Source: Streptomyces sp. NBC_01294
GTDB lineage: Bacteria; Actinomycetota; Actinomycetes; Streptomycetales; Streptomycetaceae
Assembly (NCBI RefSeq): GCF_035917235.1
Contig: NZ_CP108423.1
Span: 5,361,501 to 5,425,500, forward strand
DNA: 64,000 nucleotides
Reading direction: 5' to 3'
The position numbers were made by a program, and so were the translations under genes. This document shows, piece by piece, positions 1-64,000 of the stretch (its first letter is position 1; each line of letters starts with the position of its first letter). The notes under the pieces were generated by a model. It had not been told where the DNA came from. It searched no databases and worked only from the letters and a program-made list of their open reading frames with translations.

Positions 1-772
1 AGACAACCGCATACTCCCCCATGTTCTCTGGGGTGAAGCACAGTGGAATCGTGTCTTCCCAGCCGACAGAGAAAAATGCGACAGCGGCCGCAATGGTACC
101 CAAGCCCACTGTCACGAATGTAACGATTCGCACGAAGCTGCGGACGCGAAGTGTTTCTTTCCGCAGGAGGCGTCGAGCGAGACTGGCTGTCTCGGCAAGA
201 AATGCGCGTTCGCTGGGGGTGATCTCGCGATCGCTGTTCTGCTTGAGCTCGTTTGCGATCTCTGTGACCCGCATCCGGCGGAGATCGCTGGCGGCGAAAT
301 GTTCGTCGACAAGAGCCGAAATTTGAGGCAGCAGAGCCTTGACGTCATCACCGGAAGCCATCCAGACGATGAGGTTCAGGGCGGTATCGACACGCGACTG
401 CGCGACACCCAAGTGCGCCGCACGCCTCATGGTCGGATGAGATTTATGCGCGAGCGCATCCTTTGCCACCTTTAGCTCCGCGCGAGCCTGATCTGTGTAC
501 GCTTTCGCCAAACCGCGCCGTTCGGGATCAGCCAGCGCGCGTTTCTCGGCAGCCACAAGAATCGGCTCTAGTTCGGCAATCCTTCCCAGCAGCCCCTCTT
601 TCTGTTCCCACGGCCCCATTTCCCCGCGAGAGGCCCAGAACGGAATTCTTTTTCCTACCAGGCCTAGCGCCCTGCTAAACCGGCCTTCTGGGCGTGCTCC
701 GTCCTCGGGTGGCGGTGCGTCCTTATTTCGGGCTGCTCGGCCCTTTGATGCATCCACTGTCCACTTAGCCAT
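1..772 (-). CDS. Hypothetical membrane protein, C-terminus cut by window edge
   Basis: Reading the minus strand from an ATG at 772 gives about 257 codons with no stop before the window edge, so the gene is partial. A GGAG lies about 7 nt upstream of the ATG. The product begins MAKWTVDASKGRAARNKD, has a long charged helical middle rich in Ala, Glu, Lys and Arg (roughly residues 60-210), then a hydrophobic stretch around residues 215-235 (VTFVTVGLGTIAAAVAFF) that reads as a membrane segment, followed by a short segment with a Cys. I do not recognise the family. Codon use is less G/C-ending than in the genes to the right, consistent with acquired DNA, and an IS element follows. Function unknown. 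Confidence 0.7.
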   Translation of the reverse strand, partial: MAKWTVDASKGRAARNKDAPPPEDGARPEGRFSRALGLVGKRIPFWASRGEMGPWEQKEGLLGRIAELEPILVAAEKRALADPERRGLAKAYTDQARAELKVAKDALAHKSHPTMRRAAHLGVAQSRVDTALNLIVWMASGDDVKALLPQISALVDEHFAASDLRRMRVTEIANELKQNSDREITPSERAFLAETASLARRLLRKETLRVRSFVRIVTFVTVGLGTIAAAVAFFSVGWEDTIPLCFTPENMGEYAVV

Positions 773-914
773 GTTGACTCCGCTGGATCTCGGCAGCTCC
801 CGGTTGGGGGGATGGATGAATCGGCCGAAATGTGGCAGGTCCTGATGGAGGTACACCCGACTGGGTTAGGAAATTCACTGCAGAAACGATCGCCTTACGT
901 GTCGGATTGTTGGG

Positions 915-965
915 CCAGTGGTCGCAAGCCCGTTCGCTTGTGTGGGCATGGTTTGCGACCACTGG
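915..965. repeat. Inverted repeat, 13-bp perfect arms
   Basis: CCAGTGGTCGCAA at 915-927 is the exact reverse complement of TTGCGACCACTGG at 953-965. The 25-nt spacer has internal GCCC/GGGC pairing, so it could fold into a cruciform or a long RNA hairpin. It lies 140 bp upstream of the left-edge gene and may be an operator, a terminator or a recombination site; the sequence alone does not decide. Confidence 0.75.
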
Positions 966-1072
966 AGGTGAGGACAGGGCGAGGATGTCCCTTCAGGTCA
1001 ACGGTGGGCGCCGCCTGAGCCCGAACGTCCATGCACCCGCCAGATGCGGGGGATAGGGGCTCTGACCTGCGT

Positions 1073-1130
1073 GGCGACAAGCGACAAGACAAGCGACAAG
1101 ACAAGCGACAAGACAAGTGACAAGCGACAA
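1073..1130. repeat. Tandem repeat of GCGACAAGACAA
   Basis: Three head-to-tail copies of the 12-mer GCGACAAGACAA are flanked by partial 7-bp units GCGACAA and GTGACAA. On the minus strand it would encode a meaningless LVAC repeat. The pattern looks like replication-slippage DNA and no gene spans it convincingly. Confidence 0.85.
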
Positions 1131-1345
1131 GGGCGGCACGCCGTAGCCGCATGTGGCTGAGGGCGAAGAGACCACCGCCTCCTGCGCGCCCGGATGCTCC
1201 AGGTCCCGCGCGGGCCGTGGACTCTTCCCCGAGTGCTTTCCGCGCCCGGATCGGCGAGAGCGGGCGGGATCCGAGCGGCTCAGCGTCCGCAGGCCAGAAC
1301 CCTCTAAGAGGACATCTCATTTGGGGGCCTAAGTAGGCTGCACGT

Positions 1346-1699
1346 GTGACGATCGTGGAGCGTCTCGTCCCGGACGAGTTGTGGGAGTTGTTCCAGTTGG
1401 TGGTGCCGGATGCGCCGACGCGCCCGCAGGGCGGCGGTCGGCGTCGGTACGGGGACCGGGAGGTGTTGGCGGCGATCGTGTTCGTGGCGACGTCGGGGTG
1501 TACGTGGGCTCAGCTGCCGCCCTGTTTCGGCCCGTCCGGGCCTACCGCCCATCGGCGCTTCACCGAGTGGAGCAGGGCCCGGGTGTGGGCCAAGCTCCAC
1601 CGGGTCGTCCTGGACGAACTCGGCGCGCATGGCGAGCTGGACTGGTCGAGGTGCGCGGTCGATTCGGTGAACATGCGGGCCCTGAAAAGGGGGAGCTGA
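1346..1699 (+). CDS. IS5-family transposase, first frame (OrfA)
   Basis: Begins at GTG 1346 (MTIVERLVPDELWELF) and encodes 117 residues of the N-terminal DUF4096-type domain of IS5 transposases. It includes the usual DREVLAAIVFVATSGCTWAQLP-like region and ends just after the first catalytic Asp (AVDSVNMRA). The stop at 1697-1699 lies directly after the run TGAAAAGGGGG at 1683-1693. A -1 slip there would carry ribosomes into the second frame, making the full-length DDE enzyme. Alone, this frame would give only a short DNA-binding fragment. Confidence 0.85.
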   Translation: MTIVERLVPDELWELFQLVVPDAPTRPQGGGRRRYGDREVLAAIVFVATSGCTWAQLPPCFGPSGPTAHRRFTEWSRARVWAKLHRVVLDELGAHGELDWSRCAVDSVNMRALKRGS

Positions 1700-2148
1700 C
1701 GGGTCCGAATCCTGTGGATCGGGGCAAGTACGGGTCGAAGATCCACCTGCTCAACGAACGCACCGGTTTACCCCTGTCGCTCGCGATCTCCGGGGCGAAT
1801 GTCCACGACAGCCAGGCCCTGATCCCGCTCGTCGACGCGATCCCGCCAATCCGCTCGCGACGCGGCCCGAGACGGCGCAGACCCGGCAAGCTGCACGGCG
1901 ACAAAGCCTATGACCACCGCTTCGTCCGCGCCTTCCTGCGCCGTCGGCGGATACCAGCCCGCATCGCCCGCCGCGGGATCGAGACCTCCAACCGCCACGG
2001 CCGGCACCGCTGGGTGATCGAGCGCACTGTCGCCTGGCTCGGCGGCTTCCGCCGGCTCCACCGCCGCTACGAACGCAAGGCCGACCACTTCGCCGCCTTC
2101 GCCAGCATCGCAGCAGCCATCATCTGCACCCGCAGACTCTCCGAATGA
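1684..2148 (+). CDS. IS5-family transposase, second frame (OrfB, by -1 frameshift)
   Basis: This frame is offset by -1 from the first and continues the transposase after the A4G5 run at 1685-1693. The meaningful protein runs from about PEKGELTGPNPVDRGKYGSK to the C-terminal TRRLSE. It carries the second catalytic Asp in GDKAYDHRFV and the Glu in HRWVIERTVAWLGGFRRL, the signature of DDE_Tnp_1 transposases of IS5. The TGA at 2146-2148 lies inside the right inverted repeat. The frame is open upstream to 1381, but that part is out-of-frame translation of OrfA. Translation from an independent internal start cannot be excluded. Confidence 0.82.
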   Translation, partial: EKGELTGPNPVDRGKYGSKIHLLNERTGLPLSLAISGANVHDSQALIPLVDAIPPIRSRRGPRRRRPGKLHGDKAYDHRFVRAFLRRRRIPARIARRGIETSNRHGRHRWVIERTVAWLGGFRRLHRRYERKADHFAAFASIAAAIICTRRLSE

Positions 2149-2157
2149 GATGTTCTC

Positions 2158-2922
2158 TTAGCCCCAGTTCTGCAGCTGCTGGAGCAGGTCGGCATCGCCC
2201 TCCATCCGCAGCGAGCCGGCCGGGATGCGCATGTACATGAGCAGGGCCATCTCACTCGCCGTGCCGTAGATGGCGGCGGTGGGCTTGCTCTCGGCGGCCT
2301 CCGCCGCGGTGAGGCGGGTGAAGCGGGAACCGGCGGCGTCCACCGTCTGGCGCCAGGAGCCAGCCTCGGCTGCGTGGTAGTCCATGGTCGCGGGCTCGCC
2401 CGGCCACGGGACCGTGACGGTGCAGACGGTGGCGAGGAACTCCTCGATGGCGTCGACCGCCTCGGTCGTCGGCAGCTCCTGCGGGTTATCGGAGGCCAGC
2501 TGGGCGTCGTAGGTGTGGATCAGCGACTCCGGGACGCGGCGGCGGGCCACGGCGGCCACCGTGTGCGGCGAGGCCAGCGGCTCCCACCAGGCCCAGCAGC
2601 CCCGGTCCGGGCCGGCCTCGCGCAGAGTAGTAAGCAGCTGCTCCGTCGAGTCGGCCAGCCAGGTTATGAGGGCCTCGCGCTCCTTGGGCGCCGCCAGCCC
2701 GTCCTTGCTCGGCCGCTCGTCGCCCGGCGCGGTGTTCCGCACGATGTAGGCCCAGAAGCGGTCCCCCTCACTGAGGTGGTTCGCCAGGTCGTACAGCGTC
2801 CAGCCCGGGCAGGACGGGACGTCGGCGTCGAGGCTGGGGGCCGCGGCGACGGCGTCGCGGAACGCGGCGGACCGCTCGTCAATCATCCGCAGCAGGGTGG
2901 GGAAGTAGAGATGCTCAGTCAC
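2158..2922 (-). CDS. DinB/mycothiol-maleylpyruvate isomerase N-terminal family protein
   Basis: A 254-residue protein of the family annotated as maleylpyruvate isomerase N-terminal or TIGR03083 proteins, which are four-helix metal-binding folds often using mycothiol. The family hallmark is visible near residue 40 (PSCPGWTLYDLANHLSEGD), where the His is an expected metal ligand. I prefer GTG at 2922 (MTEHLYFPTLL) because AAGGT lies 5-6 nt upstream; an in-frame upstream start at 2958 is possible but lacks a site. The TAA stop is built from the IS terminal base plus the adjacent TA, so the original C-terminus was probably cut or replaced by IS insertion. The protein is nearly full length, ending DADLLQQLQNWG. 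Exact substrate unknown. Confidence 0.75.
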   Translation of the reverse strand: MTEHLYFPTLLRMIDERSAAFRDAVAAAPSLDADVPSCPGWTLYDLANHLSEGDRFWAYIVRNTAPGDERPSKDGLAAPKEREALITWLADSTEQLLTTLREAGPDRGCWAWWEPLASPHTVAAVARRRVPESLIHTYDAQLASDNPQELPTTEAVDAIEEFLATVCTVTVPWPGEPATMDYHAAEAGSWRQTVDAAGSRFTRLTAAEAAESKPTAAIYGTASEMALLMYMRIPAGSLRMEGDADLLQQLQNWG

Positions 2923-2963
2923 GCAGACCTTGTACCACCCGGACCGGAGCTCTCGCACTCGAT

Positions 2964-2989
2964 TTAGGCCCCCAAATGAGATGTCCTCT
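2964..2989. repeat. Solo inverted copy of the IS left end
   Basis: The 26 nt at 2964-2989 are the exact reverse complement of 1307-1332, the left terminus of the IS5-family element (AGAGGACATCTCATT plus the next 11 nt). No transposase follows on the right, so this is a remnant of a second copy or of a rearranged element. It places identical left ends, pointing inward, on either side of the IS and the neighbouring minus-strand gene. Confidence 0.85.
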
Positions 2990-3036
2990 AAGAACGTTCT
3001 GACCTGCGGCGACGCCTTTGGTGGAGTGTGGATCTT

Positions 3037-3141
3037 GCGGACGCTGCGGACGCTGGCGGACGCTATACATTTTGTTTAGCGTCCGCACGGAAAGTGCAGG
3101 TCAGCGGGAGTGTGGAGAGGACGGCGGACGCTGCGGACGCT
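3037..3141. repeat. Iteron-like GCGGACGCT repeats with hairpin
   Basis: Five direct copies of GCGGACGCT are at 3037-3045, 3046-3054, 3056-3064, 3124-3132 and 3133-3141, and one inverted copy AGCGTCCGC at 3078-3086. The third copy and the inverted one pair as a 10-bp stem (3056-3065 with 3077-3086) around the AT-rich loop TACATTTTGTT. The arrangement suggests a binding array for a replication initiator or repressor. Confidence 0.7.
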
Positions 3142-3421
3142 ATCTTCTCTCAACTCTCTAGGACGGCAGCAGGACGGCCTTCCAAGGGGGCTGCTCTTCT
3201 TGAAAGGCCCGAAGAGGAGCACGCAGCAGCAGAGGCCCGACGGGCTTCCGCTACTGAGGCATCCCGCCCTCCCACGTGGCTGAGGCCAGAGCGGCCACGT
3301 GGGAGCGGCAGCCGCCCGGGGTGGTTCCTCTGCGCGGCCGGTAGGCGCCGAGAGGTCGTCCGCCCGGAGGGTGGTCCTTCTTGCCTTCGTTGTGACGGCC
3401 ACACGCCGGCCGGACTGCCGA

Positions 3422-3572
3422 TAGCGACCGGGGAGAGTCCCGAAAACCGCGCCTGAGGCCGGATCTTCGTGTTCCTGCTGCTCGGTCGCTATCTGCTAAC
3501 GACCTGATCAACGGCGGTTTTGGTCGCTAGCAGGGTTGCTAGCGCTAGCGAGGCTGGTCGCTACCGGTAGCG
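3422..3572. promoter_or_regulatory. Cluster of GGTCGCTA boxes and palindromes
   Basis: GGTCGCTA occurs at 3484-3491, 3522-3529 and 3556-3563, and inverted at 3422-3429. The first forms an imperfect dyad with TAACGACC at 3497-3504. Two perfect palindromes follow: GCTAGCGCTAGC at 3538-3549 and CGCTACCGGTAGCG at 3559-3572. This density looks like an operator set, for example for a GntR-type repressor of an integrative element. The cognate protein is not in the window. Confidence 0.55.
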
Positions 3573-3779
3573 CCCCCTGCGGCCCCGTCCCGGGCCGTCT
3601 GTGGGCCGTCGAAGGGTCTCCAACGTCCACCAATGACGACCAACGGTGACCAGGGCGTGAGGTCGGCCTCCGGCCGCGCCCCAGCTCAGGGGCCCTGACC
3701 ATACGCGTTTCCCCCAAGGGATGGACGCCTGGCAAGATGGGGTGTATCTGCCCACCATCGATCTGCCGGACGGTTTCTC

Positions 3780-5444
<1,665 letters not shown>

Positions 5445-5454
5445 GTCGGAGACC

Positions 5455-5925
5455 ATGGCCAGACACCACTACCGGTGCCCACTGCGCTGGGCGGACATGG
5501 ATGCCTTCGGGCACGTCAACAACGTCGTCTTCCTCCGCTATCTGGAGGAGGCGCGGATCGACTTCATGTTCCGCCTCGCGCCGGGGGAGGGCAGCGCGTC
5601 GTTCACGGGCGGATCCGTCGTGGCCCGCCACGAGATCGACTACAAGCTGCCCCTCGTGCACCGTCACGAGCCGGTCCTCATCGAGTCCTGGGTGACCCGG
5701 ATAGGCGCCGCGTCCCTGACCATCCGCTACGAGGTCAAGGACGAGGCGACCGCGGATTCGCCCGAGACGGTCTACGTGCGCGCCGAGACGGTGGTCGTGC
5801 CCTACGACCTCGCCGCGGGGCGGCCCCGCCGCATCACGGCCGAGGAGAAGCGCTTCCTGGAGGAGTACCTCGACGAGCCCGCGTCCGTCTCCGGCACGCG
5901 CCGGGAAGGACGCCTCGCGGCATGA
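5455..5925 (+). CDS. Acyl-CoA thioesterase, 4HBT hotdog fold
   Basis: A 156-residue cytoplasmic hotdog protein. The 4-hydroxybenzoyl-CoA thioesterase signature RWADMDAFGHVNNVVFLRYL sits at about residues 11-30, with the Asp expected in catalysis and EEAR after it. Such enzymes hydrolyse acyl-CoA esters; the chain length cannot be read from sequence. The ATG at 5455 is 10 bp after the ettA stop, so the two are probably cotranscribed, and its TGA overlaps the ATG of the next gene. A similar thioesterase sits close to ettA in mycobacteria (from memory), supporting an old actinobacterial pairing. Confidence 0.9.
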   Translation: MARHHYRCPLRWADMDAFGHVNNVVFLRYLEEARIDFMFRLAPGEGSASFTGGSVVARHEIDYKLPLVHRHEPVLIESWVTRIGAASLTIRYEVKDEATADSPETVYVRAETVVVPYDLAAGRPRRITAEEKRFLEEYLDEPASVSGTRREGRLAA

Positions 5926-6653
5926 CCGATCAGCTGCGCTTCGCCGATTCCGGGGAGGCGGCGGACCTCGCCGCCTTCCTGGGCCGGCTGGTGCACTACG
6001 ACCGCGCCGCCGCGGTCCGCCTCCAGGCGGGCGGCGGCGCGCTCGCCGTTTTCGGGCGCCCGCCGTCCTTCGAGGTCCTGGCCATCCGCACGGTGCGGCT
6101 CGCCGTGCCCGTCGCGGCGCCGCTGGACCTGACGGTGTCCGCCGGTGAGCTCCTGGAGTCGGTGGACGAGGCCTCGGCCGCGGCCACCGTGCCCGGGGCC
6201 GTCACCGGACCGCCCTGGACCGGGGTGCTCCCGCCCCGCGGCGGCTGGCGCCGCCTGCCGGGGCTGCCCGGCCCCGAGGCGATCGGGGAGGCCGTCGCGG
6301 CCGCCGTCGCCGAGTTCCGGGCCCGCGACGAGGCCCTGCCCGTGCAGCACCGGACCCGTTCCGAGCGCGACCGCATCGGCCGCGAGATCTGGTCCCGCAC
6401 CCTGGGCGACACCGAACTCCCGCTGCGCGCCGTGCACGCCTCGCAGTCCCTGGGCTTCCTGCGGCCGGTACGGGCCGCCGTGCCCGCCCCCGCGGCCGCC
6501 CCCGGCTCCGCCGCCCCCGCTCCCGCCTCCGCCCCCGTGGCGCTGCTCTCCGCCGGGAGCTGGCTGCGGCTGCGCACCCCGTACGGCTCCGTCGCCACCC
6601 GCCGCCCCGGCGCCACCGGCGGCCTGGGCGCCCTCCAGGTCCGGCCGGTCTGA
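5922..6653 (+). CDS. Conserved actinobacterial protein of unknown function
   Basis: A 243-residue protein translationally coupled to the thioesterase (ATGA overlap at 5922-5925). It begins MTDQLRFADSGEAADLAAFL, has a mixed alpha/beta N-terminal part, a region rich in Arg and Glu (HRTRSERDRIGREIW), then an Ala/Pro linker at about residues 190-210 before a short C-terminal segment. No signal peptide, membrane segment or catalytic motif is visible. Position after ettA and a thioesterase suggests a housekeeping protein, but I cannot name a function. Confidence 0.8.
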   Translation: MTDQLRFADSGEAADLAAFLGRLVHYDRAAAVRLQAGGGALAVFGRPPSFEVLAIRTVRLAVPVAAPLDLTVSAGELLESVDEASAAATVPGAVTGPPWTGVLPPRGGWRRLPGLPGPEAIGEAVAAAVAEFRARDEALPVQHRTRSERDRIGREIWSRTLGDTELPLRAVHASQSLGFLRPVRAAVPAPAAAPGSAAPAPASAPVALLSAGSWLRLRTPYGSVATRRPGATGGLGALQVRPV

Positions 6654-6855
6654 CCCCGGGCCCGACGAGGGGCCCTGAGGGTGTGCGGCCAGGCCTTTGA
6701 TGGGCCGGCAGAGGGAAACCGAATCCATGTCGGACGTTCGAGAGCGCTTTGTGCTCACAGCCGTCCGTAGGTTTGCAGCGCGGCCGGGCCTCCGGCAGGC
6801 GGGTCCCGGGGCCCCCGGATCCACGGTGTGAGTACCGCACAAGGACGGAATCGGC

Positions 6856-7974
6856 ATGGCAATCCCACTGATCAGGACGGTCGCCCGGCTGGGCCTCTGC
6901 GTCGTCACGGCAATCGCCGTCTGTCCGCTGGTGCCGACGACGACGGCGGCGGCCGACGGGTCACGCGCCCTCGTGGTCCCCAAGGACTATCCGACCATCC
7001 AGGCAGCGGTCGACGCCGCCCGCCCCGGTGACCGGATCGCCGTCCGGCCGGGTGTCTACCGCGAGCAAGTGGTGATCGGCAAGGATGTGTCGATCACGGG
7101 CTGGGGCGACCAGAAGACGACGATTCAGGCTCCGCCGAAGCTCATCCCCGGCGACGACGGCGGCAACTCGATCGTCGAGATCCACAACGGCGCGTCCGTC
7201 TCGCTGTCTCGGCTCGCCGTCAGCGGGCCGGGCTCCGGCACGTGCGACAGCGGCGCACTCCGCTCCGGCATTCGCGTGCTCGGGGGTGCCCGTCTCGACC
7301 TCGCCCACGCTGCCGTCACCCACATCACCGACACCCCCGCCGCACCCTGCTTCCGCAGTGCGACCGCCGTTTTCATCGGAGAGATGCCGACCGGTAGGGG
7401 CTCGGCGACGATCCGTGACACCAAGATCACGGGCTACCAGGGCGCAGGCGTGGTCGTCCTCAACCAAGGGTCCACCGCCACCGTCGAGCACAGCACCGTC
7501 ACCGGGCACCGGACGCTGTCCACCGACGGCATCGAGTTCGCGGCCGGCGCGGTCGGCCGCGTCACCCGGAGCACCATCAGCGACAACGGGTGCCGGGAGC
7601 CCGACCCGGGCTGCGGCCCCGACTTCTTCAACGAGTTCCAGCACGCGGGCATCGCCGCCGACACGCCGGGCACCGTCCTGCAGCACAACTGGATCGTCGG
7701 CAACCAGGTCGGGATCTACGTGGCCGGCGTGGGGATCGACATCGCCCACAACGCCATCCAACGCAGCTCGTACGTCGGAATCGCCCTCCAGGACGGTTCG
7801 TTCACAGTCCGCAGGGACCGGATCCAGGGCGGGGTGCACGGCGTCGCGGTCATCGCAACCGAGGTCGACACGAACGCGGTGCTCGAAGGTGTGAAGATCA
7901 CACGGACGTCGGGCGCGCCGGTACAGACCTTCGAGTGTTGCGGGTTCACCGCCACGGCGACGGTGAAGCCGTAA
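6856..7974 (+). CDS. Secreted right-handed beta-helix protein
   Basis: A 372-residue exported protein. The N-terminus (about 33 residues: charged start, hydrophobic LGLCVVTAIAV, then TTTAAADG) is a clear signal peptide. The mature part opens with YPTIQAAVDAARPGDRIAVRPGVY, the classical start of NosD/pectate-lyase-like beta-helix (PbH1) proteins, followed by repeated G-x-x-I/V-coil turns. Such folds are found in carbohydrate-active and surface proteins, but no lyase catalytic set is evident. The ATG at 6856 has AAGGA upstream. About 200 bp separate it from the previous gene, so it likely has its own promoter. Confidence 0.85.
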   Translation: MAIPLIRTVARLGLCVVTAIAVCPLVPTTTAAADGSRALVVPKDYPTIQAAVDAARPGDRIAVRPGVYREQVVIGKDVSITGWGDQKTTIQAPPKLIPGDDGGNSIVEIHNGASVSLSRLAVSGPGSGTCDSGALRSGIRVLGGARLDLAHAAVTHITDTPAAPCFRSATAVFIGEMPTGRGSATIRDTKITGYQGAGVVVLNQGSTATVEHSTVTGHRTLSTDGIEFAAGAVGRVTRSTISDNGCREPDPGCGPDFFNEFQHAGIAADTPGTVLQHNWIVGNQVGIYVAGVGIDIAHNAIQRSSYVGIALQDGSFTVRRDRIQGGVHGVAVIATEVDTNAVLEGVKITRTSGAPVQTFECCGFTATATVKP

Positions 7975-8003
7975 TCGGCCGACCTGGGTGAAAACGGGTG
8001 CGT

Positions 8004-8020
8004 CCCCGGCCTGCCCGGGG
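8004..8020. terminator. Bidirectional terminator hairpin
   Basis: CCCCGG (8004-8009) pairs with CCGGGG (8015-8020) around a 5-nt loop, between the convergent beta-helix and glbO genes. There is no T-run, as is common in Streptomyces terminators. Confidence 0.55.
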
Positions 8021-8084
8021 GCGAGGACCGAAGACGCGCTCCCACATCACCAGACCAACGCTCCGATGATCTGTGAGGAACGGC

Positions 8085-8489
8085 CTAGCCCGCCGTGTTG
8101 ATCATCGACGCGGCGGCGTACGTCAGGTACTTCCACAGCTGGGCCTCGTGCTCCGGCGCCAGGCCCAGCTCGTCCAATGCGACCCGCATGTGCTTCAGCC
8201 AGGCGTCGTGGGCCGCCGCGTCCACCTGGAACGGGGCGTGCCGCATCCGCAGGCGCGGGTGGCCGCGGTGCTGGCTGTAGGTGGTCGGACCGCCCCAGTA
8301 CTGGATCAGGAACAGCGTGAAGCGCTCCTCGGCGGGGCCCAGGTCCTCCTCCGGGTACATCGGGCGCAGCAGCGGGTCCTGCGCGACCCCCTGGTAGAAG
8401 CGCCGGACGAGGCGGCGGAAGGTCTCCTCGCCGCCCACCTGCTCGTAGAAGGTCTGCTCCTGAAGCGTGCCGTGCGGAATGTCATTCAC
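8085..8489 (-). CDS. glbO: Truncated haemoglobin, group II (trHbO)
   Basis: A 134-residue 2-over-2 globin. The alignment to mycobacterial GlbO is clear from memory: Tyr32 in RRFYQGV (B10), Tyr45 in RPMYPEEDL (CD1), the proximal His84 in LRMRHAPF and Trp97 in HDAWLKHM (G8). It binds haem and O2; proposed roles are oxygen delivery and NO or peroxide chemistry. It is convergent with the beta-helix gene and divergent from the methyltransferase across 99 bp, so a short shared promoter region lies at 8490-8588. It also lies near ettA and pepN in mycobacteria, supporting synteny. Confidence 0.95.
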   Translation of the reverse strand: MNDIPHGTLQEQTFYEQVGGEETFRRLVRRFYQGVAQDPLLRPMYPEEDLGPAEERFTLFLIQYWGGPTTYSQHRGHPRLRMRHAPFQVDAAAHDAWLKHMRVALDELGLAPEHEAQLWKYLTYAAASMINTAG

Positions 8490-8588
8490 CCGACCATCGT
8501 CTCAGACGCCCGGACGGAGGACCGGGGTCCCAGGACTTCGCGGGGGCCCGCGCTCGCACCCGGCGGCCGCGCGCAGGACAGTGGAGGC

Positions 8589-9605
8589 ATGGGTGCACAC
8601 ACGGCACACACCCCACGCTCCGCACGCACCGAGCAGACCGGGACACGCGACCTGCGGGAGACCGCGCACGCCGCCCAGGTGCGCGAGCTGGCCGCCGCCG
8701 GCGTGCTGGACGACCCGCGCTGGCTGGCGGCGTTCGCCGCCGTGCCCCGGCACGTCTTCGTCCCCTACTTCTGGACCGGCCGCGGCGCCGGTCACGAACG
8801 GCTCTGGGCCGAGGACCCCGACCCCGAGCGCCGTGCCCGCTGGCTGCGCGGGGTCTACGTGGACACCCCGCTGGCGACCCGGCTGCGCGACGGCCGGCTG
8901 GTCTCCTCCAGCAGCCAGCCCTCCCTGATGGCGAAGATGCTGGCCGCCCTCGACGTGCGCGACGGCGACGACGTGCTGGAGATCGGGGCGGGCACCGGCT
9001 ACAACGCGGCCCTGCTCTGCCACCGGCTCGGCGAGGAGCACGTGACCACCGTGGACCTGGACGAGGAGATCACCGAGTCCGCGCGGGCGCACCTGGCCCA
9101 GCTCGGCTACCATCCGGCCGTGGTCACCGGGGACGGCGCGCGCGGCTGCCCCGCCCGGGGCCCCTTCGACCGGATCATGGTGACCTGCACGCTGCCGCTG
9201 ATCCCGCACGCCTGGCTCGGCCAGTGCCGGCCGGGGGCGCGGATCCTGGCCCCGCTGTCGACCGGCCTGATCGCGCTCACGGTGCGGGACCCCGACTTCG
9301 CCGAGGGCAACTTCCTGCACACCTCGGCCTACTTCGTCCCGCTGCGCGGGGCCACGGCGGCGCCGCCGCCCGACCCGGACGGCGTGTCGTACGGGATCCC
9401 GTACGAGCTGGTCGAGAACGAGCGCTTCCAGTTCATGCTCGTGCTGACCGCGGGCGTACTGCACCCCCGCGAGGCCCTGGACCTGTGGCGCCGCGAGGGC
9501 CGGCCGGCCCGTGAGCGCTTCGGGGTCTCGGTCAGCGCGGAGGGCCAGTGGTCATGGCTCGACGATCCCCAGGGACCGTACGTATGGCCCCTGGGGGAGG
9601 GATGA
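8589..9605 (+). CDS. PCMT-like protein methyltransferase
   Basis: A 338-residue SAM-dependent methyltransferase of the protein-L-isoaspartate methyltransferase family. SAM-binding motif I is VLEIGAGTGYNAALL at about residues 123-137, preceded by the family's SSSSQPSLMAKML substrate-side motif. It is longer than classical Pcm (about 210 residues): an N-terminal extension of about 20 residues, and a C-terminal domain after residue 215 ending in GQWSWLDDPQGPYVWPLG. The C-terminal extension is frequent in Streptomyces paralogues, whose substrate is uncertain. ATG 8589 has GTGGAGG just before it. Isoaspartyl repair is possible but not proven. Confidence 0.8.
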   Translation: MGAHTAHTPRSARTEQTGTRDLRETAHAAQVRELAAAGVLDDPRWLAAFAAVPRHVFVPYFWTGRGAGHERLWAEDPDPERRARWLRGVYVDTPLATRLRDGRLVSSSSQPSLMAKMLAALDVRDGDDVLEIGAGTGYNAALLCHRLGEEHVTTVDLDEEITESARAHLAQLGYHPAVVTGDGARGCPARGPFDRIMVTCTLPLIPHAWLGQCRPGARILAPLSTGLIALTVRDPDFAEGNFLHTSAYFVPLRGATAAPPPDPDGVSYGIPYELVENERFQFMLVLTAGVLHPREALDLWRREGRPARERFGVSVSAEGQWSWLDDPQGPYVWPLGEG

Positions 9606-9620
9606 ATCGGCCGGAGCGGA

Positions 9621-10616
9621 TCAGCCGCGGCGGATGGTGATGGTGGTCCAGGCACCCACGTGGACGCGGTCGCCGTCGGAGAGCGGCACCGGGACGTAGG
9701 GCTGGATCGGCTCCTCGCCGCCGTTGATCGTGGTGCCGTTGGTGGAGTTCTGGTCCACCACCGCCCAGCTGAGGTCGGGCTGCTGGACGAGGACCGCGTG
9801 CTGGTGGGAGACGCCCGGGTCCTCCGGGGGCACCGACAGGTCGATGTCGGGGGACTCGCCCGTGGAGGCGCGGCGGCGGCCGATGGTGATCTGGCCGCCG
9901 GACAGCGGGAGGTGCTGCTCCGGGGAGTAGGCGGGCAGGTTGAGCCCGGCCGCCTCGGGGCCGCTGCGCTGCATCATCGCCATGAAGTACGAGCGGTCGG
10001 GGCCGATCGTCGCGGTCCAGGCCCCGCCCTGCATCGGGAAGGACTGGTGCTGCGGCGGAGGCTGCTGCTGGTACTGCTGCTGCGGAGGCGCCTGGTACTG
10101 CTGCTGCTGCGGGGGCTGCTGCTGGTACTGGGGCTGCGGGGTCTGCTGGTACTCCCGCTGCGGCTCGTGCGCGGGCGGCGGCAGCAGCCAGTCGTCCTCG
10201 CGCTGGAGCGGCTCGGCCGGCCGGTTGACCCGGGACGGCCGCGAGCCCTGGTACTCGAAGTGGTCCTGCGTGTAGGTCCCGGGAGCGGGCACGGGCGGCG
10301 GCGGGGGCGGGGCACCGGGACCCGAGCCGACGCCCGTCGCCTGGGGCCCCGGGTCCGGGGCCGGCGGCGCGTACGAGGTCGCCGAACGGGTCAGGAAGTT
10401 GTACCGGCACTCCTCGCAGAACGGGGCCATGGCCTCGCGCGGGGTGCGGCACTGCGGGCAGAGCTCGGCCTGGGCGGTCGGGGCACCGGCGGACGGGGGG
10501 AAGCCGTAGCCGTAGGAGGGCACCGCGGGCGGGCCCTCCGAGGCAGCCATGCGGTGGCCGCAGACCTCGCACCAGTCGTCGGAGGCGGACTGGTGCCCGT
10601 TCGGGCAGGTCGGCAT
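9621..10616 (-). CDS. FHA-domain protein with two N-terminal zinc ribbons
   Basis: A 331-residue cytoplasmic protein, last in the pknG operon. Residues 1-25 form one zinc ribbon (CPNGHQSASDDWCEVCG) and about 50-70 a second (LCPQCRTPREAMAPFCEEC). A long Gln/Pro linker follows, including runs such as QYQQQPPQQQQYQ. The last 95 residues are an FHA domain: IGRRR, the SHQHA pair and the STNGT loop that read phosphothreonine. Unlike GarA/OdhI, no ETTSVF-type phospho-site is visible at the N-terminus. I chose ATG 10616 because GGGGGAAG precedes it; ATG 10652 is also open. Probably a reader or substrate of the kinase encoded upstream. Confidence 0.88.
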   Translation of the reverse strand: MPTCPNGHQSASDDWCEVCGHRMAASEGPPAVPSYGYGFPPSAGAPTAQAELCPQCRTPREAMAPFCEECRYNFLTRSATSYAPPAPDPGPQATGVGSGPGAPPPPPPVPAPGTYTQDHFEYQGSRPSRVNRPAEPLQREDDWLLPPPAHEPQREYQQTPQPQYQQQPPQQQQYQAPPQQQYQQQPPPQHQSFPMQGGAWTATIGPDRSYFMAMMQRSGPEAAGLNLPAYSPEQHLPLSGGQITIGRRRASTGESPDIDLSVPPEDPGVSHQHAVLVQQPDLSWAVVDQNSTNGTTINGGEEPIQPYVPVPLSDGDRVHVGAWTTITIRRG

Positions 10617-10663
10617 GGCGGCGCTTCCCCCTTCTTCTCCCTGCGTCATCACGTCAGGTCTTC

Positions 10664-11989
10664 TCAGGTCTTCTTCACTCGGACGGTCTGTGTCGAACGC
10701 GTTTCAAGAGTCATCTCGTCGGCATCGGCGACCTTCGCTTTCAGCCGCACAGTACCCGCCACCGCGTCCACGACATCCACCACCTTCGCAAGGAGTCTTG
10801 CTGTGTCGGCGTTCCCGGAGACACTCGCCAGCTGTACCGCGCGCCCCAGTTTGGCCGTGGCGCCGTCGACATCGCCCAGTTTGCGGGCTTCGAGGCCCTG
10901 CTGGATAGCCTGCGCCAGCTCCGCCTGCCCCGTGTAGTGGGCGACCTGCGGGTTGATGGCGGTGGACGCGGCCAGATCGGTCGTCCACACCGCGCGCACC
11001 AGGCCCTGGGACAGGACGGTCGCGGCCCCGCCGGCCGTTCCCGGCAGGACGAGCGTGGCGCGGGCCGCGAGCATCTCCTGGCCGACGGCCGCCCCCGGGA
11101 CGCGGACGCACACGTGGTACTCGCGGGACTCGTCGCCCCACGACCCGGTCGGGTAGTCCCCGGCGCGCGGGCCCGCCTCGGTGCGGCGGGGTGTCAGGTC
11201 CTGGACGGTGGGCGCGACCTGCTTGACGTACTGGATCTCCACGCCCACCGGCGTCCACAGCCGCAGCGAGACGTCCGCGACCTCCTTGCCCATGACGTTC
11301 TCCATCATGAGCGTGAAGTCCTCGGCGAGGTGGGCCGGGTCGGCCACGATGTCGGCGGAGCCGAGCAGCGCGCTCGCGATCCCGGTGACCTCCTTGACCT
11401 CCCAGTCCGTGCCCACCCCGCGGGCGTCGCAGGTGAAGCGCCCGGCGCAGGCGTCGAGAGTGGCGCGGAGCACGGCCGGCTCCTCGTGCTCGTTGCGTCC
11501 GTCGGTGAGCAGGATGCCGTGCCGGATGGCGGCGGTGGACTGGCGCAGCAGGCCGTCGGCCAGGCGCAGCCAGGTGCCGATGGCGGTGCCGCCGCCGGCG
11601 GTGAGCCCGCGCAGGGCCTCCTTGGCCTGGGCGCGGGTGGCCGGGTCGGCCACGGCGAGGCGGCCCTGGCCCGGGTAGACCTCCTTGGCCACGTGCGTAC
11701 CGGCGATCACCGCGAAGCAGGTCCCGTCGCGCAGGGTGTCGACGGCGGCCGCCGTGGCCTCGCGGGCGCCGCGCATCTTCTCCGGCGGGTACTCCATGGA
11801 GCCCGAGCAGTCGACCATGATCACAACGGCTGCCGTGCCCTCGGCGGCCGCCGCGCGGGTGGCGGTGGCCCCGCCGGTGGCGGTCACGGTGACGATCGCG
11901 TGGACGTCCCGCCCGCCCTCCGGGAGGAACTCGTTCTGGTACACCTCCACGCTGAAGCGCGGGGCGCTCGGCTTGGCGAAATTCGCCAT
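10664..11989 (-). CDS. VWA-domain protein with complete MIDAS site
   Basis: A 441-residue protein with a von Willebrand A domain from about residue 50 to 235. The metal site is intact: D60-C-S-G-S64, a Thr in GGGTAIGTW and an Asp in LLTDGRNEHE. A beta-rich region (about 245-350, with DLTPRRTEAGPRAGDYPTG) and a C-terminal helical part (AQAIQQGLEARKLGDVDGATAKL) follow. There is no signal peptide, so it is cytoplasmic. It lies 33 nt downstream of the PP2C gene and 47 nt before the FHA gene. VWA partners of PP2C phosphatases and kinases occur in TerY-P type triads; here it may scaffold the PknG pathway. Confidence 0.88.
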   Translation of the reverse strand: MANFAKPSAPRFSVEVYQNEFLPEGGRDVHAIVTVTATGGATATRAAAAEGTAAVVIMVDCSGSMEYPPEKMRGAREATAAAVDTLRDGTCFAVIAGTHVAKEVYPGQGRLAVADPATRAQAKEALRGLTAGGGTAIGTWLRLADGLLRQSTAAIRHGILLTDGRNEHEEPAVLRATLDACAGRFTCDARGVGTDWEVKEVTGIASALLGSADIVADPAHLAEDFTLMMENVMGKEVADVSLRLWTPVGVEIQYVKQVAPTVQDLTPRRTEAGPRAGDYPTGSWGDESREYHVCVRVPGAAVGQEMLAARATLVLPGTAGGAATVLSQGLVRAVWTTDLAASTAINPQVAHYTGQAELAQAIQQGLEARKLGDVDGATAKLGRAVQLASVSGNADTARLLAKVVDVVDAVAGTVRLKAKVADADEMTLETRSTQTVRVKKT

Positions 11990-12022
11990 CGATGGGACTC
12001 CTAGGGGGCTCGGGCAGGCGGG

Positions 12023-13612
12023 TCAGACCTGCGGGCGCGCTTCCACTTCCGGTTCCGGTCGTGCCGCCGGGCCCGGCTCCGCCGCGGGTCCCGGTTCCTG
12101 CGTGGCGAACGGCACGACGGCCACGGTGACGTTGTCGTGGCCGCCGCCGTCGAGCGCGTGTCCCACCAGCACCTGCGCGCTGTGCAGCGGGCGGACCGCG
12201 GCGTCGGCGGGCAGCACCTGGGCCATCTCCCGCGCGGACTCCGCGTAGTTCCACAGTCCGTCGGTGCAGACCACCACCACACCGGGGTGGTCCGGCTTGA
12301 AGGTCGCGGTGTGCGGTTCGAGTTCGTACGCGTCGGCGCCCAGCCACCCGGTGATGGCGTGCGCGCGGACGTCGGCGTAGGCCTCGGCCTCGCCCATCAG
12401 GCCCGCGGCGACCATCTGGGCGGCCCAGGAGTCGTCCTCGGTGAGGCGGCGGGGCAGGGCGGCCCGGTCGTCGGGCACCCAGTACGCCCGGCTGTCGCCC
12501 ACCCAGCCGATGGTGAGCAGGCCGCCGCTGACGACCGCGCCCACCAGGGTGCAGGCGGGGGCGTTCTGCGCGCCGGGGACCTCCGGGGCCAGCGCGTTCA
12601 CCGCGGCCGCGGCGGCCAGGATCGCCTCGTGCATGGCCTCCTGGGGGTGGGTGCCGCGGGGCAGCGCTTCGAGCAGCGCCTCGTTGGCGGCGCCGGCCGC
12701 GGCGGCCGAGGCCTCGTCGGGGCGGCTCGCGGAGGAGACGCCGTCGCACACGATGGCCACGGTGGCGGCGGAGCCGTCGGGCAGGGCGGTGGCGGCCACC
12801 GCGAACGAGTCCTCGTTGCGGTGGTGGCGCAGCCCCCGGTCGCTGACGGCGGCGACGCTCCCGAGCTCCTCTTCGAGGTGGTCGCGCTCCCGGGGCTGTG
12901 CGTGCCCGCAGTGCTCGCAGTACCCGTCGGTGTCGACGTGTCCGGCCCGGCAGGCGACGCACGTCTTCCCGCCCTCCGCCGCGCCGGGCTGGGGCGGGGT
13001 GCCGTACGCCGGCTCGGGGGCGGGCTCGGCGGCGTACGGGTCGCCCGCGGGCTGCGCGGGATACGCGGTGCCCTCCGGGGGAGTGGCGTCGCCGGGCAGG
13101 TCGTACCGGGCGGCCTGGGGCGCCTGCGCCCCGGCGCCGTACGCATGCTCCGCGGCGCCCCACGGCGTCCCGTCCGGCGGCGTGGCGGTGTCGTACGGGT
13201 CCTCGTGGCCGGCCGCCGCGTACGGGGCTCCGGCCGGGCCCGGTGCGGATTCCGCCGCCGGTTCCGCCGGGGCCAGCGCCCAGTCGGCGGGGTCGCCCAC
13301 CAGCGTCGGCGCGGCCGCGGCCACGCTGCCCCAGCCGGGGGCGGGTTCGGCGGCGCCGTGGGAGACGCCGGGGGAGGCACTGGGGGCCGGGACCCCGTAG
13401 CCGCCCGCGGCGGGGCCCGCACCCGGTCCGGCGGCGACCGGCGGCGCCGGGGGAGCCGGTGGCGCCTGCGGGATCGGGAGGGTCGGGTGGTCCCTGGACG
13501 CAGCCGGGGGAGGAGCGGTCACGGCGTAGCCGCAGACGCCGCAGAAACGGTCACCCTCCTCCAGGGGTTCCGCGCAGCTGGGGCAGCCCGACAGCCGATG
13601 CATCGACATCAC
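12023..13612 (-). CDS. PP2C-family Ser/Thr phosphatase with zinc ribbons
   Basis: A 529-residue protein. An N-terminal zinc ribbon (C10-P-S-C13 to C24-G-V-C27) is followed by a Pro/Ala/Gly linker of about 180 residues, a second ribbon at 218-235 (CVACRAGHVDTDGYCEHC), and a PP2C domain from about 250 to 500. Metal-binding motifs are SDRG, RNEDSF, VCDGVSS (D290), GWVGDSRAYW, CTDGLWN and GGHDNVTV, so it should be active. The GTG at 13612 directly abuts the pknG stop codon; ATGs at 13609 and 13603 are alternatives. Tight coupling makes it the likely antagonist of the kinase. Confidence 0.92.
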   Translation of the reverse strand: MMSMHRLSGCPSCAEPLEEGDRFCGVCGYAVTAPPPAASRDHPTLPIPQAPPAPPAPPVAAGPGAGPAAGGYGVPAPSASPGVSHGAAEPAPGWGSVAAAAPTLVGDPADWALAPAEPAAESAPGPAGAPYAAAGHEDPYDTATPPDGTPWGAAEHAYGAGAQAPQAARYDLPGDATPPEGTAYPAQPAGDPYAAEPAPEPAYGTPPQPGAAEGGKTCVACRAGHVDTDGYCEHCGHAQPRERDHLEEELGSVAAVSDRGLRHHRNEDSFAVAATALPDGSAATVAIVCDGVSSASRPDEASAAAAGAANEALLEALPRGTHPQEAMHEAILAAAAAVNALAPEVPGAQNAPACTLVGAVVSGGLLTIGWVGDSRAYWVPDDRAALPRRLTEDDSWAAQMVAAGLMGEAEAYADVRAHAITGWLGADAYELEPHTATFKPDHPGVVVVCTDGLWNYAESAREMAQVLPADAAVRPLHSAQVLVGHALDGGGHDNVTVAVVPFATQEPGPAAEPGPAARPEPEVEARPQV

Positions 13613-16600
13613 TCACACCCACGTCCGGGGACGGAAACGGTTTGCCCGCTCCACCAGTTCGATCCTCTCCTCGCCGCGCCGCGCCAGCCGTGCGAGAACG
13701 CGGTACGAGCGCTCCAGTCCGAAGCGCAGGCCCTGCTCGTCCAGTTGGCTGCCGAGCAGCGAGGTCCGGCCGGGGTCGGAACCCCGGCTACCCGACAGTA
13801 CCCAGTCCAGGGCCGAGCCCAGAACCTCCGTCGCGAGCCGTTCCTGCCGTTCCGGGTCCAGCCCGAACCGCCGCAGGGCCTCCACCTGGTCGGCTGCGGC
13901 CCCCAGATCGGCCAGCAGCGGCTCCTGCGGGGACCGGTCGCGCAGACGTGCGCGTACGGCCGCCACCCGGGCGGCGGTGTAGTGGATCGACGCCTCCGGT
14001 ACGGACTCCAGCGTGCGCACGGCTCCGTCCCGGTCGCCCGCGGCCAGCTGGACCCGGGCGAGCCCGAAGGCCGCGCTCACGAATCCGGGGTCGGTGATCC
14101 ACACGAGGCGGTAGTACTCGGCGGCGTTGTCCAGCTGGCCCAGCACCTCCGCGCACAGCCCGAGGGCCAGCTTCGGTGCGGGCTCGCCGGGGAAGGCGTC
14201 GTAGATCGCGTCGAAGGACAGGGCCGCTATCTCGTTGTCGCCGGTGGCCAGCGAGGCGATGCCGCGGGCCCACACCACCCGCCAGTCGTCCGGGTGCAGG
14301 GCCTCCAGCTCGGCCAGGGTGCGCCCGGCCGAGGGCAGCTCGCCCAGCTCCAGCCGGGCCCGCAGCTCCCGCAGCCGCAGCTCGGCCGAGTCGGACGGCG
14401 CCGCGCCCAGGGCGCCCAGCAGGTCGCCCGGCGCGGAGGCCAGCAGTCCGGTCAGGAAACCGGCGTTCGGGTCGCCCGCGTCCACGAGCGGCACGGGCAG
14501 GGCCAGCGCGGTGTCGCGTGCGGTGGCCGCTCCCGCGAGTGCCGGCGGAGACACGGGGGCGAGCACCGCACCCGCACCCGCACCCGTGGCCGCACCCGCA
14601 CCCGCACCCGCACCCGTGGCCGGAGCCGACGGCGTCCCCGTGGTCGCGGGCCCCTGCCGGGGGCCCGGTACCGGTGCGGCCGCCACGTGCGTGGCCGTGC
14701 TCCCGAGCGCGGGCAACGGCGCACCCCAGGCCGACGCGGCGCCACCGGCCACCAGCGGGCCGGCGCCTCCCGGCGCCCCGGACACGGGCGTGCCGCCCGG
14801 AGGCGTGGTGCCGAGGTGCGTGGGCGCCCACGGTCCGGAGCCTCCGACGGGAGGCGTCGAGGCCGAGCCCCCGGCCGCCCCGGGCGCCTGCGCCCACGGA
14901 CCGGGCGCCCCGCCCGGTCCTGCGGCCGGAGCCGCCCCGGGCAGAGCCGTGCCACCAGGCGCGTGTGCCCCGGTCCGGCCTGCCGGCCTGGTCTTTCTGC
15001 CCGGCGGGGTACCGCCGGGCTGTCCGCCCGGGCCGGGCTGCCCGGCCGCGGCGGAGGCCCGGACGGACGCGCCGCGGCCGCGCGCGAACAGCCCGCCACC
15101 CCGCCGGGAGGCGAACGGCCGGGAAGCGACCGGCCGGTAGCCCAGGAGGGACACGGCCGTCCCCGGCGCGTCGGCGAAGAGCCGGGTGTCCGGAACCCGC
15201 AGCTCCGGGCCGAAGAGGGTCGACAGCTGCGGCCGCGGCCGGCCCGTCTGCAGCGCGACCACCTCCCGCAGCACGCCCGTCAGCTGGTCCGCCATCTCCT
15301 GCGCGGACGCGAACCGCCGCCCCGGGTCCGGGTCGGTCGCCCGGACCAGCAGCCGGTAGAAGGACTCGTACCGCCGGAACACCTCGATGTGCTCGGGGTC
15401 CGGCAGCGAATCCACGAACACGTTGGTGTAGCCCTGGAAGTCGAAGGTCAGGACGGCCAGCGTCCGCGCCACCGTGTAGAGGTCGGAGGCGACCGACGGG
15501 CCCAGCTCCGCGACCTCCGGCGCCTGATAGCCCACCGTGCCGTAGATGGCCGACTCCTCGTCGTCCATCCGCCGCACCGCGCCCATGTCGATCAGCTTCA
15601 GCTGGTCCTGCTGCTGGATGGCGTTGTCGACCTTGAAGTCGCAGTACAGAAGGTTTCTGCTGTGCAGGTGACCGAGCGCCTCCAGCGCCTCGATGCCGTA
15701 CGCGCAGGCCTGCTCCACGGGCAGCGGGTCACGCCGCCCGTCCGGCCGGCGCCGCTCGTTCGCGATCTCCTTCAGCGACTTGCCGCCGACGTACTCCATG
15801 ACGATGTACCCGTCCAGCGAACCGGTCCGCTGGTCCAGGTGCTCGACGAAGTTGTAGATCCGCACGATGTTGGAGTGCTCGATCTCCGCGAGGAAGCGCC
15901 GCTCCGAGATCGCGGCCTCCATCGCGTCCTGGTCCCCGGTGTCCAGCAGGCCCTTGAGCACCACCCACCGGTCCGCGACCGCCCGGTCCACCGCCAGGTA
16001 CACCCAGCCGAGTCCGCCGTGCGCGAGGCAGCCCGCGACCTCGTACTGGCCGCGCACCACGTCGCCGGGGTTCAGCTTGGGCACGAAGGAGTAGGGGTGC
16101 CCGCACTTGGTGCAGAACCCTTCCGTCCGCCCCGGCCGGTCCCCCCGGGCCCGGCCCACCGGAGCCCCGCAGTCCGAGCGCGAGCAGAACCGCTTGCGCT
16201 CCGGCACCTCCGGGTTCTCCAGGACCGCCGCCGAAGGATCCGGACGCGGCACCTCCGGTACGTTGACCAGCCCGGCCCCCAGCCGGCTGCGGCCCGAGGC
16301 CGCCGAGCCCGAACTGCGCACCGACACCGACCGGGTGGACGCCGTCCCCGGCAGCGACCGCGACAGCCGCCCCGACACCGAGCGCCGGGAGGAGGAGGAC
16401 CGGGAGGAGCGCGCCGAGGCCGAGGACCGTGCCGAACCGTGGGACCCCTGCGAGCCCATCGACCCCCGGGACCCGCCGGACCCCAGGGAACCCCGGGCCG
16501 CGCTCGTCATCCCCGTCGGCGGCGACACCAGCTCGTCCGCACCCGCCGCGACCGCGCCGATCGGCGCCAGCCCGCAGGTGTCGCAGTACACCTCGCCGCC

Positions 16601-16663
16601 GCCCATGTCCTCGTACGCCCCCGGGCAGCCGGGGCGAACGCACGCGGTTCCGATCAGGCTCAT
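13613..16663 (-). CDS. pknG: Serine/threonine protein kinase PknG
   Basis: A 1016-residue soluble kinase. Order: zinc ribbon (C8, C13, C27, C30); a Ser/Arg/Gly-rich tail at about 52-130; a rubredoxin-like module (C160, C165, C184, C187); the kinase domain from about 205 to 480; a long Gly/Pro/Ala linker; and C-terminal TPR-like helices after about 690. PknG features are LAHGGLGWVYLAVD, Lys237 in VVLKGL, the non-RD loop YCDFKVDN (D342) and LIDMGAVRR (D359) in place of DFG. In mycobacteria PknG phosphorylates the FHA protein GarA/OdhI to set TCA flux in response to amino acids sensed by GlnH/GlnX. The mycobacterial enzyme is about 750 residues; linkers account for the excess. Its ATG overlaps the upstream stop by 4 nt. 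Confidence 0.93.
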   Translation of the reverse strand: MSLIGTACVRPGCPGAYEDMGGGEVYCDTCGLAPIGAVAAGADELVSPPTGMTSAARGSLGSGGSRGSMGSQGSHGSARSSASARSSRSSSSRRSVSGRLSRSLPGTASTRSVSVRSSGSAASGRSRLGAGLVNVPEVPRPDPSAAVLENPEVPERKRFCSRSDCGAPVGRARGDRPGRTEGFCTKCGHPYSFVPKLNPGDVVRGQYEVAGCLAHGGLGWVYLAVDRAVADRWVVLKGLLDTGDQDAMEAAISERRFLAEIEHSNIVRIYNFVEHLDQRTGSLDGYIVMEYVGGKSLKEIANERRRPDGRRDPLPVEQACAYGIEALEALGHLHSRNLLYCDFKVDNAIQQQDQLKLIDMGAVRRMDDEESAIYGTVGYQAPEVAELGPSVASDLYTVARTLAVLTFDFQGYTNVFVDSLPDPEHIEVFRRYESFYRLLVRATDPDPGRRFASAQEMADQLTGVLREVVALQTGRPRPQLSTLFGPELRVPDTRLFADAPGTAVSLLGYRPVASRPFASRRGGGLFARGRGASVRASAAAGQPGPGGQPGGTPPGRKTRPAGRTGAHAPGGTALPGAAPAAGPGGAPGPWAQAPGAAGGSASTPPVGGSGPWAPTHLGTTPPGGTPVSGAPGGAGPLVAGGAASAWGAPLPALGSTATHVAAAPVPGPRQGPATTGTPSAPATGAGAGAGAATGAGAGAVLAPVSPPALAGAATARDTALALPVPLVDAGDPNAGFLTGLLASAPGDLLGALGAAPSDSAELRLRELRARLELGELPSAGRTLAELEALHPDDWRVVWARGIASLATGDNEIAALSFDAIYDAFPGEPAPKLALGLCAEVLGQLDNAAEYYRLVWITDPGFVSAAFGLARVQLAAGDRDGAVRTLESVPEASIHYTAARVAAVRARLRDRSPQEPLLADLGAAADQVEALRRFGLDPERQERLATEVLGSALDWVLSGSRGSDPGRTSLLGSQLDEQGLRFGLERSYRVLARLARRGEERIELVERANRFRPRTWV

Positions 16664-18051
16664 GCGTCCTCCTTCCCCGGCCCGTCGGGCCGGAACTGCT
16701 CAGGCAGGTGCTCCGGTGGCTGCGGCGCCAGCGACTCCGCCGTCGCCTGCTGGTAGCGCAGGACGGCCTGTTCCGCGGCCCGCAGGTCGCAGGGCGCGCT
16801 CCACAGCATCCGCCGGGCCGTGTCGTACCGCTCGATCAGCAGGGGGTCCTCCGCCATCCCGTGGCGGGCCACCTTCGCCTTGTACGCGTCGAGCCGCCCG
16901 CGCAGCTCGGCCCGTACGGCCAGCGGCGCCGTCACCGCCGTCAACGATTCACGGGCCCGGCGCAGTTCCTCCTCGGCCCGCTCCTCCAGGGATTCCAGCA
17001 GGGGCGACAGCCGGTGCCAGCGGGCCTGGCGCCGGTGCTCGGCCGCCGCCGCGAGCTGTTCCTGCAGCACCGTCGGCGGGCCGCTGACCGCGGGCACCTC
17101 GGACGCGGCGATCTTCGCCAGCACCTCGCCGCGCGCCGTCCGCGCCTCCGCCAGGGTCCGGTCCGCCCGCGAGAGCACGTCCCGCAGGCTGATCAGCCGC
17201 TGCTCGGCGTCCTGCCGCACCGCCAGGACCGCCTCGACCTCACGGCGTACGTCCTCCAGCGCCAGCGCGGCCCGGTCGTAGCGCCCGGTGTCCGGCCGGC
17301 CGCCGCCGGGCGGCGAACTCCCCGGCGCCGGCAGCCAGAACGCCAGCGGATCCGCGATCACCTGCGCCCGCAGCTGCGCCAGCTCGGCGGTGATGTCCTC
17401 CAGGTCGTCGCCCGAGGGGTGCTCGCCCGGGCGCACGCCCACCGAGTGCGCCAGCGAGCGCGTGCGGTGCAGCTCGGCGCCGAGCAGGTCGATCCTGGCG
17501 GGCAGCGCCGACCACACGGCGTCGGCGGCGACCACCACGTCCAGCGACCGCGCGTACAGGTCGTTCATCCGGGCCACCAGCTCGGCGAGCGAGAGCCGCT
17601 CGGCCAGCGCTACGCCCTCCGCCGCGGCCCCGGCGATCAGCACACCGGGCCCGCGCAGCCGTTCGGTCAGCTCGATCAGGTCCTCGCGGTTCGGCCAGCG
17701 GCGCCGCTCCCGGACCTCCCGGGCGGCCGTCAGGGCCCCGCTGTACGCGTCGAAGTACGTCCACAGCCGGGTGATGTCCGCGTCGGCGACCACCCAACGC
17801 TCCTTGGTGACCCCGGTCAGCGCGGCGCCTTCCAGCAGCCGGCGCCCGGCGTGGTCCTGGAGGGCGAGCAGCGAGGTCTCGACGGCCTCGTGCTCCGCGC
17901 CCAGCCGGGTCAGGGCGCGGTCGACGCCGTCCCTGTCCATCACTGCCGACCACGCCTCCACCGACCGTGCCTCCGCTTCCGCTGCCGCCTTCGTGTCCGC
18001 CTCCGCCTCCGTGTCCGACCCCGCGCCCGGTTCCGGCCCCGAAATCGCCAC
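16660..18051 (-). CDS. Coiled-coil protein of the pknG operon, unknown function
   Basis: A 463-residue soluble, almost entirely helical protein rich in Ala, Arg, Glu and Leu, for example EVRREVEAVLAVRQDAEQR and LEERAEEELRRARESL, suggesting extended coiled coils. The first 30 residues are acidic and low-complexity (GSDTEAEADTKAAAEAEA). There are no membrane segments or catalytic motifs. It sits 4 nt after glnH and overlaps pknG by 4 nt, between the extracytoplasmic sensor genes and the kinase. That position suggests an adaptor linking membrane sensor to PknG; I infer this only from gene order. Confidence 0.82.
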   Translation of the reverse strand: MAISGPEPGAGSDTEAEADTKAAAEAEARSVEAWSAVMDRDGVDRALTRLGAEHEAVETSLLALQDHAGRRLLEGAALTGVTKERWVVADADITRLWTYFDAYSGALTAAREVRERRRWPNREDLIELTERLRGPGVLIAGAAAEGVALAERLSLAELVARMNDLYARSLDVVVAADAVWSALPARIDLLGAELHRTRSLAHSVGVRPGEHPSGDDLEDITAELAQLRAQVIADPLAFWLPAPGSSPPGGGRPDTGRYDRAALALEDVRREVEAVLAVRQDAEQRLISLRDVLSRADRTLAEARTARGEVLAKIAASEVPAVSGPPTVLQEQLAAAAEHRRQARWHRLSPLLESLEERAEEELRRARESLTAVTAPLAVRAELRGRLDAYKAKVARHGMAEDPLLIERYDTARRMLWSAPCDLRAAEQAVLRYQQATAESLAPQPPEHLPEQFRPDGPGKEDA

Positions 18052-18055
18052 CGCC

Positions 18056-19171
18056 TCAGCCGTCCCGGTACTTGGGTGCGGGCGGCGCGGACACGCCGGG
18101 CAGCACGGGCTGCAGGTGCTTGAGGTACGCCTTCATCCACGGGCTGTCACTGCCGCCCGCGCGGTAGTTCTCCAGCACCTTGTTGACGCGGCGGACCAGG
18201 TCCGACGCGTCCTTGTTCATCGCCACCCCGTAGAACTCGCGGGTGAAGGGCGAGCCCACCAGCTGCACCGCGGGGTCCTGCGCGGCCTGGCCGGCCGCGA
18301 GGGCGTTGTCCGTGATGATGCCGTCCACCTCGCCCAGCTGGAGCCGGACCAGGCAGTCGAGCTGGTTGGCCACGGTGACCGGCACCGAGCCGTACGACTG
18401 GGCCTTCAGCGCCGCCTCCGCCGTGGAACCGGCCGCGAAGCAGATCCGCTTGTCCTTCAGCGAGGTGTCGTACCCGGTGATCGGCGAGCCCTTGGGGGCC
18501 AGCACCTGCTGCCCGGCCTCGAAGTAGGCCGTCGAGAAGGCGACGTCCTCCAGCCGCTTGCAGTTGATGGTCATGGTCCGCACGACGATGTCGACGCGGC
18601 CCTCCTGCAGGGCAGGGATGCGCTGGCTGGTGGGGATCGCCCGGTAGATGACCGCGTTCTCGTCGCCCAGGATGTCCTTGGCGATGGCCTTGACCAGGTC
18701 GATGTCGAAGCCGTCCAGGCGGCTGCCCTCGGCCGTCTGGTTGCGGTAGCCCCAGCGGAAGCTGTTCTGGTCCACGCCGGCGACGAGCTTGCCCGCAGCC
18801 TTGATCCGCGCGATGGCCGCCCCGTCCACCTCGGCCGGGCGCAGGCTGGCCTCGGGGTCCTGGCAGGTGTCGGTGAGGACCCACGGTGCGGCCGGGGCCG
18901 CCGCCATGGCCGCGGGCCTGCGGACCGGCGGCGCGCCCGCGTCCGGCGTCGCGTGGGCCAGCGGCAGCAGCACGACCGCGGCCGTCATCGCACAGGCGGC
19001 GGCCATCGCGCTCACCCCGCCCCAGCCGCGCAGCCGGCCCGCCGCCCGCCGTATCCCGGACACCGCGACCGGAGCCGCCTCGCGGCCCTCGAAGCCGCCG
19101 CGACCCGCACGGCCTTCGCGGCCCTCGTAACCCTCGTGACCTTCGGCGGCCCGCCTCGCTCGTATCCGCAT
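18056..19171 (-). CDS. glnH: GlnH-like amino-acid-binding protein with signal-anchor
   Basis: A 371-residue SBP_bac_3-family protein. The binding domain begins near residue 110 (IARIKAAGKLVAGVDQNSFRWGY) and contains GFDIDLVKAIAKDILG, RVDIVVRTMTINCKR and GEVDGIITDNALAA, typical of glutamate/aspartate binders. The N-terminus is odd: about 50 charged residues with EG(R/Y)-type repeats precede a hydrophobic segment at about 52-73, and no lipobox Cys follows. It could be a membrane-anchored rather than lipid-anchored sensor. ATG 19171 lies 5 nt after the glnX stop and overlaps GGTGAG. In mycobacteria GlnH binds Asp and related amino acids and signals through GlnX to PknG; no ABC permease genes accompany it here. 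Confidence 0.85.
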   Translation of the reverse strand: MRIRARRAAEGHEGYEGREGRAGRGGFEGREAAPVAVSGIRRAAGRLRGWGGVSAMAAACAMTAAVVLLPLAHATPDAGAPPVRRPAAMAAAPAAPWVLTDTCQDPEASLRPAEVDGAAIARIKAAGKLVAGVDQNSFRWGYRNQTAEGSRLDGFDIDLVKAIAKDILGDENAVIYRAIPTSQRIPALQEGRVDIVVRTMTINCKRLEDVAFSTAYFEAGQQVLAPKGSPITGYDTSLKDKRICFAAGSTAEAALKAQSYGSVPVTVANQLDCLVRLQLGEVDGIITDNALAAGQAAQDPAVQLVGSPFTREFYGVAMNKDASDLVRRVNKVLENYRAGGSDSPWMKAYLKHLQPVLPGVSAPPAPKYRDG

Positions 19172-19176
19172 CGCTC

Positions 19177-20562
19177 TCACCTGTACTCCGAAAGCCTGCG
19201 CCCGATACCGAGCAGAGCCGCTGCCGCGCCGACGACCACCAGGATCGCGGACCCCGTCACCAGACCGCCCAGCGCGCCGATCCCGTCCCGGGCCGCACGG
19301 GTGAACTCCCGCTGTTCGTGGGCCACCGCCAGCTCCAGCGAGGCGTCCACCGTGTCGAAGGCGGCCCCGCTGCTCTCCTTGTGCTTCGCGTCCCCGACGA
19401 CCAGGGGCAGCGCGGCCTCGTAGTCCCCCTTCAAGTCCGCCTCCCGGGCCGCCGTGTGCCGCTGCTTCCACTGCTTCACGCCGTCCACGGCCCGGCTCAC
19501 GGGCGTCCGGCCGGCTTCGTCGTCGGCCAGTTGCAGCGCGGTCGCCAGTCCGGCGTCCAGCTGCTTCATGTTGTTCGTGAATTCCACGTCGTACTTGTCG
19601 GACTTCTTGTCGTCCGCCAGGACGGCGCCCCGCGCGATCAGAGTCAGGTTCTCACCGGCGCGCGCCTTCAGCGATGCGATCCGCGCGTCGTTGAGCACCT
19701 TCATGGACTCCTGCCCGTCCGCCCGGGCTTCACTCAGCGACGACCGGGCCACGGTGTGCCCCACGGCCAGCCACAGCAGGACCACCACCGACGCGGCCGT
19801 CGCGGCCATCAGTCCGTGGTTGAAGACCCGGTTGGTGTGCAGGTAGTTGCGCCGCTGCGCCCACACCAGGGCGGCGACCGCGAGCACGCCCAGACCGAGC
19901 GAGGCCAGCGGCCAGGAGCGGGCGTCGTCGTGGTCCGTGTAGAGCCGGCCGGTCTCCGCCTCGTACAGCCGCTGCGCGGCGGGCAGCAGCTGGGTGGTCA
20001 TCTGCTCGTTGGCGTAGCGGAGATAGGCACCGCCCAGCGGCAGGCCCTGCCGGTTGGTGGCCCGGGCCTGCTCGATCAGGCCCGTGTAGCGCGGCAGCTG
20101 CTCGCTCAGCAGGGCGATCTGCTCGCGCGAGTCCTCGTTGCCGCCGGTGTTGGCGGCCGCGCTGACCAGCAGCTTGGAGGCGTTGGCGATGTCCTTCTCG
20201 TACCGCTGGCGGACCTCGCGCGGCTCCTGACCCCCCAGGAGGAACCCGCTGGAGGAGGTCGTGTCGGCGTCCGCGAGGGAGCGGTAGATGCTCGCCGCGT
20301 CCGCGCTCAGCGGCTGGCTGCGGCCCACCACGTCGTCGGCCGCGGTCGACCGGCCGGAGATCTCCCACACGCTCACCGTGCCGAACAGCACGATCAGCGC
20401 GGCCAGGACGGCCCCGATGATCCGCAGCCGCCCCGGCTCGGTGGTCGCCGCCTCGCGCAGCCGCTCCACGCCCTCGGCCCAGGCGGTGCTGCGCCCCGGC
20501 GGCCCGTCGGGCGGCACGGAAACACCGCCCCCGGGCGCGGGCGCGCGTGATGTGATCGCCAC
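19177..20562 (-). CDS. glnX: GlnX-like four-helix membrane sensor protein
   Basis: A 461-residue membrane protein with hydrophobic segments at about 46-66, 218-236, 250-270 and 430-455. Segments 1/2 and 3/4 each bracket a helical, presumably extracytoplasmic domain of about 150 residues, resembling two tandem chemoreceptor-type four-helix sensor domains. No HAMP, kinase or transporter motif is evident. It is the first gene of a seven-gene minus-strand operon, and its order with glnH and pknG matches mycobacterial Rv0412c-Rv0411c-Rv0410c (from memory). The role inferred is to pass the GlnH ligand state across the membrane to PknG. GTG 20562 has GGGGGAGG 6-7 nt upstream; a 6-bp hairpin at 20591-20606 lies in the probable leader. 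Confidence 0.85.
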   Translation of the reverse strand: MAITSRAPAPGGGVSVPPDGPPGRSTAWAEGVERLREAATTEPGRLRIIGAVLAALIVLFGTVSVWEISGRSTAADDVVGRSQPLSADAASIYRSLADADTTSSSGFLLGGQEPREVRQRYEKDIANASKLLVSAAANTGGNEDSREQIALLSEQLPRYTGLIEQARATNRQGLPLGGAYLRYANEQMTTQLLPAAQRLYEAETGRLYTDHDDARSWPLASLGLGVLAVAALVWAQRRNYLHTNRVFNHGLMAATAASVVVLLWLAVGHTVARSSLSEARADGQESMKVLNDARIASLKARAGENLTLIARGAVLADDKKSDKYDVEFTNNMKQLDAGLATALQLADDEAGRTPVSRAVDGVKQWKQRHTAAREADLKGDYEAALPLVVGDAKHKESSGAAFDTVDASLELAVAHEQREFTRAARDGIGALGGLVTGSAILVVVGAAAALLGIGRRLSEYR

Positions 20563-20767
20563 CGTGACCTCCCCCTCGGTCCTGTCGTCCCCCGGCCAAC
20601 GCCGGGAGGTACCCCCTGCGCAGCAGTATGGCCGTAGTGCCGGTGGACCACAGCACCCGGTGCCGGATCCAGGGCGATGCGCCCGCGGGCGCCCTCCGTC
20701 ACGCCCTTCACCTCAATACGCGTTCACCGGCGCCACGGTTCCAGACCCGCCGCCTTCCGGGGCGGGT

Positions 20768-21772
20768 TCATCCGAAATGGGTACGGAGTTTTTCGTGGGC
20801 CCCGGGAGGGGAGCCGACCGCGTCCAGGCCCAGGAGCCCGGCGCCCAGCACCGGCGGGGCCGTGATCACGGTGATCAGGGCGCGCGGGGCCCGGGCGGTG
20901 AGGGCCGTCGCGATCCGGTCGTTGAGCTGGGGGTGCCGGGCCGCCAGGACGCCGCCGCCCAGGACCACCGGGACCTCCTCGTCGAGCAGGCCCAGACGGG
21001 ACAGCGCCACCGACGCCATCGCCACGATCTCGTCCGCCTGGCGGTGCACCAGCGACAGCGCCACCGGGTCCCCGGCGGCCGCCACCGCGAACAGCACCGC
21101 GGTCAGCTCGTGCCGCCGGCCGTGCGGGACGCCGCCCAGGTGCAGCGCCTCGATCAGCGAGGCCATCGAGTCGTGGCCGAGGTGCGCGGGAAGCGCCCGG
21201 GCCAGCTCCGTCGCCCCGCCCCGCCCGTCCTCGGCCCGGGCCGCGCACCACAGGGCCTCCTCGGCCAGGCTGCCCCCGCCGCCCCAGTCGCCGGAGATCC
21301 GGCCGAGGGCGGGGAAGCGCGCGGTCCGCCCGTCCGGGGTCATCCCCACGCAGTTGATGCCCGCCCCGCACACCACCGCGACACCGCGGGGCTCGTCCAC
21401 GCCGGCCCGCAGGACGGCGAAGGTGTCGTTGCGCACGTCGGTGGCCGCGCCCCAGCCGCGCGCGCCGATCGCGTCCGCGAGCCGGCGCTCCTCCACCGGC
21501 AGGTCGGCGTTGGCCAGGCACGCCGACACCCGGGCGGCGTACGGGGATCCGGGCCCGGCCGCGGGCAGTCCGGCGGCGGCCACCGCCTCGGCGACGGCCT
21601 GTCCGAGGACGTCCACCGCCGCCTCCACGCCGTGGCGCGGAGGCTGGAAGCCCCCGGACCGGCCGGTGCCCAGCACGGTGCCGTCGGCGGCGATCAGCGC
21701 CACGTCGGTCTTGCTGTTGCCCGCGTCGACCGCCAGCACCGAAGGCAGGCTCATGCGGGTCGTGCGGGTCAT
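20768..21772 (-). CDS. csnK: Sugar kinase, BadF/N-acetylglucosamine-kinase type (CsnK)
   Basis: About 334 residues of an ASKHA-fold kinase. The phosphate-1 motif is LAVDAGNSKTDVAL near the start; GAGINCVGMTPDG, ISGDWGGGGSLAEEA and VVLGGGVLAARHP are typical of the BadF/BadG/GlcNAc-kinase family. ATG 21772 overlaps the csnH stop (ATGA); ATG 21754 (MSLPS) is an alternative. Last gene of the csn operon. By comparison with the S. coelicolor csnR-K cluster it should phosphorylate glucosamine or a derivative released from imported chitosan oligosaccharides. Its stop is about 200 bp from the divergent-side glnX promoter region. Confidence 0.8.
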   Translation of the reverse strand: MTRTTRMSLPSVLAVDAGNSKTDVALIAADGTVLGTGRSGGFQPPRHGVEAAVDVLGQAVAEAVAAAGLPAAGPGSPYAARVSACLANADLPVEERRLADAIGARGWGAATDVRNDTFAVLRAGVDEPRGVAVVCGAGINCVGMTPDGRTARFPALGRISGDWGGGGSLAEEALWCAARAEDGRGGATELARALPAHLGHDSMASLIEALHLGGVPHGRRHELTAVLFAVAAAGDPVALSLVHRQADEIVAMASVALSRLGLLDEEVPVVLGGGVLAARHPQLNDRIATALTARAPRALITVITAPPVLGAGLLGLDAVGSPPGAHEKLRTHFG

Positions 21773-23043
21773 GCCCACGGCAGGTGCTCCTTGTTGTGGG
21801 CGAGGAGCCGGTCGGTCAGCCCTTCGGCCAGGTCGAACTGGCCGACCAGCGGATGCGCCAGCAGCGCCTTGCAGACCCGATCGCGCCCGCCGCGCAGCGC
21901 CGCGTCCAGCGCGAGGTCCTCGTACGCCGTCACGTGCGAGAGCAGCCCGGCGAACAGCGGGTCCAGCCGCGGCACCGGCAGCGGCCGCGGGCCGGAGCCG
22001 TTCGTGCCCCGGACACGCGCCTGCACCTCGATGACCGCGTCGTCCGGCAGGAAGGGCAGTGTGCCGTCGTTGCGGGTGTTGACCACCTGGAAGGCCGGGC
22101 CGCCGTCGCCCAGCAGCGAGGCCGCCAGGTCCACGGCGGCCTCCGAGTAGAAGGCGCCGCCCCGCTTGGCCAGCAGGGCCGGCTTCTCATCCAGCGCGGG
22201 GTCCCCGTACAGGGCGAGCAGTTCTCGTTCCATCGCGGCGACCTCGGCGGCCCGCGAGGGCCTGGTGCCGAGTTCCCGTACGACCTCGTCGTGGGCGTAG
22301 AAGTAGCGCAGGTAGTAGGAGGGGACGACGCCGAGCCGGTCCAGCACCGCCCGCGGCAGGTGGAGGTCCGCGGCGACGGCCTCGCCGTGATCGGCCAGCA
22401 GCCGCGCCAGCAGGTCCTCGCCGTCGGGGCCGCCCCTGCGCACGCCGAACTCCCACGTGAGGTGGTTCAGGCCCACGTGGTCGAGGTGGACGTCGGCCGG
22501 TGCCAGCTCCAGCAGGGCCGCGAACTTCCGCTGGAAGCCGATGGCGACGTTGCACAGCCCGACCGCCTTGTGCCCGGCCTGGAGCAGGGCCCGGGTGACG
22601 ATCCCGACCGGGTTGGTGAAGTCGATGATCCACGCGTCCGGGCTGGCCCGCCGGACCCGCTCGGCGATGTCGAGGACGACCGGGACGGTGCGCAGCGCCT
22701 TGGCGAGCCCGCCCGCGCCCGTGGTCTCCTGCCCCACGCAGCCGCACTCCAGCGGCCAGGTCTCGTCCCGCAGCCGGGCGGCCTGCCCGCCGACGCGCAG
22801 CTGGATCAGGACCGCGTCGGCCCCCTCGACCCCCGCGTCGAGGTCGGCGGTGGTGGTGACGCGGCCGGGGTGTCCCTGCCGGGCGAAGATCCGCCGGGCC
22901 AGGCCGCCGATCAGCTCCAGCCGTTCGGTGGCCGGGTCGATCAGTACGAGCTCGCTGACGGGCAGGGTGTCGCGCAGCCGTGCGAAGCCGTCGATCAGTT
23001 CGGGGGTGTAGGTGGAACCGCCGCCCACCACTGCGAGTTTCAT
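21769..23043 (-). CDS. csnH: Family 4 glycoside hydrolase (CsnH)
   Basis: A 424-residue GH4 enzyme. GH4 glycosidases use NAD+ and a divalent metal in a redox-assisted elimination mechanism. Seen here are the N-terminal Rossmann motif VVGGGSTYTPELIDGF, the metal-binding Cys in VGLCNVAIGFQRK, the His in HVGLNHLTWEF and the NPVGIVTRAL region, all family hallmarks. ATG 23043 lies 5 nt after csnG. Many GH4 enzymes prefer 6-phosphosugars, but this operon has no PTS, so it likely acts on unphosphorylated glucosamine oligosaccharides inside the cell, with the downstream kinase acting afterwards. That order is inference. Confidence 0.85.
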   Translation of the reverse strand: MKLAVVGGGSTYTPELIDGFARLRDTLPVSELVLIDPATERLELIGGLARRIFARQGHPGRVTTTADLDAGVEGADAVLIQLRVGGQAARLRDETWPLECGCVGQETTGAGGLAKALRTVPVVLDIAERVRRASPDAWIIDFTNPVGIVTRALLQAGHKAVGLCNVAIGFQRKFAALLELAPADVHLDHVGLNHLTWEFGVRRGGPDGEDLLARLLADHGEAVAADLHLPRAVLDRLGVVPSYYLRYFYAHDEVVRELGTRPSRAAEVAAMERELLALYGDPALDEKPALLAKRGGAFYSEAAVDLAASLLGDGGPAFQVVNTRNDGTLPFLPDDAVIEVQARVRGTNGSGPRPLPVPRLDPLFAGLLSHVTAYEDLALDAALRGGRDRVCKALLAHPLVGQFDLAEGLTDRLLAHNKEHLPWA

Positions 23044-23048
23044 CGTCG

Positions 23049-23888
23049 TCAGCCTTTCACGCCGGTCAGGGTGACTCCCTCGACGAACGCCTTCTGGGCG
23101 AAGAAGAAGAGGACGATCACCGGTGCCATGACCAGCACGGTCGCGGCCATGGTCAGGTTCCAGTTGGTGTGGTGCGCCCCCTTGAAGGACTCCAGTCCGT
23201 AACTGAGGGTCCAGGCGGCGGGGTTGTCGGAGGCGTAGATCTGCGGGCCGAAGTAGTCGTTCCAGGCGCAGAAGAACTGGAAGAGCGCGACGGCGGCGAT
23301 CCCGGGCCTGGCCATCGGCAGGACCACGCGCAGCAGGGTGCGCACCTCCCCGCAGCCGTCGACGCGGGCCGCGTCCAGGTACTCGTCGGGGATGGTCAGC
23401 AGGAACTGGCGGAGCAGGAAGATGGAGAAGGCGTCGCCGAAGGCCATCGGGATGATCAGGGGCCACAGGGTGCCCGAGAGGTCGAGCTGCTTGGCCCAGA
23501 AGAGGTACATCGGGATGACCACCACCTGCGGCGGCAGCATCATCATGGCGATCACGAGGAGCAGGGAGAGCCGCCGTCCGCGGAAGCGGAACTTGGCGAG
23601 CGCGTACGCGACGGGCACGGAGGAGACCACGGTCAACAGGGTGCCGAGTCCGGCGTACAGCAGCGTGTTGCGCCACCAGGTCAGGAAGCCCGGGGTGTGC
23701 CACACGGCGGTGTAGTTGCCCCATTCCCAGGTGTCGGGCCACAGGTCGCGGGTCAGCGCCTGCCGGTCGCCCATCAGGGAGGTGAGGAGCAGGAAGACGA
23801 ACGGCAGGACGAAGAAGAGGGCGGCGGCCACGCCGAGCGCGTGCACCCCGACCCAGTGCAGGACCGCCTTGCGGCCGCGGGCGCTCAT
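23049..23888 (-). CDS. csnG: Carbohydrate ABC transporter permease (CsnG)
   Basis: A 279-residue inner-membrane permease of the MalG type with about six hydrophobic segments. The ABC-coupling EAA-like loop is DEYLDAARVDGCGEVRTLLR, followed by VLPMARPGIAAVALFQF. ATG 23888 overlaps the csnF stop by 4 nt. It forms the translocation pore with CsnF. No ATPase gene is in the cluster, so a shared MsiK-type ATPase elsewhere is expected, as is usual for Streptomyces sugar importers. Confidence 0.88.
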   Translation of the reverse strand: MSARGRKAVLHWVGVHALGVAAALFFVLPFVFLLLTSLMGDRQALTRDLWPDTWEWGNYTAVWHTPGFLTWWRNTLLYAGLGTLLTVVSSVPVAYALAKFRFRGRRLSLLLVIAMMMLPPQVVVIPMYLFWAKQLDLSGTLWPLIIPMAFGDAFSIFLLRQFLLTIPDEYLDAARVDGCGEVRTLLRVVLPMARPGIAAVALFQFFCAWNDYFGPQIYASDNPAAWTLSYGLESFKGAHHTNWNLTMAATVLVMAPVIVLFFFAQKAFVEGVTLTGVKG

Positions 23889-24829
23889 TCGCCTGCTCCG
23901 ATCAGACCGCCGCGGCGCCGCATCAGGAGTGCGGTGAACGCCATGGAGAGGGCGAACAGGACGAGCGCGACGACGCACGCGGTGCCGTAGTCGAAGCGCT
24001 GGAAGCCGAGGTTGTAGACGAGCTGCGGCAGGGTCAGCGTGGACTTGTCGGGGTAGCCGGGCTCGAACTGCTGGCCCGAGCCGCCGATCACCCCGGCCGC
24101 GACCTTTCCCGCCACCAGCGGCTGGGCGTAGTACTGCATGGCCTGGATGACCCCGGTGACCACGGCGAACATGATGATCGGCGCGATGTTCGGCAGGGTG
24201 ATGTGCCGGAAGCGCGCCCACGGGCCGGCCCCGTCCAGCTCGGCGGCCTCGTACTGCTCCTTCGGTACGTCGAGCAGCGCGGCCATGAAGATGACCATCA
24301 GGTCGCCCACCCCCCACAGGGCGAGGGCGGTCAGTGCGGGTTTGGACCAGTCGGCGTCGGTGAACCAGCCGGGGGTGGGCAGGCCCGCGGAGTCCAGCAG
24401 GGTGTTGACGGGGCCGGTGCCGGGGTTGAGGAGGAAGACGAAGGCCAGGGTCGCGGCGACCGGCGGGGCCAGGTAGGGCAGGTAGAACAGGGTCCGGAAG
24501 ACCCCGACCCCCGTCTTGATCTTCGTGACGAGCAGGCCGACGCCGAGGCCGAAGACGACCCGGCAGCTCACCATCACCACGACCAGCCACAGGGTGTTGC
24601 GCATCGCCGGCCAGAACAGCGGATAGTCCGTGAAGACGTAGCTCCAGTTGTCCAGGCCGTTGAAGGCGGGCTGCCGGAAGCCGTCGTACCGGGTGAAGGA
24701 GAAGTACAGGGTGGACAGCAGTGGGTAGGCGAAGAAGACCGAGAAGCCGATCAGCCAGGGGGACATGAAGGCCGCGGTCCGCAGGGCGGACCGGCGGTGC
24801 TTCGACCGCAGGGCGTGCGCGCTGGTCAT
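23885..24829 (-). CDS. csnF: Carbohydrate ABC transporter permease (CsnF)
   Basis: A 314-residue permease of the MalF/UgpA type with six predicted membrane segments. The first is MSPWLIGFSVFFAYPLLSTL and the coupling loop is KEQYEAAELDGAGPWARFRH. The start ATG 24829 is 5 nt after the csnE stop, with coupling on the other side by ATGA overlap to csnG. Together the pair should import glucosamine oligosaccharides delivered by CsnE. Confidence 0.88.
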   Translation of the reverse strand: MTSAHALRSKHRRSALRTAAFMSPWLIGFSVFFAYPLLSTLYFSFTRYDGFRQPAFNGLDNWSYVFTDYPLFWPAMRNTLWLVVVMVSCRVVFGLGVGLLVTKIKTGVGVFRTLFYLPYLAPPVAATLAFVFLLNPGTGPVNTLLDSAGLPTPGWFTDADWSKPALTALALWGVGDLMVIFMAALLDVPKEQYEAAELDGAGPWARFRHITLPNIAPIIMFAVVTGVIQAMQYYAQPLVAGKVAAGVIGGSGQQFEPGYPDKSTLTLPQLVYNLGFQRFDYGTACVVALVLFALSMAFTALLMRRRGGLIGAGE

Positions 24830-24834
24830 CGCGG

Positions 24835-26169
24835 CTACTTCGCCTTCGCGATGTCCGTGTCGATCTGCCGGTCGGTCCTGGCGAGACCGGCCGGGATGTC
24901 GGCGACGTCGCCCTTCTCGACCGCGTACGCGAAGTCCGTGAAGGTCAGCTGGTAGGTGCCGCCGTCTGCCTGGGCCGGGGTGGTGCTGGACTTCGGGTGC
25001 CGGGCGATGTCGAGGAACGTCTTGAACTCCGGGGTCACCTGGAGGTTCGGGGACTCCAGGGCGGCCAGCGTGGACGGCACGTTGTGGATGGAGTTGGCGA
25101 AGGCCACCACCGCCTCGGTGTCGGTCGTCATGTACTTGACCAGCTCCCAGGCCGCGTTCTGCTTCTTGCTGCCCGCGGCGATGCCCATGATCGTGCCGGA
25201 GAGGTAGCCCTTGCCGTAGTCGGCGGCCTGCTCGTCCGGGACGGGCAGCGGCGCGGTGCCGATCTCGAACGCGACGCCGGCCTCCTTGGCCATCGGGGCC
25301 CGCCACTCGCCGTCGATCTGCATGGCCACCCGGCCGGTGTGGAAGGGGTGTTCGGCGCTCCACTCGTCACCGAACGTGGAGCGGAACCGCTCCAGCTTCT
25401 CGTAGCCGCCGAGCTTGGCCACCAGGTCCTTCTGCGCGGTCAGCATCTTCGCGAAGGCCGGGTCCGCGGCCAGGTTGGACTTCCCGTCGGGGCCGAAGTA
25501 GGCGGGGCTCCACTGCGCGGCCAGCCGCATGGGGGTGGTCTCGTAGCCGTGGAAGGTGGGCATCAGGCCGACCTGCTCGTACGAGTCGCCCTTGGGCTTC
25601 GTCAGCTTCTGCGCGACCTCGGTGAACTCGCTCCAGGTCCTGGGCGGTGCGGTGATGCCGGCGGCCGCGAAGGCGGTCTTGTTGTAGACGAGGCCGTAGG
25701 CGTCGTTCAGCAGCGGCAGCGTGCACTGGTTGTCGTTGAACTGCGTGTATTCCAGCAGGGTCTTGGGGAAGACCTTCGTCTTGTCGATCCCGGACTTCTT
25801 CAGGAAGGGGTTCAGGTCGACGAAGGCGCGGGAGTTGCAGAACTTGCCCACGCTGTCGGTGGTGAAGGAGGAGACCACGTCGGGGGCCTTGTCACCGCCC
25901 GCGCGCAGCGCCTGGTTGACCTTGTCGTCGGTCATGTTGCCCGTGACCTCGACCTTGATGTTCGGGTGCGCCTTCTCGAACCGGGCGATGTTGTCCTCGA
26001 TCGCCTTGGTCTCGCCGGGCGCCGACCAGCCGTGCCAGAAGGTGAGGGTGACCTCCGCCTTCGGATCGTCGGCGGCGGTGTCGGCGCCCTGGCCCGTACA
26101 GGCGGTGGCGAGTGCGGATATCGCGGCGAGGAGGGCGGTTGCGGTGGTCAGGCGTCCGGTTCTGGGCAT
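24835..26169 (-). CDS. csnE: Sugar-binding lipoprotein of ABC importer (CsnE)
   Basis: A 444-residue SBP_bac_1 protein. The signal peptide ends in a lipobox with Cys24 (ALATAC|TGQG), so it is lipid-anchored outside the membrane. The family start TLTFWHGWSAPGETKAIEDN and the aromatic-rich ligand lobe (YGLVYNKTAF, TWSEFTEVAQKLT) are clear. It should capture chitosan-derived oligosaccharides. A degenerate copy of the ROK operator lies 23-37 bp upstream (26192-26206), suggesting direct control by CsnR in addition to read-through from the csnR promoter. Confidence 0.85.
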   Translation of the reverse strand: MPRTGRLTTATALLAAISALATACTGQGADTAADDPKAEVTLTFWHGWSAPGETKAIEDNIARFEKAHPNIKVEVTGNMTDDKVNQALRAGGDKAPDVVSSFTTDSVGKFCNSRAFVDLNPFLKKSGIDKTKVFPKTLLEYTQFNDNQCTLPLLNDAYGLVYNKTAFAAAGITAPPRTWSEFTEVAQKLTKPKGDSYEQVGLMPTFHGYETTPMRLAAQWSPAYFGPDGKSNLAADPAFAKMLTAQKDLVAKLGGYEKLERFRSTFGDEWSAEHPFHTGRVAMQIDGEWRAPMAKEAGVAFEIGTAPLPVPDEQAADYGKGYLSGTIMGIAAGSKKQNAAWELVKYMTTDTEAVVAFANSIHNVPSTLAALESPNLQVTPEFKTFLDIARHPKSSTTPAQADGGTYQLTFTDFAYAVEKGDVADIPAGLARTDRQIDTDIAKAK

Positions 26170-26191
26170 GGCGGGGCTCGCTCTCTGCGGA

Positions 26192-26206
26192 GGACGAAAC
26201 TTCCGG
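26192..26206. promoter_or_regulatory. Degenerate ROK/CsnR operator upstream of csnE
   Basis: On the minus strand, CCGGAAGTTTCGTCC shares the AAGTTTC core and most flanking positions with the strong operator upstream of csnR. It lies just before the csnE start. Confidence 0.45.
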
Positions 26207-26297
26207 TGGGGGCTGGTGGAGGTGCCAGTGGCAGGTGCCAGTGGGTTTGCGGGCGGGGTGGGGTGCGTGGGGGTGCCGGGGGTGGGGGTGGGGCGGT

Positions 26298-27593
26298 TCA
26301 GCGGGAGGTGTCGAACACTTCGTCCCGGGTGGCGGCCAGTGCGCTCTCCAGCGCGCCGTGCAGGACCGCCCGTTCGCTTACTCCGCCGGGGACCAGGCGG
26401 GGCCGGGAGGGTGCCAGTTCGGCGACCTCGGCCTCCAGCAGCGCGCGCAGCGGCTCGCCGCCCGCGCTGATCGCGGCTCCGGACAGGACGACGATCTCCG
26501 GGTCCAGCACGGCGACGACCGAGGCCAGACCGGTGGCGAGCGCGGTCGCGTAGGCCTGGAGGAAGGCCAGGTGGGGCCCCTCGGGCGTGGCGGCGGCCTG
26601 CGCGAGCAGTGCGACGGCGGCGGCGACCTCCGGGCTGTGCGGGCCGGGCGGTGCGTCGGGCGCACCGGGCGCATCGGTGTCAGGAGTCCCGGGGGCGCCC
26701 GGGGCGTTGGCGGCGGGCGCGGCGGGCGCGGCGGGCCCGGGCGGGGCCTCGACGCCCAGTTCCGCGGCGAGCCGGGGCAGCCCCTCCACGCCGGCCAGCT
26801 CCTGGTAGCCGCCGGAGTTGGCCCGGGTGACCTGCCGGACCAGCGGCCGGCCGGGTACGGGCAGGAAGCCCACCTCGCCCGCGCCGCCGGTCCAGCCGCG
26901 GTGCAGCCGGCCGCCCAGGACCAGGGCGGCGCCGAGGCCCTCCTCGTTCCACAGCAGGACGAAGTCCTCGTGGCCGCGGGCCGCGCCGAGGCGCTGTTCG
27001 GCGACGGCGGCGAGGTTGACGTCGTTCTCGTACTCGACCGGCATCGACAGGGCCGCCGCCAGGTCGTCGAGGAGGGTGGGGGAGTGCCAGCCGGGGAGGT
27101 GGCTGGCGTAACGCAGCCGGCCGGTGTGCGGGTCGAAGGCGCCCGGCGTGGCGATGACCACCCGGTGCAGGTCGGAGCGGTGCAGTCCGGCGGCCTTGAC
27201 GGCTCCGCCGAGGGCCTCGGTCACCTGGTCGACGGCCTGCGCGCCCTCGGTGTACGGGACCTCGTGGGAGGCGATCACCGTGCCGGTGAGGTCGGCGACG
27301 GCGGCCAGCACGCGTCCCGGGGTGACGTCGAGGCCGCCGACGTACGCGGCCCGGGGGTTGATCGCGTAGAGCTGGGCGCTGGGGCCGGGGCGGCCGCCGT
27401 CGGTGCCGGTGGCCACGACGAGTCCGGCGGCCTCCAGGCGGGCCAGCAGCTGGGAGGCGGTGGGCTTGGAGAGGCCGGTCAGGTGCCCGATGCGGGTCCG
27501 GGACAGCGGGCCGTGCGTCAGCAGCAGTTCGAGTGCGGCCCGGTCGTTCATGGCGCGCAACAGGCTGGGCGTTCCGGGCGTGGCGGCGGGCAT
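26298..27593 (-). CDS. csnR: ROK-family transcriptional repressor (CsnR)
   Basis: About 431 residues. The N-terminal winged helix (about 10-65) contains LSRTRIGHLTGLSKPTASQL; the ROK sugar-sensing domain follows with GGLDVTPGRVLAAVADLTG and YENDVNLAAVAEQRLG. Two oddities stand out. The ROK zinc motif CxCGxxGCxE expected after VPGRP is absent (replaced by LVRQVTRANSGGYQE), and a Pro/Ala/Gly insertion of about 40 residues (roughly 245-285) interrupts the C-terminal half. I chose ATG 27593 because GAGGGAG lies about 10 nt upstream. It heads the csn operon, and a palindromic operator lies just upstream, implying autoregulation. The ligand should be glucosamine oligomers. Confidence 0.85.
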   Translation of the reverse strand: MPAATPGTPSLLRAMNDRAALELLLTHGPLSRTRIGHLTGLSKPTASQLLARLEAAGLVVATGTDGGRPGPSAQLYAINPRAAYVGGLDVTPGRVLAAVADLTGTVIASHEVPYTEGAQAVDQVTEALGGAVKAAGLHRSDLHRVVIATPGAFDPHTGRLRYASHLPGWHSPTLLDDLAAALSMPVEYENDVNLAAVAEQRLGAARGHEDFVLLWNEEGLGAALVLGGRLHRGWTGGAGEVGFLPVPGRPLVRQVTRANSGGYQELAGVEGLPRLAAELGVEAPPGPAAPAAPAANAPGAPGTPDTDAPGAPDAPPGPHSPEVAAAVALLAQAAATPEGPHLAFLQAYATALATGLASVVAVLDPEIVVLSGAAISAGGEPLRALLEAEVAELAPSRPRLVPGGVSERAVLHGALESALAATRDEVFDTSR

Positions 27594-27624
27594 CGGGCGG
27601 CTCTCCCTCACCGAGGTGATCTGT

Positions 27625-27639
27625 TAGGTAAGTTTCCTA
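27625..27639. promoter_or_regulatory. ROK/CsnR operator upstream of csnR
   Basis: TAGGTAA-G-TTTCCTA is a near-perfect inverted repeat (6 of 7 positions) 32 bp upstream of the csnR start. It matches the AGGAAAGTTTCCT-type box I recall for CsnR and related ROK repressors. Confidence 0.75.
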
Positions 27640-27664
27640 TCACTCTTCGAGCCGTGTCAATGGC

Positions 27665-27730
27665 GCTGCCCCGCAGGCTGTCATTCCGGATGACCGGATG
27701 ACCGGATGACCTGATGACCTGCGGGGCAGC
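27665..27730. terminator. Long stem-loop enclosing octamer tandem repeat
   Basis: GCTGCCCCGCAGG (27665-27677) pairs perfectly with CCTGCGGGGCAGC (27718-27730). The 40-nt loop holds four head-to-tail octamers, GGATGACC three times and TGATGACC once (27688-27719). It lies between the mscS stop and the csnR promoter, so it may end mscS transcription and insulate csnR. Confidence 0.6.
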
Positions 27731-27744
27731 GGGGGTGCGTGCGG

Positions 27745-28824
27745 TTACTTGGCGATCCGCGGGCCGGACGGCGGCGGGATCGGGGCGGTGGCCAGCGACT
27801 GCGGGGAGGCCGGGTTCGCCAGCGCGGAGGGCGGGGCGACGGAGGCCGACGGGTCCGCCGCGGCCTCGTCCTCGTCCGCGGCCGGCAGGCCGCCGATGAT
27901 CGCGATGCCCGCGGCGTCGAAGGCCTCCTTGATCCGCCAGCGCAGTTCCCGCTCCACCGCGAACTGCTGGCCCGGCATCGTCTTCGCGGACACCTTGACC
28001 GTCATCGAGGCGAGCAGCACCTCGTCCAGGCCCAGCACCTCCACCGGACCCCACAGGCGCTCGTCCCACGGGGACTCCTTCGCCATGGCGCCGGCGACCT
28101 CCTGGACCACCTCGCGGATCCTGGACAGGCTCTCCGACGGCTTGACCTGGACGTCCACGCCCGCCGTCGCCCAGCCCTGGCTGAGGTTGCCGATCCGCTT
28201 GATCTCGCCGTTGCGCACGTACCAGATCTCGCCGTTGTCCCCGCGGAGCTTGGTCACCCGCAGTCCGACCTCTATGACCTCGCCCGAGGCCACACCCGCG
28301 TCGATCTTGTCGCCCACCCCGTACTGGTCCTCCATGATCATGAAGACGCCGGAGAGGAAGTCCGTCACCAGGTTCCGGGCACCGAAACCGATCGCCACAC
28401 CGGCCACACCGGCACTCGCCAGCAGCGGGGCCAGATCGATCTTCAGCGCGGCCAGGACCATCAGCGCGGCCGTGCCGAGGATAAGGAACGAAGCGACCGA
28501 ACGCAGGACCGAGCCGATGGCCTCCGAACGCTGGCGCCGCCGCTCGGCATTGACCAGCAGCCCGCCGAGCGCGGTGCCCTCGACCGCCTCGGCGCTGGTG
28601 TTCATCCGGGTTATCAGCTTGGTCAGTGCCTTGCGGACCGCCGAGCGGATGACCGCCGCTATGACGACGATCAGCAGGATCCGCAGGCCGATGCTCAGCC
28701 AGGTGGCCCAGTTCTGCTCGATGAAGCTGGCGGCCTCGGTGACGCTCGCCTGCGCCTCCTTGACCGAGGCGGGCGCGTCCGGGACTTCGGCTGCCGACGG
28801 CAGCAGAGCGGCGGGCCAGGGCAC
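27745..28824 (-). CDS. mscS: Small-conductance mechanosensitive channel (MscS family)
   Basis: A 359-residue membrane protein with hydrophobic segments at about 42-62, 108-128 and 132-152. The pore helix and the following beta domain match MscS: SAGVAGVAIGFGARNLVTDF, then GVFMIMEDQYGVGD and GEVIEVGLRVTKLR. It releases solutes on osmotic downshock. The C-terminal 45 residues are a Pro/Ala/Ser-rich tail beyond the normal domain. GTG 28824 has TGGAGG 9 nt upstream. It is divergent from the HNH gene over 258 bp. Confidence 0.9.
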   Translation of the reverse strand: MPWPAALLPSAAEVPDAPASVKEAQASVTEAASFIEQNWATWLSIGLRILLIVVIAAVIRSAVRKALTKLITRMNTSAEAVEGTALGGLLVNAERRRQRSEAIGSVLRSVASFLILGTAALMVLAALKIDLAPLLASAGVAGVAIGFGARNLVTDFLSGVFMIMEDQYGVGDKIDAGVASGEVIEVGLRVTKLRGDNGEIWYVRNGEIKRIGNLSQGWATAGVDVQVKPSESLSRIREVVQEVAGAMAKESPWDERLWGPVEVLGLDEVLLASMTVKVSAKTMPGQQFAVERELRWRIKEAFDAAGIAIIGGLPAADEDEAAADPSASVAPPSALANPASPQSLATAPIPPPSGPRIAK

Positions 28825-29082
28825 GACGGGAACCTCCAGGTATAGCGGTCTGCGCGCAGAACGGTGACGGGCAGAACAACCACACTAACGGGGCAATCCC
28901 TTCACCTTGGTGCCGTGTTCGAGGGAGAGACCAGACTCACCTGGGGATGAACTGACTGTGGTTGAAAACACCTCGGACCCGTTACGGGCTCGTGGTGGCG
29001 CTTCGACCAGCCGTAAGGAGAGACTGGAGAGCAGATCGTCCCGGCGCGAGCCACGCGCCGCCGGCGTACAAGGAGGCAGTCC

Positions 29083-29619
29083 GTGCCGCACGTCCTGGTC
29101 CTCAATGCGTCGTACGAGCCCCTCGGCGTCGTACCGCTCCGCCGCGCGCTCGTCCTCGTCCTGGAGAACAAAGCAGTCTCCCTGGAGGAATCCGGCGCCT
29201 ATCTGCACAGCGCGACGAGGGTCGTCCCCGCTCCCAGCGTGGTTCGGCTCAAGCGCTTTGTGCGGGTCCCCTACCGGGGGCCCGTTCCACTCACCCGGCG
29301 CGCCCTGTTCGCGCGGGACGGCGGCCGCTGCATGTACTGCGGGGCCGTCGCCACCAGCGTCGACCACGTCATCCCGCGCAGCCGGGGCGGCCTGCACGCC
29401 TGGGACAACGTCGTCGCCGCGTGCCGCCGCTGCAACCACGTCAAGGCCGACCGGCACCTGCTGGAACTCGGCTGGCGCCTGCGCCACCAGCCGGCGCCGC
29501 CGTCGGGCCTGGCCTGGCGCATCATCGGCACGGGGCACCGGGATCCCCGGTGGATGCCGTACCTCCAGCCGTACGGGGCCGAGGACGCGCTGGAACGCAT
29601 CGGAGTCGCGGCGTCATAG
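29083..29619 (+). CDS. HNH endonuclease family protein
   Basis: A 178-residue protein. The C-terminal half carries an HNH nuclease fold: CMYCG, VDHVIPRSRGG, the Asn in WDNVVAACRRCNHVKADR and zinc-binding CxxC pairs. The N-terminus MPHVLVLNASYEPLGVVPLRRA is the signature of a conserved actinobacterial subgroup of unknown cellular role; nuclease activity is inferred. GTG 29083 has AAGGAGG 7 nt upstream. A homologue lies between glbO and pepN in M. tuberculosis (from memory), supporting the old gene order. Confidence 0.9.
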   Translation: MPHVLVLNASYEPLGVVPLRRALVLVLENKAVSLEESGAYLHSATRVVPAPSVVRLKRFVRVPYRGPVPLTRRALFARDGGRCMYCGAVATSVDHVIPRSRGGLHAWDNVVAACRRCNHVKADRHLLELGWRLRHQPAPPSGLAWRIIGTGHRDPRWMPYLQPYGAEDALERIGVAAS

Positions 29620-29630
29620 CGGGCAGAATC

Positions 29631-29677
29631 CAGCCCCGCCGGCGTGTGAGGCGCGGGGGTCCGGGGGCAGGCCCCCG
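29631..29677. repeat. Dispersed Streptomyces repeat, copy 1
   Basis: Begins CAGCCCCGCCGGCGTGTGAG and ends in the hairpin CGGGGG-cagg-CCCCCG (29662-29677). It lies between the convergent HNH and GH84 genes and is related to copies at 42.3 and 55.0 kb. It probably acts as a bidirectional terminator. Confidence 0.75.
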
Positions 29678-29779
29678 CAGCGGCGCCGCACCCGGACGCG
29701 TGGGGGTGCCCCGCGTCGGCGCGGCTCCGCAAGGACTCCGGCACGGACCCGCCAGGGCTACCGCGGGGCCCCGCCAGGG

Positions 29780-32700
29780 CTACGGCGTGACCGCGTACGC
29801 CTCCACCGACCAGAGGGAGCACCCGTAGCGCGTCGCGCGCCTGTCGCACGTGACCCGCAGGAAACGGGTGTCCGGGGCGTCCAGCCGGAGCGACTCGTGG
29901 CCGCCCCGGGAGGCCGTGACGGCCGCCGCCGGGCGCCAGGTCACCCCGTCCGCGGAGGTCTCCACCCGGTACGCCGAGGGGTACGCGTCCTGCCAGTGGA
30001 GCTCCAGCCGCCCGATCCGCGCCGGGGCGGTCAGCTGCGCCTGCCACCACGCGCCGTCCACCGCCGGTGACGACCAGCGGGTGTTCGGGGAGCCGTCCGC
30101 GGCCGCCGAGGCCGGGAAGCCGGCCGTCTCGTCCGCCGAGGAGCTCGCCCGCGCGGTGCGCAGGAGGTCCGGGCCGCCGGTACGGGGCACGGCCCGCACG
30201 GTCAGCGTGCGGGACTCCCCGTCGAAGGTCACCGGGACCTGGTAGCTGCCCGGCGGGGTGTTCGCGGCGACGACGACCTCCAGCGGGATCGAGGCCCGGC
30301 CGCCGCGCGGGACCACCACGGTCTGCGGGAGGCGGACCTCGATGCCCGCCGGCGGCTGCGCCGACAGCGGCCCGCGGACCTCGCCGGGGCCGAGGGCGGA
30401 CAGCTGCGCCGTGACCCGCTGCGGGGCGCCGCCGACCTCGGCATCGGTCTTGCCGCCGTCCGCCAGCTCGAAGCGGGCCCGGGGGCCGTCCCCGAACCAC
30501 GGCACCACCTGGTGCACCACGGGCGCGGCCCCGGCCCAGGCCAGGCGCACCGCGTCCGCGCGCAGCCCCGCCGTGTCGACCTGGGTCCAGCCCGACGCCG
30601 CCGCGTCGCCGACCTTGCGCCAGCCCTCGCCCGGTACGTGCAGCTCCACCACGGCGCCCCGGGCGCCCGTCGGGAACGGGTCCGTCATCACCGTCACCGC
30701 CGACACCGGGCGCGCGGAGTCCAGCCGCACCGTCCAGGCCTGCGCGTCCTTCGTCACCGTGCCGGTCGTGCGGGCGACGCCGGTCCAGGCGTCCGCCTCC
30801 GCCGCCGCCTTCGCCAGGAAGGGGTCCAGGACGGCCTGGTCCACCTGGGCGGGTCCCGGCTCGGCCAGCGCCTCGCGCGCCTCGGCGAGGGCCCGGGAGG
30901 CCTGCCAGGCGGCGGCCCCGTCCCCGCGGGCCTGGGCCTGAAGGACGTCCACGGCCAGTTCGCCGGCCGCTCCGTAGCGCGCGAGCCGCTCCAGCCAGGG
31001 GCCGGCCTCGTCCGACAGGGCGGTCAGCCGGGCGGGGGCCTCGCGCAGCACCGTGAACGCCTTGCGCAGCTCGGTCCCGGCCGCCGGATCACCCGCGGCC
31101 CGGGCCTTCCAGAACTGTTCGAGCAGCGGCTTCAGGTACGCCGACTCCTCCTGGTTGAGCCCGGACGACGCGGTGTTCCCGGCCAGCGCCGCCACCGCCT
31201 CGCGCTCCCGCGGGTCGGAGCCCGCGAGATCGCGCACCGCCGCCTGCCAGGACTCGCCGGCCCGGTAGCCGCGCGGGTTCCAGGCGAAGTCCGCCGCCGT
31301 GAAGAGCGGGATCCGCGACAGGATGGGCTGCTGCATCGCGTTGGACAGCAGCGCCGCCGAGCCGCCCGCCACCGCGGGATCGCGGCCCGCGTACGGGCCG
31401 AGGAAGATGCGGCCCGGGTCCCAGTCGTTGACCGGGTAGTTGTCCATGGTGATCAGGGGCTGCTGCCCCAGGGCGGAGCGCGCCCCGGCCAGTTCCTTCC
31501 CGGTGATCGTGCGCGGCACCACGCCCACGCCCGTCCAGGCCACCTGTACCCGGGCGTCCAGCGCGCCCGCCAGGGCCGTCCGGTAGGCGGTGGCGCCCTC
31601 CTGGTAGTACTCGGTCGGCAGCAGCGACAGCGCGGGCGCCCCCGGGTACCGGGCGGCCAGGTGCGCGGCCAGCTCGTTCGCGACCTCGGCGTGCGCCTTC
31701 GCGGCCGCCGCCGGGCCCTTCCCGTACCGCTCCCGGTCCGCCCGGCAGCCCCACTCGGTGTAGCTGACGTCCTGGAACTGCACCTGGAAGGCGCGGAAGC
31801 CCAGGTCCCACATCGCGTCCACCTTGCGCCCGAGCGCCGCCCGGTCGGCCGCCGACGACAGGCACATCGACTGCCCGGGGGTGACCGCCCAGGCCAGGAC
31901 GACCCGGTTGGCGCGGGCCCGCTCGGCCAGCTCGCGGAACTCCTGCTGCCGCTCCTGCGGATAGTCCTCGCGCCAGCCCGTCGTGCGGTACGGGTCGTCG
32001 CCGGGCGCGATCAGCAGCCGGTTCTGCTTGGTGCGGCCCATGAAGTCGACCTGGGCGAGGCGCTGTTCGCCCGTCCACGGCTGCCCGTAGAAGCCCTCGG
32101 TGATCCCGCGCACCGGAGCGGCCGGCCAGTCCCGCACCAGGACCCCGGGCACCTTCCCGCCGCCCGCGGAGAGCAGCTGGCGCAGCGTCTGCGCCGCGTG
32201 GAAGAGCCCCTCTTCGCCGACGCCGGCCAGGGCGACCGTGTCCCGCCCGCCGGGCCGTCCCACGGCCAGCCGGTAGCCGCCGTTCGGCAGGTCCGTGGCC
32301 GCGGTCGCGCCCAGCGCCAGCAGGGCCTCCTGCGCGCCCGCGTCCTGGAGCCGTACGAGGGTGCCCCGCTTGGGCAGCGGTGCCCCGGGGGCCGGCTCGT
32401 GCAGGGTCTTCACGCCCGCCTTGCGCAGGGCCTCGCGCACCACCTGGACGGCGTACGGGTCGGCGTCGGCCGGAGCGACCAGCACGGCCTCCGTGCCCAG
32501 CGGCACCTCGCGCGCCGGATCGGCGGTCATCGCCTGCGGCCGGGGCCACACGGCGGGCCCGTCGGCAGCCGTCCGGGGGGTGTCGGCGCCGGGGTCGAGC
32601 ACGGGGCCGACGGTGCCGTTGGCGCCGGCCGCGTTGGCACCGGTCGCGACGGCGCCGCCGCCGGCCGGCGCGCGGGTCGGCGCGTCCGGGGCGGAGGGTG

Positions 32701-32803
32701 CCGCGAGGGTACCCGGTGGCGCTGCGGACACGGCGCCGCCCAGCAGTGACCCGATCACCGCCACGGCGGCGGCGGTCGACCGCTTCCTGCCCCTGAGCTG
32801 CAC
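29780..32803 (-). CDS. Secreted GH84-like beta-N-acetylglucosaminidase with CBM32
   Basis: A 1007-residue exported protein. Order: signal peptide (RKRSTAAAVAVIGSLLGG), linker, GH20b-like domain (VWPRPQAM, about residue 95 onward), GH84 catalytic barrel (from VRGITEGFYGQPWTGEQR), helical bundle, beta domain, and a C-terminal F5/8-type CBM32 (ARASSSADETAGFPASAAADG). GH84 enzymes remove beta-GlcNAc by substrate-assisted catalysis with an Asp-Asp pair. The aligned position reads FQVQFQDVSYTEWG, so the first Asp appears to be Gln and only the second remains. Other GH84 marks (PTEYY, MDNYPVND) are kept. GTG 32803 has GAGGAGG upstream. A target such as GlcNAc-glycans or hyaluronan is possible, but activity needs testing. 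Confidence 0.85.
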   Translation of the reverse strand: MQLRGRKRSTAAAVAVIGSLLGGAVSAAPPGTLAAPSAPDAPTRAPAGGGAVATGANAAGANGTVGPVLDPGADTPRTAADGPAVWPRPQAMTADPAREVPLGTEAVLVAPADADPYAVQVVREALRKAGVKTLHEPAPGAPLPKRGTLVRLQDAGAQEALLALGATAATDLPNGGYRLAVGRPGGRDTVALAGVGEEGLFHAAQTLRQLLSAGGGKVPGVLVRDWPAAPVRGITEGFYGQPWTGEQRLAQVDFMGRTKQNRLLIAPGDDPYRTTGWREDYPQERQQEFRELAERARANRVVLAWAVTPGQSMCLSSAADRAALGRKVDAMWDLGFRAFQVQFQDVSYTEWGCRADRERYGKGPAAAAKAHAEVANELAAHLAARYPGAPALSLLPTEYYQEGATAYRTALAGALDARVQVAWTGVGVVPRTITGKELAGARSALGQQPLITMDNYPVNDWDPGRIFLGPYAGRDPAVAGGSAALLSNAMQQPILSRIPLFTAADFAWNPRGYRAGESWQAAVRDLAGSDPREREAVAALAGNTASSGLNQEESAYLKPLLEQFWKARAAGDPAAGTELRKAFTVLREAPARLTALSDEAGPWLERLARYGAAGELAVDVLQAQARGDGAAAWQASRALAEAREALAEPGPAQVDQAVLDPFLAKAAAEADAWTGVARTTGTVTKDAQAWTVRLDSARPVSAVTVMTDPFPTGARGAVVELHVPGEGWRKVGDAAASGWTQVDTAGLRADAVRLAWAGAAPVVHQVVPWFGDGPRARFELADGGKTDAEVGGAPQRVTAQLSALGPGEVRGPLSAQPPAGIEVRLPQTVVVPRGGRASIPLEVVVAANTPPGSYQVPVTFDGESRTLTVRAVPRTGGPDLLRTARASSSADETAGFPASAAADGSPNTRWSSPAVDGAWWQAQLTAPARIGRLELHWQDAYPSAYRVETSADGVTWRPAAAVTASRGGHESLRLDAPDTRFLRVTCDRRATRYGCSLWSVEAYAVTP

Positions 32804-33034
32804 AGAGCCTCCTCGTCGCGAGACGTCCCCCACTCGTACGAATGAGCCCGAGCCCACCACTCGTGCGGCTCGAGTGTCAATGCGGGAGGGTGATCTGGCC
32901 CGGTTGTGCCAGGAATGCGATCCCTCCGAGTGGGTATGGCTGGCGTGTTCCCCCGCGGCGTCCCGCCCTTCTGCACCACGCTTCTGACTCACCCTCATGC
33001 CCTCATGCCCGCACGCACGAAGGAGCGACTGTTG

Positions 33035-35029
33035 ATGGACGACCTGGCCCGGCTCGCTGCCCTGAACGGCATCGCCACCGCCTACCAGCCCGCCGCGAAC
33101 GTCACCGTCCAGGTCCCGGAGGACACCGTCAGGGCCGTGCTCGGCCTGCTCGGGGTGGTCACGGACGACGCCGAGAGCATCCGCGTGTCCGCCGAGGTGG
33201 AGTCGCAGGAGGCGGCCGGGCGGCTCCTGCCGCCGACGGTGGTGCTCTGGCAGGGGGAACCCGTGCCGCCGGAGCCCGCAGCCCTCCCGCCGGGCACCCG
33301 CGTGCGCGTGGTGGCCGAGGAGACGGGGGAGGAGCTCGCGTGGGGCCCCGGACTGCCCCTGGGCGTCCACCGGCTCACCGCCCAGGCCCCCGACGGGCGG
33401 ACCGCCGGGGCCACCCTGGTCGTGGCCCCGGAGCGGGCCCCCGCCGCGCCGGAGCGGGCCCACGGGCTGCTCGTCCAGCTCTACTCCCTGCTCTCCGAGC
33501 GCTCCTGGGGCATGGGCGACCTCGGCGACCTCGCCGAACTCGCCCGCTGGGCCGGCCGCACCCACGGCGCCGGCTTCATCCAGGTCAACCCGCTGCACGC
33601 GGCCGTGCCCGGCACCCCGACCGACCCCTCCCCGTACCGGCCGTCCTCGCGCCGCTTCCCCGACCCGGTGTACCTGCGGATCGAGGACGTCCCCGAGTAC
33701 GCCGACTGCCCCGACCGCGAGGCCCTCGACGAACTCGCCGGGCGGGGCGCGCAGCTGCGCCGCCAGGTGCTGGAGAAGGGCGCCCTGATCGACCGGGACG
33801 CCGTCTGGGACCTCAAGCGGCAGGCCCTGGAGCTGCTGTACGCCGTCCCGCGCTCGCCCGAACGGGAGGCCGCCTACCGGGCCTTCTGCGCGGAGCAGGG
33901 CCCTCCGCTGGACGTGCACGCCGTCTGGTGCGCCGGGCACGCGGGGGAGGACCCGAAGGAGCGCGGCGACTTCCACCGCTGGCTGGTCTGGCTGACGGAC
34001 GGCCAGCTCGCCGCCGCGCAGCGGACCGCCCGGGAGGCGGGCATGGCGGTCGGCATCGTGCACGACCTCGCCGTCGGGGTGCACCCGAAGGGCTCCGACG
34101 TCTTCGGGTCGCCCTGCTACGCCGGGCACATCTCGGTCGGCGCCCCGCCGGACGCCTTCAACGCGCGCGGCCAGGACTGGGGGCTGCCGCCGTGGCGTCC
34201 GGACCGGCTGGCCGCCACCGCCTACGCCCCCTTCCGGTCGCTGCTGCGCGCGGTGTTCCGCTACGCGGGCGCGCTGCGCATCGACCACGTCATGGGCCTG
34301 TTCCGGCTCTGGTGGATCCCGGAGGGGGCCCCGCCCGCCGAGGGCACCTACGTCGGCTACGACGGCGAGGCCATGCTGGCGGTCCTGGTGCTGGAGGCCC
34401 ACCGGGCCGGCGCCCTGGTCATCGGCGAGGACCTCGGGACGGTGGAGCCGCGGGTCCGCCGGGAACTGGCCCGGCGCGGAGTGCTCGGCACCTCGGTGCT
34501 GTGGTTCGAGCGGGACTGGGCCGGCAGCGGGAGCCCGCTCGCCCCGCAGGCGTGGCGGGCCGACTGCCTGGCCACCGTCACCACCCACGACCTGCCGCCC
34601 ACGGCCGCCAAACTCGCCGGGTCCCATGTGGAACTGCGCGACCGGCTCGGCCTGCTGACCCGTCCGGCCGAGCAGGAGCGGGCCGAGGACGCCGCCGACA
34701 CCGCCGAGTGGCTGGAGCTGCTGGACGGGCTGGGCCTGGACACCAAGGGCGAGGAGGCCGCCGTACGGGCCCTGTACGCGTTCCTGCTGCGCACCCCCGC
34801 GCGGCTGGTGGGGGTATGGCTGCCGGACGCGGTGGGGGACCGGCGGCCGCAGAACCTGCCGGGCACCTGGGACCAGTACCCCAATTGGCGGCTGCCGCTG
34901 GCCGATGCGGGCGGGCGGCCGCTGACGCTGGAGGAGCTGGTCGCCTCGCCCCGGGCGAACGCCCTGCTGAGCGCGGTGGGGGAGGGCGTGCGACCTCGTA
35001 CGGCACCCCCGGGCGCGCGCCCCGTTTAG
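33035..35029 (+). CDS. malQ: 4-alpha-glucanotransferase (amylomaltase)
   Basis: A 664-residue GH77 enzyme that disproportionates maltodextrins in glycogen/maltose metabolism. Family motifs are LLVQLYSLLSERSWGMGDLG, the nucleophile region ALRIDHVMGLFRLWWIP (Asp), the acid/base VIGEDLGTVEP (Glu) and VTTHDLPPTAAKLAG (third Asp). The N-terminal 140 residues form the extra beta domain seen in actinobacterial MalQ. ATG 33035 has AAGGAG about 10 nt upstream. A small membrane-protein gene starts 20 bp downstream. Confidence 0.95.
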   Translation: MDDLARLAALNGIATAYQPAANVTVQVPEDTVRAVLGLLGVVTDDAESIRVSAEVESQEAAGRLLPPTVVLWQGEPVPPEPAALPPGTRVRVVAEETGEELAWGPGLPLGVHRLTAQAPDGRTAGATLVVAPERAPAAPERAHGLLVQLYSLLSERSWGMGDLGDLAELARWAGRTHGAGFIQVNPLHAAVPGTPTDPSPYRPSSRRFPDPVYLRIEDVPEYADCPDREALDELAGRGAQLRRQVLEKGALIDRDAVWDLKRQALELLYAVPRSPEREAAYRAFCAEQGPPLDVHAVWCAGHAGEDPKERGDFHRWLVWLTDGQLAAAQRTAREAGMAVGIVHDLAVGVHPKGSDVFGSPCYAGHISVGAPPDAFNARGQDWGLPPWRPDRLAATAYAPFRSLLRAVFRYAGALRIDHVMGLFRLWWIPEGAPPAEGTYVGYDGEAMLAVLVLEAHRAGALVIGEDLGTVEPRVRRELARRGVLGTSVLWFERDWAGSGSPLAPQAWRADCLATVTTHDLPPTAAKLAGSHVELRDRLGLLTRPAEQERAEDAADTAEWLELLDGLGLDTKGEEAAVRALYAFLLRTPARLVGVWLPDAVGDRRPQNLPGTWDQYPNWRLPLADAGGRPLTLEELVASPRANALLSAVGEGVRPRTAPPGARPV

Positions 35030-35049
35030 GTGTTCGCTACGTTTGCACC

Positions 35050-35289
35050 GTGGACAAGAAGAACGCTCTGCGCGCCGGCGCCGTCACGGCCGGAACGACG
35101 CTGATGATGCTGCTGATGACGTCTCCCGCCCTCGCGCTGACCCGCGACGACGGTGACGACCCGGGTCCGGGCCTGAGCATCGGCGAGACGCTCGGCCTGT
35201 ACGTGTTCCTGCCGATCGCGCTGTTCCTGGCCATCGCGGGCCTCGTGATGGTCCTCGACAAGTCCGACAAGCCGCAGAAGCAGGCCTGA
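35050..35289 (+). CDS. Small membrane protein downstream of malQ
   Basis: A 79-residue protein from GTG 35050. It has an N-terminal hydrophobic signal-like segment (GTTLMMLLMTSPALAL), an acidic loop (RDDGDDPGPG), and a second membrane helix at about 47-68 (ETLGLYVFLPIALFLAIAGL), ending in a Lys-rich tail. Only 20 bp separate it from malQ, so it is probably cotranscribed. Function unknown; composition and strong terminators just after it support a real gene. Confidence 0.8.
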   Translation: MDKKNALRAGAVTAGTTLMMLLMTSPALALTRDDGDDPGPGLSIGETLGLYVFLPIALFLAIAGLVMVLDKSDKPQKQA

Positions 35290-35291
35290 TC

Positions 35292-35317
35292 CGGTCCGAC
35301 CCCGCGGGGTCGGACCG
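35292..35317. terminator. 26-nt perfect palindrome, terminator
   Basis: Arms CGGTCCGACCCCG and its exact reverse complement meet without a loop, 2 nt after the small membrane gene. It is the first of two hairpins between convergent genes. Confidence 0.75.
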
Positions 35318-35329
35318 CAGAACTTCCGG

Positions 35330-35385
35330 GGCGCCGGGGGTCCGCACCACCGATGTGTTTCGGTCGTGTGGCGACCCCCGGCGCC
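35330..35385. terminator. Second hairpin, 13-bp stem, before marR end
   Basis: GGCGCCGGGGGTC (35330-35342) pairs with GACCCCCGGCGCC (35373-35385); the 30-nt loop holds a small inner hairpin ACCGA/TCGGT. TTGTT follows on the plus strand. It terminates transcription from one or both sides. Confidence 0.75.
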
Positions 35386-35396
35386 TTGTTGTGTCC

Positions 35397-35888
35397 TCAG
35401 ACGCCGGCCAGTAGCTTGCGGAGCAGGCCGGTGAGGGCGTCGACCTCTTCGCCGGTGAACCCGGTGAGCGCGGCGCGCTGGACTTCCAGGCCGGCGCTGA
35501 CGGCCTCGTCGACGAGCGCGAGGCCGCGGTCGGTGATCGTCACCTGCAGCCCCCGCCGGTCGTGCGGATCGGGCTTGCGGCAGAGCAGCCCGGCCTTCTC
35601 CAGCTTGTCCAGCCGCCCGGTCATGCCGCCCGTGGTGAGCATGAGCGTGGCCGAGAGCTGGCGGGGCGAGAGCGTGTACGGGTCGCCCGAGCGGCGCAGG
35701 GTGGCGACGACGTCGAACTCCCCGCGCGAGATGCCGAAGCGCGCGTAGCGCTCCTCCACCGCGTCGCCCATGGCCTTGGAGATCCGGTAGATGCGGCCGA
35801 AGACCGCCATCGGCGCCGTGTCCAGGTCGGGGCGCACGGCGAACCACTGGGCCGTGATCGCGTCGACCGCGTCCTTGTCCTCACTCAT
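35397..35888 (-). CDS. MarR-family repressor
   Basis: A 163-residue winged-helix regulator: FGISRGEFDVVATLRRSGD, PRQLSATLMLTTGGMTGRLD (recognition helix) and the wing DPHDRRGLQVTITDRG. ATG 35888 begins MSEDKDAVDAI; an upstream in-frame start at 35924 would extend into the operator. It is transcribed divergently from a DMT exporter, with a perfect 10-bp inverted repeat between them, so it very probably represses that exporter and itself. The inducing compound is unknown. Confidence 0.92.
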   Translation of the reverse strand: MSEDKDAVDAITAQWFAVRPDLDTAPMAVFGRIYRISKAMGDAVEERYARFGISRGEFDVVATLRRSGDPYTLSPRQLSATLMLTTGGMTGRLDKLEKAGLLCRKPDPHDRRGLQVTITDRGLALVDEAVSAGLEVQRAALTGFTGEEVDALTGLLRKLLAGV

Positions 35889-35933
35889 GGGTGCAGTATC
35901 CGTCCCTCCGCAGATCGTTCGCAAGAAAGTTGC

Positions 35934-35965
35934 TTGACGATAAGTAGCTTAGCGGTAAGCTACTT
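35934..35965 (+). promoter_or_regulatory. MarR operator overlapping exporter promoter
   Basis: AAGTAGCTTA (35942-35951), GCGG spacer, TAAGCTACTT (35956-35965) is a perfect inverted repeat. A -35-like TTGACG at 35934-35939 and a -10-like TAAGCT at 35956-35961 (16-nt spacer) place the operator across the core promoter of the exporter at 35996. Confidence 0.85.
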
Positions 35966-35995
35966 AACAGCAACCGAATCGAGGAGCAGCCCGTC

Positions 35996-36928
35996 ATGAA
36001 GCGCTTGGCCACCGTCGCCCTGACCGCCCTCGCCCCCATTTCCTGGGGTTCGACCTACGCCGTGGCCACCGAGCTGCTGCCGCCCGACCGGCCGCTGTTC
36101 ACCGGGGTCATGCGCGCCCTGCCCGCCGGGCTGCTGCTGACCGCCCTGGCCCGCACCCTCCCCAAGGGCGCGTGGTGGTGGAAGTCCGCCGTCCTCGGCA
36201 CCCTCAACATCGGCGCCTTCTTCCCGCTGCTGTTCCTCTCCGCCTACCGGCTGCCCGGCGGCGTCGCGGCCGTGCTGGGCGCCGCCGGTCCGCTGTTCGT
36301 CGTGGGACTCGCCGCGCTCCTCCTGGGCGAGCGGGCCAGTCTGCGCACCGTGCTGGCCGCCGTCGTCGGCGCGTTCGGCGTGAGCATGGTCGTGCTCACC
36401 GCCGAGGCCCGGCTCGACCTGGTCGGCGTCGTCGCCGGTGTGGTCTCCTCCGCCTCCATGGGCGCCGGCACCGTGATGACCAAGCGCTGGGGCCGCCCCG
36501 AAGGCGTCGGCCCGCTGGCGATGACCGGCTGGCAGCTCACCGCGGGCGGGCTGTTCATCATCCCCGTCGCCGCCCTCGTCGAGGGCGCTCCGCCCGCGCT
36601 CGACGGCAAGGCCCTCCTCGGCTACGGCTACATGATGCTGATCAACACCGGCATCGCGTACTGGCTCTGGTTCCGCGGCATCGGACAGCTCACCGCCACC
36701 TCGGTCACCCTGCTCGGCCCGCTCTCCCCGCTCACGGCCGCCGTCATCGGCTGGGCCGCCCTCGGGCAGGCGCTGTCGCCCGTACAGCTCGTGGGCATGG
36801 CGATCGCCTTCGGGGCCACCGTCGCCGGTCAGCTGGCAGTCGCCCGCACCCCGAAAACGTTCAGTTCAACTGAACAGATCAATCAAAACATTTCGATGGA
36901 CCTGACCGATGGGCGAGTGCGACGGTAG
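35996..36928 (+). CDS. DMT/EamA-family exporter, MarR-controlled
   Basis: A 310-residue membrane protein with two EamA repeats, about ten membrane helices in all (start ISWGSTYAVATELLPPDRPLF; second repeat VVSSASMGAGTVMTKRWG). Family members export amino acids, metabolites or drugs; the substrate is not readable. The last 25 residues (TPKTFSSTEQINQNISMDL) are polar and unusual in composition because the DNA there is AT-rich and holds a palindrome, probably the operator of the next exporter. It is expressed divergently from marR. ATG 35996 has GAGGAG upstream. Confidence 0.9.
   Translation: MKRLATVALTALAPISWGSTYAVATELLPPDRPLFTGVMRALPAGLLLTALARTLPKGAWWWKSAVLGTLNIGAFFPLLFLSAYRLPGGVAAVLGAAGPLFVVGLAALLLGERASLRTVLAAVVGAFGVSMVVLTAEARLDLVGVVAGVVSSASMGAGTVMTKRWGRPEGVGPLAMTGWQLTAGGLFIIPVAALVEGAPPALDGKALLGYGYMMLINTGIAYWLWFRGIGQLTATSVTLLGPLSPLTAAVIGWAALGQALSPVQLVGMAIAFGATVAGQLAVARTPKTFSSTEQINQNISMDLTDGRVRR
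36859..36875. promoter_or_regulatory. Perfect palindrome inside exporter 3' end
   Basis: GTTCAGTT-C-AACTGAAC has 8-bp perfect arms and sits in an AT-rich patch about 100 bp upstream of the second exporter. It also fits the LysR T-N11-A pattern, so the LysR protein encoded at 37912 is a candidate binder. Confidence 0.6.
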
Positions 36929-36971
36929 TCCGACGACGACAGACCGACCGACCCCGAGGGGGAGACGCACA

Positions 36972-37901
36972 GTGGCCGTCACGGACCGCGCCCGCACCGT
37001 TTCGCACACCGAGCCCGGCAGCACCGCGAAGAAGGGTGCCGCCGGGCTCGGCGTGCTCCTCGCACTGCTCGCGACGGTCGTCTGGTCCGGCAGCTTCGTC
37101 GCCACCCGGGGCATGGCCGAAACCGTCCCGCCCGTTCAGGCGGTCTTCTGGCGCTGGATCATCGCGCTGCTCGCCGTCGCCCCCTTCGCCGCCCGCCAGG
37201 CCTGGCAGCAGCGGGCCCTGATCCGGCGGCACCTCGGCTTCATCGCCGTCGCCTCGCTGTTCGGCGTCGCCCTCTACAACACGCTCGTGCACCAGGCCGG
37301 ACTGACCACCTCCGCCTCCAACATGGGCATGATCATGGCCGCCTCGCCCGTCATCATGGCGCTCTACGCCCGCCTCGGCGGCGAACGGCTCGGCGCCCGG
37401 CGGACCATCGGGATGCTGCTCGCCGCCCTCGGCGTGCTGCTGCTCGTCGGGGACGGCTCGATCGGCTTCGACTTCGGCGCCGGCGACCTGTGGATGTTTG
37501 CGGCCGCCCTGTCCTTCGCCACGTACAGCGCCCTGCTGCGGCGCAAGCCCGCCGAACTCGGCGGACTGGCCTTCCTGATCACCACCTTCGTGCTCGGCGC
37601 GCTGATGCTGGCGCCCGTCTACGCCGTCTCCGTCTCCGTCCAGGGCGGCTTCGAGGTCACCGCCGGAACCGTCGGACCGCTGCTGTACGTCGGCGTGTTC
37701 TCCTCGGCCGTCGCCTTCTTCGCCTGGAACAAGGCGATCTCGGTCATCGGGGCGGCCCGCGCGGGAATCGTCTACTACCTCCAGCCGGTGTGCGTGGCGG
37801 GGCTCGGCTTCCTGCTGCTGGGCGAACACACCGGCCCGGCGCAGCTGCTCTGCATGGCGCTGATCCTCGGCGGAGTCGGGCTGGGAAGTGCCCGGCGGTA
37901 G
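36972..37901 (+). CDS. DMT/EamA-family exporter, second copy
   Basis: A 309-residue ten-helix EamA transporter. After a polar N-terminus (about 22 residues) come ALLATVVWSGSFVATRGMAE and VFWRWIIALLAVAPF, typical repeat 1; repeat 2 contains FSSAVAFFAWNKAISVIGAAR. GTG 36972 has GGGGGAG about 9 nt upstream. It is only distantly similar to the first exporter, so it was not made by recent tandem duplication. A LysR gene follows 10 bp later. Confidence 0.9.
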   Translation: MAVTDRARTVSHTEPGSTAKKGAAGLGVLLALLATVVWSGSFVATRGMAETVPPVQAVFWRWIIALLAVAPFAARQAWQQRALIRRHLGFIAVASLFGVALYNTLVHQAGLTTSASNMGMIMAASPVIMALYARLGGERLGARRTIGMLLAALGVLLLVGDGSIGFDFGAGDLWMFAAALSFATYSALLRRKPAELGGLAFLITTFVLGALMLAPVYAVSVSVQGGFEVTAGTVGPLLYVGVFSSAVAFFAWNKAISVIGAARAGIVYYLQPVCVAGLGFLLLGEHTGPAQLLCMALILGGVGLGSARR

Positions 37902-37911
37902 GTTCGGGCCC

Positions 37912-38820
37912 ATGACCGAGTGGGACATCAAGAAGCTGCGGATCCTGCGGACCCTCGCCGAACAGGGGACCGTGACCCGGGCGGCCGAGGCGCTGCACAT
38001 GACGCCCTCGGCCGTGTCGCAGCAACTGACGAACCTCGCCCGGCAACTGGGGGTGGCGCTGCTGGAGGCACAGGGCCGGCGGGTGCGCCTCACCGACGCG
38101 GCCCACCTCGTCCTGCGGCACGCGGAGGCGGTGTTCGCGCAGCTGGAGCGGGCCGACGCGGAGCTGGCCGGATACCTCGCCGGGGACGCGGGGGAGGTAC
38201 GGGTCGGCGCCTTCTCCACCGCCGTGCCGGCGCTCGTGGTCCCCGCGGTGGCGGCGCTGCGCACCACCCACCCGGGCGTGGAGGTCCGGGTCCGGGAGAC
38301 GGAGGCCGCGGAGTCGTACGCGCTCCTGTCGGCCGGGGGCGTGGACCTGGCGCTGTCCCTGGCGGCCCACGCGCCGACCGCGCGGGATGCCCGCTTCACC
38401 CGGGTGACGCTCCTGGAGGACCCGCTGGATGTGGCGCTCCCGCCGGACCATCCGCTGGCGGCCGCGGCGGACCTGCGGCTGGCGGACCTGTCCGGCGACC
38501 CGTGGATCTACGGGGGCAGCGGGCCCTGGTCGGAGATCGCCCGGGGCGCGTGCGAGGCGGCGGGCTTCGTACCGGAGCAGGCGCACTCGGCATCCGGCTG
38601 GACGGCGATCCTGGCGATGGTCGAGGCGGGGATGGGCGTGGCCCTGGTCCCGCGGATGGTGTCGCGCCGGGCCTCGGGAGTGGCGGTGCGGGTCCTCGCC
38701 CACGACCGGCCGACCCGGCACGTGATCGCGGCGGTGCGCCGCGGCGCCGAGTCCGCCCCCGCGCTGGCCCACGTCCTCTCGGCCCTGAGGGACGTCGCCG
38801 CCGAACGGCAGGTGCACTGA
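37912..38820 (+). CDS. LysR-family transcriptional regulator
   Basis: A 302-residue regulator. The N-terminal helix-turn-helix LRTLAEQGTVTRAAEALHMTPSAVSQQL is standard for LysR; the rest is a periplasmic-binding-like effector domain (GEVRVGAFSTAVPALVVPAV). It is codirectional with, and 10 bp after, the second exporter, instead of the usual divergent layout. Its target may be the palindrome upstream of that exporter. Confidence 0.9.
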   Translation: MTEWDIKKLRILRTLAEQGTVTRAAEALHMTPSAVSQQLTNLARQLGVALLEAQGRRVRLTDAAHLVLRHAEAVFAQLERADAELAGYLAGDAGEVRVGAFSTAVPALVVPAVAALRTTHPGVEVRVRETEAAESYALLSAGGVDLALSLAAHAPTARDARFTRVTLLEDPLDVALPPDHPLAAAADLRLADLSGDPWIYGGSGPWSEIARGACEAAGFVPEQAHSASGWTAILAMVEAGMGVALVPRMVSRRASGVAVRVLAHDRPTRHVIAAVRRGAESAPALAHVLSALRDVAAERQVH

Positions 38821-38999
38821 CCCGCGGCGTCGTGCACACGGCGCAGGGGCGGCCGGGGACGGCCCGGGACACGGGTTGCGACCACTCCGCGTGCGCGCCC
38901 ACCTGCCACCCGGTAGCGTCGAAGACGCGCGTTCCGCCCCAACCGCCGCGGCGTGGCCCGGCAGGACCGCCGCCTGTGTAGGCAGGGGAACGAGATCAC

Positions 39000-40592
39000 A
39001 TGCCACAGCACAGCATCCATGCGATGACCGCCGCGGCCGCAGCGCTCTGCCTGACGGCATTCGGCACCACACCCGGCAGCGCCGCCTCGTCCCCCGCCTC
39101 GTCGCCCGTCGCATCACCCGCCTCGTCGCCTGCCCCGTTGCCCGGGCAGCCCACACCGGCAGCCCCGTCCCGGTTCGTGCCCGGCCCCTGTCCGAAGCCG
39201 CCCGAGCCCATCGAAGCGCTGAGCGACGCACGATGCGGCTTCCTCGAGGTCCCCGAGAACCGCTCCCGCCCGGGCGGCCGGACCATCAAGCTGGCCGTGG
39301 CCGTCATTCCGGCCGTCAACCCGGCGAAACCCCCGCAGGACCCCGTGGTGTTCATGGCGGGCGGCCCCGGTGCCGACACGTACGACGACATTCCGTTCCT
39401 CGTCGACTCCGGCCTGAACAAGGACCGCGAGCTGATCATCATGGCCCAGCGTGGCAACCTCTACAGCCGGCCGAACCTGGCCTGCCCCGAGATCGACCGG
39501 TTCAACGCGCAGGCCGTGGGCCTGCGCTACGGCGCACAGCCGGCGCAGCAGCTCATGCTGAAGGCGGTGAAGGAGTGCCGGGACCGCCTGGTGGCCGAGG
39601 GCATCGACCTGAGCGCCTACAACACCACGGAGAACGCCGCCGACTTCGCCGACCTGCGCAAGGCGCTGAAGCTCCGCCAGTGGAACGTCTACGGGTACTC
39701 CTACGGCAGCAACCTGGCCCTCACGTACCTGCGCCTGCACCCCGAGGGAATCCGCGCGTTCGCGATCGACTCGATCACGCCTCCCCGGGACGTGACCCTG
39801 CCGTGGACCTGGGGCAGCACCGCCGAGGGGATCCGCAACATCTTCGAGGCGTGCGCGGCGGAGCCCGCCTGCAAGGACCGCTACCCGGACCTCCCCCGTA
39901 CGCTCACGGAACAGGTCCGCAAGCTGGAGGCACAGCCCCTGATGCTGGACGTCGTGCCGCCGAGCGGAGGAAAGCCGGTCAAGGTCGTCCTCGACGGGGG
40001 CGCGCTGCTGGACCTGATCGTCGCCTTCAACCCCCGGCCCAAGGACCTTCCGGCGGCGCTCGACGAGCTCGCCGAAGGAAACCCGGAGCGCTTCGCGAAG
40101 GCCCGCGCGGCCGGCTCGGTCCAGAACGTCGGCGCGTTCGCGCACGGCCTGACGGAGTCGGTGGTGTGCGGCGAGTGGGCACCGGGGTACTCGGAACCCG
40201 ACGTGCTGAACGCCGGGCGCAAGGCCTTCCCCGGATGGCCGGACACGGTCCTGGCCCAGGTGCCGCAACTCCCCTTCCAGTACCCGGCGTGCCGGATCTG
40301 GAACGTTCCGGACCGCGCGGCCGTCCAGCGGGTGGCCACGGTCAGTTCGGTACCGGCGCTCGTCATATCCGGCACGTTCGACGTGAAGACGGGGGCGAGC
40401 TGGGCGCGGGACGTGGCCCGCAACCTGACCCGCTCGACCTCCGTGCTGGTCCCCGGAATCGGCCACTGGGTGGTCCCGCAGTCGCCTTGCGCACAGAGCG
40501 TGCTGGCCTCGTTCTTCGCCCGCCCGACCACGCCCGACACCCGTTGCGTGGACGACGTGAAGCCCGGACCGTTCACCATCATCCCGAAATGA
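39000..40592 (+). CDS. Secreted alpha/beta hydrolase, TAP-like peptidase
   Basis: A 530-residue exported serine hydrolase. The signal peptide (about 29 residues, ALCLTAFGTTPGSAA) is followed by Ser/Pro/Ala repeats (SSPASSPVASPASSPAPL), then the hydrolase. The triad is readable: Ser in VYGYSYGSNLAL, Asp in SGTFDVKTGAS and His in IGHWVV. The late Asp and His lie in the C-terminal TAP-like region, as in tripeptidyl aminopeptidases (Slp/Tap). It shares RFVPGPCPKPPEPIE near its mature start with the next gene, its tandem paralogue. It probably trims extracellular peptides. Confidence 0.9.
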   Translation: MPQHSIHAMTAAAAALCLTAFGTTPGSAASSPASSPVASPASSPAPLPGQPTPAAPSRFVPGPCPKPPEPIEALSDARCGFLEVPENRSRPGGRTIKLAVAVIPAVNPAKPPQDPVVFMAGGPGADTYDDIPFLVDSGLNKDRELIIMAQRGNLYSRPNLACPEIDRFNAQAVGLRYGAQPAQQLMLKAVKECRDRLVAEGIDLSAYNTTENAADFADLRKALKLRQWNVYGYSYGSNLALTYLRLHPEGIRAFAIDSITPPRDVTLPWTWGSTAEGIRNIFEACAAEPACKDRYPDLPRTLTEQVRKLEAQPLMLDVVPPSGGKPVKVVLDGGALLDLIVAFNPRPKDLPAALDELAEGNPERFAKARAAGSVQNVGAFAHGLTESVVCGEWAPGYSEPDVLNAGRKAFPGWPDTVLAQVPQLPFQYPACRIWNVPDRAAVQRVATVSSVPALVISGTFDVKTGASWARDVARNLTRSTSVLVPGIGHWVVPQSPCAQSVLASFFARPTTPDTRCVDDVKPGPFTIIPK

Positions 40593-40604
40593 CCGGGAGG
40601 GCAG

Positions 40605-42221
40605 ATGACACGCCACCCAGCGCCCCGTCGTCGCCGCACCGCACGACGGCTCCGGGCCACCTCGGCCGGCATGGTGACCGGCCTCCTCGTCACCGGCCTG
40701 CTCGCCGGGCCCGCCCGGGCGCAGTCCCGTACCGGCACCAGCCCCAGTCCCAGCCCCGGGGCGCCGATCGGCACGACCGCCCGGACGGTGGGCGACGCCC
40801 GCTTCGAACCGGGCCCCTGCCCGAAGACGCCGGAACCGGTCGAGGAGCTGAAAGGAGCCCGCTGCGGAACGCTCACCGTGCCCGAGAACCGCGCCGGACC
40901 GAACAGCAAAACGATCAAGCTCGGTGTCGCGATCGTGCCCGCCGCGACCGCCACACCGAAGGCCGACCCCATCGTCTGGCTCGCGGGCGGACCGGGAGAC
41001 GACGCGGTCGGCGAGGCGAAGATGGCGATCGACGGCGGCCTGAACCGCGACCGTGACGTGATCTTCATGTCCCAGCGCGGTACGTACTCGGCCGACCCGG
41101 CGCTCCTCTGCCCCAACGTCGACGAGTTCAACGCACGCGTGGTCGGCCTCGTCTACGGCGCTCCGTCCACCGAACGCCTGCACGTCGAGGCCACGAAGGC
41201 CTGCCGCGACCAGCTGGCGGGCCGTGGGGTGGACCTCAGCGCCTACAACGACACCCAGAGCGCCGCCGACTACGAGGACCTGCGCGCCGCGCTGGGCGTC
41301 GGGCAGTGGAACCTGTACGGCATCTCCTACGGCACCCACCTGGCGCTGGCCTACATGCGCCTGCACCCCGAGGGGCTCCGCTCGGTGGGCATCGACGGCA
41401 TACTGCCGCCGTCCACGTCCGGCTCGGCCGCGACCTGGAGCAGCTTCCGGCAGGGCGTCGACGGCCTGTTCAAGGCCTGCGCGGACCAGCCCGCCTGCAA
41501 CAAGCGCTATCCGAACCTGTCGGCCACCTTCGAGAAGCTCGTCAACGACCTCGAAGCCAAGCCGGTCACCACCACCGTCACGGTCCCCGGCAGCGACAAG
41601 CCGGTGAAGGTCGTGATCGACGGCGGAACCCTGGTGAACTGGCTGACCTCCGCCACCCACACGGCGGAGGCCGTACCCCGCTCCATCGACGAGCTGGCGA
41701 AAGGCAACCCGCAGCGGATCGCGCAGCAGTGGGCGGGCTGGAGGACCAACCCCAAGGGCATCGGACTGACTTCACACGGTCTTGCCTACGGCGTCTTCTG
41801 CAGCCAGTGGACCCCGTACGAGAGCAAGGACGCGGCACTCCAGGGCGGACGGGAAGAGTTCCCGTCGTTCCCCCGCTCGGTGCAGGCCCAGGCTCCGCTG
41901 CTCACCTTCCTCCATCCGGACTGTGCCGTCTGGAACGTCCCCGCGGCCGCGCCCTCGACCCGGGACGTCACGCGCAGCGACATCCCCACGCTCGCCCTGT
42001 CGGGCGCGTTCGACGCCCAGACCGGGGCGGACAACGGGCCGTACGTCGCCCGCACGCTGAGCAAGGCCAAGGTCGTCACGATCCCCTACGAGCCGCATGT
42101 CGTGTTCGCCACGTCGAAGTGTGCCCAGGAGATCACCGCCTCGTTCTTCGACAACCCGGCCGCCCCGAAGACCGCATGCCTGAACACCCTGCAGCCACCC
42201 GAGTTCGACATCGCCCCCTGA
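40605..42221 (+). CDS. Secreted alpha/beta hydrolase, tandem paralogue
   Basis: A 538-residue paralogue of the preceding gene, 12 bp downstream. The Arg-rich N-terminus (RRRRTARRLRAT) before the hydrophobic core raises the possibility of Tat export. The triad is Ser in LYGISYGTHLAL, Asp in SGAFDAQTGAD and His in YEPHVVF. Shared blocks (FEPGPCPKTPEPVEELKGAR, GVDLSAYNDTQSAADYEDLR) show a local duplication, but divergence is substantial. Probable aminopeptidase of the TAP type; specificity may differ from its neighbour. Confidence 0.9.
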   Translation: MTRHPAPRRRRTARRLRATSAGMVTGLLVTGLLAGPARAQSRTGTSPSPSPGAPIGTTARTVGDARFEPGPCPKTPEPVEELKGARCGTLTVPENRAGPNSKTIKLGVAIVPAATATPKADPIVWLAGGPGDDAVGEAKMAIDGGLNRDRDVIFMSQRGTYSADPALLCPNVDEFNARVVGLVYGAPSTERLHVEATKACRDQLAGRGVDLSAYNDTQSAADYEDLRAALGVGQWNLYGISYGTHLALAYMRLHPEGLRSVGIDGILPPSTSGSAATWSSFRQGVDGLFKACADQPACNKRYPNLSATFEKLVNDLEAKPVTTTVTVPGSDKPVKVVIDGGTLVNWLTSATHTAEAVPRSIDELAKGNPQRIAQQWAGWRTNPKGIGLTSHGLAYGVFCSQWTPYESKDAALQGGREEFPSFPRSVQAQAPLLTFLHPDCAVWNVPAAAPSTRDVTRSDIPTLALSGAFDAQTGADNGPYVARTLSKAKVVTIPYEPHVVFATSKCAQEITASFFDNPAAPKTACLNTLQPPEFDIAP

Positions 42222-42263
42222 ACAATCCAGCCCCGCCGCACCCTCCAGCCTCGCCGCACCCTC

Positions 42264-42358
42264 CAGCCCCGCCGGCGTTTGAGGCGCGGGGTCCGGGGCG
42301 GAGCCCCGATCTTTGAGCCTCGCCGGCGTTTGAGGCGCGGGGTCCGGGGCGGAGCCCC
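42264..42358. repeat. Dispersed Streptomyces repeat, two tandem copies
   Basis: Two 44-bp copies (42264-42307 and 42315-42358) share the core CGCCGGCGTTTGAGGCGCGG and end in the hairpin GGGGC-gga-GCCCC. Degenerate CCAGCC(C/T)CGCCG units precede them from 42226. They lie between convergent hydrolase and pepN genes. Confidence 0.85.
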
Positions 42359-42416
42359 AGGAGCGGTGCCGCACCCGCGGGGAGACGTCGCTCCCCGCGG
42401 GTGCGGGCAGATCCCG

Positions 42417-44999
42417 CTAGCCCCGAGCGGCAGCGTCGGCGGCCTGCGCCTTCAGCGCACGCTCGACCCCCGCACGCGACTCCGAGACCAACCGCCGCAG
42501 GGCCGCGTTCGGCTCGGCCGAGGCCAGCCACGCGTCCGTCGCGTCCAGCGTCTCCTGCGAGACCTGGAGGGACGGGTACAGCCCCACCGCGATCTGCTGG
42601 GCGATCTCGTGGCTGCGGCTGTCCCAGACCTCCTTGACCGCCGCGAAGTACCGCGCGGTGTACGGGGCCAGCAGCTCGCGCTGGTCGGTCTGGACGAAGC
42701 CGCCGATCACCGCCTCCTGCACCGCGTTGGGCAGGTCGCCGGACTCCACCACCGAGGCCCACGCCGCGGCCTTGGCCTCCGCCGTCGGCCGCGCCGCCCG
42801 CGCGGTCGCCGCGTGGCGCTCGCCGGCCGCCGTGGCGTCGCGCTTCAGCTCCGCCGCGATGGCCGGCTCGTCGGCGACACCCGTCGCGGCGAGCCGCTCC
42901 AGGAACGCCCACCGCAGCTCGGTGTCGACGGCCAGGCCCTCGATCTCCGCCGAGCCGTCCAGCAGCGCCGACAGGTAGGTCAGCTGCCCCTCGGTGCGGG
43001 CCGTGGCCGCGAACGCCCGCGCCCACGCCAGCTGGTGGTCGCTCGCAGGCTCCGCCCCGCGCAGGTGCTCCAGGGTGGCCTCGGTCCAGGCCGCCAGGCC
43101 CTGCTCCCGCCACGCCGGGTCGGCGTACAGGTCGATGGCCAGCTTCACCTGCCGGTGCAGCGACTGGACCACGCCGATGTCGGACTCCTTGCCGATGCCC
43201 GAGAGGACCAGCGCGAGGTAGTCGCGGGTGGCGAGCTCGCCGTCACGCGTCATGTCCCAGGCCGAGGCCCAGCACAGGGCGCGCGGCAGGGACTCCGAGA
43301 AGTCGCCGATGTGCGCGGTGACCGTGGCGAGGGACTCCTCGTCCAGGCGGACCTTCGCGTATGACAGGTCGTCGTCGTTCAGCAGCACGACCGCCGGGCG
43401 GGCACGGCCCACGAGCTCCGGCACCGTGGTCAGCGCGCCGTCGATGTCCAGCTCGATCCGGTCGGTGCGCACGAGCGCGCCGTCCTGGAGCTCGTAGAGG
43501 CCGAGCGCGATCCGGTGCGGGCGCAGGGTGGACTCGCCCTTGGCGCCGGCGGGCAGCGCGGGCGCCTCCTGGCGGATGCCGAAGGCGGTGATCGCACCGT
43601 CCGGGCCGGTGGTGATCTCCGGGCGCAGGACGTTGATGCCGGCCGTCTCCAGCCACGCCTTCGACCAGGCGGTCAGGTCGCGGCCCGAGGTCTCCTCCAG
43701 GGCGCCCAGCAGGTCGGACAGGCGCGTGTTCCCGAAGGCGTGCGCCTTGAAGTACGCCTGCACGCCCTTGAAGAAGGCATCCGTGCCGACGTAGGCGACG
43801 AGCTGCTTGAGCACCGAGGCGCCCTTGGCGTACGTGATGCCGTCGAAGTTGACCATGACGTCGTCGAGGTCACGGATGTCCGCCATGATCGGGTGCGTGG
43901 ACGGCAGCTGGTCCTGCCGGTACGCCCACGTCTTCATGGAGTTGGCGAAGGTGGTCCACGCGTGCGGCCACTTCGTGCCCTCCGCGTACGCCTGGCAGGC
44001 GATCGACGTGTACGTCGCGAAGGACTCGTTCAGCCACAGGTCGTTCCACCACTCCATGGTGACCAGGTCGCCGAACCACATGTGCGCGAGCTCGTGGAGG
44101 ATCGTCTCCGCGCGGCCCTCGTACGCCGCGTCCGTCACCTTCGAGCGGAAGACGTACTGGTCACGGATGGTGACCGCGCCCGCGTTCTCCATGGCGCCCG
44201 CGTTGAACTCCGGGACGAAGAGCTGGTCGTACTTGGCGAAGGGGTAGTCGTAGGCGAACTTCTCCTGGAACCAGTCGAAGCCCTGCCGGGTCACCTCGAA
44301 GATCGCGTCCGCGTCGAGGAACTCGGCGAGCGAGGGCCGGCAGTAGATGCCGAGCGGCACGGACTGGCCGTTCGGGCCCTCGTAGGAGCTGTGCACCGCG
44401 TGGTACGGGCCGACGATCAGCGCCGTGATGTACGAGGAGATGCGCGGGGTCGGCTCGAAGCGCCAGACGTTGTCCTTGACGTCGGCGGCCTCCGGCGTCG
44501 GGGAGTTCGAGATGACCGTCCAGCCCTCGGGGGCCGTCACGGTGAACTGGAACGTGGCCTTCAGGTCGGGCTGCTCGAAGCTGGCGAAGACCCGCCGCGC
44601 GTCCGGCACCTCGAACTGGGTGTAGAGGTACGCCTGCTGGTCGACCGGGTCCACGAAGCGGTGGAGGCCCTCACCGGTGTTGGTGTAGGCGCAGTCCGCG
44701 ACGACCCGGAGCTCGTTGGCCCCGGCCGTCAGGTTCTCCAGGGCGATGCGGGAGTCCCGGAAGACCTCGGCGACGTCCAGGGACTTGCCGTTGAGGACGA
44801 CCTCGTGGACCGCCGGGGCGACGAGGTCGATGAAGGTCCCGGCCCCGGCCTCGGCCGACTGGAAGCGCACGGTGGTCACGGACGGGTAGGTCCCACCTGC
44901 CTGCGCACCGCTGAGATCGAGTTCGATCTCGTAGGAGTCGACGGTGAGCAGCTTGGCCCGCTGCTGAGCCTCTTCACGGGTGAGATTCGTGCCTGGCAC
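42417..44999 (-). CDS. pepN: Aminopeptidase N, M1 family (copy 1)
   Basis: An 860-residue cytosolic zinc aminopeptidase. The substrate-binding GAMEN motif is at 268-272; the zinc site is HELAH at 302-306 with the third ligand Glu325 in WLNESFA. The C-terminal half is the helical ERAP1-like domain usual in the family. GTG 44999 (MPGTNLTREEAQQRA) is chosen because AAAGGAG precedes it by about 9 nt; the frame stays open upstream to 45461 without a matching start. A second, diverged paralogue lies 10 kb to the right. Confidence 0.94.
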   Translation of the reverse strand: MPGTNLTREEAQQRAKLLTVDSYEIELDLSGAQAGGTYPSVTTVRFQSAEAGAGTFIDLVAPAVHEVVLNGKSLDVAEVFRDSRIALENLTAGANELRVVADCAYTNTGEGLHRFVDPVDQQAYLYTQFEVPDARRVFASFEQPDLKATFQFTVTAPEGWTVISNSPTPEAADVKDNVWRFEPTPRISSYITALIVGPYHAVHSSYEGPNGQSVPLGIYCRPSLAEFLDADAIFEVTRQGFDWFQEKFAYDYPFAKYDQLFVPEFNAGAMENAGAVTIRDQYVFRSKVTDAAYEGRAETILHELAHMWFGDLVTMEWWNDLWLNESFATYTSIACQAYAEGTKWPHAWTTFANSMKTWAYRQDQLPSTHPIMADIRDLDDVMVNFDGITYAKGASVLKQLVAYVGTDAFFKGVQAYFKAHAFGNTRLSDLLGALEETSGRDLTAWSKAWLETAGINVLRPEITTGPDGAITAFGIRQEAPALPAGAKGESTLRPHRIALGLYELQDGALVRTDRIELDIDGALTTVPELVGRARPAVVLLNDDDLSYAKVRLDEESLATVTAHIGDFSESLPRALCWASAWDMTRDGELATRDYLALVLSGIGKESDIGVVQSLHRQVKLAIDLYADPAWREQGLAAWTEATLEHLRGAEPASDHQLAWARAFAATARTEGQLTYLSALLDGSAEIEGLAVDTELRWAFLERLAATGVADEPAIAAELKRDATAAGERHAATARAARPTAEAKAAAWASVVESGDLPNAVQEAVIGGFVQTDQRELLAPYTARYFAAVKEVWDSRSHEIAQQIAVGLYPSLQVSQETLDATDAWLASAEPNAALRRLVSESRAGVERALKAQAADAAARG

Positions 45000-45138
45000 G
45001 CGGTCATCTCCTTTGATGGTGACGTTGCCCGGCCATCTTTCCACGGGGCGCGGGTCACCGCCTCGGAGTAATCCACGGGCGAACGCGAGGTCGGATTCCC
45101 GCCGGACAGCGCCGGGCGGCGGCGGCACGCTGGTGGGC

Positions 45139-45642
45139 ATGAGCAGCAGGTACTGGGCGAGGCCCATCGAGGGAGCGGTGCTCCAGGAGCTCCGGGTACG
45201 TGACGACGCGGGGCGCGGGTGCGTCCCGTACACCGACGAGGAGGGCGGCGCTCCGCTGAGGTGCTGCCTGCGCCCGAGCGAGGCGGGCGAGGCGATCGCG
45301 CTCGTCTCGTACGCACCGCTGCGGCGCTGGGCCGCGGCCACCGGCGCGCAGCCCGGTGCGTACGACGAGCAGGGGCCCGTCTTCGTGCACGCCGAGGACT
45401 GCGGCGGGCCGCCGTCCGGGGGCGGGGGATACCCCTTCGCCCGGCCGGGCGTGCAGCGCACCGCCCGGCGCTACAGCGCCCGCGGGCACATCCTCGGCGG
45501 GCGGTTCCTCACCCTCGGTGAGGAACCCGGGGCCGTGATCGGGCAGGCCCTGGACGAGGCCTTCGCCGATCCGGAGGTCGCCCTCGTGCACGTGCGGGCC
45601 GTCGAGTTCGGCTGCTTCCTCTTCGAGGTGCGCAAGCCGTGA
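45139..45642 (+). CDS. DUF1203 family protein
   Basis: A 167-residue cytoplasmic protein matching the DUF1203 pattern: a short N-terminal strand region, the CCLRPSEAGEAIALVSYAPL core, the acidic VFVHAEDCGG turn, and a C-terminal VALVHVRAVEFGCFLFEV strand. No enzymatic motif is known. ATG 45139 has only a weak ribosome site. It is divergent from pepN and convergent with asd. Confidence 0.85.
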   Translation: MSSRYWARPIEGAVLQELRVRDDAGRGCVPYTDEEGGAPLRCCLRPSEAGEAIALVSYAPLRRWAAATGAQPGAYDEQGPVFVHAEDCGGPPSGGGGYPFARPGVQRTARRYSARGHILGGRFLTLGEEPGAVIGQALDEAFADPEVALVHVRAVEFGCFLFEVRKP

Positions 45643-45700
45643 CACGCAGAAGGGGAGGGAGCCGGGCGGGCTCCCTCCCCTTCTGCGCACGGCGGCTGCG

Positions 45701-46912
<1,212 letters not shown>

Positions 46913-46970
46913 TTAGCGTCCGATCTGCCATGACCGGTATCCGGACATGGCGGACCACAGACCGAACAGG

Positions 46971-46997
46971 CCGTACTGGCCGTACCGACCGTACCGG
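46971..46997. repeat. Triple 9-bp tandem repeat upstream of M28 gene
   Basis: CCGTACTGG, CCGTACCGA and CCGTACCGG lie in tandem, 30 bp before the GTG of the M28 peptidase, in the 297-bp divergent asd/M28 gap. It may be a helical-phased regulator site or a slippage product. Confidence 0.6.
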
Positions 46998-47026
46998 CCC
47001 AACATTCCGACTCGGGGAGATCCACC

Positions 47027-48517
47027 GTGCGCGCCATCCGCCACCGCCGCCGGTCCATACCGGCGCTCGCCGCCCTCGCGGCCGCCGCCGTCGCCGCACC
47101 CGTCCTGCTGTCCGCCGCTCCGGCGGCCGCCCACCCGCGCGAGGGCAGGCTGGCCAAGGAGCTGGTCGAGGAGGTCGGCGTCCGCGGCGCCTACCGCCAC
47201 CTGGCGAAGTTCCAGCAGATCGCCGACGCCAACGGCGGCAACCGCGCCGCCGGCACGCCCGGCCACGCGGCCTCCGCCGCGTACGTGCACGACACGCTGA
47301 AGAAGGCCGGGTACGACGTCTCGTACCAGGACTTCGACATCTACGAGGCGCACACCAGGACGGAGAAGACCACCGTCCTCGGCCAGGGCACCCGTGAGCT
47401 GGCCACCGCCGCCTTCACCTTCACCCGGTCCACCCCGGCCGGCGGCCTGGCCGCGCCGCTCGCGCCCGCCCGGGTCGACGAGACCCCCGGCTGCACGGCG
47501 GACGATTACCCGGCGGGCGCCTTCGCCGGGAAGATCGCCCTGGTCAAGCGGGGTGCCTGCACCTTCGTGGAGAAGCAGCGGGCCGCCGCGGCCGCGGGCG
47601 CGATCGGCGTCATCGTCTACAACCACAGCGGCACCACCCCGGTGCGCGGCGGGTTCTCCTCGCCCGCGGAGGGGATCATCCCGAGCGCCGGCATCACGCT
47701 GGCCGACGGCGAGGCGCTGGCCGCGGCCGCGGCCGGGGGCGAGGTGTCCGTACGCCTGGAGCTCGACCAGGAGCACGTGAAGAAGACCACCCGCAATGTG
47801 ATCGCCGAGACGAAGGGCGGCCGCTCCGACTGCGTGGTGACCGTCGGCGCCCACCTGGACTCGGTCCCCGAGGGTCCCGGCATCAACGACAACGGGTCCG
47901 GCTCGGCCGGTCTGCTGGAGGTGGCGCTCAAGCTCGCGGAGGAGGGCGCCAACAAGAAGGGCAAGGGCAAGCAGCCCGCCAACAAGGTCCGCTTCGGCTG
48001 GTGGTCGGCGGAGGAGCTGGGCCTGCTGGGCTCGGAGCACTACGTCGCGCAGCTGTCCGAGAAGCAGAAGAAGGACATCGCGCTTTACCTGAACTTCGAC
48101 ATGATCGCCTCGCCGAACCCGGTGCAGTTCGTCTACGACGGCGACGACTCGGACAAGACGGGCGCGGGCGCGGGCCCGGCGGGCTCGGCGCAGATCGAGG
48201 CCCTGATCAACGGCTTCCTCGACAAGAAGCGCAAGCCGCACGAGGGCAGCGACTTCGACGGCCGCTCCGACTACGGCCCGTTCATCGCGAACGGCATCCC
48301 GGCCGGCGGCACCTTCACCGGGGCCGAGGGCGTCAAGACCGCCGAGCAGGCCGCGCGGTACGGCGGCACGGCGGGGGCCCCGTACGACCCGAACTACCAC
48401 AGGGCGGGGGACGACCTGAAGAACGTCGACCTCAAGGTCTTCGACACCAACCTGGACGTGATCGCGCACGCGGTCGGCACCTACGCCGAGTCGCTGCGCT
48501 CGCTCGGCAGGCCGTAG
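47027..48517 (+). CDS. Secreted M28 aminopeptidase with PA domain
   Basis: A 496-residue exported zinc aminopeptidase. The signal peptide (RHRRRSIPALAALAAAAVAA) ends near residue 36. A protease-associated domain (about 150-255, VKRGACTFVEKQRAAAAAGA) is inserted before the metal core: His in GAHLDSVPEG, Asp in GINDNGSGSAG, Glu-Glu in WWSAEELGLLG, Asp in NFDMIASP and His in NYHRAGDD. This matches the S. griseus aminopeptidase type. GTG 47027 is preceded by GGGGAG. Likely scavenges amino acids from extracellular peptides. Confidence 0.93.
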   Translation: MRAIRHRRRSIPALAALAAAAVAAPVLLSAAPAAAHPREGRLAKELVEEVGVRGAYRHLAKFQQIADANGGNRAAGTPGHAASAAYVHDTLKKAGYDVSYQDFDIYEAHTRTEKTTVLGQGTRELATAAFTFTRSTPAGGLAAPLAPARVDETPGCTADDYPAGAFAGKIALVKRGACTFVEKQRAAAAAGAIGVIVYNHSGTTPVRGGFSSPAEGIIPSAGITLADGEALAAAAAGGEVSVRLELDQEHVKKTTRNVIAETKGGRSDCVVTVGAHLDSVPEGPGINDNGSGSAGLLEVALKLAEEGANKKGKGKQPANKVRFGWWSAEELGLLGSEHYVAQLSEKQKKDIALYLNFDMIASPNPVQFVYDGDDSDKTGAGAGPAGSAQIEALINGFLDKKRKPHEGSDFDGRSDYGPFIANGIPAGGTFTGAEGVKTAEQAARYGGTAGAPYDPNYHRAGDDLKNVDLKVFDTNLDVIAHAVGTYAESLRSLGRP

Positions 48518-48651
48518 GGACCCGGGGAACGGTCCGAGGGGGGAACGGAACGGTCCGAGGGGGAGGCCCGAAGGGGAGCGGGCCGAGGGGGAAAGCCCGA
48601 GGGGGCGGTGCTCGTCAGAGCGCCGCCCCCTCGGTTTCCTGCCGCAGGGTG

Positions 48652-51600
48652 CTACGGGAGGACCTTCTCGATCTGCACGCTGCCGGTGCCGGCGGCGGTG
48701 CCGCGGGCGTTGAGCAGCTGGACCTGGCCGAAGAACTGCCGGCCCTCGGGGGCCGCGCTGGTGACCAGGACGTTCGCCGAGACCTGCGCGGTGGCGCCGG
48801 TGGCGAGGTTCACCGCGGCGGCCTCGTCGACCTGGACGGAGCCCAGGGCGGCCGAGAAGAACACGTCGCGGTAGTCGTACGTGGTGGAGCCGGCCGGGAC
48901 CGCGTAGCCGATCACCTTGACGGTGTAGGTGCCCGCGGCCGGGTTCACCAGGCTCACGGCCTCCTCGGAGTCGCCGTCGGCGGCGGAGCCGACCTTGACG
49001 CCGTCCTTGTAGACCTCGAGGTCGAGGTCGGCGGCGGTGTCGGAGACCTTGCCGATCGCGACGTCGAGGCGCGAGGTGCCCGCGGGCACCGCGATCTCGG
49101 TGGTGTGGGTCTCACCGTTCGCGATGGTCGGCTTGGCGACCTTCGCGGAGCCGAGCGGTCCGCCCTGGAGCTTGCCGCCGGTGATGGCCGCGGCATCGTT
49201 CCTGACGTTCCACTGGACCGGAGCCGGGGTGCCCTGCTTCACCTCGGGCAGGACCTTGACCGCGGGGTCGAAGGCCGCGCCGAGCACGGACACGTCCAGC
49301 TTGAACGGGTTGTCGAGCAGCGGCGACGTACGGCGCGACTCGACCTCGATCTCCCAGACGCCCGGCGTCGGCTCGGGGTACGAGCGCACGTCGGGGCGGC
49401 AGGTGTTCGCCGGGTTGTCGTAGTTCGGGTAGCAGTTGACCGTGGAGGTCGGGTCGACCGGCGTGCCGTACGGGTGGATCGCGATGAAGCGCGTCTGGCT
49501 GCCTGCCGCGAGACCGCCGAGGGCGACCTCGAGGGTCTTGGTGCCCGGCGGGACCGTCACGAAGTACGACTTGTGGCTGTTGCGCTGCACGGAGGACTTC
49601 TCCGACAGGGCGAAGGACGGCTTGGCCAGCGGGGCCGCCGCGACCACGGTCGTCAGGATCTGCTTGTCGATGCCCTCGGTGGTCTCGTCGTCCAGCTGCA
49701 GGATGCCGCTGTGCACGCCGGCCGTCTTGGCATTGGCCTCGACCTTGATGGTGACGGGCTTGTTCAGCGGCAGGGTGACGTAGTCGTAGCCGCCGATGAC
49801 CTTGAAGGTGCCGTCGTCGTTGCGCCAGCTCAGGTTGTGCCGGGTGCCGTATTTGACGCCGGTGGTGCGGGTGACGACGACGTTGTAGACCTTCTTCTGG
49901 CCGACCTTGAGGCCGCCCTCGCGGTCGTACAGGCCGGCGCCGAAGCCCGGGGTCTTGAGGAACTGGTCGATCGCGGTGTCGACCGGCGCCTTGACGGTGA
50001 ACTCGTTGGCCTTCGCGTCGCCCTGGATGGACTCCCACGCGCCGAGGACGTCGATGAGACCCGAACCCTGGGCGTGCGCCGGGACGTCCGCGATCTTCTT
50101 CGCGCTGCTGGTGAGCGCGACCCGCAGGGAGGACGGCGTCAGCTTGATGCCGTGCTGCTTCGCGGCCGAGAGCAGCAGGGCGCTGGCGCCCGCCGCCTGC
50201 GGCGAGGACATCGAGGTGCCCTGGAGCATGCCGTAACCGGCCGGCAGGTTGTAGCCGGCCTCCTTCACCGGGGCGCCGGGCATCCAGGTCTGGATGGTGT
50301 TGATGGACGCGCCGGGGGCGGTGATGGTCGGCGTGAAGCCGCCGTCCTCACGCGGACCGCGCGAGGAGAAGGGGAACATGTTGTACTTCGTGGCCACGCC
50401 GGAGCCGTAGTTGGCGGCCCAGGTCTCCTTGGAGACCGACGCGCCCACGGAGATGACCTTGTCCGCGAGGGCCGGGTCGCCGATGGTGTTGACGCCCGGG
50501 CCCGAGTTGCCGGCCGAGATGACCAGCTGGACGCCGTAGGTGTCGATGAGGTTCTTGTAGAGCTCGGCGCGCGCGTTGTTGCCGTCGTTCAGCGCCGGGA
50601 GACCGCCGATGGACATGTTGACGATGTCCACGCCGCGGTTGACGACGAGGTCGATCATGCCCTCGGTCAGCGCGATGTTGGTGCAGCCGCCGGACCAGGA
50701 GCAGGCGCGCGAGGAGACGAGCTTGGCGCCGGGCGCCTCGCCGTTCATCTTGCCGCCGAAGAGGCTGTTGGCGGCGGTGATGCCGGCGACGTGCGTGCCG
50801 TGCTCGGACTCGATGATGCCGACGTTGACGAAGTCGGCCTTCTTGCCGACCCAGTCACCGCCCAGCGGGTCCATCGGGACGTCCTTGCGGATCTCGATCA
50901 CGAACGGGATGTGCTCGGCGATCTCGGTCGCCGGGTTGTCCGTGCCGAAGTAGCCGATCTGGTAGCCGTCCTTGTACGGCTTCATCGGCTCGTTGTTCGT
51001 GAAGTCGCCGTCCTGGTCGGTGTCGACGCGGACGGTGCCGGCGGCCACGTCGTAGAGCAGGCCGAACCGGTCGGTGGTGTCACCGTCGCGGTTGACGTCG
51101 CCCTGCATGTCACCGGTGGCGGTGATCGACTCGCTGAAGCGGCTCCACTGGAAGTTGCCCTCCGGGGCCTTCCAGCTCTGGCCGCCCGCGGTGAAGGCGC
51201 CGCCGGTGGAGGTGACCGGGGTGATCTGGGCGCGCCAGGTGGCGTCGCCGTCGGCGATCGGGTCGGTCGCCGTCACCCAGTCGACGATCTTGCGCTCGCC
51301 GGTGGTGGTCTTCTGCAGGGCCGGGTGGCCGAGGTCGACACCCGAGTCCATGATGCCGATGGTCACGCCGCGGCCGTCGGCCTGCGGGTTCTTCTCGACG
51401 AAGTCCACCGCGCCGGTCTCGAAGGACGGGTTGTACGGGTTCTTCGCCGGGGTGTTCTTGTCCGGCGCCGCGTAGGTCTCGGCGGCGGTCTTCTTGGCCG
51501 CGCCGGCCTCCCGGCCCGCGTCGGGGCGCGGGTCCGGCAGCTGGATCTCGTGCCGCAGGTCGATGCCGTGCACGGAGGACAGCTTGGCGGCCGCCTTCAG

Positions 51601-51975
51601 GGCGGCCTCGGCCTGGGCGGTGGGCAGGTTGGCGCGCACGTAACCGAGGTTGTCGTACGTCTGGCCCACGGAGGCGCCCTTGACGGCGCCGAGCTGGTCC
51701 GCCACCTGCTTGGTCTGGCCGGGGGCAGTCGCGACCATGACGGTGACGTTGGCGTCACCCTTGGCCTTGGCCTCCTGAAGCAGCTCGGCGTCAGCCGAAC
51801 CGAGCTTCTGGTCGGCGGACTTGACCGCCGGGTTGGCGCCCGGGCCGTCGGCGGCGGTCGCCGCGAAGACGGGAGCGGCGCCAGTGGCCGCGAGGGCGGC
51901 GACGAGACCGGCCGCTGCCGCGACGCGCGCGACGCGTCTGGCCCCGGGTATCGAGCTGGGGGATTCGAGGGTCAT
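48652..51975 (-). CDS. Secreted subtilisin-like serine protease (S8)
   Basis: A 1107-residue exported protease. Signal peptide to about residue 39; inhibitor-like propeptide (about 60-140, VTVMVATAPGQTKQVADQLG); catalytic domain with Asp210 (IMDSGVDLGH), His392 (EHGTHVAGIT) and Ser588 (GTSMSSPQAAG). Between Asp and His lies an insertion with two EF-hand-like loops, DVNRDGDTTD and VDTDQDGDFTNNE, likely calcium sites. C-terminal beta domains (about 650-1107) include a PPC-type module. ATG 51975 is preferred over 51981 because AGGGA is well spaced. A 1329-residue antisense frame is an artefact of G+C bias. Confidence 0.93.
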   Translation of the reverse strand: MTLESPSSIPGARRVARVAAAAGLVAALAATGAAPVFAATAADGPGANPAVKSADQKLGSADAELLQEAKAKGDANVTVMVATAPGQTKQVADQLGAVKGASVGQTYDNLGYVRANLPTAQAEAALKAAAKLSSVHGIDLRHEIQLPDPRPDAGREAGAAKKTAAETYAAPDKNTPAKNPYNPSFETGAVDFVEKNPQADGRGVTIGIMDSGVDLGHPALQKTTTGERKIVDWVTATDPIADGDATWRAQITPVTSTGGAFTAGGQSWKAPEGNFQWSRFSESITATGDMQGDVNRDGDTTDRFGLLYDVAAGTVRVDTDQDGDFTNNEPMKPYKDGYQIGYFGTDNPATEIAEHIPFVIEIRKDVPMDPLGGDWVGKKADFVNVGIIESEHGTHVAGITAANSLFGGKMNGEAPGAKLVSSRACSWSGGCTNIALTEGMIDLVVNRGVDIVNMSIGGLPALNDGNNARAELYKNLIDTYGVQLVISAGNSGPGVNTIGDPALADKVISVGASVSKETWAANYGSGVATKYNMFPFSSRGPREDGGFTPTITAPGASINTIQTWMPGAPVKEAGYNLPAGYGMLQGTSMSSPQAAGASALLLSAAKQHGIKLTPSSLRVALTSSAKKIADVPAHAQGSGLIDVLGAWESIQGDAKANEFTVKAPVDTAIDQFLKTPGFGAGLYDREGGLKVGQKKVYNVVVTRTTGVKYGTRHNLSWRNDDGTFKVIGGYDYVTLPLNKPVTIKVEANAKTAGVHSGILQLDDETTEGIDKQILTTVVAAAPLAKPSFALSEKSSVQRNSHKSYFVTVPPGTKTLEVALGGLAAGSQTRFIAIHPYGTPVDPTSTVNCYPNYDNPANTCRPDVRSYPEPTPGVWEIEVESRRTSPLLDNPFKLDVSVLGAAFDPAVKVLPEVKQGTPAPVQWNVRNDAAAITGGKLQGGPLGSAKVAKPTIANGETHTTEIAVPAGTSRLDVAIGKVSDTAADLDLEVYKDGVKVGSAADGDSEEAVSLVNPAAGTYTVKVIGYAVPAGSTTYDYRDVFFSAALGSVQVDEAAAVNLATGATAQVSANVLVTSAAPEGRQFFGQVQLLNARGTAAGTGSVQIEKVLP

Positions 51976-52198
51976 CAGCATCCCTGGTAAGTGAAAGAAA
52001 CGGTCCGCATTTCGGTGCCGGATGACCGGTCAGCCTGTCGTAAGTGACAGCTGTTTGGGAACGGTTGTCATTGACCGAGACCTGTCATGGCGGACACTCG
52101 CCAGTGCGCGGTATGCGCCAGCACGGCCGTACCGGGGCACAGTGGTGCGAACCAGAGGGGCTGAGGAGTCGATTTATCGATTTGGTGGCCATGCGTCA
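51976..52198 (-). promoter_or_regulatory. Upstream region of the subtilisin gene with TGTCA motifs
   Basis: AT-richer non-coding DNA. It contains the perfect palindrome TGACCGGTCA (52023-52032), the dyad CTGTC-gtaagt-GACAG, and several further TGTCA/TGACA half-sites up to 52090. A growth-phase or nutrient regulator is a likely binder; which one is not readable. Confidence 0.45.
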
Positions 52199-52226
52199 GC
52201 CCCGGGACGCGGTCGCGTCCCGGGGC
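52199..52226. terminator. Strong hairpin after the CGNR gene
   Basis: A 13-bp perfect stem with core CCCCGGGACGCG / CGCGTCCCGGGG and a GT loop lies 22 nt past the CGNR stop codon. No T-run follows. Confidence 0.75.
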
Positions 52227-52248
52227 GGGTGTGACAGATTTCGGTCGT

Positions 52249-52812
52249 TCAGCGCTCGCGCGTGCGCGCGTAATGGCGTGAAGCCTTCGCCCGGTTTCCG
52301 CAGGCGGCCATCGAGCACCAGCGCCGCGTGCCGTTGCGCGAGGTGTCGTGGAAGTGCAGGACGCACGCTTCGGAGGAGCACTTGCGGATCCGCTCGGGCG
52401 TCGAGCCCAGCAGCTCCAGGTAGTTGCGGGCAGCCGTCCAGGCCGGACCCCAGGTGGGGTCGTCGAACTCGGCCCGCTCGCCCGGTCCTTCGGCGCTCAG
52501 GGTCAGCCGGATCCGGCCGTGCTCCAGCACCGCGTCGACCAGGGCCCGCGCGCTCTCGTCCGCCGGGTCCGCCACCGCGCGGGCCAGGGCCTCGCGGGCG
52601 GTCAGCAGGTGGATCAGGGTCGGCGCGTCCGCGCGGAAGCGGCCGGCCAGGCCGGCGCTCTCCAGCCAGAGCGCGAGTCCTTCGACCCGGGTCAGCCCGA
52701 AGGCCCCGGCGAAGAGGTCGACGGGCTCGCCCTCCCGGATCCACCGCGTGTTCAGCAGGTCGAGGGCGACCGGCTCCCCGGTCAGGGGGCGCGGGTCCGC
52801 GGTCGTCATCAC
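52249..52812 (-). CDS. CGNR zinc-finger regulator (ABATE domain)
   Basis: A 187-residue protein. The N-terminal ABATE-type region (EPVALDLLNTRWIREGEPVD) is predicted to bind a ligand; the C-terminal CGNR zinc finger has RKCSSEACVLHFHDTSRN and WCSMAACGNRAKASRHYAR, a DNA-binding motif of Streptomyces regulators. The start is ATG 52812 or 52809. It is divergent from a flavin-type oxidase gene with a perfect 10-bp inverted repeat between them, so it very likely controls that gene. Confidence 0.9.
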   Translation of the reverse strand: MMTTADPRPLTGEPVALDLLNTRWIREGEPVDLFAGAFGLTRVEGLALWLESAGLAGRFRADAPTLIHLLTAREALARAVADPADESARALVDAVLEHGRIRLTLSAEGPGERAEFDDPTWGPAWTAARNYLELLGSTPERIRKCSSEACVLHFHDTSRNGTRRWCSMAACGNRAKASRHYARTRER

Positions 52813-52859
52813 TCCGGCCTCCTGGCGCTCTGGCTAACCCCTCAAGAGTACGTGGCCGG

Positions 52860-52906
52860 TTGACGACCCTCGTTCTAACCTTTAATCTCGATGTAGAAGG
52901 TTAGAA
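52860..52906 (+). promoter_or_regulatory. Promoter and operator of the oxidase gene
   Basis: TTCTAACCTT (52873-52882) and AAGGTTAGAA (52897-52906) are perfect inverted arms with a 14-nt spacer. A -35 TTGACG at 52860-52865 and a -10 TAATCT at 52883-52888 (17-nt spacing) put the operator on the promoter of the gene at 52929. Confidence 0.8.
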
Positions 52907-52928
52907 TCGTTCTGGGGAAGGTATCGCC

Positions 52929-53825
52929 ATGACGACTGCCATCAGCGCGTACCACGCGGGGCCGCTGGCCGTGCAGGAGCGGGCCGGCGTACGCGAACTC
53001 GCCGAGCACGTCGGCCGTTCGATCGGCACCGGCATCCGGGACGTCGCCGCGGCCTTCCTCGGGCTGCAGCCGCACCTGGTCGTCGGGGCGGCCGACGGCG
53101 CGGGGCGGATGTGGGCCTCGCTGCTCACCGGCCCGCCCGGGTTCGTACGGGCCACTGGGCCCGACCGGATCGCGGTCGCGGGCGGGCTACCCGCGGGCGA
53201 TCCGCTCGCCGAGGCGCTGGCCGCGGCCGGGACACGGGTCGGGACCATCGCGCTCGACCCGCGCACCCGGCGCCGGATGCGGCTGAACGGAACCCTCGCG
53301 GTGACGCCCGGGGGCTTCGCCGTCGGGGCCGAGCAGGTCTTCGGGAACTGCCCGAAGTACCTGCAGAAGCGGCAGCCGCTGGAGCTCGCCGCGCAGGGAC
53401 CGGGTGTCGTGCGGCGCGGCAGCGCGCTCACGGCCGGCCAGGCGCGGGCCGTCCGCGCCGCCGACACCTTCTTCGTCGCCACCACGGCGGAGGCGGACGG
53501 GGCCGACGCCAGTCACCGGGGCGGGCTGCCGGGCTTCGTGGAGGTGCTCTCGCCGACCGAGCTGGCCTGGCCGGACTTCGCGGGCAACGCCATGTTCCTG
53601 ACCCTGGGGAACCTGGCGGCCGATCCGCGGGCCGGACTGCTCTTCCCGGACTGGGAGAGCGGGGCGGTCCTCCAGCTCAGCGGCCGGGCCCGGACGGAGT
53701 TCGGGGCCGACGGGAGCCGCCGCACCCGCTTCCTGGTGGAGTCGGTGGTGGAGGGCGTGCACCCGGGGCGGCTGCTGTGGAGCACCCCGGAGTACTCCCC
53801 TCACCTGGGCAGCACCACCAGATAG
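52929..53825 (+). CDS. Pyridoxamine-phosphate-oxidase-like FMN protein
   Basis: A 298-residue protein of the PNPOx-like split-barrel flavin family. Features are LQPHLVVGAADGAGRMWASLL (N-terminal strand pair), MRLNGTLAV (typical RxRxNG turn), NCPKYLQKRQ (family motif) and NAMFLTLGNLAADPRAGLLF. Family members reduce or oxidise small molecules with FMN or F420. Controlled probably by the divergent CGNR regulator. ATG 52929 has GGGGAAGG upstream. Its 3' end overlaps the converging gene at 53801 by 25 bp. Confidence 0.85.
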   Translation: MTTAISAYHAGPLAVQERAGVRELAEHVGRSIGTGIRDVAAAFLGLQPHLVVGAADGAGRMWASLLTGPPGFVRATGPDRIAVAGGLPAGDPLAEALAAAGTRVGTIALDPRTRRRMRLNGTLAVTPGGFAVGAEQVFGNCPKYLQKRQPLELAAQGPGVVRRGSALTAGQARAVRAADTFFVATTAEADGADASHRGGLPGFVEVLSPTELAWPDFAGNAMFLTLGNLAADPRAGLLFPDWESGAVLQLSGRARTEFGADGSRRTRFLVESVVEGVHPGRLLWSTPEYSPHLGSTTR

Positions 53826-54763
53826 GCGGCGGGCTCGCGGTCGCCGGACGCGGTCAGCGCGGTCCGGATGACCGCGGCCTGCTGTTCGGGCCAGTCACGG
53901 AGCTTGCGCGGGGTGATGTGGATGACGGTCACCCCGAGCCGCTCCAGCGTCTCGCGCTTGCGCACGCACTCGGACCACTGCTCGTCCTCCCCCTGGCGCG
54001 GGGCGCGGGTGTCGATCTCGACGGCCACCGCGTGCTCGGGCCAGTACGCGTCGACCCCGCCGAGGTGCGGGCCGCCGGGCAGCCGCAGGTCCACGTTCCA
54101 GACCGGGTCGGGAAGCTCGTAGCCCCGTACGACCTGGTACAGCCGGTCCTCGGCGATGGCCCGGCCCTCCGCGAGGAGCGACTCGACCGCGTCGACCACG
54201 TGCGGCCGGTTCAGCAGCCGGGCCACCGTCAGCTCCCGCACCACGGCGGCCGGTTCGCAGTGCCCGCCGCGGACGGCCTCGCTCAGCAGGCGGCGTACGG
54301 TGCCCGCGTCGGAGAGCTGGGCGACGGCGTCGGCGACGGCCCGCGCGACGGGCGCCACCGGCAGCCCGGTCACCTCCTGGGACCGCGGCGGCGTGTGCGC
54401 GCGCACGATCCGCACGTCCCCGGTGGACCGCAGCCGCCGGGTGCCGGGCACCAGTACGTCGATGTGCGAGAGGGCGAGCAGTGCGGGCGCGGAGGTGAAC
54501 CGGTACAGGGCCAGCGCCGCCAGCCCGGTGATCATGGCCTCGCCCGCGCCGCGGCGCCCCGCGTACAGCAGTGCGGCGTGCAGCCGCTCCTCACTGGTCG
54601 CCGGCCCGGAGTGGAGCAGGAATACCCCGGGCAGGATCTGCTGCCAGGGCCGGCCGGCGGCGTCGGAGGCGGTGACGCCGTGCTCGCGCAGCTGGGCGAG
54701 GGTCAGTACGCGGGGGCGGCTGGCGCTGAGGTGGGCGAGGGGGAGGGGTGCGTTCTGGTTCAT
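53801..54763 (-). CDS. AbiEi-like winged helix fused to DUF559-type nuclease fold
   Basis: A 320-residue protein. The N-terminal part (VLTLAQLREHGVTASDAAGR, LPGVFLLHSGP) resembles type IV antitoxin/AbiEi winged-helix domains. The C-terminal 100 residues match the DUF559/Vsr-like pattern: HLGGVDAYWPEHAVAVEID, then RKRETLERLGVTVIHITPRK. The Asp and Glu of a PD-(D/E)xK-like site are present; the Lys is not obvious. No partner toxin gene is adjacent, so it stands alone. Possible role in DNA interaction or defence, not established. It has its own promoter at 54793-54822. Confidence 0.75.
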   Translation of the reverse strand: MNQNAPLPLAHLSASRPRVLTLAQLREHGVTASDAAGRPWQQILPGVFLLHSGPATSEERLHAALLYAGRRGAGEAMITGLAALALYRFTSAPALLALSHIDVLVPGTRRLRSTGDVRIVRAHTPPRSQEVTGLPVAPVARAVADAVAQLSDAGTVRRLLSEAVRGGHCEPAAVVRELTVARLLNRPHVVDAVESLLAEGRAIAEDRLYQVVRGYELPDPVWNVDLRLPGGPHLGGVDAYWPEHAVAVEIDTRAPRQGEDEQWSECVRKRETLERLGVTVIHITPRKLRDWPEQQAAVIRTALTASGDREPAAYLVVLPR

Positions 54764-54792
54764 GACGCGGTGATTCCCTCAGGCCATGGCCT

Positions 54793-54822
54793 TGCTAACC
54801 CCTGTTACACGCCCGTCGACAA
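54793..54822 (-). promoter_or_regulatory. Promoter of the DUF559-like gene
   Basis: Minus strand: TTGTCG (54822-54817) and TTAGCA (54798-54793), 18 nt apart, about 30 bp before the ATG at 54763. A good match to a housekeeping sigma promoter by eye. Confidence 0.55.
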
Positions 54823-54975
54823 ATCCGGACAAGCCGGGGCTAAAGTACGGGCGTTCGACGGCCGATGGGGGGCGCGGGCGCGGCTGCGGGCGCTGGTGCG
54901 GGATGCCGCTGCGCGGAGCAGTCCCCGCCCCGCCCTTTCTCCATCCCCCAGACTCCGTCCGGGAGGACCCCCAGC

Positions 54976-55068
54976 CGGGCTCTGCCCGGACCCGGTCCTC
55001 AAACGCCGGACGGGCTGGAAGATCCAGCCTCGCCGGCGTTTGAGGCGCGGGGTCTGGGGCGGAGCCCC
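54976..55068. repeat. Dispersed Streptomyces repeat, head-to-head pair
   Basis: A plus-oriented 44-bp copy (55025-55068) faces an inverted relative (54976-55019). The long arms pair as 54998-55009 with 55033-55044 and 55013-55019 with 55023-55029, forming a large cruciform at the 3' end of the second pepN. Confidence 0.8.
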
Positions 55069-55086
55069 GGGAAGCCGAGCCGCAGG

Positions 55087-57645
55087 CTAGCTGCCGGCCG
55101 TCGCGTCGCACCGCTGCGCGGCAAGGGCCCTGGCCAGGTCGTCGCGGGACTCCAGCACCAGGCGGCGCAGGGCCGGCGGAGCCGAAGCGTGCGCCGACAG
55201 CCAGGCGTCGGTGGCGTCCAGCGTGGCCGCGTCGCCCTGGAGCGACGGGTACAGCCCCTTCACCACGTCCATCGCGATCTGGATCGACCGCTCCGCCCAC
55301 ACCCGCTCGATCACCTCGAAGTAGCGCCCCGCGTAGACGGCCAGCAGGCCCCGCTGCGAAGACTGCTGCATGCCCGCGATCGTCGCCTCCACCAGCGCGT
55401 TGGACAGGGCGTCCGACTCGACGACCGCCGTCCACGCCTGGTCCTTCACCGCCTGCGACGGCCGCGCCGCCAGGCACCGGACCTGGTGCCGCTTGCCCGA
55501 CGCCGTGTCGTCGCGCGCCAGTTCGGCGCCGAGCGCGCCCTCGTCCACCGCCCCGTGCGCGGCCAGCGGCAGCAGGAAGTCCCAGCGCAGCTCCTGGTCC
55601 ACGTCCAGCCCGTCGATCCGCGCCGACCCCTCCAGCAGCCCCAGCAGCAGCTGGAAGTCGCCCTCCGTCGCCGCGCTCGCCGCGAAGAAGCGGGCCCACG
55701 TCAGCTGGTGCTCCGACCCCGGCTCCGCCAGCCGCAGTTCGTGCAGCGCGCCCGCCGCCAGCTGCCGGCCGCCCTGCTCGCGCCAGTCCGGCGCCGCGTA
55801 GTGGGTGACCGAGGTCAGGGCCTGGCCGTGCAGCATCTGCAGGACGCCCACGTCGCTCTCGCGGCCCGCGTGCGCCAGGACCAGCGAGACGAAGTCGCGC
55901 GCCGGCATCAGGCCGTCCCGCGTCAGGTTCCACAGCGCCGACCAGCTCAGCGCCCGCGCGAGGGGGTCCGTCAGGTCGCCGAGGTGCGCCCGCAGCGTGG
56001 CCAGCGAGGCCTCGTCGAAGCGGATCTTGCAGTAGGTGAGGTCCTCGTCGTTGACCAGGACCAGGTCGGGCCGCTCCGTGCCCGCCAGCTCCGCGACCAC
56101 GGTCCGCGCGCCCGCCACGTCGGCGTCGGCCCGCGCGTAGCGCACCAGGGTGCCGTCGGACTCCAGCCGGTACAGGCCCACCGCGACCCGGTGCGGCCGG
56201 AGCTCCTCGCCCTCCTGCACGACCGCCAGCTCCGTCACGTGCCCGGCCGCGTCGCAGGTGATCACGGGGGTGAGCACGTTCACGCCCGCGGTCTGCAGCC
56301 AGGCCCGCGACCACTCGGCCATGTCCCGGCCGGAGACCTCCGCGAGCACCGACAGCAGGTCGTCCAGCGTGGTGTTCCCGTACGCGTTGGCCTTGAAGTA
56401 GCGCCGCGCGCCCTCCAGGAACGCCTCGCGTCCCACGTAGGCGACGAGCTGCTTGAGCACCGCCGCGCCCTTGGCGTAGGTGATGCCGTCGAAGTTCAGC
56501 TTGGCGTCCTCCAGGTCACGGATGTCGGCCGTGATCGGGTGCGTGGACGGCAGCTGGTCGGCGCGGTAGGCCCACGACTTGCGGCTGTTGGCGAAGGTGA
56601 CCCACGCCTGGTCGAAGCGGGTGGCCTCGACGAGTCCGAAGGACCCCATGAAGTCGGCGAAGGACTCCTTGAGCCACAGGTCGTCCCACCACTTCATGGT
56701 GACGAGGTCGCCGAACCACATGTGGGCCATCTCGTGCAGGATGACGTTCGCGCGCCGCTCGTACGAGGCCTGCGTGACCTTGCCGCGGAAGATGTACTCC
56801 TCCCGGAAGGTCACCATCCCCGGGTTCTCCATGGCGCCCAGGTTGTACTCCGGCACGAAGGCCTGGTCGTACTTCCCGAAGGGGTACGGGTAGTCGAAGA
56901 TCTCGTGGAAGAGGTCGAAGCCCTGCTTGGTGACGAGGAAGACGTCGTCGGAGTCGAAGTGCTTCGCCAGCCCCTTGCGGCACATCGCGCCCAGCGGGAT
57001 GGTCAGGTCCCCGCGGGTGTAGGAGTCCGTCACGTAGTGGTAGGGACCCGCCACCACGCACGTGATGTACGTGGAGATCGGCGCGGTCTCGGCGAACCGC
57101 CAGACCCCGGCCTCGCGGGACTCCTCGGCGCCGTTGCTCCACACCTGCCAGCCCTCGGGGGCGGCCACCTCGAAGCGGTAGGGCGCCTTCAGGTCGGGCT
57201 GTTCGAAGTTCGCGTACACCCGCCGTGCGTCGGCCGGCTCGTACTGGGTGTAGAGGTAGACCTCGCCGTCCTCCGGGTCCACGAACCGGTGCAGGCCCTC
57301 GCCCGTCCGGCTGTAGGCGCAGTTCGCGTCCACCACCAGGACGTTCTCGGCGGCCAGCCCGTCCAGGGCGATCCGGGACCCGTCGAAGACGGCGGCCGCG
57401 TCCAGCGCGCGCCCGTTCAGGGTCACGGTGTTCACCGAAGGGGCGATCAGGTCCGCGAAGGTGGAGGTGCCGGGGGCGGTGGCCCGGAAGCGGACCGTCG
57501 TCACCGAGCGGAAGGTCCGGGGACCCTCGGCCGGCTCGGCCTCGTCGACCGCGGACCGGATGTCGAGGACCACCTCGTACCCGTCGACGGACAGCAGCTC
57601 GGCCCGCTCGCGGGCCTCGTCGCGGGACAGATTCTCTCCGGGCAC
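55087..57645 (-). CDS. pepN: Aminopeptidase N, M1 family (copy 2)
   Basis: An 852-residue M1 aminopeptidase. GAMEN is at 270-274; the zinc site is HEMAH at 304-308 with Glu327 in WLKESFA; the family start is PGENLSRDEARERAELL. GTG 57645 has AAGGAG 6-7 nt upstream. It is divergent, over 140 bp, from the DsbA-family nitroreductase, the same pair as pepN/Rv2466c in M. tuberculosis (from memory), so this copy is probably the ancestral one. It differs enough from the first copy to suggest divided specificity. Confidence 0.94.
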   Translation of the reverse strand: MPGENLSRDEARERAELLSVDGYEVVLDIRSAVDEAEPAEGPRTFRSVTTVRFRATAPGTSTFADLIAPSVNTVTLNGRALDAAAVFDGSRIALDGLAAENVLVVDANCAYSRTGEGLHRFVDPEDGEVYLYTQYEPADARRVYANFEQPDLKAPYRFEVAAPEGWQVWSNGAEESREAGVWRFAETAPISTYITCVVAGPYHYVTDSYTRGDLTIPLGAMCRKGLAKHFDSDDVFLVTKQGFDLFHEIFDYPYPFGKYDQAFVPEYNLGAMENPGMVTFREEYIFRGKVTQASYERRANVILHEMAHMWFGDLVTMKWWDDLWLKESFADFMGSFGLVEATRFDQAWVTFANSRKSWAYRADQLPSTHPITADIRDLEDAKLNFDGITYAKGAAVLKQLVAYVGREAFLEGARRYFKANAYGNTTLDDLLSVLAEVSGRDMAEWSRAWLQTAGVNVLTPVITCDAAGHVTELAVVQEGEELRPHRVAVGLYRLESDGTLVRYARADADVAGARTVVAELAGTERPDLVLVNDEDLTYCKIRFDEASLATLRAHLGDLTDPLARALSWSALWNLTRDGLMPARDFVSLVLAHAGRESDVGVLQMLHGQALTSVTHYAAPDWREQGGRQLAAGALHELRLAEPGSEHQLTWARFFAASAATEGDFQLLLGLLEGSARIDGLDVDQELRWDFLLPLAAHGAVDEGALGAELARDDTASGKRHQVRCLAARPSQAVKDQAWTAVVESDALSNALVEATIAGMQQSSQRGLLAVYAGRYFEVIERVWAERSIQIAMDVVKGLYPSLQGDAATLDATDAWLSAHASAPPALRRLVLESRDDLARALAAQRCDATAGS

Positions 57646-57785
57646 GTGCACTCCTTCGTGCGTGATCGCGTTCTTGCGTCGAATCCTCGCACGAGGGGAA
57701 TGCGCGCGCCCCGGTCCTGGTTGCGCACGGTGGACGTCGGCCAGCGATGGCCTTTTTTCGACCGACACCCAGACTGAGGAGAGAC

Positions 57786-58430
57786 ATGACCGACACCCAG
57801 GTGCGCGAGAAGACCCCGGTCGACTTCTGGTTCGACCCGCTCTGCCCTTGGGCCTGGATGACGTCCCGTTGGATGCTCGAGGTCGAGAAGGTCCGCGACA
57901 TCGAGGTCCGCTGGCACGTGATGAGCCTCGCCGTCCTCAACGAGAACAAGCTCGACGAGCTGCCCGAGACCTACCGCGAGCTGCTCGGCCCCAAGGGCTG
58001 GGCCCCGGTGCGCGTGGTCATAGCGGCCCAGCAGAAGCACGGCGACGAGGTCACCGGCAAGCTCTACACCGCGCTAGGCACCCGCATCCACAACGACGAG
58101 AAGGGCCCGACCCGCGAGGTGATCGCCGAGGCGCTGGCCGAGGTCGGCCTGCCGGCCGAGCTGCTCGCGTACGCCGACTCGGACGAGTACGACGAGGTGC
58201 TGCGGGCCTCCCACAACAACGGCATCGACCGGGTCGGCCAGGAGGTCGGCACCCCGGTGATCTCCGTTCCGGGCGCCGAGGGCGAGGTCGCCTTCTTCGG
58301 CCCCGTCGTCACCCCGACCCCGCGCGGCGAGGCCGCAGCCCGGCTGTGGGACGGCACCCTGCTCGTCGCCTCCACCCCCGGCTTCTACGAGATCAAGCGC
58401 ACCCGCACCCAGGGCCCGTCCTTCGAGTAG
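57786..58430 (+). CDS. DsbA-family mycothiol-type nitroreductase (Rv2466c-like)
   Basis: A 214-residue DsbA-fold protein. The active site in VDFWFDPLCPWAWMTSRW is Cys20-Pro-Trp-Ala23. The mycobacterial Rv2466c enzyme has CPWC, so the second Cys is absent here, giving a monothiol site that could still work with mycothiol. The cis-Pro loop VGTPVISVPG and helical insert NNGIDRVGQEVG are present. ATG 57786 (MTDTQVREKT) has GAGGAGAG upstream. Role: mycothiol-dependent reduction or detoxification, inferred from family and neighbour pepN. Confidence 0.88.
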   Translation: MTDTQVREKTPVDFWFDPLCPWAWMTSRWMLEVEKVRDIEVRWHVMSLAVLNENKLDELPETYRELLGPKGWAPVRVVIAAQQKHGDEVTGKLYTALGTRIHNDEKGPTREVIAEALAEVGLPAELLAYADSDEYDEVLRASHNNGIDRVGQEVGTPVISVPGAEGEVAFFGPVVTPTPRGEAAARLWDGTLLVASTPGFYEIKRTRTQGPSFE

Positions 58431-58448
58431 TCCCCGCCGGCGCACACA

Positions 58449-58485
58449 GAAGACCCCCGTGAGTCACGTCCTCACGGGGGTCTTC
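58449..58485. terminator. Terminator with 15-bp perfect stem
   Basis: GAAGACCCCCGTGAG (58449-58463) pairs with CTCACGGGGGTCTTC (58471-58485) around a 7-nt loop, between convergent nitroreductase and sodF. Confidence 0.9.
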
Positions 58486-58550
58486 CGCTGGACACGTCCG
58501 CCGGTGAAGGTTGAGAAGACGATCACGAGGCGGACGGGCTCGCGGTGCGA

Positions 58551-59207
58551 TCAGCCCTTGGCGGGGATCAGCAGCGGAGTGTTGGCCTTGGCGTCGGCGT
58601 AGCGCCTGGACACGTCCTGCCAGTTGACGACGTTCCACATCGCCTCGATGAAGTCCACCTTCTGGTTCTTGTACTGAAGGTAGAAGGCGTGCTCCCAGGC
58701 GTCGAAGACCAGGACCGGGGTGCTGGCCACGCCCACGTTGCCCTGGTGGTCGTAGACCTGCTCGACGATCAGGCGGCCGCTGACGGGCTCGTACGCGAGC
58801 ACGCCCCAGCCGGAGCCCTGCGTCGCGGAGGAGGCGAAGGTCAGCTGCTTCTTGAACTTCGCGAAGGAGCCGAAGGACTCGGTGATCGCGTCGGACAGGT
58901 CGCCCAGGCCGTCGGCCGCGGTGGGCTCGCCGCCGCCCTCGCCGGTCTTCGGGCTGGCCATGTTGTGCCAGTAGATGCTGTGCAGGATGTGGCCGGAGAG
59001 GTGGAACGCGAGGTTCTTCTCAAGGCCGTTGAGGGCGCCCCAGTTCTCCTTGTCGCGCGCCTCCGCCAGTTGCTCCAGCGTGTTGTTGGCGCCCGTGACG
59101 TAGGCCGCGTGGTGCTTGTCGTGGTGCAGCTCGATGATCTGCGGGTTGATCACCGGCTCGAGAGCCGCGTAGTCGTACGGAAGCTCAGGAAGCGTGTAGA
59201 TGGCCAT
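58551..59207 (-). CDS. sodF: Iron superoxide dismutase SodF
   Basis: A 218-residue Fe/Mn-type superoxide dismutase that removes superoxide in the cytoplasm. Metal ligands are His28 in [10 protein letters not shown], a His in [10 protein letters not shown], and Asp and His in [27 protein letters not shown] is also typical. ATG 59207 ([13 protein letters not shown]). A Nur-type box lies 36-52 bp upstream, as for Streptomyces sodF, which nickel-loaded Nur represses when the nickel enzyme SodN can replace it. That supports the iron form. Confidence 0.95.
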
Positions 59208-59242
59208 GCGTTATCCGGTCCCCTCGGCGTGCCAACTGCTTA

Positions 59243-59259
59243 TTGCAATCAATGCGCAA
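59243..59259 (-). promoter_or_regulatory. Nur box upstream of sodF
   Basis: TTGCAA-TCAAT-GCGCAA fits the Nur consensus tTGCaa-N5-ttGCAA known from S. coelicolor, at 5 of 6 positions or better in each half. It is placed to cover the sodF promoter. Confidence 0.85.
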
Positions 59260-59312
59260 CTGCACGCTAGCAGTATCTATTCCAGGTCACACGTAAGGGT
59301 TGCCTCTGTAAA

Positions 59313-59355
59313 AACGAAGGCGGGCCCCGTGCTTTCGCACGGGGCCCGCCTCGTT
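59313..59355 (-). terminator. Intrinsic terminator of the APC permease gene
   Basis: A 14-bp perfect stem (59319-59332 with 59337-59350) has a TTTC loop and extra outer pairs. On the minus strand it is followed by TTTTT, a classical U-tract that is uncommon in Streptomyces. Confidence 0.9.
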
Positions 59356-59366
59356 CTGCGGGGCCG

Positions 59367-60767
59367 TCAGGTCCTGGCGGCGGCCCGGCGCTGCAGCACG
59401 TATCCGGTCACCGCGAGGGCGACGGTGAGCCCGCCGGTGAAGATCACCTGGACCCGGGTGTCCTCGCCCAGCGCCATCAGCACCAGGACCCCGGCGACCC
59501 CGGCCAGCGCCACCCAGGTCAGGTACGGGAAGCCCCACATCCGCACGACCAGCTTCTCGGGGGCCTCGCGCTCCAGGCGCCGGCGCAGCACGAACTGCGA
59601 GACGGCGATGAAGCCCCAGACGATGAGGATGACCCCGCCGACCATGTTCAGCAGCCAGGCGAACAGGGTGTCGGGATACCAGTGCGACAGCAGCACGGTG
59701 ACGAAGCCGAAGCCGCAGGAGGCGAGCACCGCCCGGCGCGGCACCCGGCCGGTGACCTTGCCCAGCGCCTTGGGGCCCTGGCCGCGGGAGACGAGGGAGT
59801 AGGCCATGCGCGAGGAGCCGTAGATGTTGGCGTTCATCGCGGACAGCAGGGCGATCAGGATGACCACGTTCATGATCTCGCCGGCGGCCGGGATGCCCAG
59901 GTGGTCCAGGGTGGCCGCGTACGGGCCGTCCGCCGTGACCGCCGGGTCGTTCCAGGGCAGCAGGGTGACGATGACCAGCATGGAGCCGACGTAGACGATC
60001 GCGATCCGCCACATGGTGGTCCGCACCGCCTTGGCCACGCCGGCGACGGGGTCCTCGGACTCGGCGGCCGCGATGGTCACCGTCTCCAGCCCGCCGTACG
60101 CGACGACCGAGGCGAGCAGTCCGACCAGCAGGCCGTCCACGCCGTGGGGCAGGAAGCCGCCGTCGTGGAGCAGGTTGGCGGTGCCGGGGGCGCCGGTGCC
60201 GGGCAGCAGGCCGAGTACGGCGAGCACGCCCAGGCCCAGGAAGAGGGCGATCGCGCCGATCTTGAGCGCGGCGAACCAGAACTCGAACTCGCCGAAGTTC
60301 GAGACGGCGGCGAGGTTGGAGCCGCAGAACAGCGCCATGAAGACCAGCACCCACATCCAGGAGGGGGTGCCCGGGAACCAGCCCGTCATGATGTGCGCCG
60401 CGCCGATGGCCTCGATGGCCACGCCCACGCACAGCAGGGTCCAGAACATCCAGCCGGCGGTGAATCCGGCCCAGGGGCCGATCGCCCGCTCCGCGTGGAC
60501 CGAGAACGACCCGGAGGCGGGGTTGGCCGCCGACATCTCGCCGAGCATCCGCATCACGAACATCACCAGCAGCCCGGACGCGGCGTAGGCGAGCACGATC
60601 GAGGGACCCGCGGCGGCGATGCCGGCGCCGGAGCCGACGAAGAGTCCGGCGCCGATGACACCGCCGAGGGCGATCATCGAGAGGTGGCGCTGCTTGAGGC
60701 CGTTGCCGAGGGGTGATCCGGCGCCGGTCTGCGGTGCTTCGGGGGGTGTCAGGGTGCTCTGGCTCAT
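59367..60767 (-). CDS. APC-family amino-acid permease (copy 1)
   Basis: A 466-residue transporter with about 12 membrane helices. The substrate loop MIALGGVIGAGLFVGSGAGI and NFGEFEFWFAALKIGAIALF are typical of GABA/aromatic/asparagine-type permeases of the AAT subfamily. It is about half identical by eye to the second permease at 61773. ATG 60767 begins MSQSTLTPPEAP. The exact amino acid is not readable. It is divergent from an SDR gene. Confidence 0.92.
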   Translation of the reverse strand: MSQSTLTPPEAPQTGAGSPLGNGLKQRHLSMIALGGVIGAGLFVGSGAGIAAAGPSIVLAYAASGLLVMFVMRMLGEMSAANPASGSFSVHAERAIGPWAGFTAGWMFWTLLCVGVAIEAIGAAHIMTGWFPGTPSWMWVLVFMALFCGSNLAAVSNFGEFEFWFAALKIGAIALFLGLGVLAVLGLLPGTGAPGTANLLHDGGFLPHGVDGLLVGLLASVVAYGGLETVTIAAAESEDPVAGVAKAVRTTMWRIAIVYVGSMLVIVTLLPWNDPAVTADGPYAATLDHLGIPAAGEIMNVVILIALLSAMNANIYGSSRMAYSLVSRGQGPKALGKVTGRVPRRAVLASCGFGFVTVLLSHWYPDTLFAWLLNMVGGVILIVWGFIAVSQFVLRRRLEREAPEKLVVRMWGFPYLTWVALAGVAGVLVLMALGEDTRVQVIFTGGLTVALAVTGYVLQRRAAART

Positions 60768-60879
60768 TTGCGCCAGTCTGCCGAGTGTCCGATCGCCGGA
60801 CGTTTCGTGTCCGTTATCCGGACGATGGCTTCACGGTTCGTGATCATCCCCGTACGCTCGCGGCGACATCGCAGCCACC

Positions 60880-60911
60880 GGATGCGGCGGATGCGGCGGA
60901 TGCGGCGGATG
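60880..60911. repeat. GGATGCGGC tandem repeat upstream of SDR
   Basis: Three perfect 9-bp GGATGCGGC units plus a partial fourth lie 24 bp before the SDR start codon, close to its ribosome site. If translated in the SDR frame they would read as Ala-Asp repeats, but the start at 60935 with GAGGGGGG leaves them untranslated. Confidence 0.8.
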
Positions 60912-60934
60912 TACGGGATCGAGGGGGGCAGCCG

Positions 60935-61717
60935 ATGGGCCGGACCGTGACAGGACTTCGCAGCACCGGCCGGGGCGTACTCGTCACCGGCGCCTCCCGG
61001 GGGATCGGCCGGGCGATCGCGGCCGCCTTCGCCCGGCAGGGCGACCGGGTCGTCGTCCACTGCTCCGCCCGGCGGGCGGACGCGGAGGAGACCCTCGCCT
61101 CCCTGGAGGGGGAGGGTCACGTCCTGGTCGCCGCGGACCTCGGTGACCCGGCCCGCGTCGAGGCCCTGGCGGCCGAGGCGGAGGTGGCGCTCGGCGGCGT
61201 GGACGTCCTGGTCAACAACGCCGCCGTCATGGTCGCCCACCCGCTGCCGGACACCTCGTACGAGGGCTGGCAGGAGGCCTGGCGGCGGACCGTCGACGTG
61301 AACCTCTTCGGCGCCGCCAACCTGAGCCACTGCGTCGCGCGCCGCATGATCGAAGCGGGACGCGAGGGACGCATCGTCAACATCGGCTCGCGCGGCGCCT
61401 TCCGGGGCGAGCCCGACCACCCCGCCTACGGCGCGACCAAGGCCGCGGTCCATGCCCTGGGCCAGTCCCTCGCCGTGTCCCTCGCCCCGCACGGCATCGC
61501 CGTCGCCTCCGTCGCACCCGGCTTCGTCGCCACCGAGCGGGTCGCCGGCCGGCTGGAGGGGCCCGAGGGCGCCGGCATCCGGGCGCAGAGCCCCTTCGGC
61601 CGGGTCGCGGACCCGGAAGAGATCGCCTCCGCCGTGCTCTACCTGGCCTCCCCCGAGGCGGCCTGGAGTTCGGGCACGGTCCTCGACGTCAACGGGGCCT
61701 CCTACCTGCGCACCTGA
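60935..61717 (+). CDS. Short-chain dehydrogenase/reductase (SDR)
   Basis: A 260-residue Rossmann-fold oxidoreductase. The cofactor motif is VTGASRGIGRAI, NNAAVM follows, and the catalytic residues are Ser in NIGSRGAF and Tyr-x3-Lys in YGATKAA. The end VLDVNGASYLRT is typical of FabG-like SDRs. ATG 60935 is preceded by GAGGGGGG; an open frame extends upstream through the tandem repeat. Substrate unknown. It sits alone between two minus-strand amino-acid permeases. Confidence 0.9.
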   Translation: MGRTVTGLRSTGRGVLVTGASRGIGRAIAAAFARQGDRVVVHCSARRADAEETLASLEGEGHVLVAADLGDPARVEALAAEAEVALGGVDVLVNNAAVMVAHPLPDTSYEGWQEAWRRTVDVNLFGAANLSHCVARRMIEAGREGRIVNIGSRGAFRGEPDHPAYGATKAAVHALGQSLAVSLAPHGIAVASVAPGFVATERVAGRLEGPEGAGIRAQSPFGRVADPEEIASAVLYLASPEAAWSSGTVLDVNGASYLRT

Positions 61718-61719
61718 GA

Positions 61720-61759
61720 AGAGCGGACCCTCCGTGCCGCGGCACGGATGGTCCGCTCT
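61720..61759. terminator. Bidirectional terminator hairpin
   Basis: AGAGCGGACC (61720-61729) pairs with GGTCCGCTCT (61750-61759); after one C-T mismatch an inner stem TCCGTGCC/GGCACGGA continues. It lies between convergent SDR and permease genes. Confidence 0.85.
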
Positions 61760-61772
61760 CCCGGCTCGCTCG

Positions 61773-63167
61773 TCAGGCCTTGCGGGCCCTCAGCTCGCGG
61801 ATCCCCGCCACCGCGAGGACCAGCGCGGCCGCACCCGTCGACCACAGCAGCTGCGGCCGCGCGGAGTCGTCGAACAGCATCAGGACCAGCACCGCCGCCA
61901 TCCCGATGAGCGCAGTCCAGGTCAGGTACGGAAACAGCCACATCGGCAGGGTCAGCCGCTCCGGCATGTCCCGCTCGATGATCCGGCGCAGCTTCAGCTG
62001 CGAGATCGCGATCAGGGCCCACACGAACAGCAGCACCGCGCCGACCGCGTTGAGCATGTAGAGGAAGATCGTCTGCGGCCACAGCAGGTTCAGCACCACC
62101 GACACGAAGCCGAAGGCCACCGAGGCGAACACCGCCCGGCGCGGCACCCCGCCGCCCGAGACCTTCAGCAGCGACTTCGGCGCCTCGCCGCGCTCGGCGA
62201 GCGAGAAGACCATGCGCGAGGACCCGTACAGGTTCGCGTTGAGCGCCGAGAGCAGTGCCACGAACACCACGATGTTCATGATCTGGCCGGCCCCCGGGAT
62301 GCCGATGGAGTCCAGGACGGCGACGTACGGGCTCTGGCCCGGCTCCAGCGAATCCCACGGCAGCAGGGTCACGATGACCACCATCGAGCCGACGTAGAAG
62401 AAGAGGATGCGCCACACCGCGCTGCGCACCGCGCGGGACACCGACCGGGCCGGGTCGTCCGACTCGGCGGCGGCGATGGTGACGACCTCCAGGCCGCCGA
62501 AGGCGAAGATGACGGCGAGCATGCCGGCGATCACGCCGCCGAAGCCGGCCGGAAAGAAGCCGCCCTGCCCGGTGAGGTTGGTGAGGCCGACGGGCTCGGT
62601 GTCCGGGAGCAGGCCGAAGACCGCGAGGGTGCCCAGGATCAGGAAGAGCACGATCGCGCCCACCTTCAGGGCGGCGAACCAGAACTCGAACTCGCCGAAG
62701 TTCCGTACGGCGGCCAGGTTGCACACGGTGAAGACCACCATGAAGAGCAGCACCCAGACCCACTGGTCGACCGAGGGCAGCCAGCCGTTCGCGATCTTCG
62801 CCGCGCCGGTGGCCTCCACGGCCAGCACCACGACCAGCAGGAACCAGTACAGCCAGCCCGCCGAGAAGCCGGCCCAGCGGCCCAGGGCCTTCTCCGCGTA
62901 CACCGAGAAGGAGCCGGACGCGGGCATCGCGGCCGACATCTCCCCGAGCGCCCGCATCACCAGCATCGCGAGGACGCCCGCGAGCAGGTAGGAGCAGATG
63001 ATCGCGGGACCGGCGATGCCGATGCCCGCGCCGGAGCCCACGAAGAGCCCGGCGCCGATCACGCCGCCCAGACCCAGCATGGTCAGGTGGCGCTGCTTGA
63101 GACTGTGGCTGAGGGGTTCCTCGGGCAGCTCGGTCGTGGGAGGTGCTTCTGGCAGGCGCTCACGCAT
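61773..63167 (-). CDS. APC-family amino-acid permease (copy 2)
   Basis: A 464-residue, 12-helix AAT-type permease, paralogue of the one at 59367. Conserved marks are LGLGGVIGAGLFVGSGAGI, SGSFSVYAEKALGRWAGF and NFGEFEFWFAALKVGAIVLF. ATG 63167 begins MRERLPEAPPTTELPEE; the frame is open to 63266 but lacks a better start. The upstream 283 bp hold its promoter and the divergent bioY promoter, with a CCTCGT-G-ACGAGG palindrome at 63289-63301. Confidence 0.92.
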   Translation of the reverse strand: MRERLPEAPPTTELPEEPLSHSLKQRHLTMLGLGGVIGAGLFVGSGAGIGIAGPAIICSYLLAGVLAMLVMRALGEMSAAMPASGSFSVYAEKALGRWAGFSAGWLYWFLLVVVLAVEATGAAKIANGWLPSVDQWVWVLLFMVVFTVCNLAAVRNFGEFEFWFAALKVGAIVLFLILGTLAVFGLLPDTEPVGLTNLTGQGGFFPAGFGGVIAGMLAVIFAFGGLEVVTIAAAESDDPARSVSRAVRSAVWRILFFYVGSMVVIVTLLPWDSLEPGQSPYVAVLDSIGIPGAGQIMNIVVFVALLSALNANLYGSSRMVFSLAERGEAPKSLLKVSGGGVPRRAVFASVAFGFVSVVLNLLWPQTIFLYMLNAVGAVLLFVWALIAISQLKLRRIIERDMPERLTLPMWLFPYLTWTALIGMAAVLVLMLFDDSARPQLLWSTGAAALVLAVAGIRELRARKA

Positions 63168-63450
63168 GAGGGGTGCTCGTACTCTCGTTCGGCCCAGCGG
63201 TGGTCGGGCTCCGCAAGTGGATTGGCGGGACCCTACAGTCTCACTGAGCGGCGGCCGTCCGCGCAAAACGGACGTGTTGTCTGATGTTCCTCGTGACGAG
63301 GATCACGTCGACCCGGGTGTGTGGTGCGGGCTTTGTGAAATCTCCACCAAAGCGGGGAGCGGGGCTTTGTCCCGGGCAACGGCGGGTCGGTGGCGGACCG
63401 CGGACTAGCGTCGGTGATCGTCCTGCCCCACCACCCCTCGGAGCCTCCCG

Positions 63451-64000
63451 ATGAGCACTGCTTCCGTCCCCCTCCGGCCCGGCACCGTCCTCGCCGACCT
63501 GCTGCCCGCGAGCCGCGTCCGCGACACTGCGCTCGTCGTCGGCGGCGCGGCGCTCACCGGGCTGGCCGCCCAGATCTCCGTCCCCGTCGACGGGCTGGCC
63601 GCGCCGATCACCGGCCAGACCTTCGCCGCGCTGCTCGTCGGCACCGCGCTCGGCGCCGGCCGCGGCTTCCTCTCGCTCGCCCTCTACACGCTGGTCGGCA
63701 TGGCCGGCGTGCCGTGGTTCGCGGGCGGCGGCTCCGGCGCGGGCGGCGCGACCTTCGGGTACGTCCTCGGCATGCTGCTGGCCTCCACCGTCGTCGGCGC
63801 CTTGGCGCGGCGCGGCGCCGACCGCTCGGTCCTGCGGAACGCCGGTGCGATGGTGCTGGGCTCCGCCGTGGTCTACGCGGTGGGCGTGCCGTACCTGATG
63901 GCCGTCACCGGGATCTCCCTGGGCGTCGCCGTCGCGACGGGCCTGACCCCGTTCCTGATCGGCGACGCCCTCAAGGCCGCACTGGCCATGGGCGTCCTGC
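63451..64000 (+). CDS. bioY: Biotin transporter BioY, C-terminus beyond window
   Basis: At least 183 residues from ATG 63451 without a stop, cut by the right edge. It is the S (substrate-binding) component of an ECF-type biotin importer. BioY motifs are seen: ISVPVDGLAAPITGQTFAAL, ALGAGRGFLSLALYTLVGMA, VPWFAGGGSGAGGATFGYVL and the LTPFLIGDALKAALA end region. BioM/BioN ATPase and coupling genes could follow beyond the window. GGAG lies about 8 nt upstream of the ATG. It is divergent from permease copy 2. Confidence 0.92.
   Translation, partial: MSTASVPLRPGTVLADLLPASRVRDTALVVGGAALTGLAAQISVPVDGLAAPITGQTFAALLVGTALGAGRGFLSLALYTLVGMAGVPWFAGGGSGAGGATFGYVLGMLLASTVVGALARRGADRSVLRNAGAMVLGSAVVYAVGVPYLMAVTGISLGVAVATGLTPFLIGDALKAALAMGVL

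Follow-up and report, generated by a model that had tools for sequence, protein, structure and literature searches.

Seven genes on one strand

The window, i.e., the whole stretch of 64,000 nucleotides from Streptomyces sp. NBC_01294 that was analysed, carries at positions 9621–20562 a minus-strand run of seven ORFs: glnX, glnH, a gene for a long-helix protein without a named family (termed here cc), pknG, and genes for a PP2C phosphatase, a VWA protein and a zinc-ribbon FHA protein (Table 1). An earlier note made from this DNA had described such a tightly packed order and it is real, with all ORFs present and with the first four gaps (glnX–glnH, glnH–cc, cc–pknG and pknG–PP2C) measured at 5, 4, −4 and 0 nt, while PP2C–VWA and VWA–FHA are separated by 33 and 11 nt. 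The two immediate neighbours encode a BadF-like kinase and a methyltransferase, and there are no ter genes among these two. A scan for promoters and terminators was uninformative: it detected nothing resembling a sigma-70 site, and its two terminator-like matches on the plus strand compare with an expected 1.3.

Table 1. Features of the seven-gene cluster, in positions of the window
Feature	Position	Strand	Basis
glnX-like membrane signal transducer, 461 aa	19177..20562	-	NCBIfam NF058618; hydropathy
glnH-like exported amino-acid-binding protein, 371 aa	18056..19171	-	SBP_bac_3 1.5e-23; hydrophobic segment 50-75
cc, protein of long helices without a named family, 463 aa	16660..18051	-	no Pfam match
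pknG: rubredoxin, kinase, TPR, 1016 aa	13613..16663	-	Pfam; TPR 1.8e-88
PP2C phosphatase, two zinc-ribbon-like Cys clusters, 529 aa	12023..13612	-	PP2C_2 7.5e-13
PP2C second Cys cluster, residues 218-235	12908..12961	-	Cys in 103/107 sequences; missing from 3 f93 rows
VWA protein, ArnB-like three-domain (VWA, beta-sandwich, helical bundle), 441 aa	10664..11989	-	Pfam VWA_3 and VWA_3_C (VWA_3_C 1.1e-19)
VWA conserved Ser/Thr tail, residues 427-435, candidate phospho-acceptor	10685..10711	-	conservation in 102 sequences
FHA protein, 343 aa, with two zinc-ribbon-like pairs at the N-terminus, a linker rich in Pro/Gln and the FHA domain	9621..10652	-	FHA 6.8e-16
FHA protein zinc-ribbon-like region, residues 16-82	10407..10607	-	C65, C79, C82 invariant; C16, C28, C31 >=90%

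The product of the first gene, with four hydrophobic segments by hydropathy, reached 479 bits against a cut-off of 250 for the NCBIfam 'GlnX family signal transduction membrane protein' and thus belongs to this family; it did not reach the narrower kinGactiv_GlnX equivalog (175 versus 780 required), and Pfam returned CHASE3 alone, below cut-off. GlnH has its best PDB match in M. tuberculosis GlnH (6h2t, 4e-55). In the predicted pocket for the Asp/Glu side chain R147 and T162 are retained and W232 is exchanged for Gln (M. tuberculosis numbering). Gln occupies this position in 80/80 Streptomyces-type loci, the best 80 of at least 550 matches, and Trp was found only in f3 and f10. The kinase has the full PknG architecture of rubredoxin, kinase and TPR domains, as judged from Pfam and from PDB 2pzi (PknG; 8e-171), with the rubredoxin Cys and kinase Asp residues retained in the alignment. 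An N-terminal Cys cluster and a Ser-rich segment are also visible in its sequence.

The three motif Asp residues of the PP2C phosphatase that were checked are conserved in 107/107 sequences. Weak FHA matches inside the PP2C ORFs of three loci (L007, L049, and L052) were set aside, these loci being contig-end truncations. The AF2 model of cc (pLDDT 88.9) consists of long helices with few short strands, and its comparison with PDB folds gave no match at E ≤ 0.001, which is no proof of a new fold.

The VWA protein combines VWA, beta-sandwich and helical bundle in one polypeptide, as ArnB does, and its closest folds after its own orthologue (4FX5) are ArnB and vWA2. This orthologue is a VWA protein of Catenulispora acidiphila; genome G730 encodes, within its seven-gene cluster, a VWA protein identical to it except for a few tag residues at the start of the alignment. 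In the accessible portions of two papers 4FX5 is cited only for its structural likeness to ArnB/vWA2, and its gene neighbourhood is not given (PMC6509490, PMC12852372). The Ser/Thr tail is conserved at S432 and T435 (100/102 each), T433 (94/102) and T430 (92/102) and may be the acceptor of phosphate from PknG. Next to the VWA gene is encoded a partner with zinc finger and FHA domain, as in the case of ArnA, which is also its best PDB match by a small margin; the Cys pairs and the pThr-site residues are conserved in a 25-row alignment.

Distribution of the cluster and its two halves

Among the best 80 of at least 550 confirmed matches, a set that is biased to near kin, 70 Streptomyces-type loci contain all seven genes in the same order on one strand, and the remaining 10 are interrupted by a contig end, so that the arrangement goes beyond chance. 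The cluster, which brings together sensor, kinase, phosphatase, VWA and FHA proteins as the earlier note had proposed, is conserved well outside NBC_01294. The set, in the same or rotated order, is present in other families and, complete, in two mycobacteria-like genomes (L190, L191); the linkage is retained across families despite rotation and divergent re-arrangement. Other mycobacteria-like loci have GlnX-GlnH-PknG without the remaining four genes. Paralogues or separate copies (L137, L147–L154, L188, L189, and L199) were not included in the family counts.

The PknGs of the mycobacterial three-gene loci fall within the diversity of seven-gene PknGs; the two AU tests behind this nesting gave an identical likelihood difference and are not independent. 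Since the seven-gene form is widespread in relatives of Streptomyces and related families, and the mycobacterial PknGs nest within it, the well-studied three-gene version seems to be its cut-down relative. The idea of the earlier note that two designs had been merged in this DNA is not supported by such a distribution.

Some Streptomyces have lost glnX-glnH-pknG, and in 7/7 examined cc, PP2C and FHA are kept (G823 was left out of this set, its pknG being located at the end of another contig). On the basis of this gene content the cluster is composed of two dissociable halves. The cc protein outlives both GlnX and PknG, which weakens its proposed role as an adaptor joining the two; it probably goes with the PP2C/FHA half, as its structural partner. 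On the other side, VWA without PknG was observed in 1/100 VWA genomes of a class sample, and this single exception bears remnants of both. The association of PP2C-VWA-FHA with pknG in most relatives, on which the earlier note depended, thus mostly stood, with the reservation that the halves separate in a small Streptomyces set.

One may ask if the locus simply holds two independent units, GlnX-GlnH-PknG acting on GarA, as it does in mycobacteria, and cc-PP2C-VWA-FHA serving another Ser/Thr kinase, joined only by cotranscription or chance inheritance. The PknG-less Streptomyces, the mycobacteria-like loci with the sensor and kinase genes alone, and the ETTS motif kept in Streptomyces GarA would all agree with this explanation. 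However, the linkage that persists through rotation and re-arrangement with complete sets in L190 and L191, the near absence of VWA without PknG, and the 24 PknG-keeping genomes without the PknG-type threonine of GarA (see below) argue against it, and we consider it rather unlikely.

GarA and the proposed phospho-switch

As the earlier note had stated, the operon FHA protein lacks the GarA-like ETTS motif; an ETTS-bearing GarA orthologue, i.e., one with the PknG-type threonine, is encoded elsewhere in the same genome (L156; GarA PDB matches of ~3e-47). Against the OdhI model this orthologue reached 189.9 bits, slightly below the cut-off of 200, and the operon FHA protein 20.5 bits, which led to its rejection as a GarA orthologue. 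GarA was found in 60/60 genomes searched, with Thr at the PknG-type position in 26, Ser in 10 and neither in 24. The latter 24 keep PknG and come from several families, so that PknG there is left without this target. Streptomyces GarA retains ETTS, also in 8 PknG-less genomes, and within this genus the motif was rejected as a marker of PknG presence. The suggestion of the earlier note that the output may differ from TCA control is strengthened by the loss of the threonine in other PknG-bearing families, even if GarA of Streptomyces retains this residue.

It could also be argued that the operon FHA protein has taken over from GarA the roles of direct substrate of PknG and regulator of the TCA cycle, VWA and cc being accessory. 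Zinc ribbon plus FHA is the layout of GarA too in these families, and FHA-dependent docking of substrates to PknG is known, according to the available part of the source (PMC8546545). Yet the lack of ETTS, the distance from the OdhI model and the presence of GarA itself in every genome searched make such replacement improbable.

We give about even chances to the view that the cluster is a widespread, self-contained amino-acid-sensing phospho-switch, in which PknG acts on the VWA-FHA pair, PP2C reverses this action and the three-gene operon is a reduced version. Exported GlnH would bind an amino acid and GlnX would relay this state through the membrane to PknG, at its TPR domain, by homology with what was proposed for mycobacteria and corynebacteria. 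PknG would phosphorylate proteins of its own operon, and the likeliest sites are Ser/Thr residues of VWA, in its tail and its helical C-terminal portion. The FHA protein may bind unphosphorylated VWA loosely, through the zinc ribbon, and phosphorylated VWA tightly, through the FHA domain, until the operon PP2C undoes the phosphorylation and the tight binding; cc would be a probable structural partner in the PP2C/FHA half. PknG would then have an output in the VWA-FHA complex and not solely in GarA, and this complex would work in the manner of the ArnA-ArnB pair of archaea. A second branch would run through GarA, full in Streptomyces and limited to the PknB-type site where the PknG-type threonine was lost.

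More tentatively, and with somewhat less confidence than in the switch itself, it can be proposed that PknG ancestrally had as its output a bacterial VWA-FHA phospho-complex, ArnAB-like (Sec23/24-core-like), which came with a phosphatase of its own and had extracellular amino acids as the switch, and that mycobacterial GlnX-GlnH-PknG-GarA is a derived, stripped-down rewiring with GarA turned into the main target. If this older setting is correct, unrecognised PknG substrates are encoded next door to it, the archaeal nutrient switch has a genetically tractable bacterial counterpart and the crystal structure 4FX5 gains a biological context.

Comparison with known systems

PknG has been studied mostly in mycobacteria and corynebacteria, via GarA/OdhI. 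Among the papers listed by a literature search of CC-licensed PMC text, none linked PknG to ArnA/ArnB or to a PP2C-VWA-FHA cluster, as judged from titles, the beginnings of abstracts and the accessible passages. With the GlnX-GlnH-PknG-GarA/OdhI system the locus has in common a GlnX family protein, a binding protein of the GlnH type and a PknG that combines rubredoxin, kinase and TPR domains, as well as their adjacency and a genomic GarA orthologue. In contrast to that system, the Streptomyces-type cluster adds cc, PP2C, VWA and FHA, has Gln for W232 of GlnH, and several PknG-bearing families are without the PknG-type threonine of GarA.

In TerY-P triads kinase, PP2C and VWA genes are adjacent, and the earlier note saw kinship with them. 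This adjacency is found here too, together with zinc ribbons, and actinobacterial sets of zinc-ribbon kinase, PP2C and standalone VWA are described for other systems in the accessible part of one report (PMC7159879). It is very improbable, though, that a stress triad of this type recruited PknG as its kinase: the locus has a GlnX/GlnH sensor, a full PknG and a three-domain VWA of ArnB type, and both immediate flanks are free of ter genes. TerY-P was dropped as the main parallel because VWA, leaving its own orthologue aside, is nearest in fold to ArnB and vWA2.

The preferred reading, that of a PknG-driven VWA-FHA switch, has a close parallel in the ArnA-ArnB-ArnC-PP2A module that regulates the archaellum in Sulfolobus. 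Both contain a VWA/beta-sandwich/helical-bundle protein, a zinc-finger FHA partner, a Hanks-type kinase and a Ser/Thr phosphatase, and both respond, or in our case would respond, to a nutrient signal. ArnB and the operon VWA share the three-domain architecture and an intact MIDAS at a sequence identity of 12%. Binding in the operon may likewise depend on phosphorylation, with the conserved VWA tail and the pThr-site residues of the FHA domain as candidate sites. The cluster differs in being bacterial, in its membrane-sensor input, in the additional cc and in having no archaellum. Its phosphatase is PP2C and not the PPP-family PP2A, hence we describe it as working like the ArnA-ArnB module and not as its member.

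Gene order in the window and among relatives

The window covers G000:C1:5361501–5425500, and its closest relatives among the named matches are Streptomyces. ORF and profile searches place seven genes on one strand in the order glnX, glnH, cc (encoding a long-helix protein of no named family), pknG, pp2c, vwa (ArnB-like VWA protein) and fha (zinc-ribbon FHA protein), with successive intergenic gaps of 5, 4, −4, 0, 33 and 11 nt. A BadF-like gene lies 205 nt upstream of glnX on the same strand, and a methyltransferase gene is convergent with fha, with 15 nt between them.

Coordinates of the gene cluster and neighbouring features
Feature	Sequence	Positions	Strand
Seven-gene cluster, glnX (from 20562) to fha (to 9621)	window	9621–20562	minus
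BadF-like kinase, then, read by eye, glycosidase-like gene and sugar-type ABC permeases, upstream of glnX	window	20768–25363	
Region upstream of cc in PknG-less G831	L183	5929–7390	
Short membrane-protein-like ORF upstream of cc, where the lost sensor genes would stand	L183	6162–6896	

The earlier note had described a sensing module merged with phosphatase, VWA and FHA genes, and this cluster is confirmed with a distribution wider than first noted; it recurs in 70 of 80 named loci and in other families. These 80 loci, the best of at least 550 confirmed matches, come from 79 Streptomyces and one 'Actinobacteria bacterium'; all seven genes stand in order on one strand in 70, and in the other 10 a contig end falls inside the cluster. 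Both flanking genes are also in place in 52 of the 70 complete loci. BadF still adjoins the cluster in 64 of them.

Further families include f92, f93 and f3, which are probably Micromonosporaceae, Frankiaceae and Mycobacteriaceae; a mycobacterial GarA peptide is present in G143. The VWA protein of G730, an f115 genome, is that of PDB 4FX5, whose title gives C. acidiphila as source, and this links f115 to Catenulispora. The complete set in the same order is found in 6/6 f115 loci. The f92 order is cc-pknG-pp2c-vwa-fha-glnX-glnH; five of the 14 loci have the whole set, and the other nine show erosion, degeneration or truncation at a contig end (G537 retains pknG-glnX-glnH only). Three of six f93 loci hold all seven genes, counting L138, whose pp2c and vwa are broken across reading frames; contig ends cut two, and in G455 cc, vwa and fha are missing beside pknG. 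Six genes with an absent or weak cc match occur in f7 (two loci) and f88 (one locus), vwa and fha lie 1.2 to 9.4 kb past pp2c in f108 (two genomes), and the single locus of f43, from another class, has all seven with glnX-glnH divergent. Four f3 loci consist of glnX-glnH-pknG alone, as do both f10 loci (2/2), and two f3 loci (G595, G669) carry the complete set; one of the four three-gene loci also lies in G669, and G595 has further PknG genes.

Protein identities and conserved residues

GlnX matches NF058618 with 479 bits and has four hydrophobic segments, the closest PDB relative of GlnH is M. tuberculosis GlnH (4e-55), and PknG, which matches PDB 2pzi (8e-171), retains the rubredoxin Cys and kinase Asp residues, its rubredoxin being the single match in the whole 8.5 Mb genome. 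The three PP2C motif Asp residues checked are conserved in 107/107 sequences and an N-terminal Cys cluster in 106. The VWA MIDAS residues D60, S62, S64, T135 and D163 are invariant in a 24-row alignment averaging 60% column identity. In the FHA protein (25 rows), R259, S282 and N305 of the pThr site vary little or not at all, and neither do two zinc-ribbon-like pairs, although two f93 rows lack the first of these. Profile searches with cc gave no family above cut-off, and its predicted structure, confident and made of long helices with few short strands, matched no PDB fold at E≤0.001.

GlnH residues R147, T162, R169 and D250 (M. tuberculosis numbering), taken from PMC6069109, are mostly retained across 120 sequences. 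At W232 of the same set, Trp occurs in f3 and f10 only, Gln in 80/80 Streptomyces-type loci and Tyr in 13/13 of f92; to judge from the sequences, the ligand may be other than Asp/Glu.

Probable reduction and dissociation of the cluster

In a midpoint-rooted PknG tree of 58 rows, the four three-gene rows of f3 and its two seven-gene rows form sister groups (100/99) within seven-gene diversity, and the two f10 three-gene rows are placed elsewhere. A single clade of the six three-gene rows was rejected (AU p 0.0066; the complementary AU test, p 0.0073, is the same comparison). That the three-gene operon is a reduced form is thus the likelier reading and not a proof, because of the midpoint root and several backbone forks with bootstrap 86–95.

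Among 134 genomes of the genus surveyed, some with partial TPR matches (e.g., G810) being left out, eight are without intact PknG (G295, G590, G622, G767, G770, G794, G815 and G831); a kinase-part search gave no match in six of them and distant kinases alone, at 33–35% identity, in G622 and G831. None of the seven loci inspected (G794 left out) has lost cc, pp2c or fha. An intact vwa is present in G767, G770 and G831, G295 and G815 have a remnant of it, and in G590 and G622 it was not found; G794 has no orthologous VWA. Since the final pknG codons persist between cc and pp2c in G831 and G815, the pknG-less state is derived there. These genomes, few and partly close kin, show that the cluster has two dissociable halves: glnX-glnH-pknG is lost as a unit, and cc stays with PP2C and FHA.

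Second PknG paralogues at six loci (L151–L154, in G796, G768, G775 and G805; L189, in G375; L199, in G543) have as neighbours a paralogous VWA gene and a GlnX-like one in 6/6 and a cc-like C-terminal piece in 4/6; no PP2C or FHA match was found beside them, and they represent another PknG-VWA arrangement. A separate pp2c-vwa-fha copy, apart from pknG, is present in G455 (L188) and further f93 genomes; that of G455 has two TGA stops within the open frame of the VWA match.

Co-occurrence, GarA and the proposed switch

Within a class sample of 393 genomes, PknG TPR (E≤1e-20) was found in 148, VWA (E≤1e-40) in 100 and cc (E≤1e-15) in 90. PknG is present in 99 of the 100 VWA genomes, the remaining one, G295, holding broken remnants of both, and 49 PknG genomes are without VWA at its threshold; cc is accompanied by PknG in 87/90, the other three being PknG-less Streptomyces. 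The Fisher value for the co-occurrence takes no account of relatedness among the genomes and does not count here as support for a functional link. A PknG-driven, PP2C-reversed VWA-FHA switch would be the best-supported mechanism, with roughly an even chance of being correct; behind this reading stands that of two independent signalling units sharing one locus.

The GarA protein encoded elsewhere in the same genome has a zinc ribbon, the ETTS phospho-motif and an FHA domain. According to PMC2784874, PknG acts on the first Thr and PknB on the second in both C. glutamicum and M. tuberculosis. All of 60 genomes, hand-picked from lineages with PknG, lineages without it and mycobacteria-like ones, keep the second Thr; at the first site 26 have Thr, 10 have Ser and 24 have Val, Gln, Arg or Ala (f93 11/11, f115 5/5, f92 7/20, f7 1/3). 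PknG is present in all 24, and it is therefore unlikely, on sequence grounds, to act through that residue in those lineages. Streptomyces GarA keeps the first Thr in 14/14, eight PknG-less genomes included. GarA (L156, L201–L260) has an N-terminal zinc ribbon in Streptomyces and in the further families covered, and this is absent from the three f3 sequences.

Our literature search found no paper linking PknG to an ArnAB-like pair, ArnA/ArnB being the archaeal FHA and VWA proteins. According to PMC6069109, the operon that joins PknG to GlnH and GlnX is conserved in Actinobacteria, Streptomyces included, and PMC7159879 describes actinobacterial sets of zinc-ribbon kinase, PP2C and VWA in other systems.
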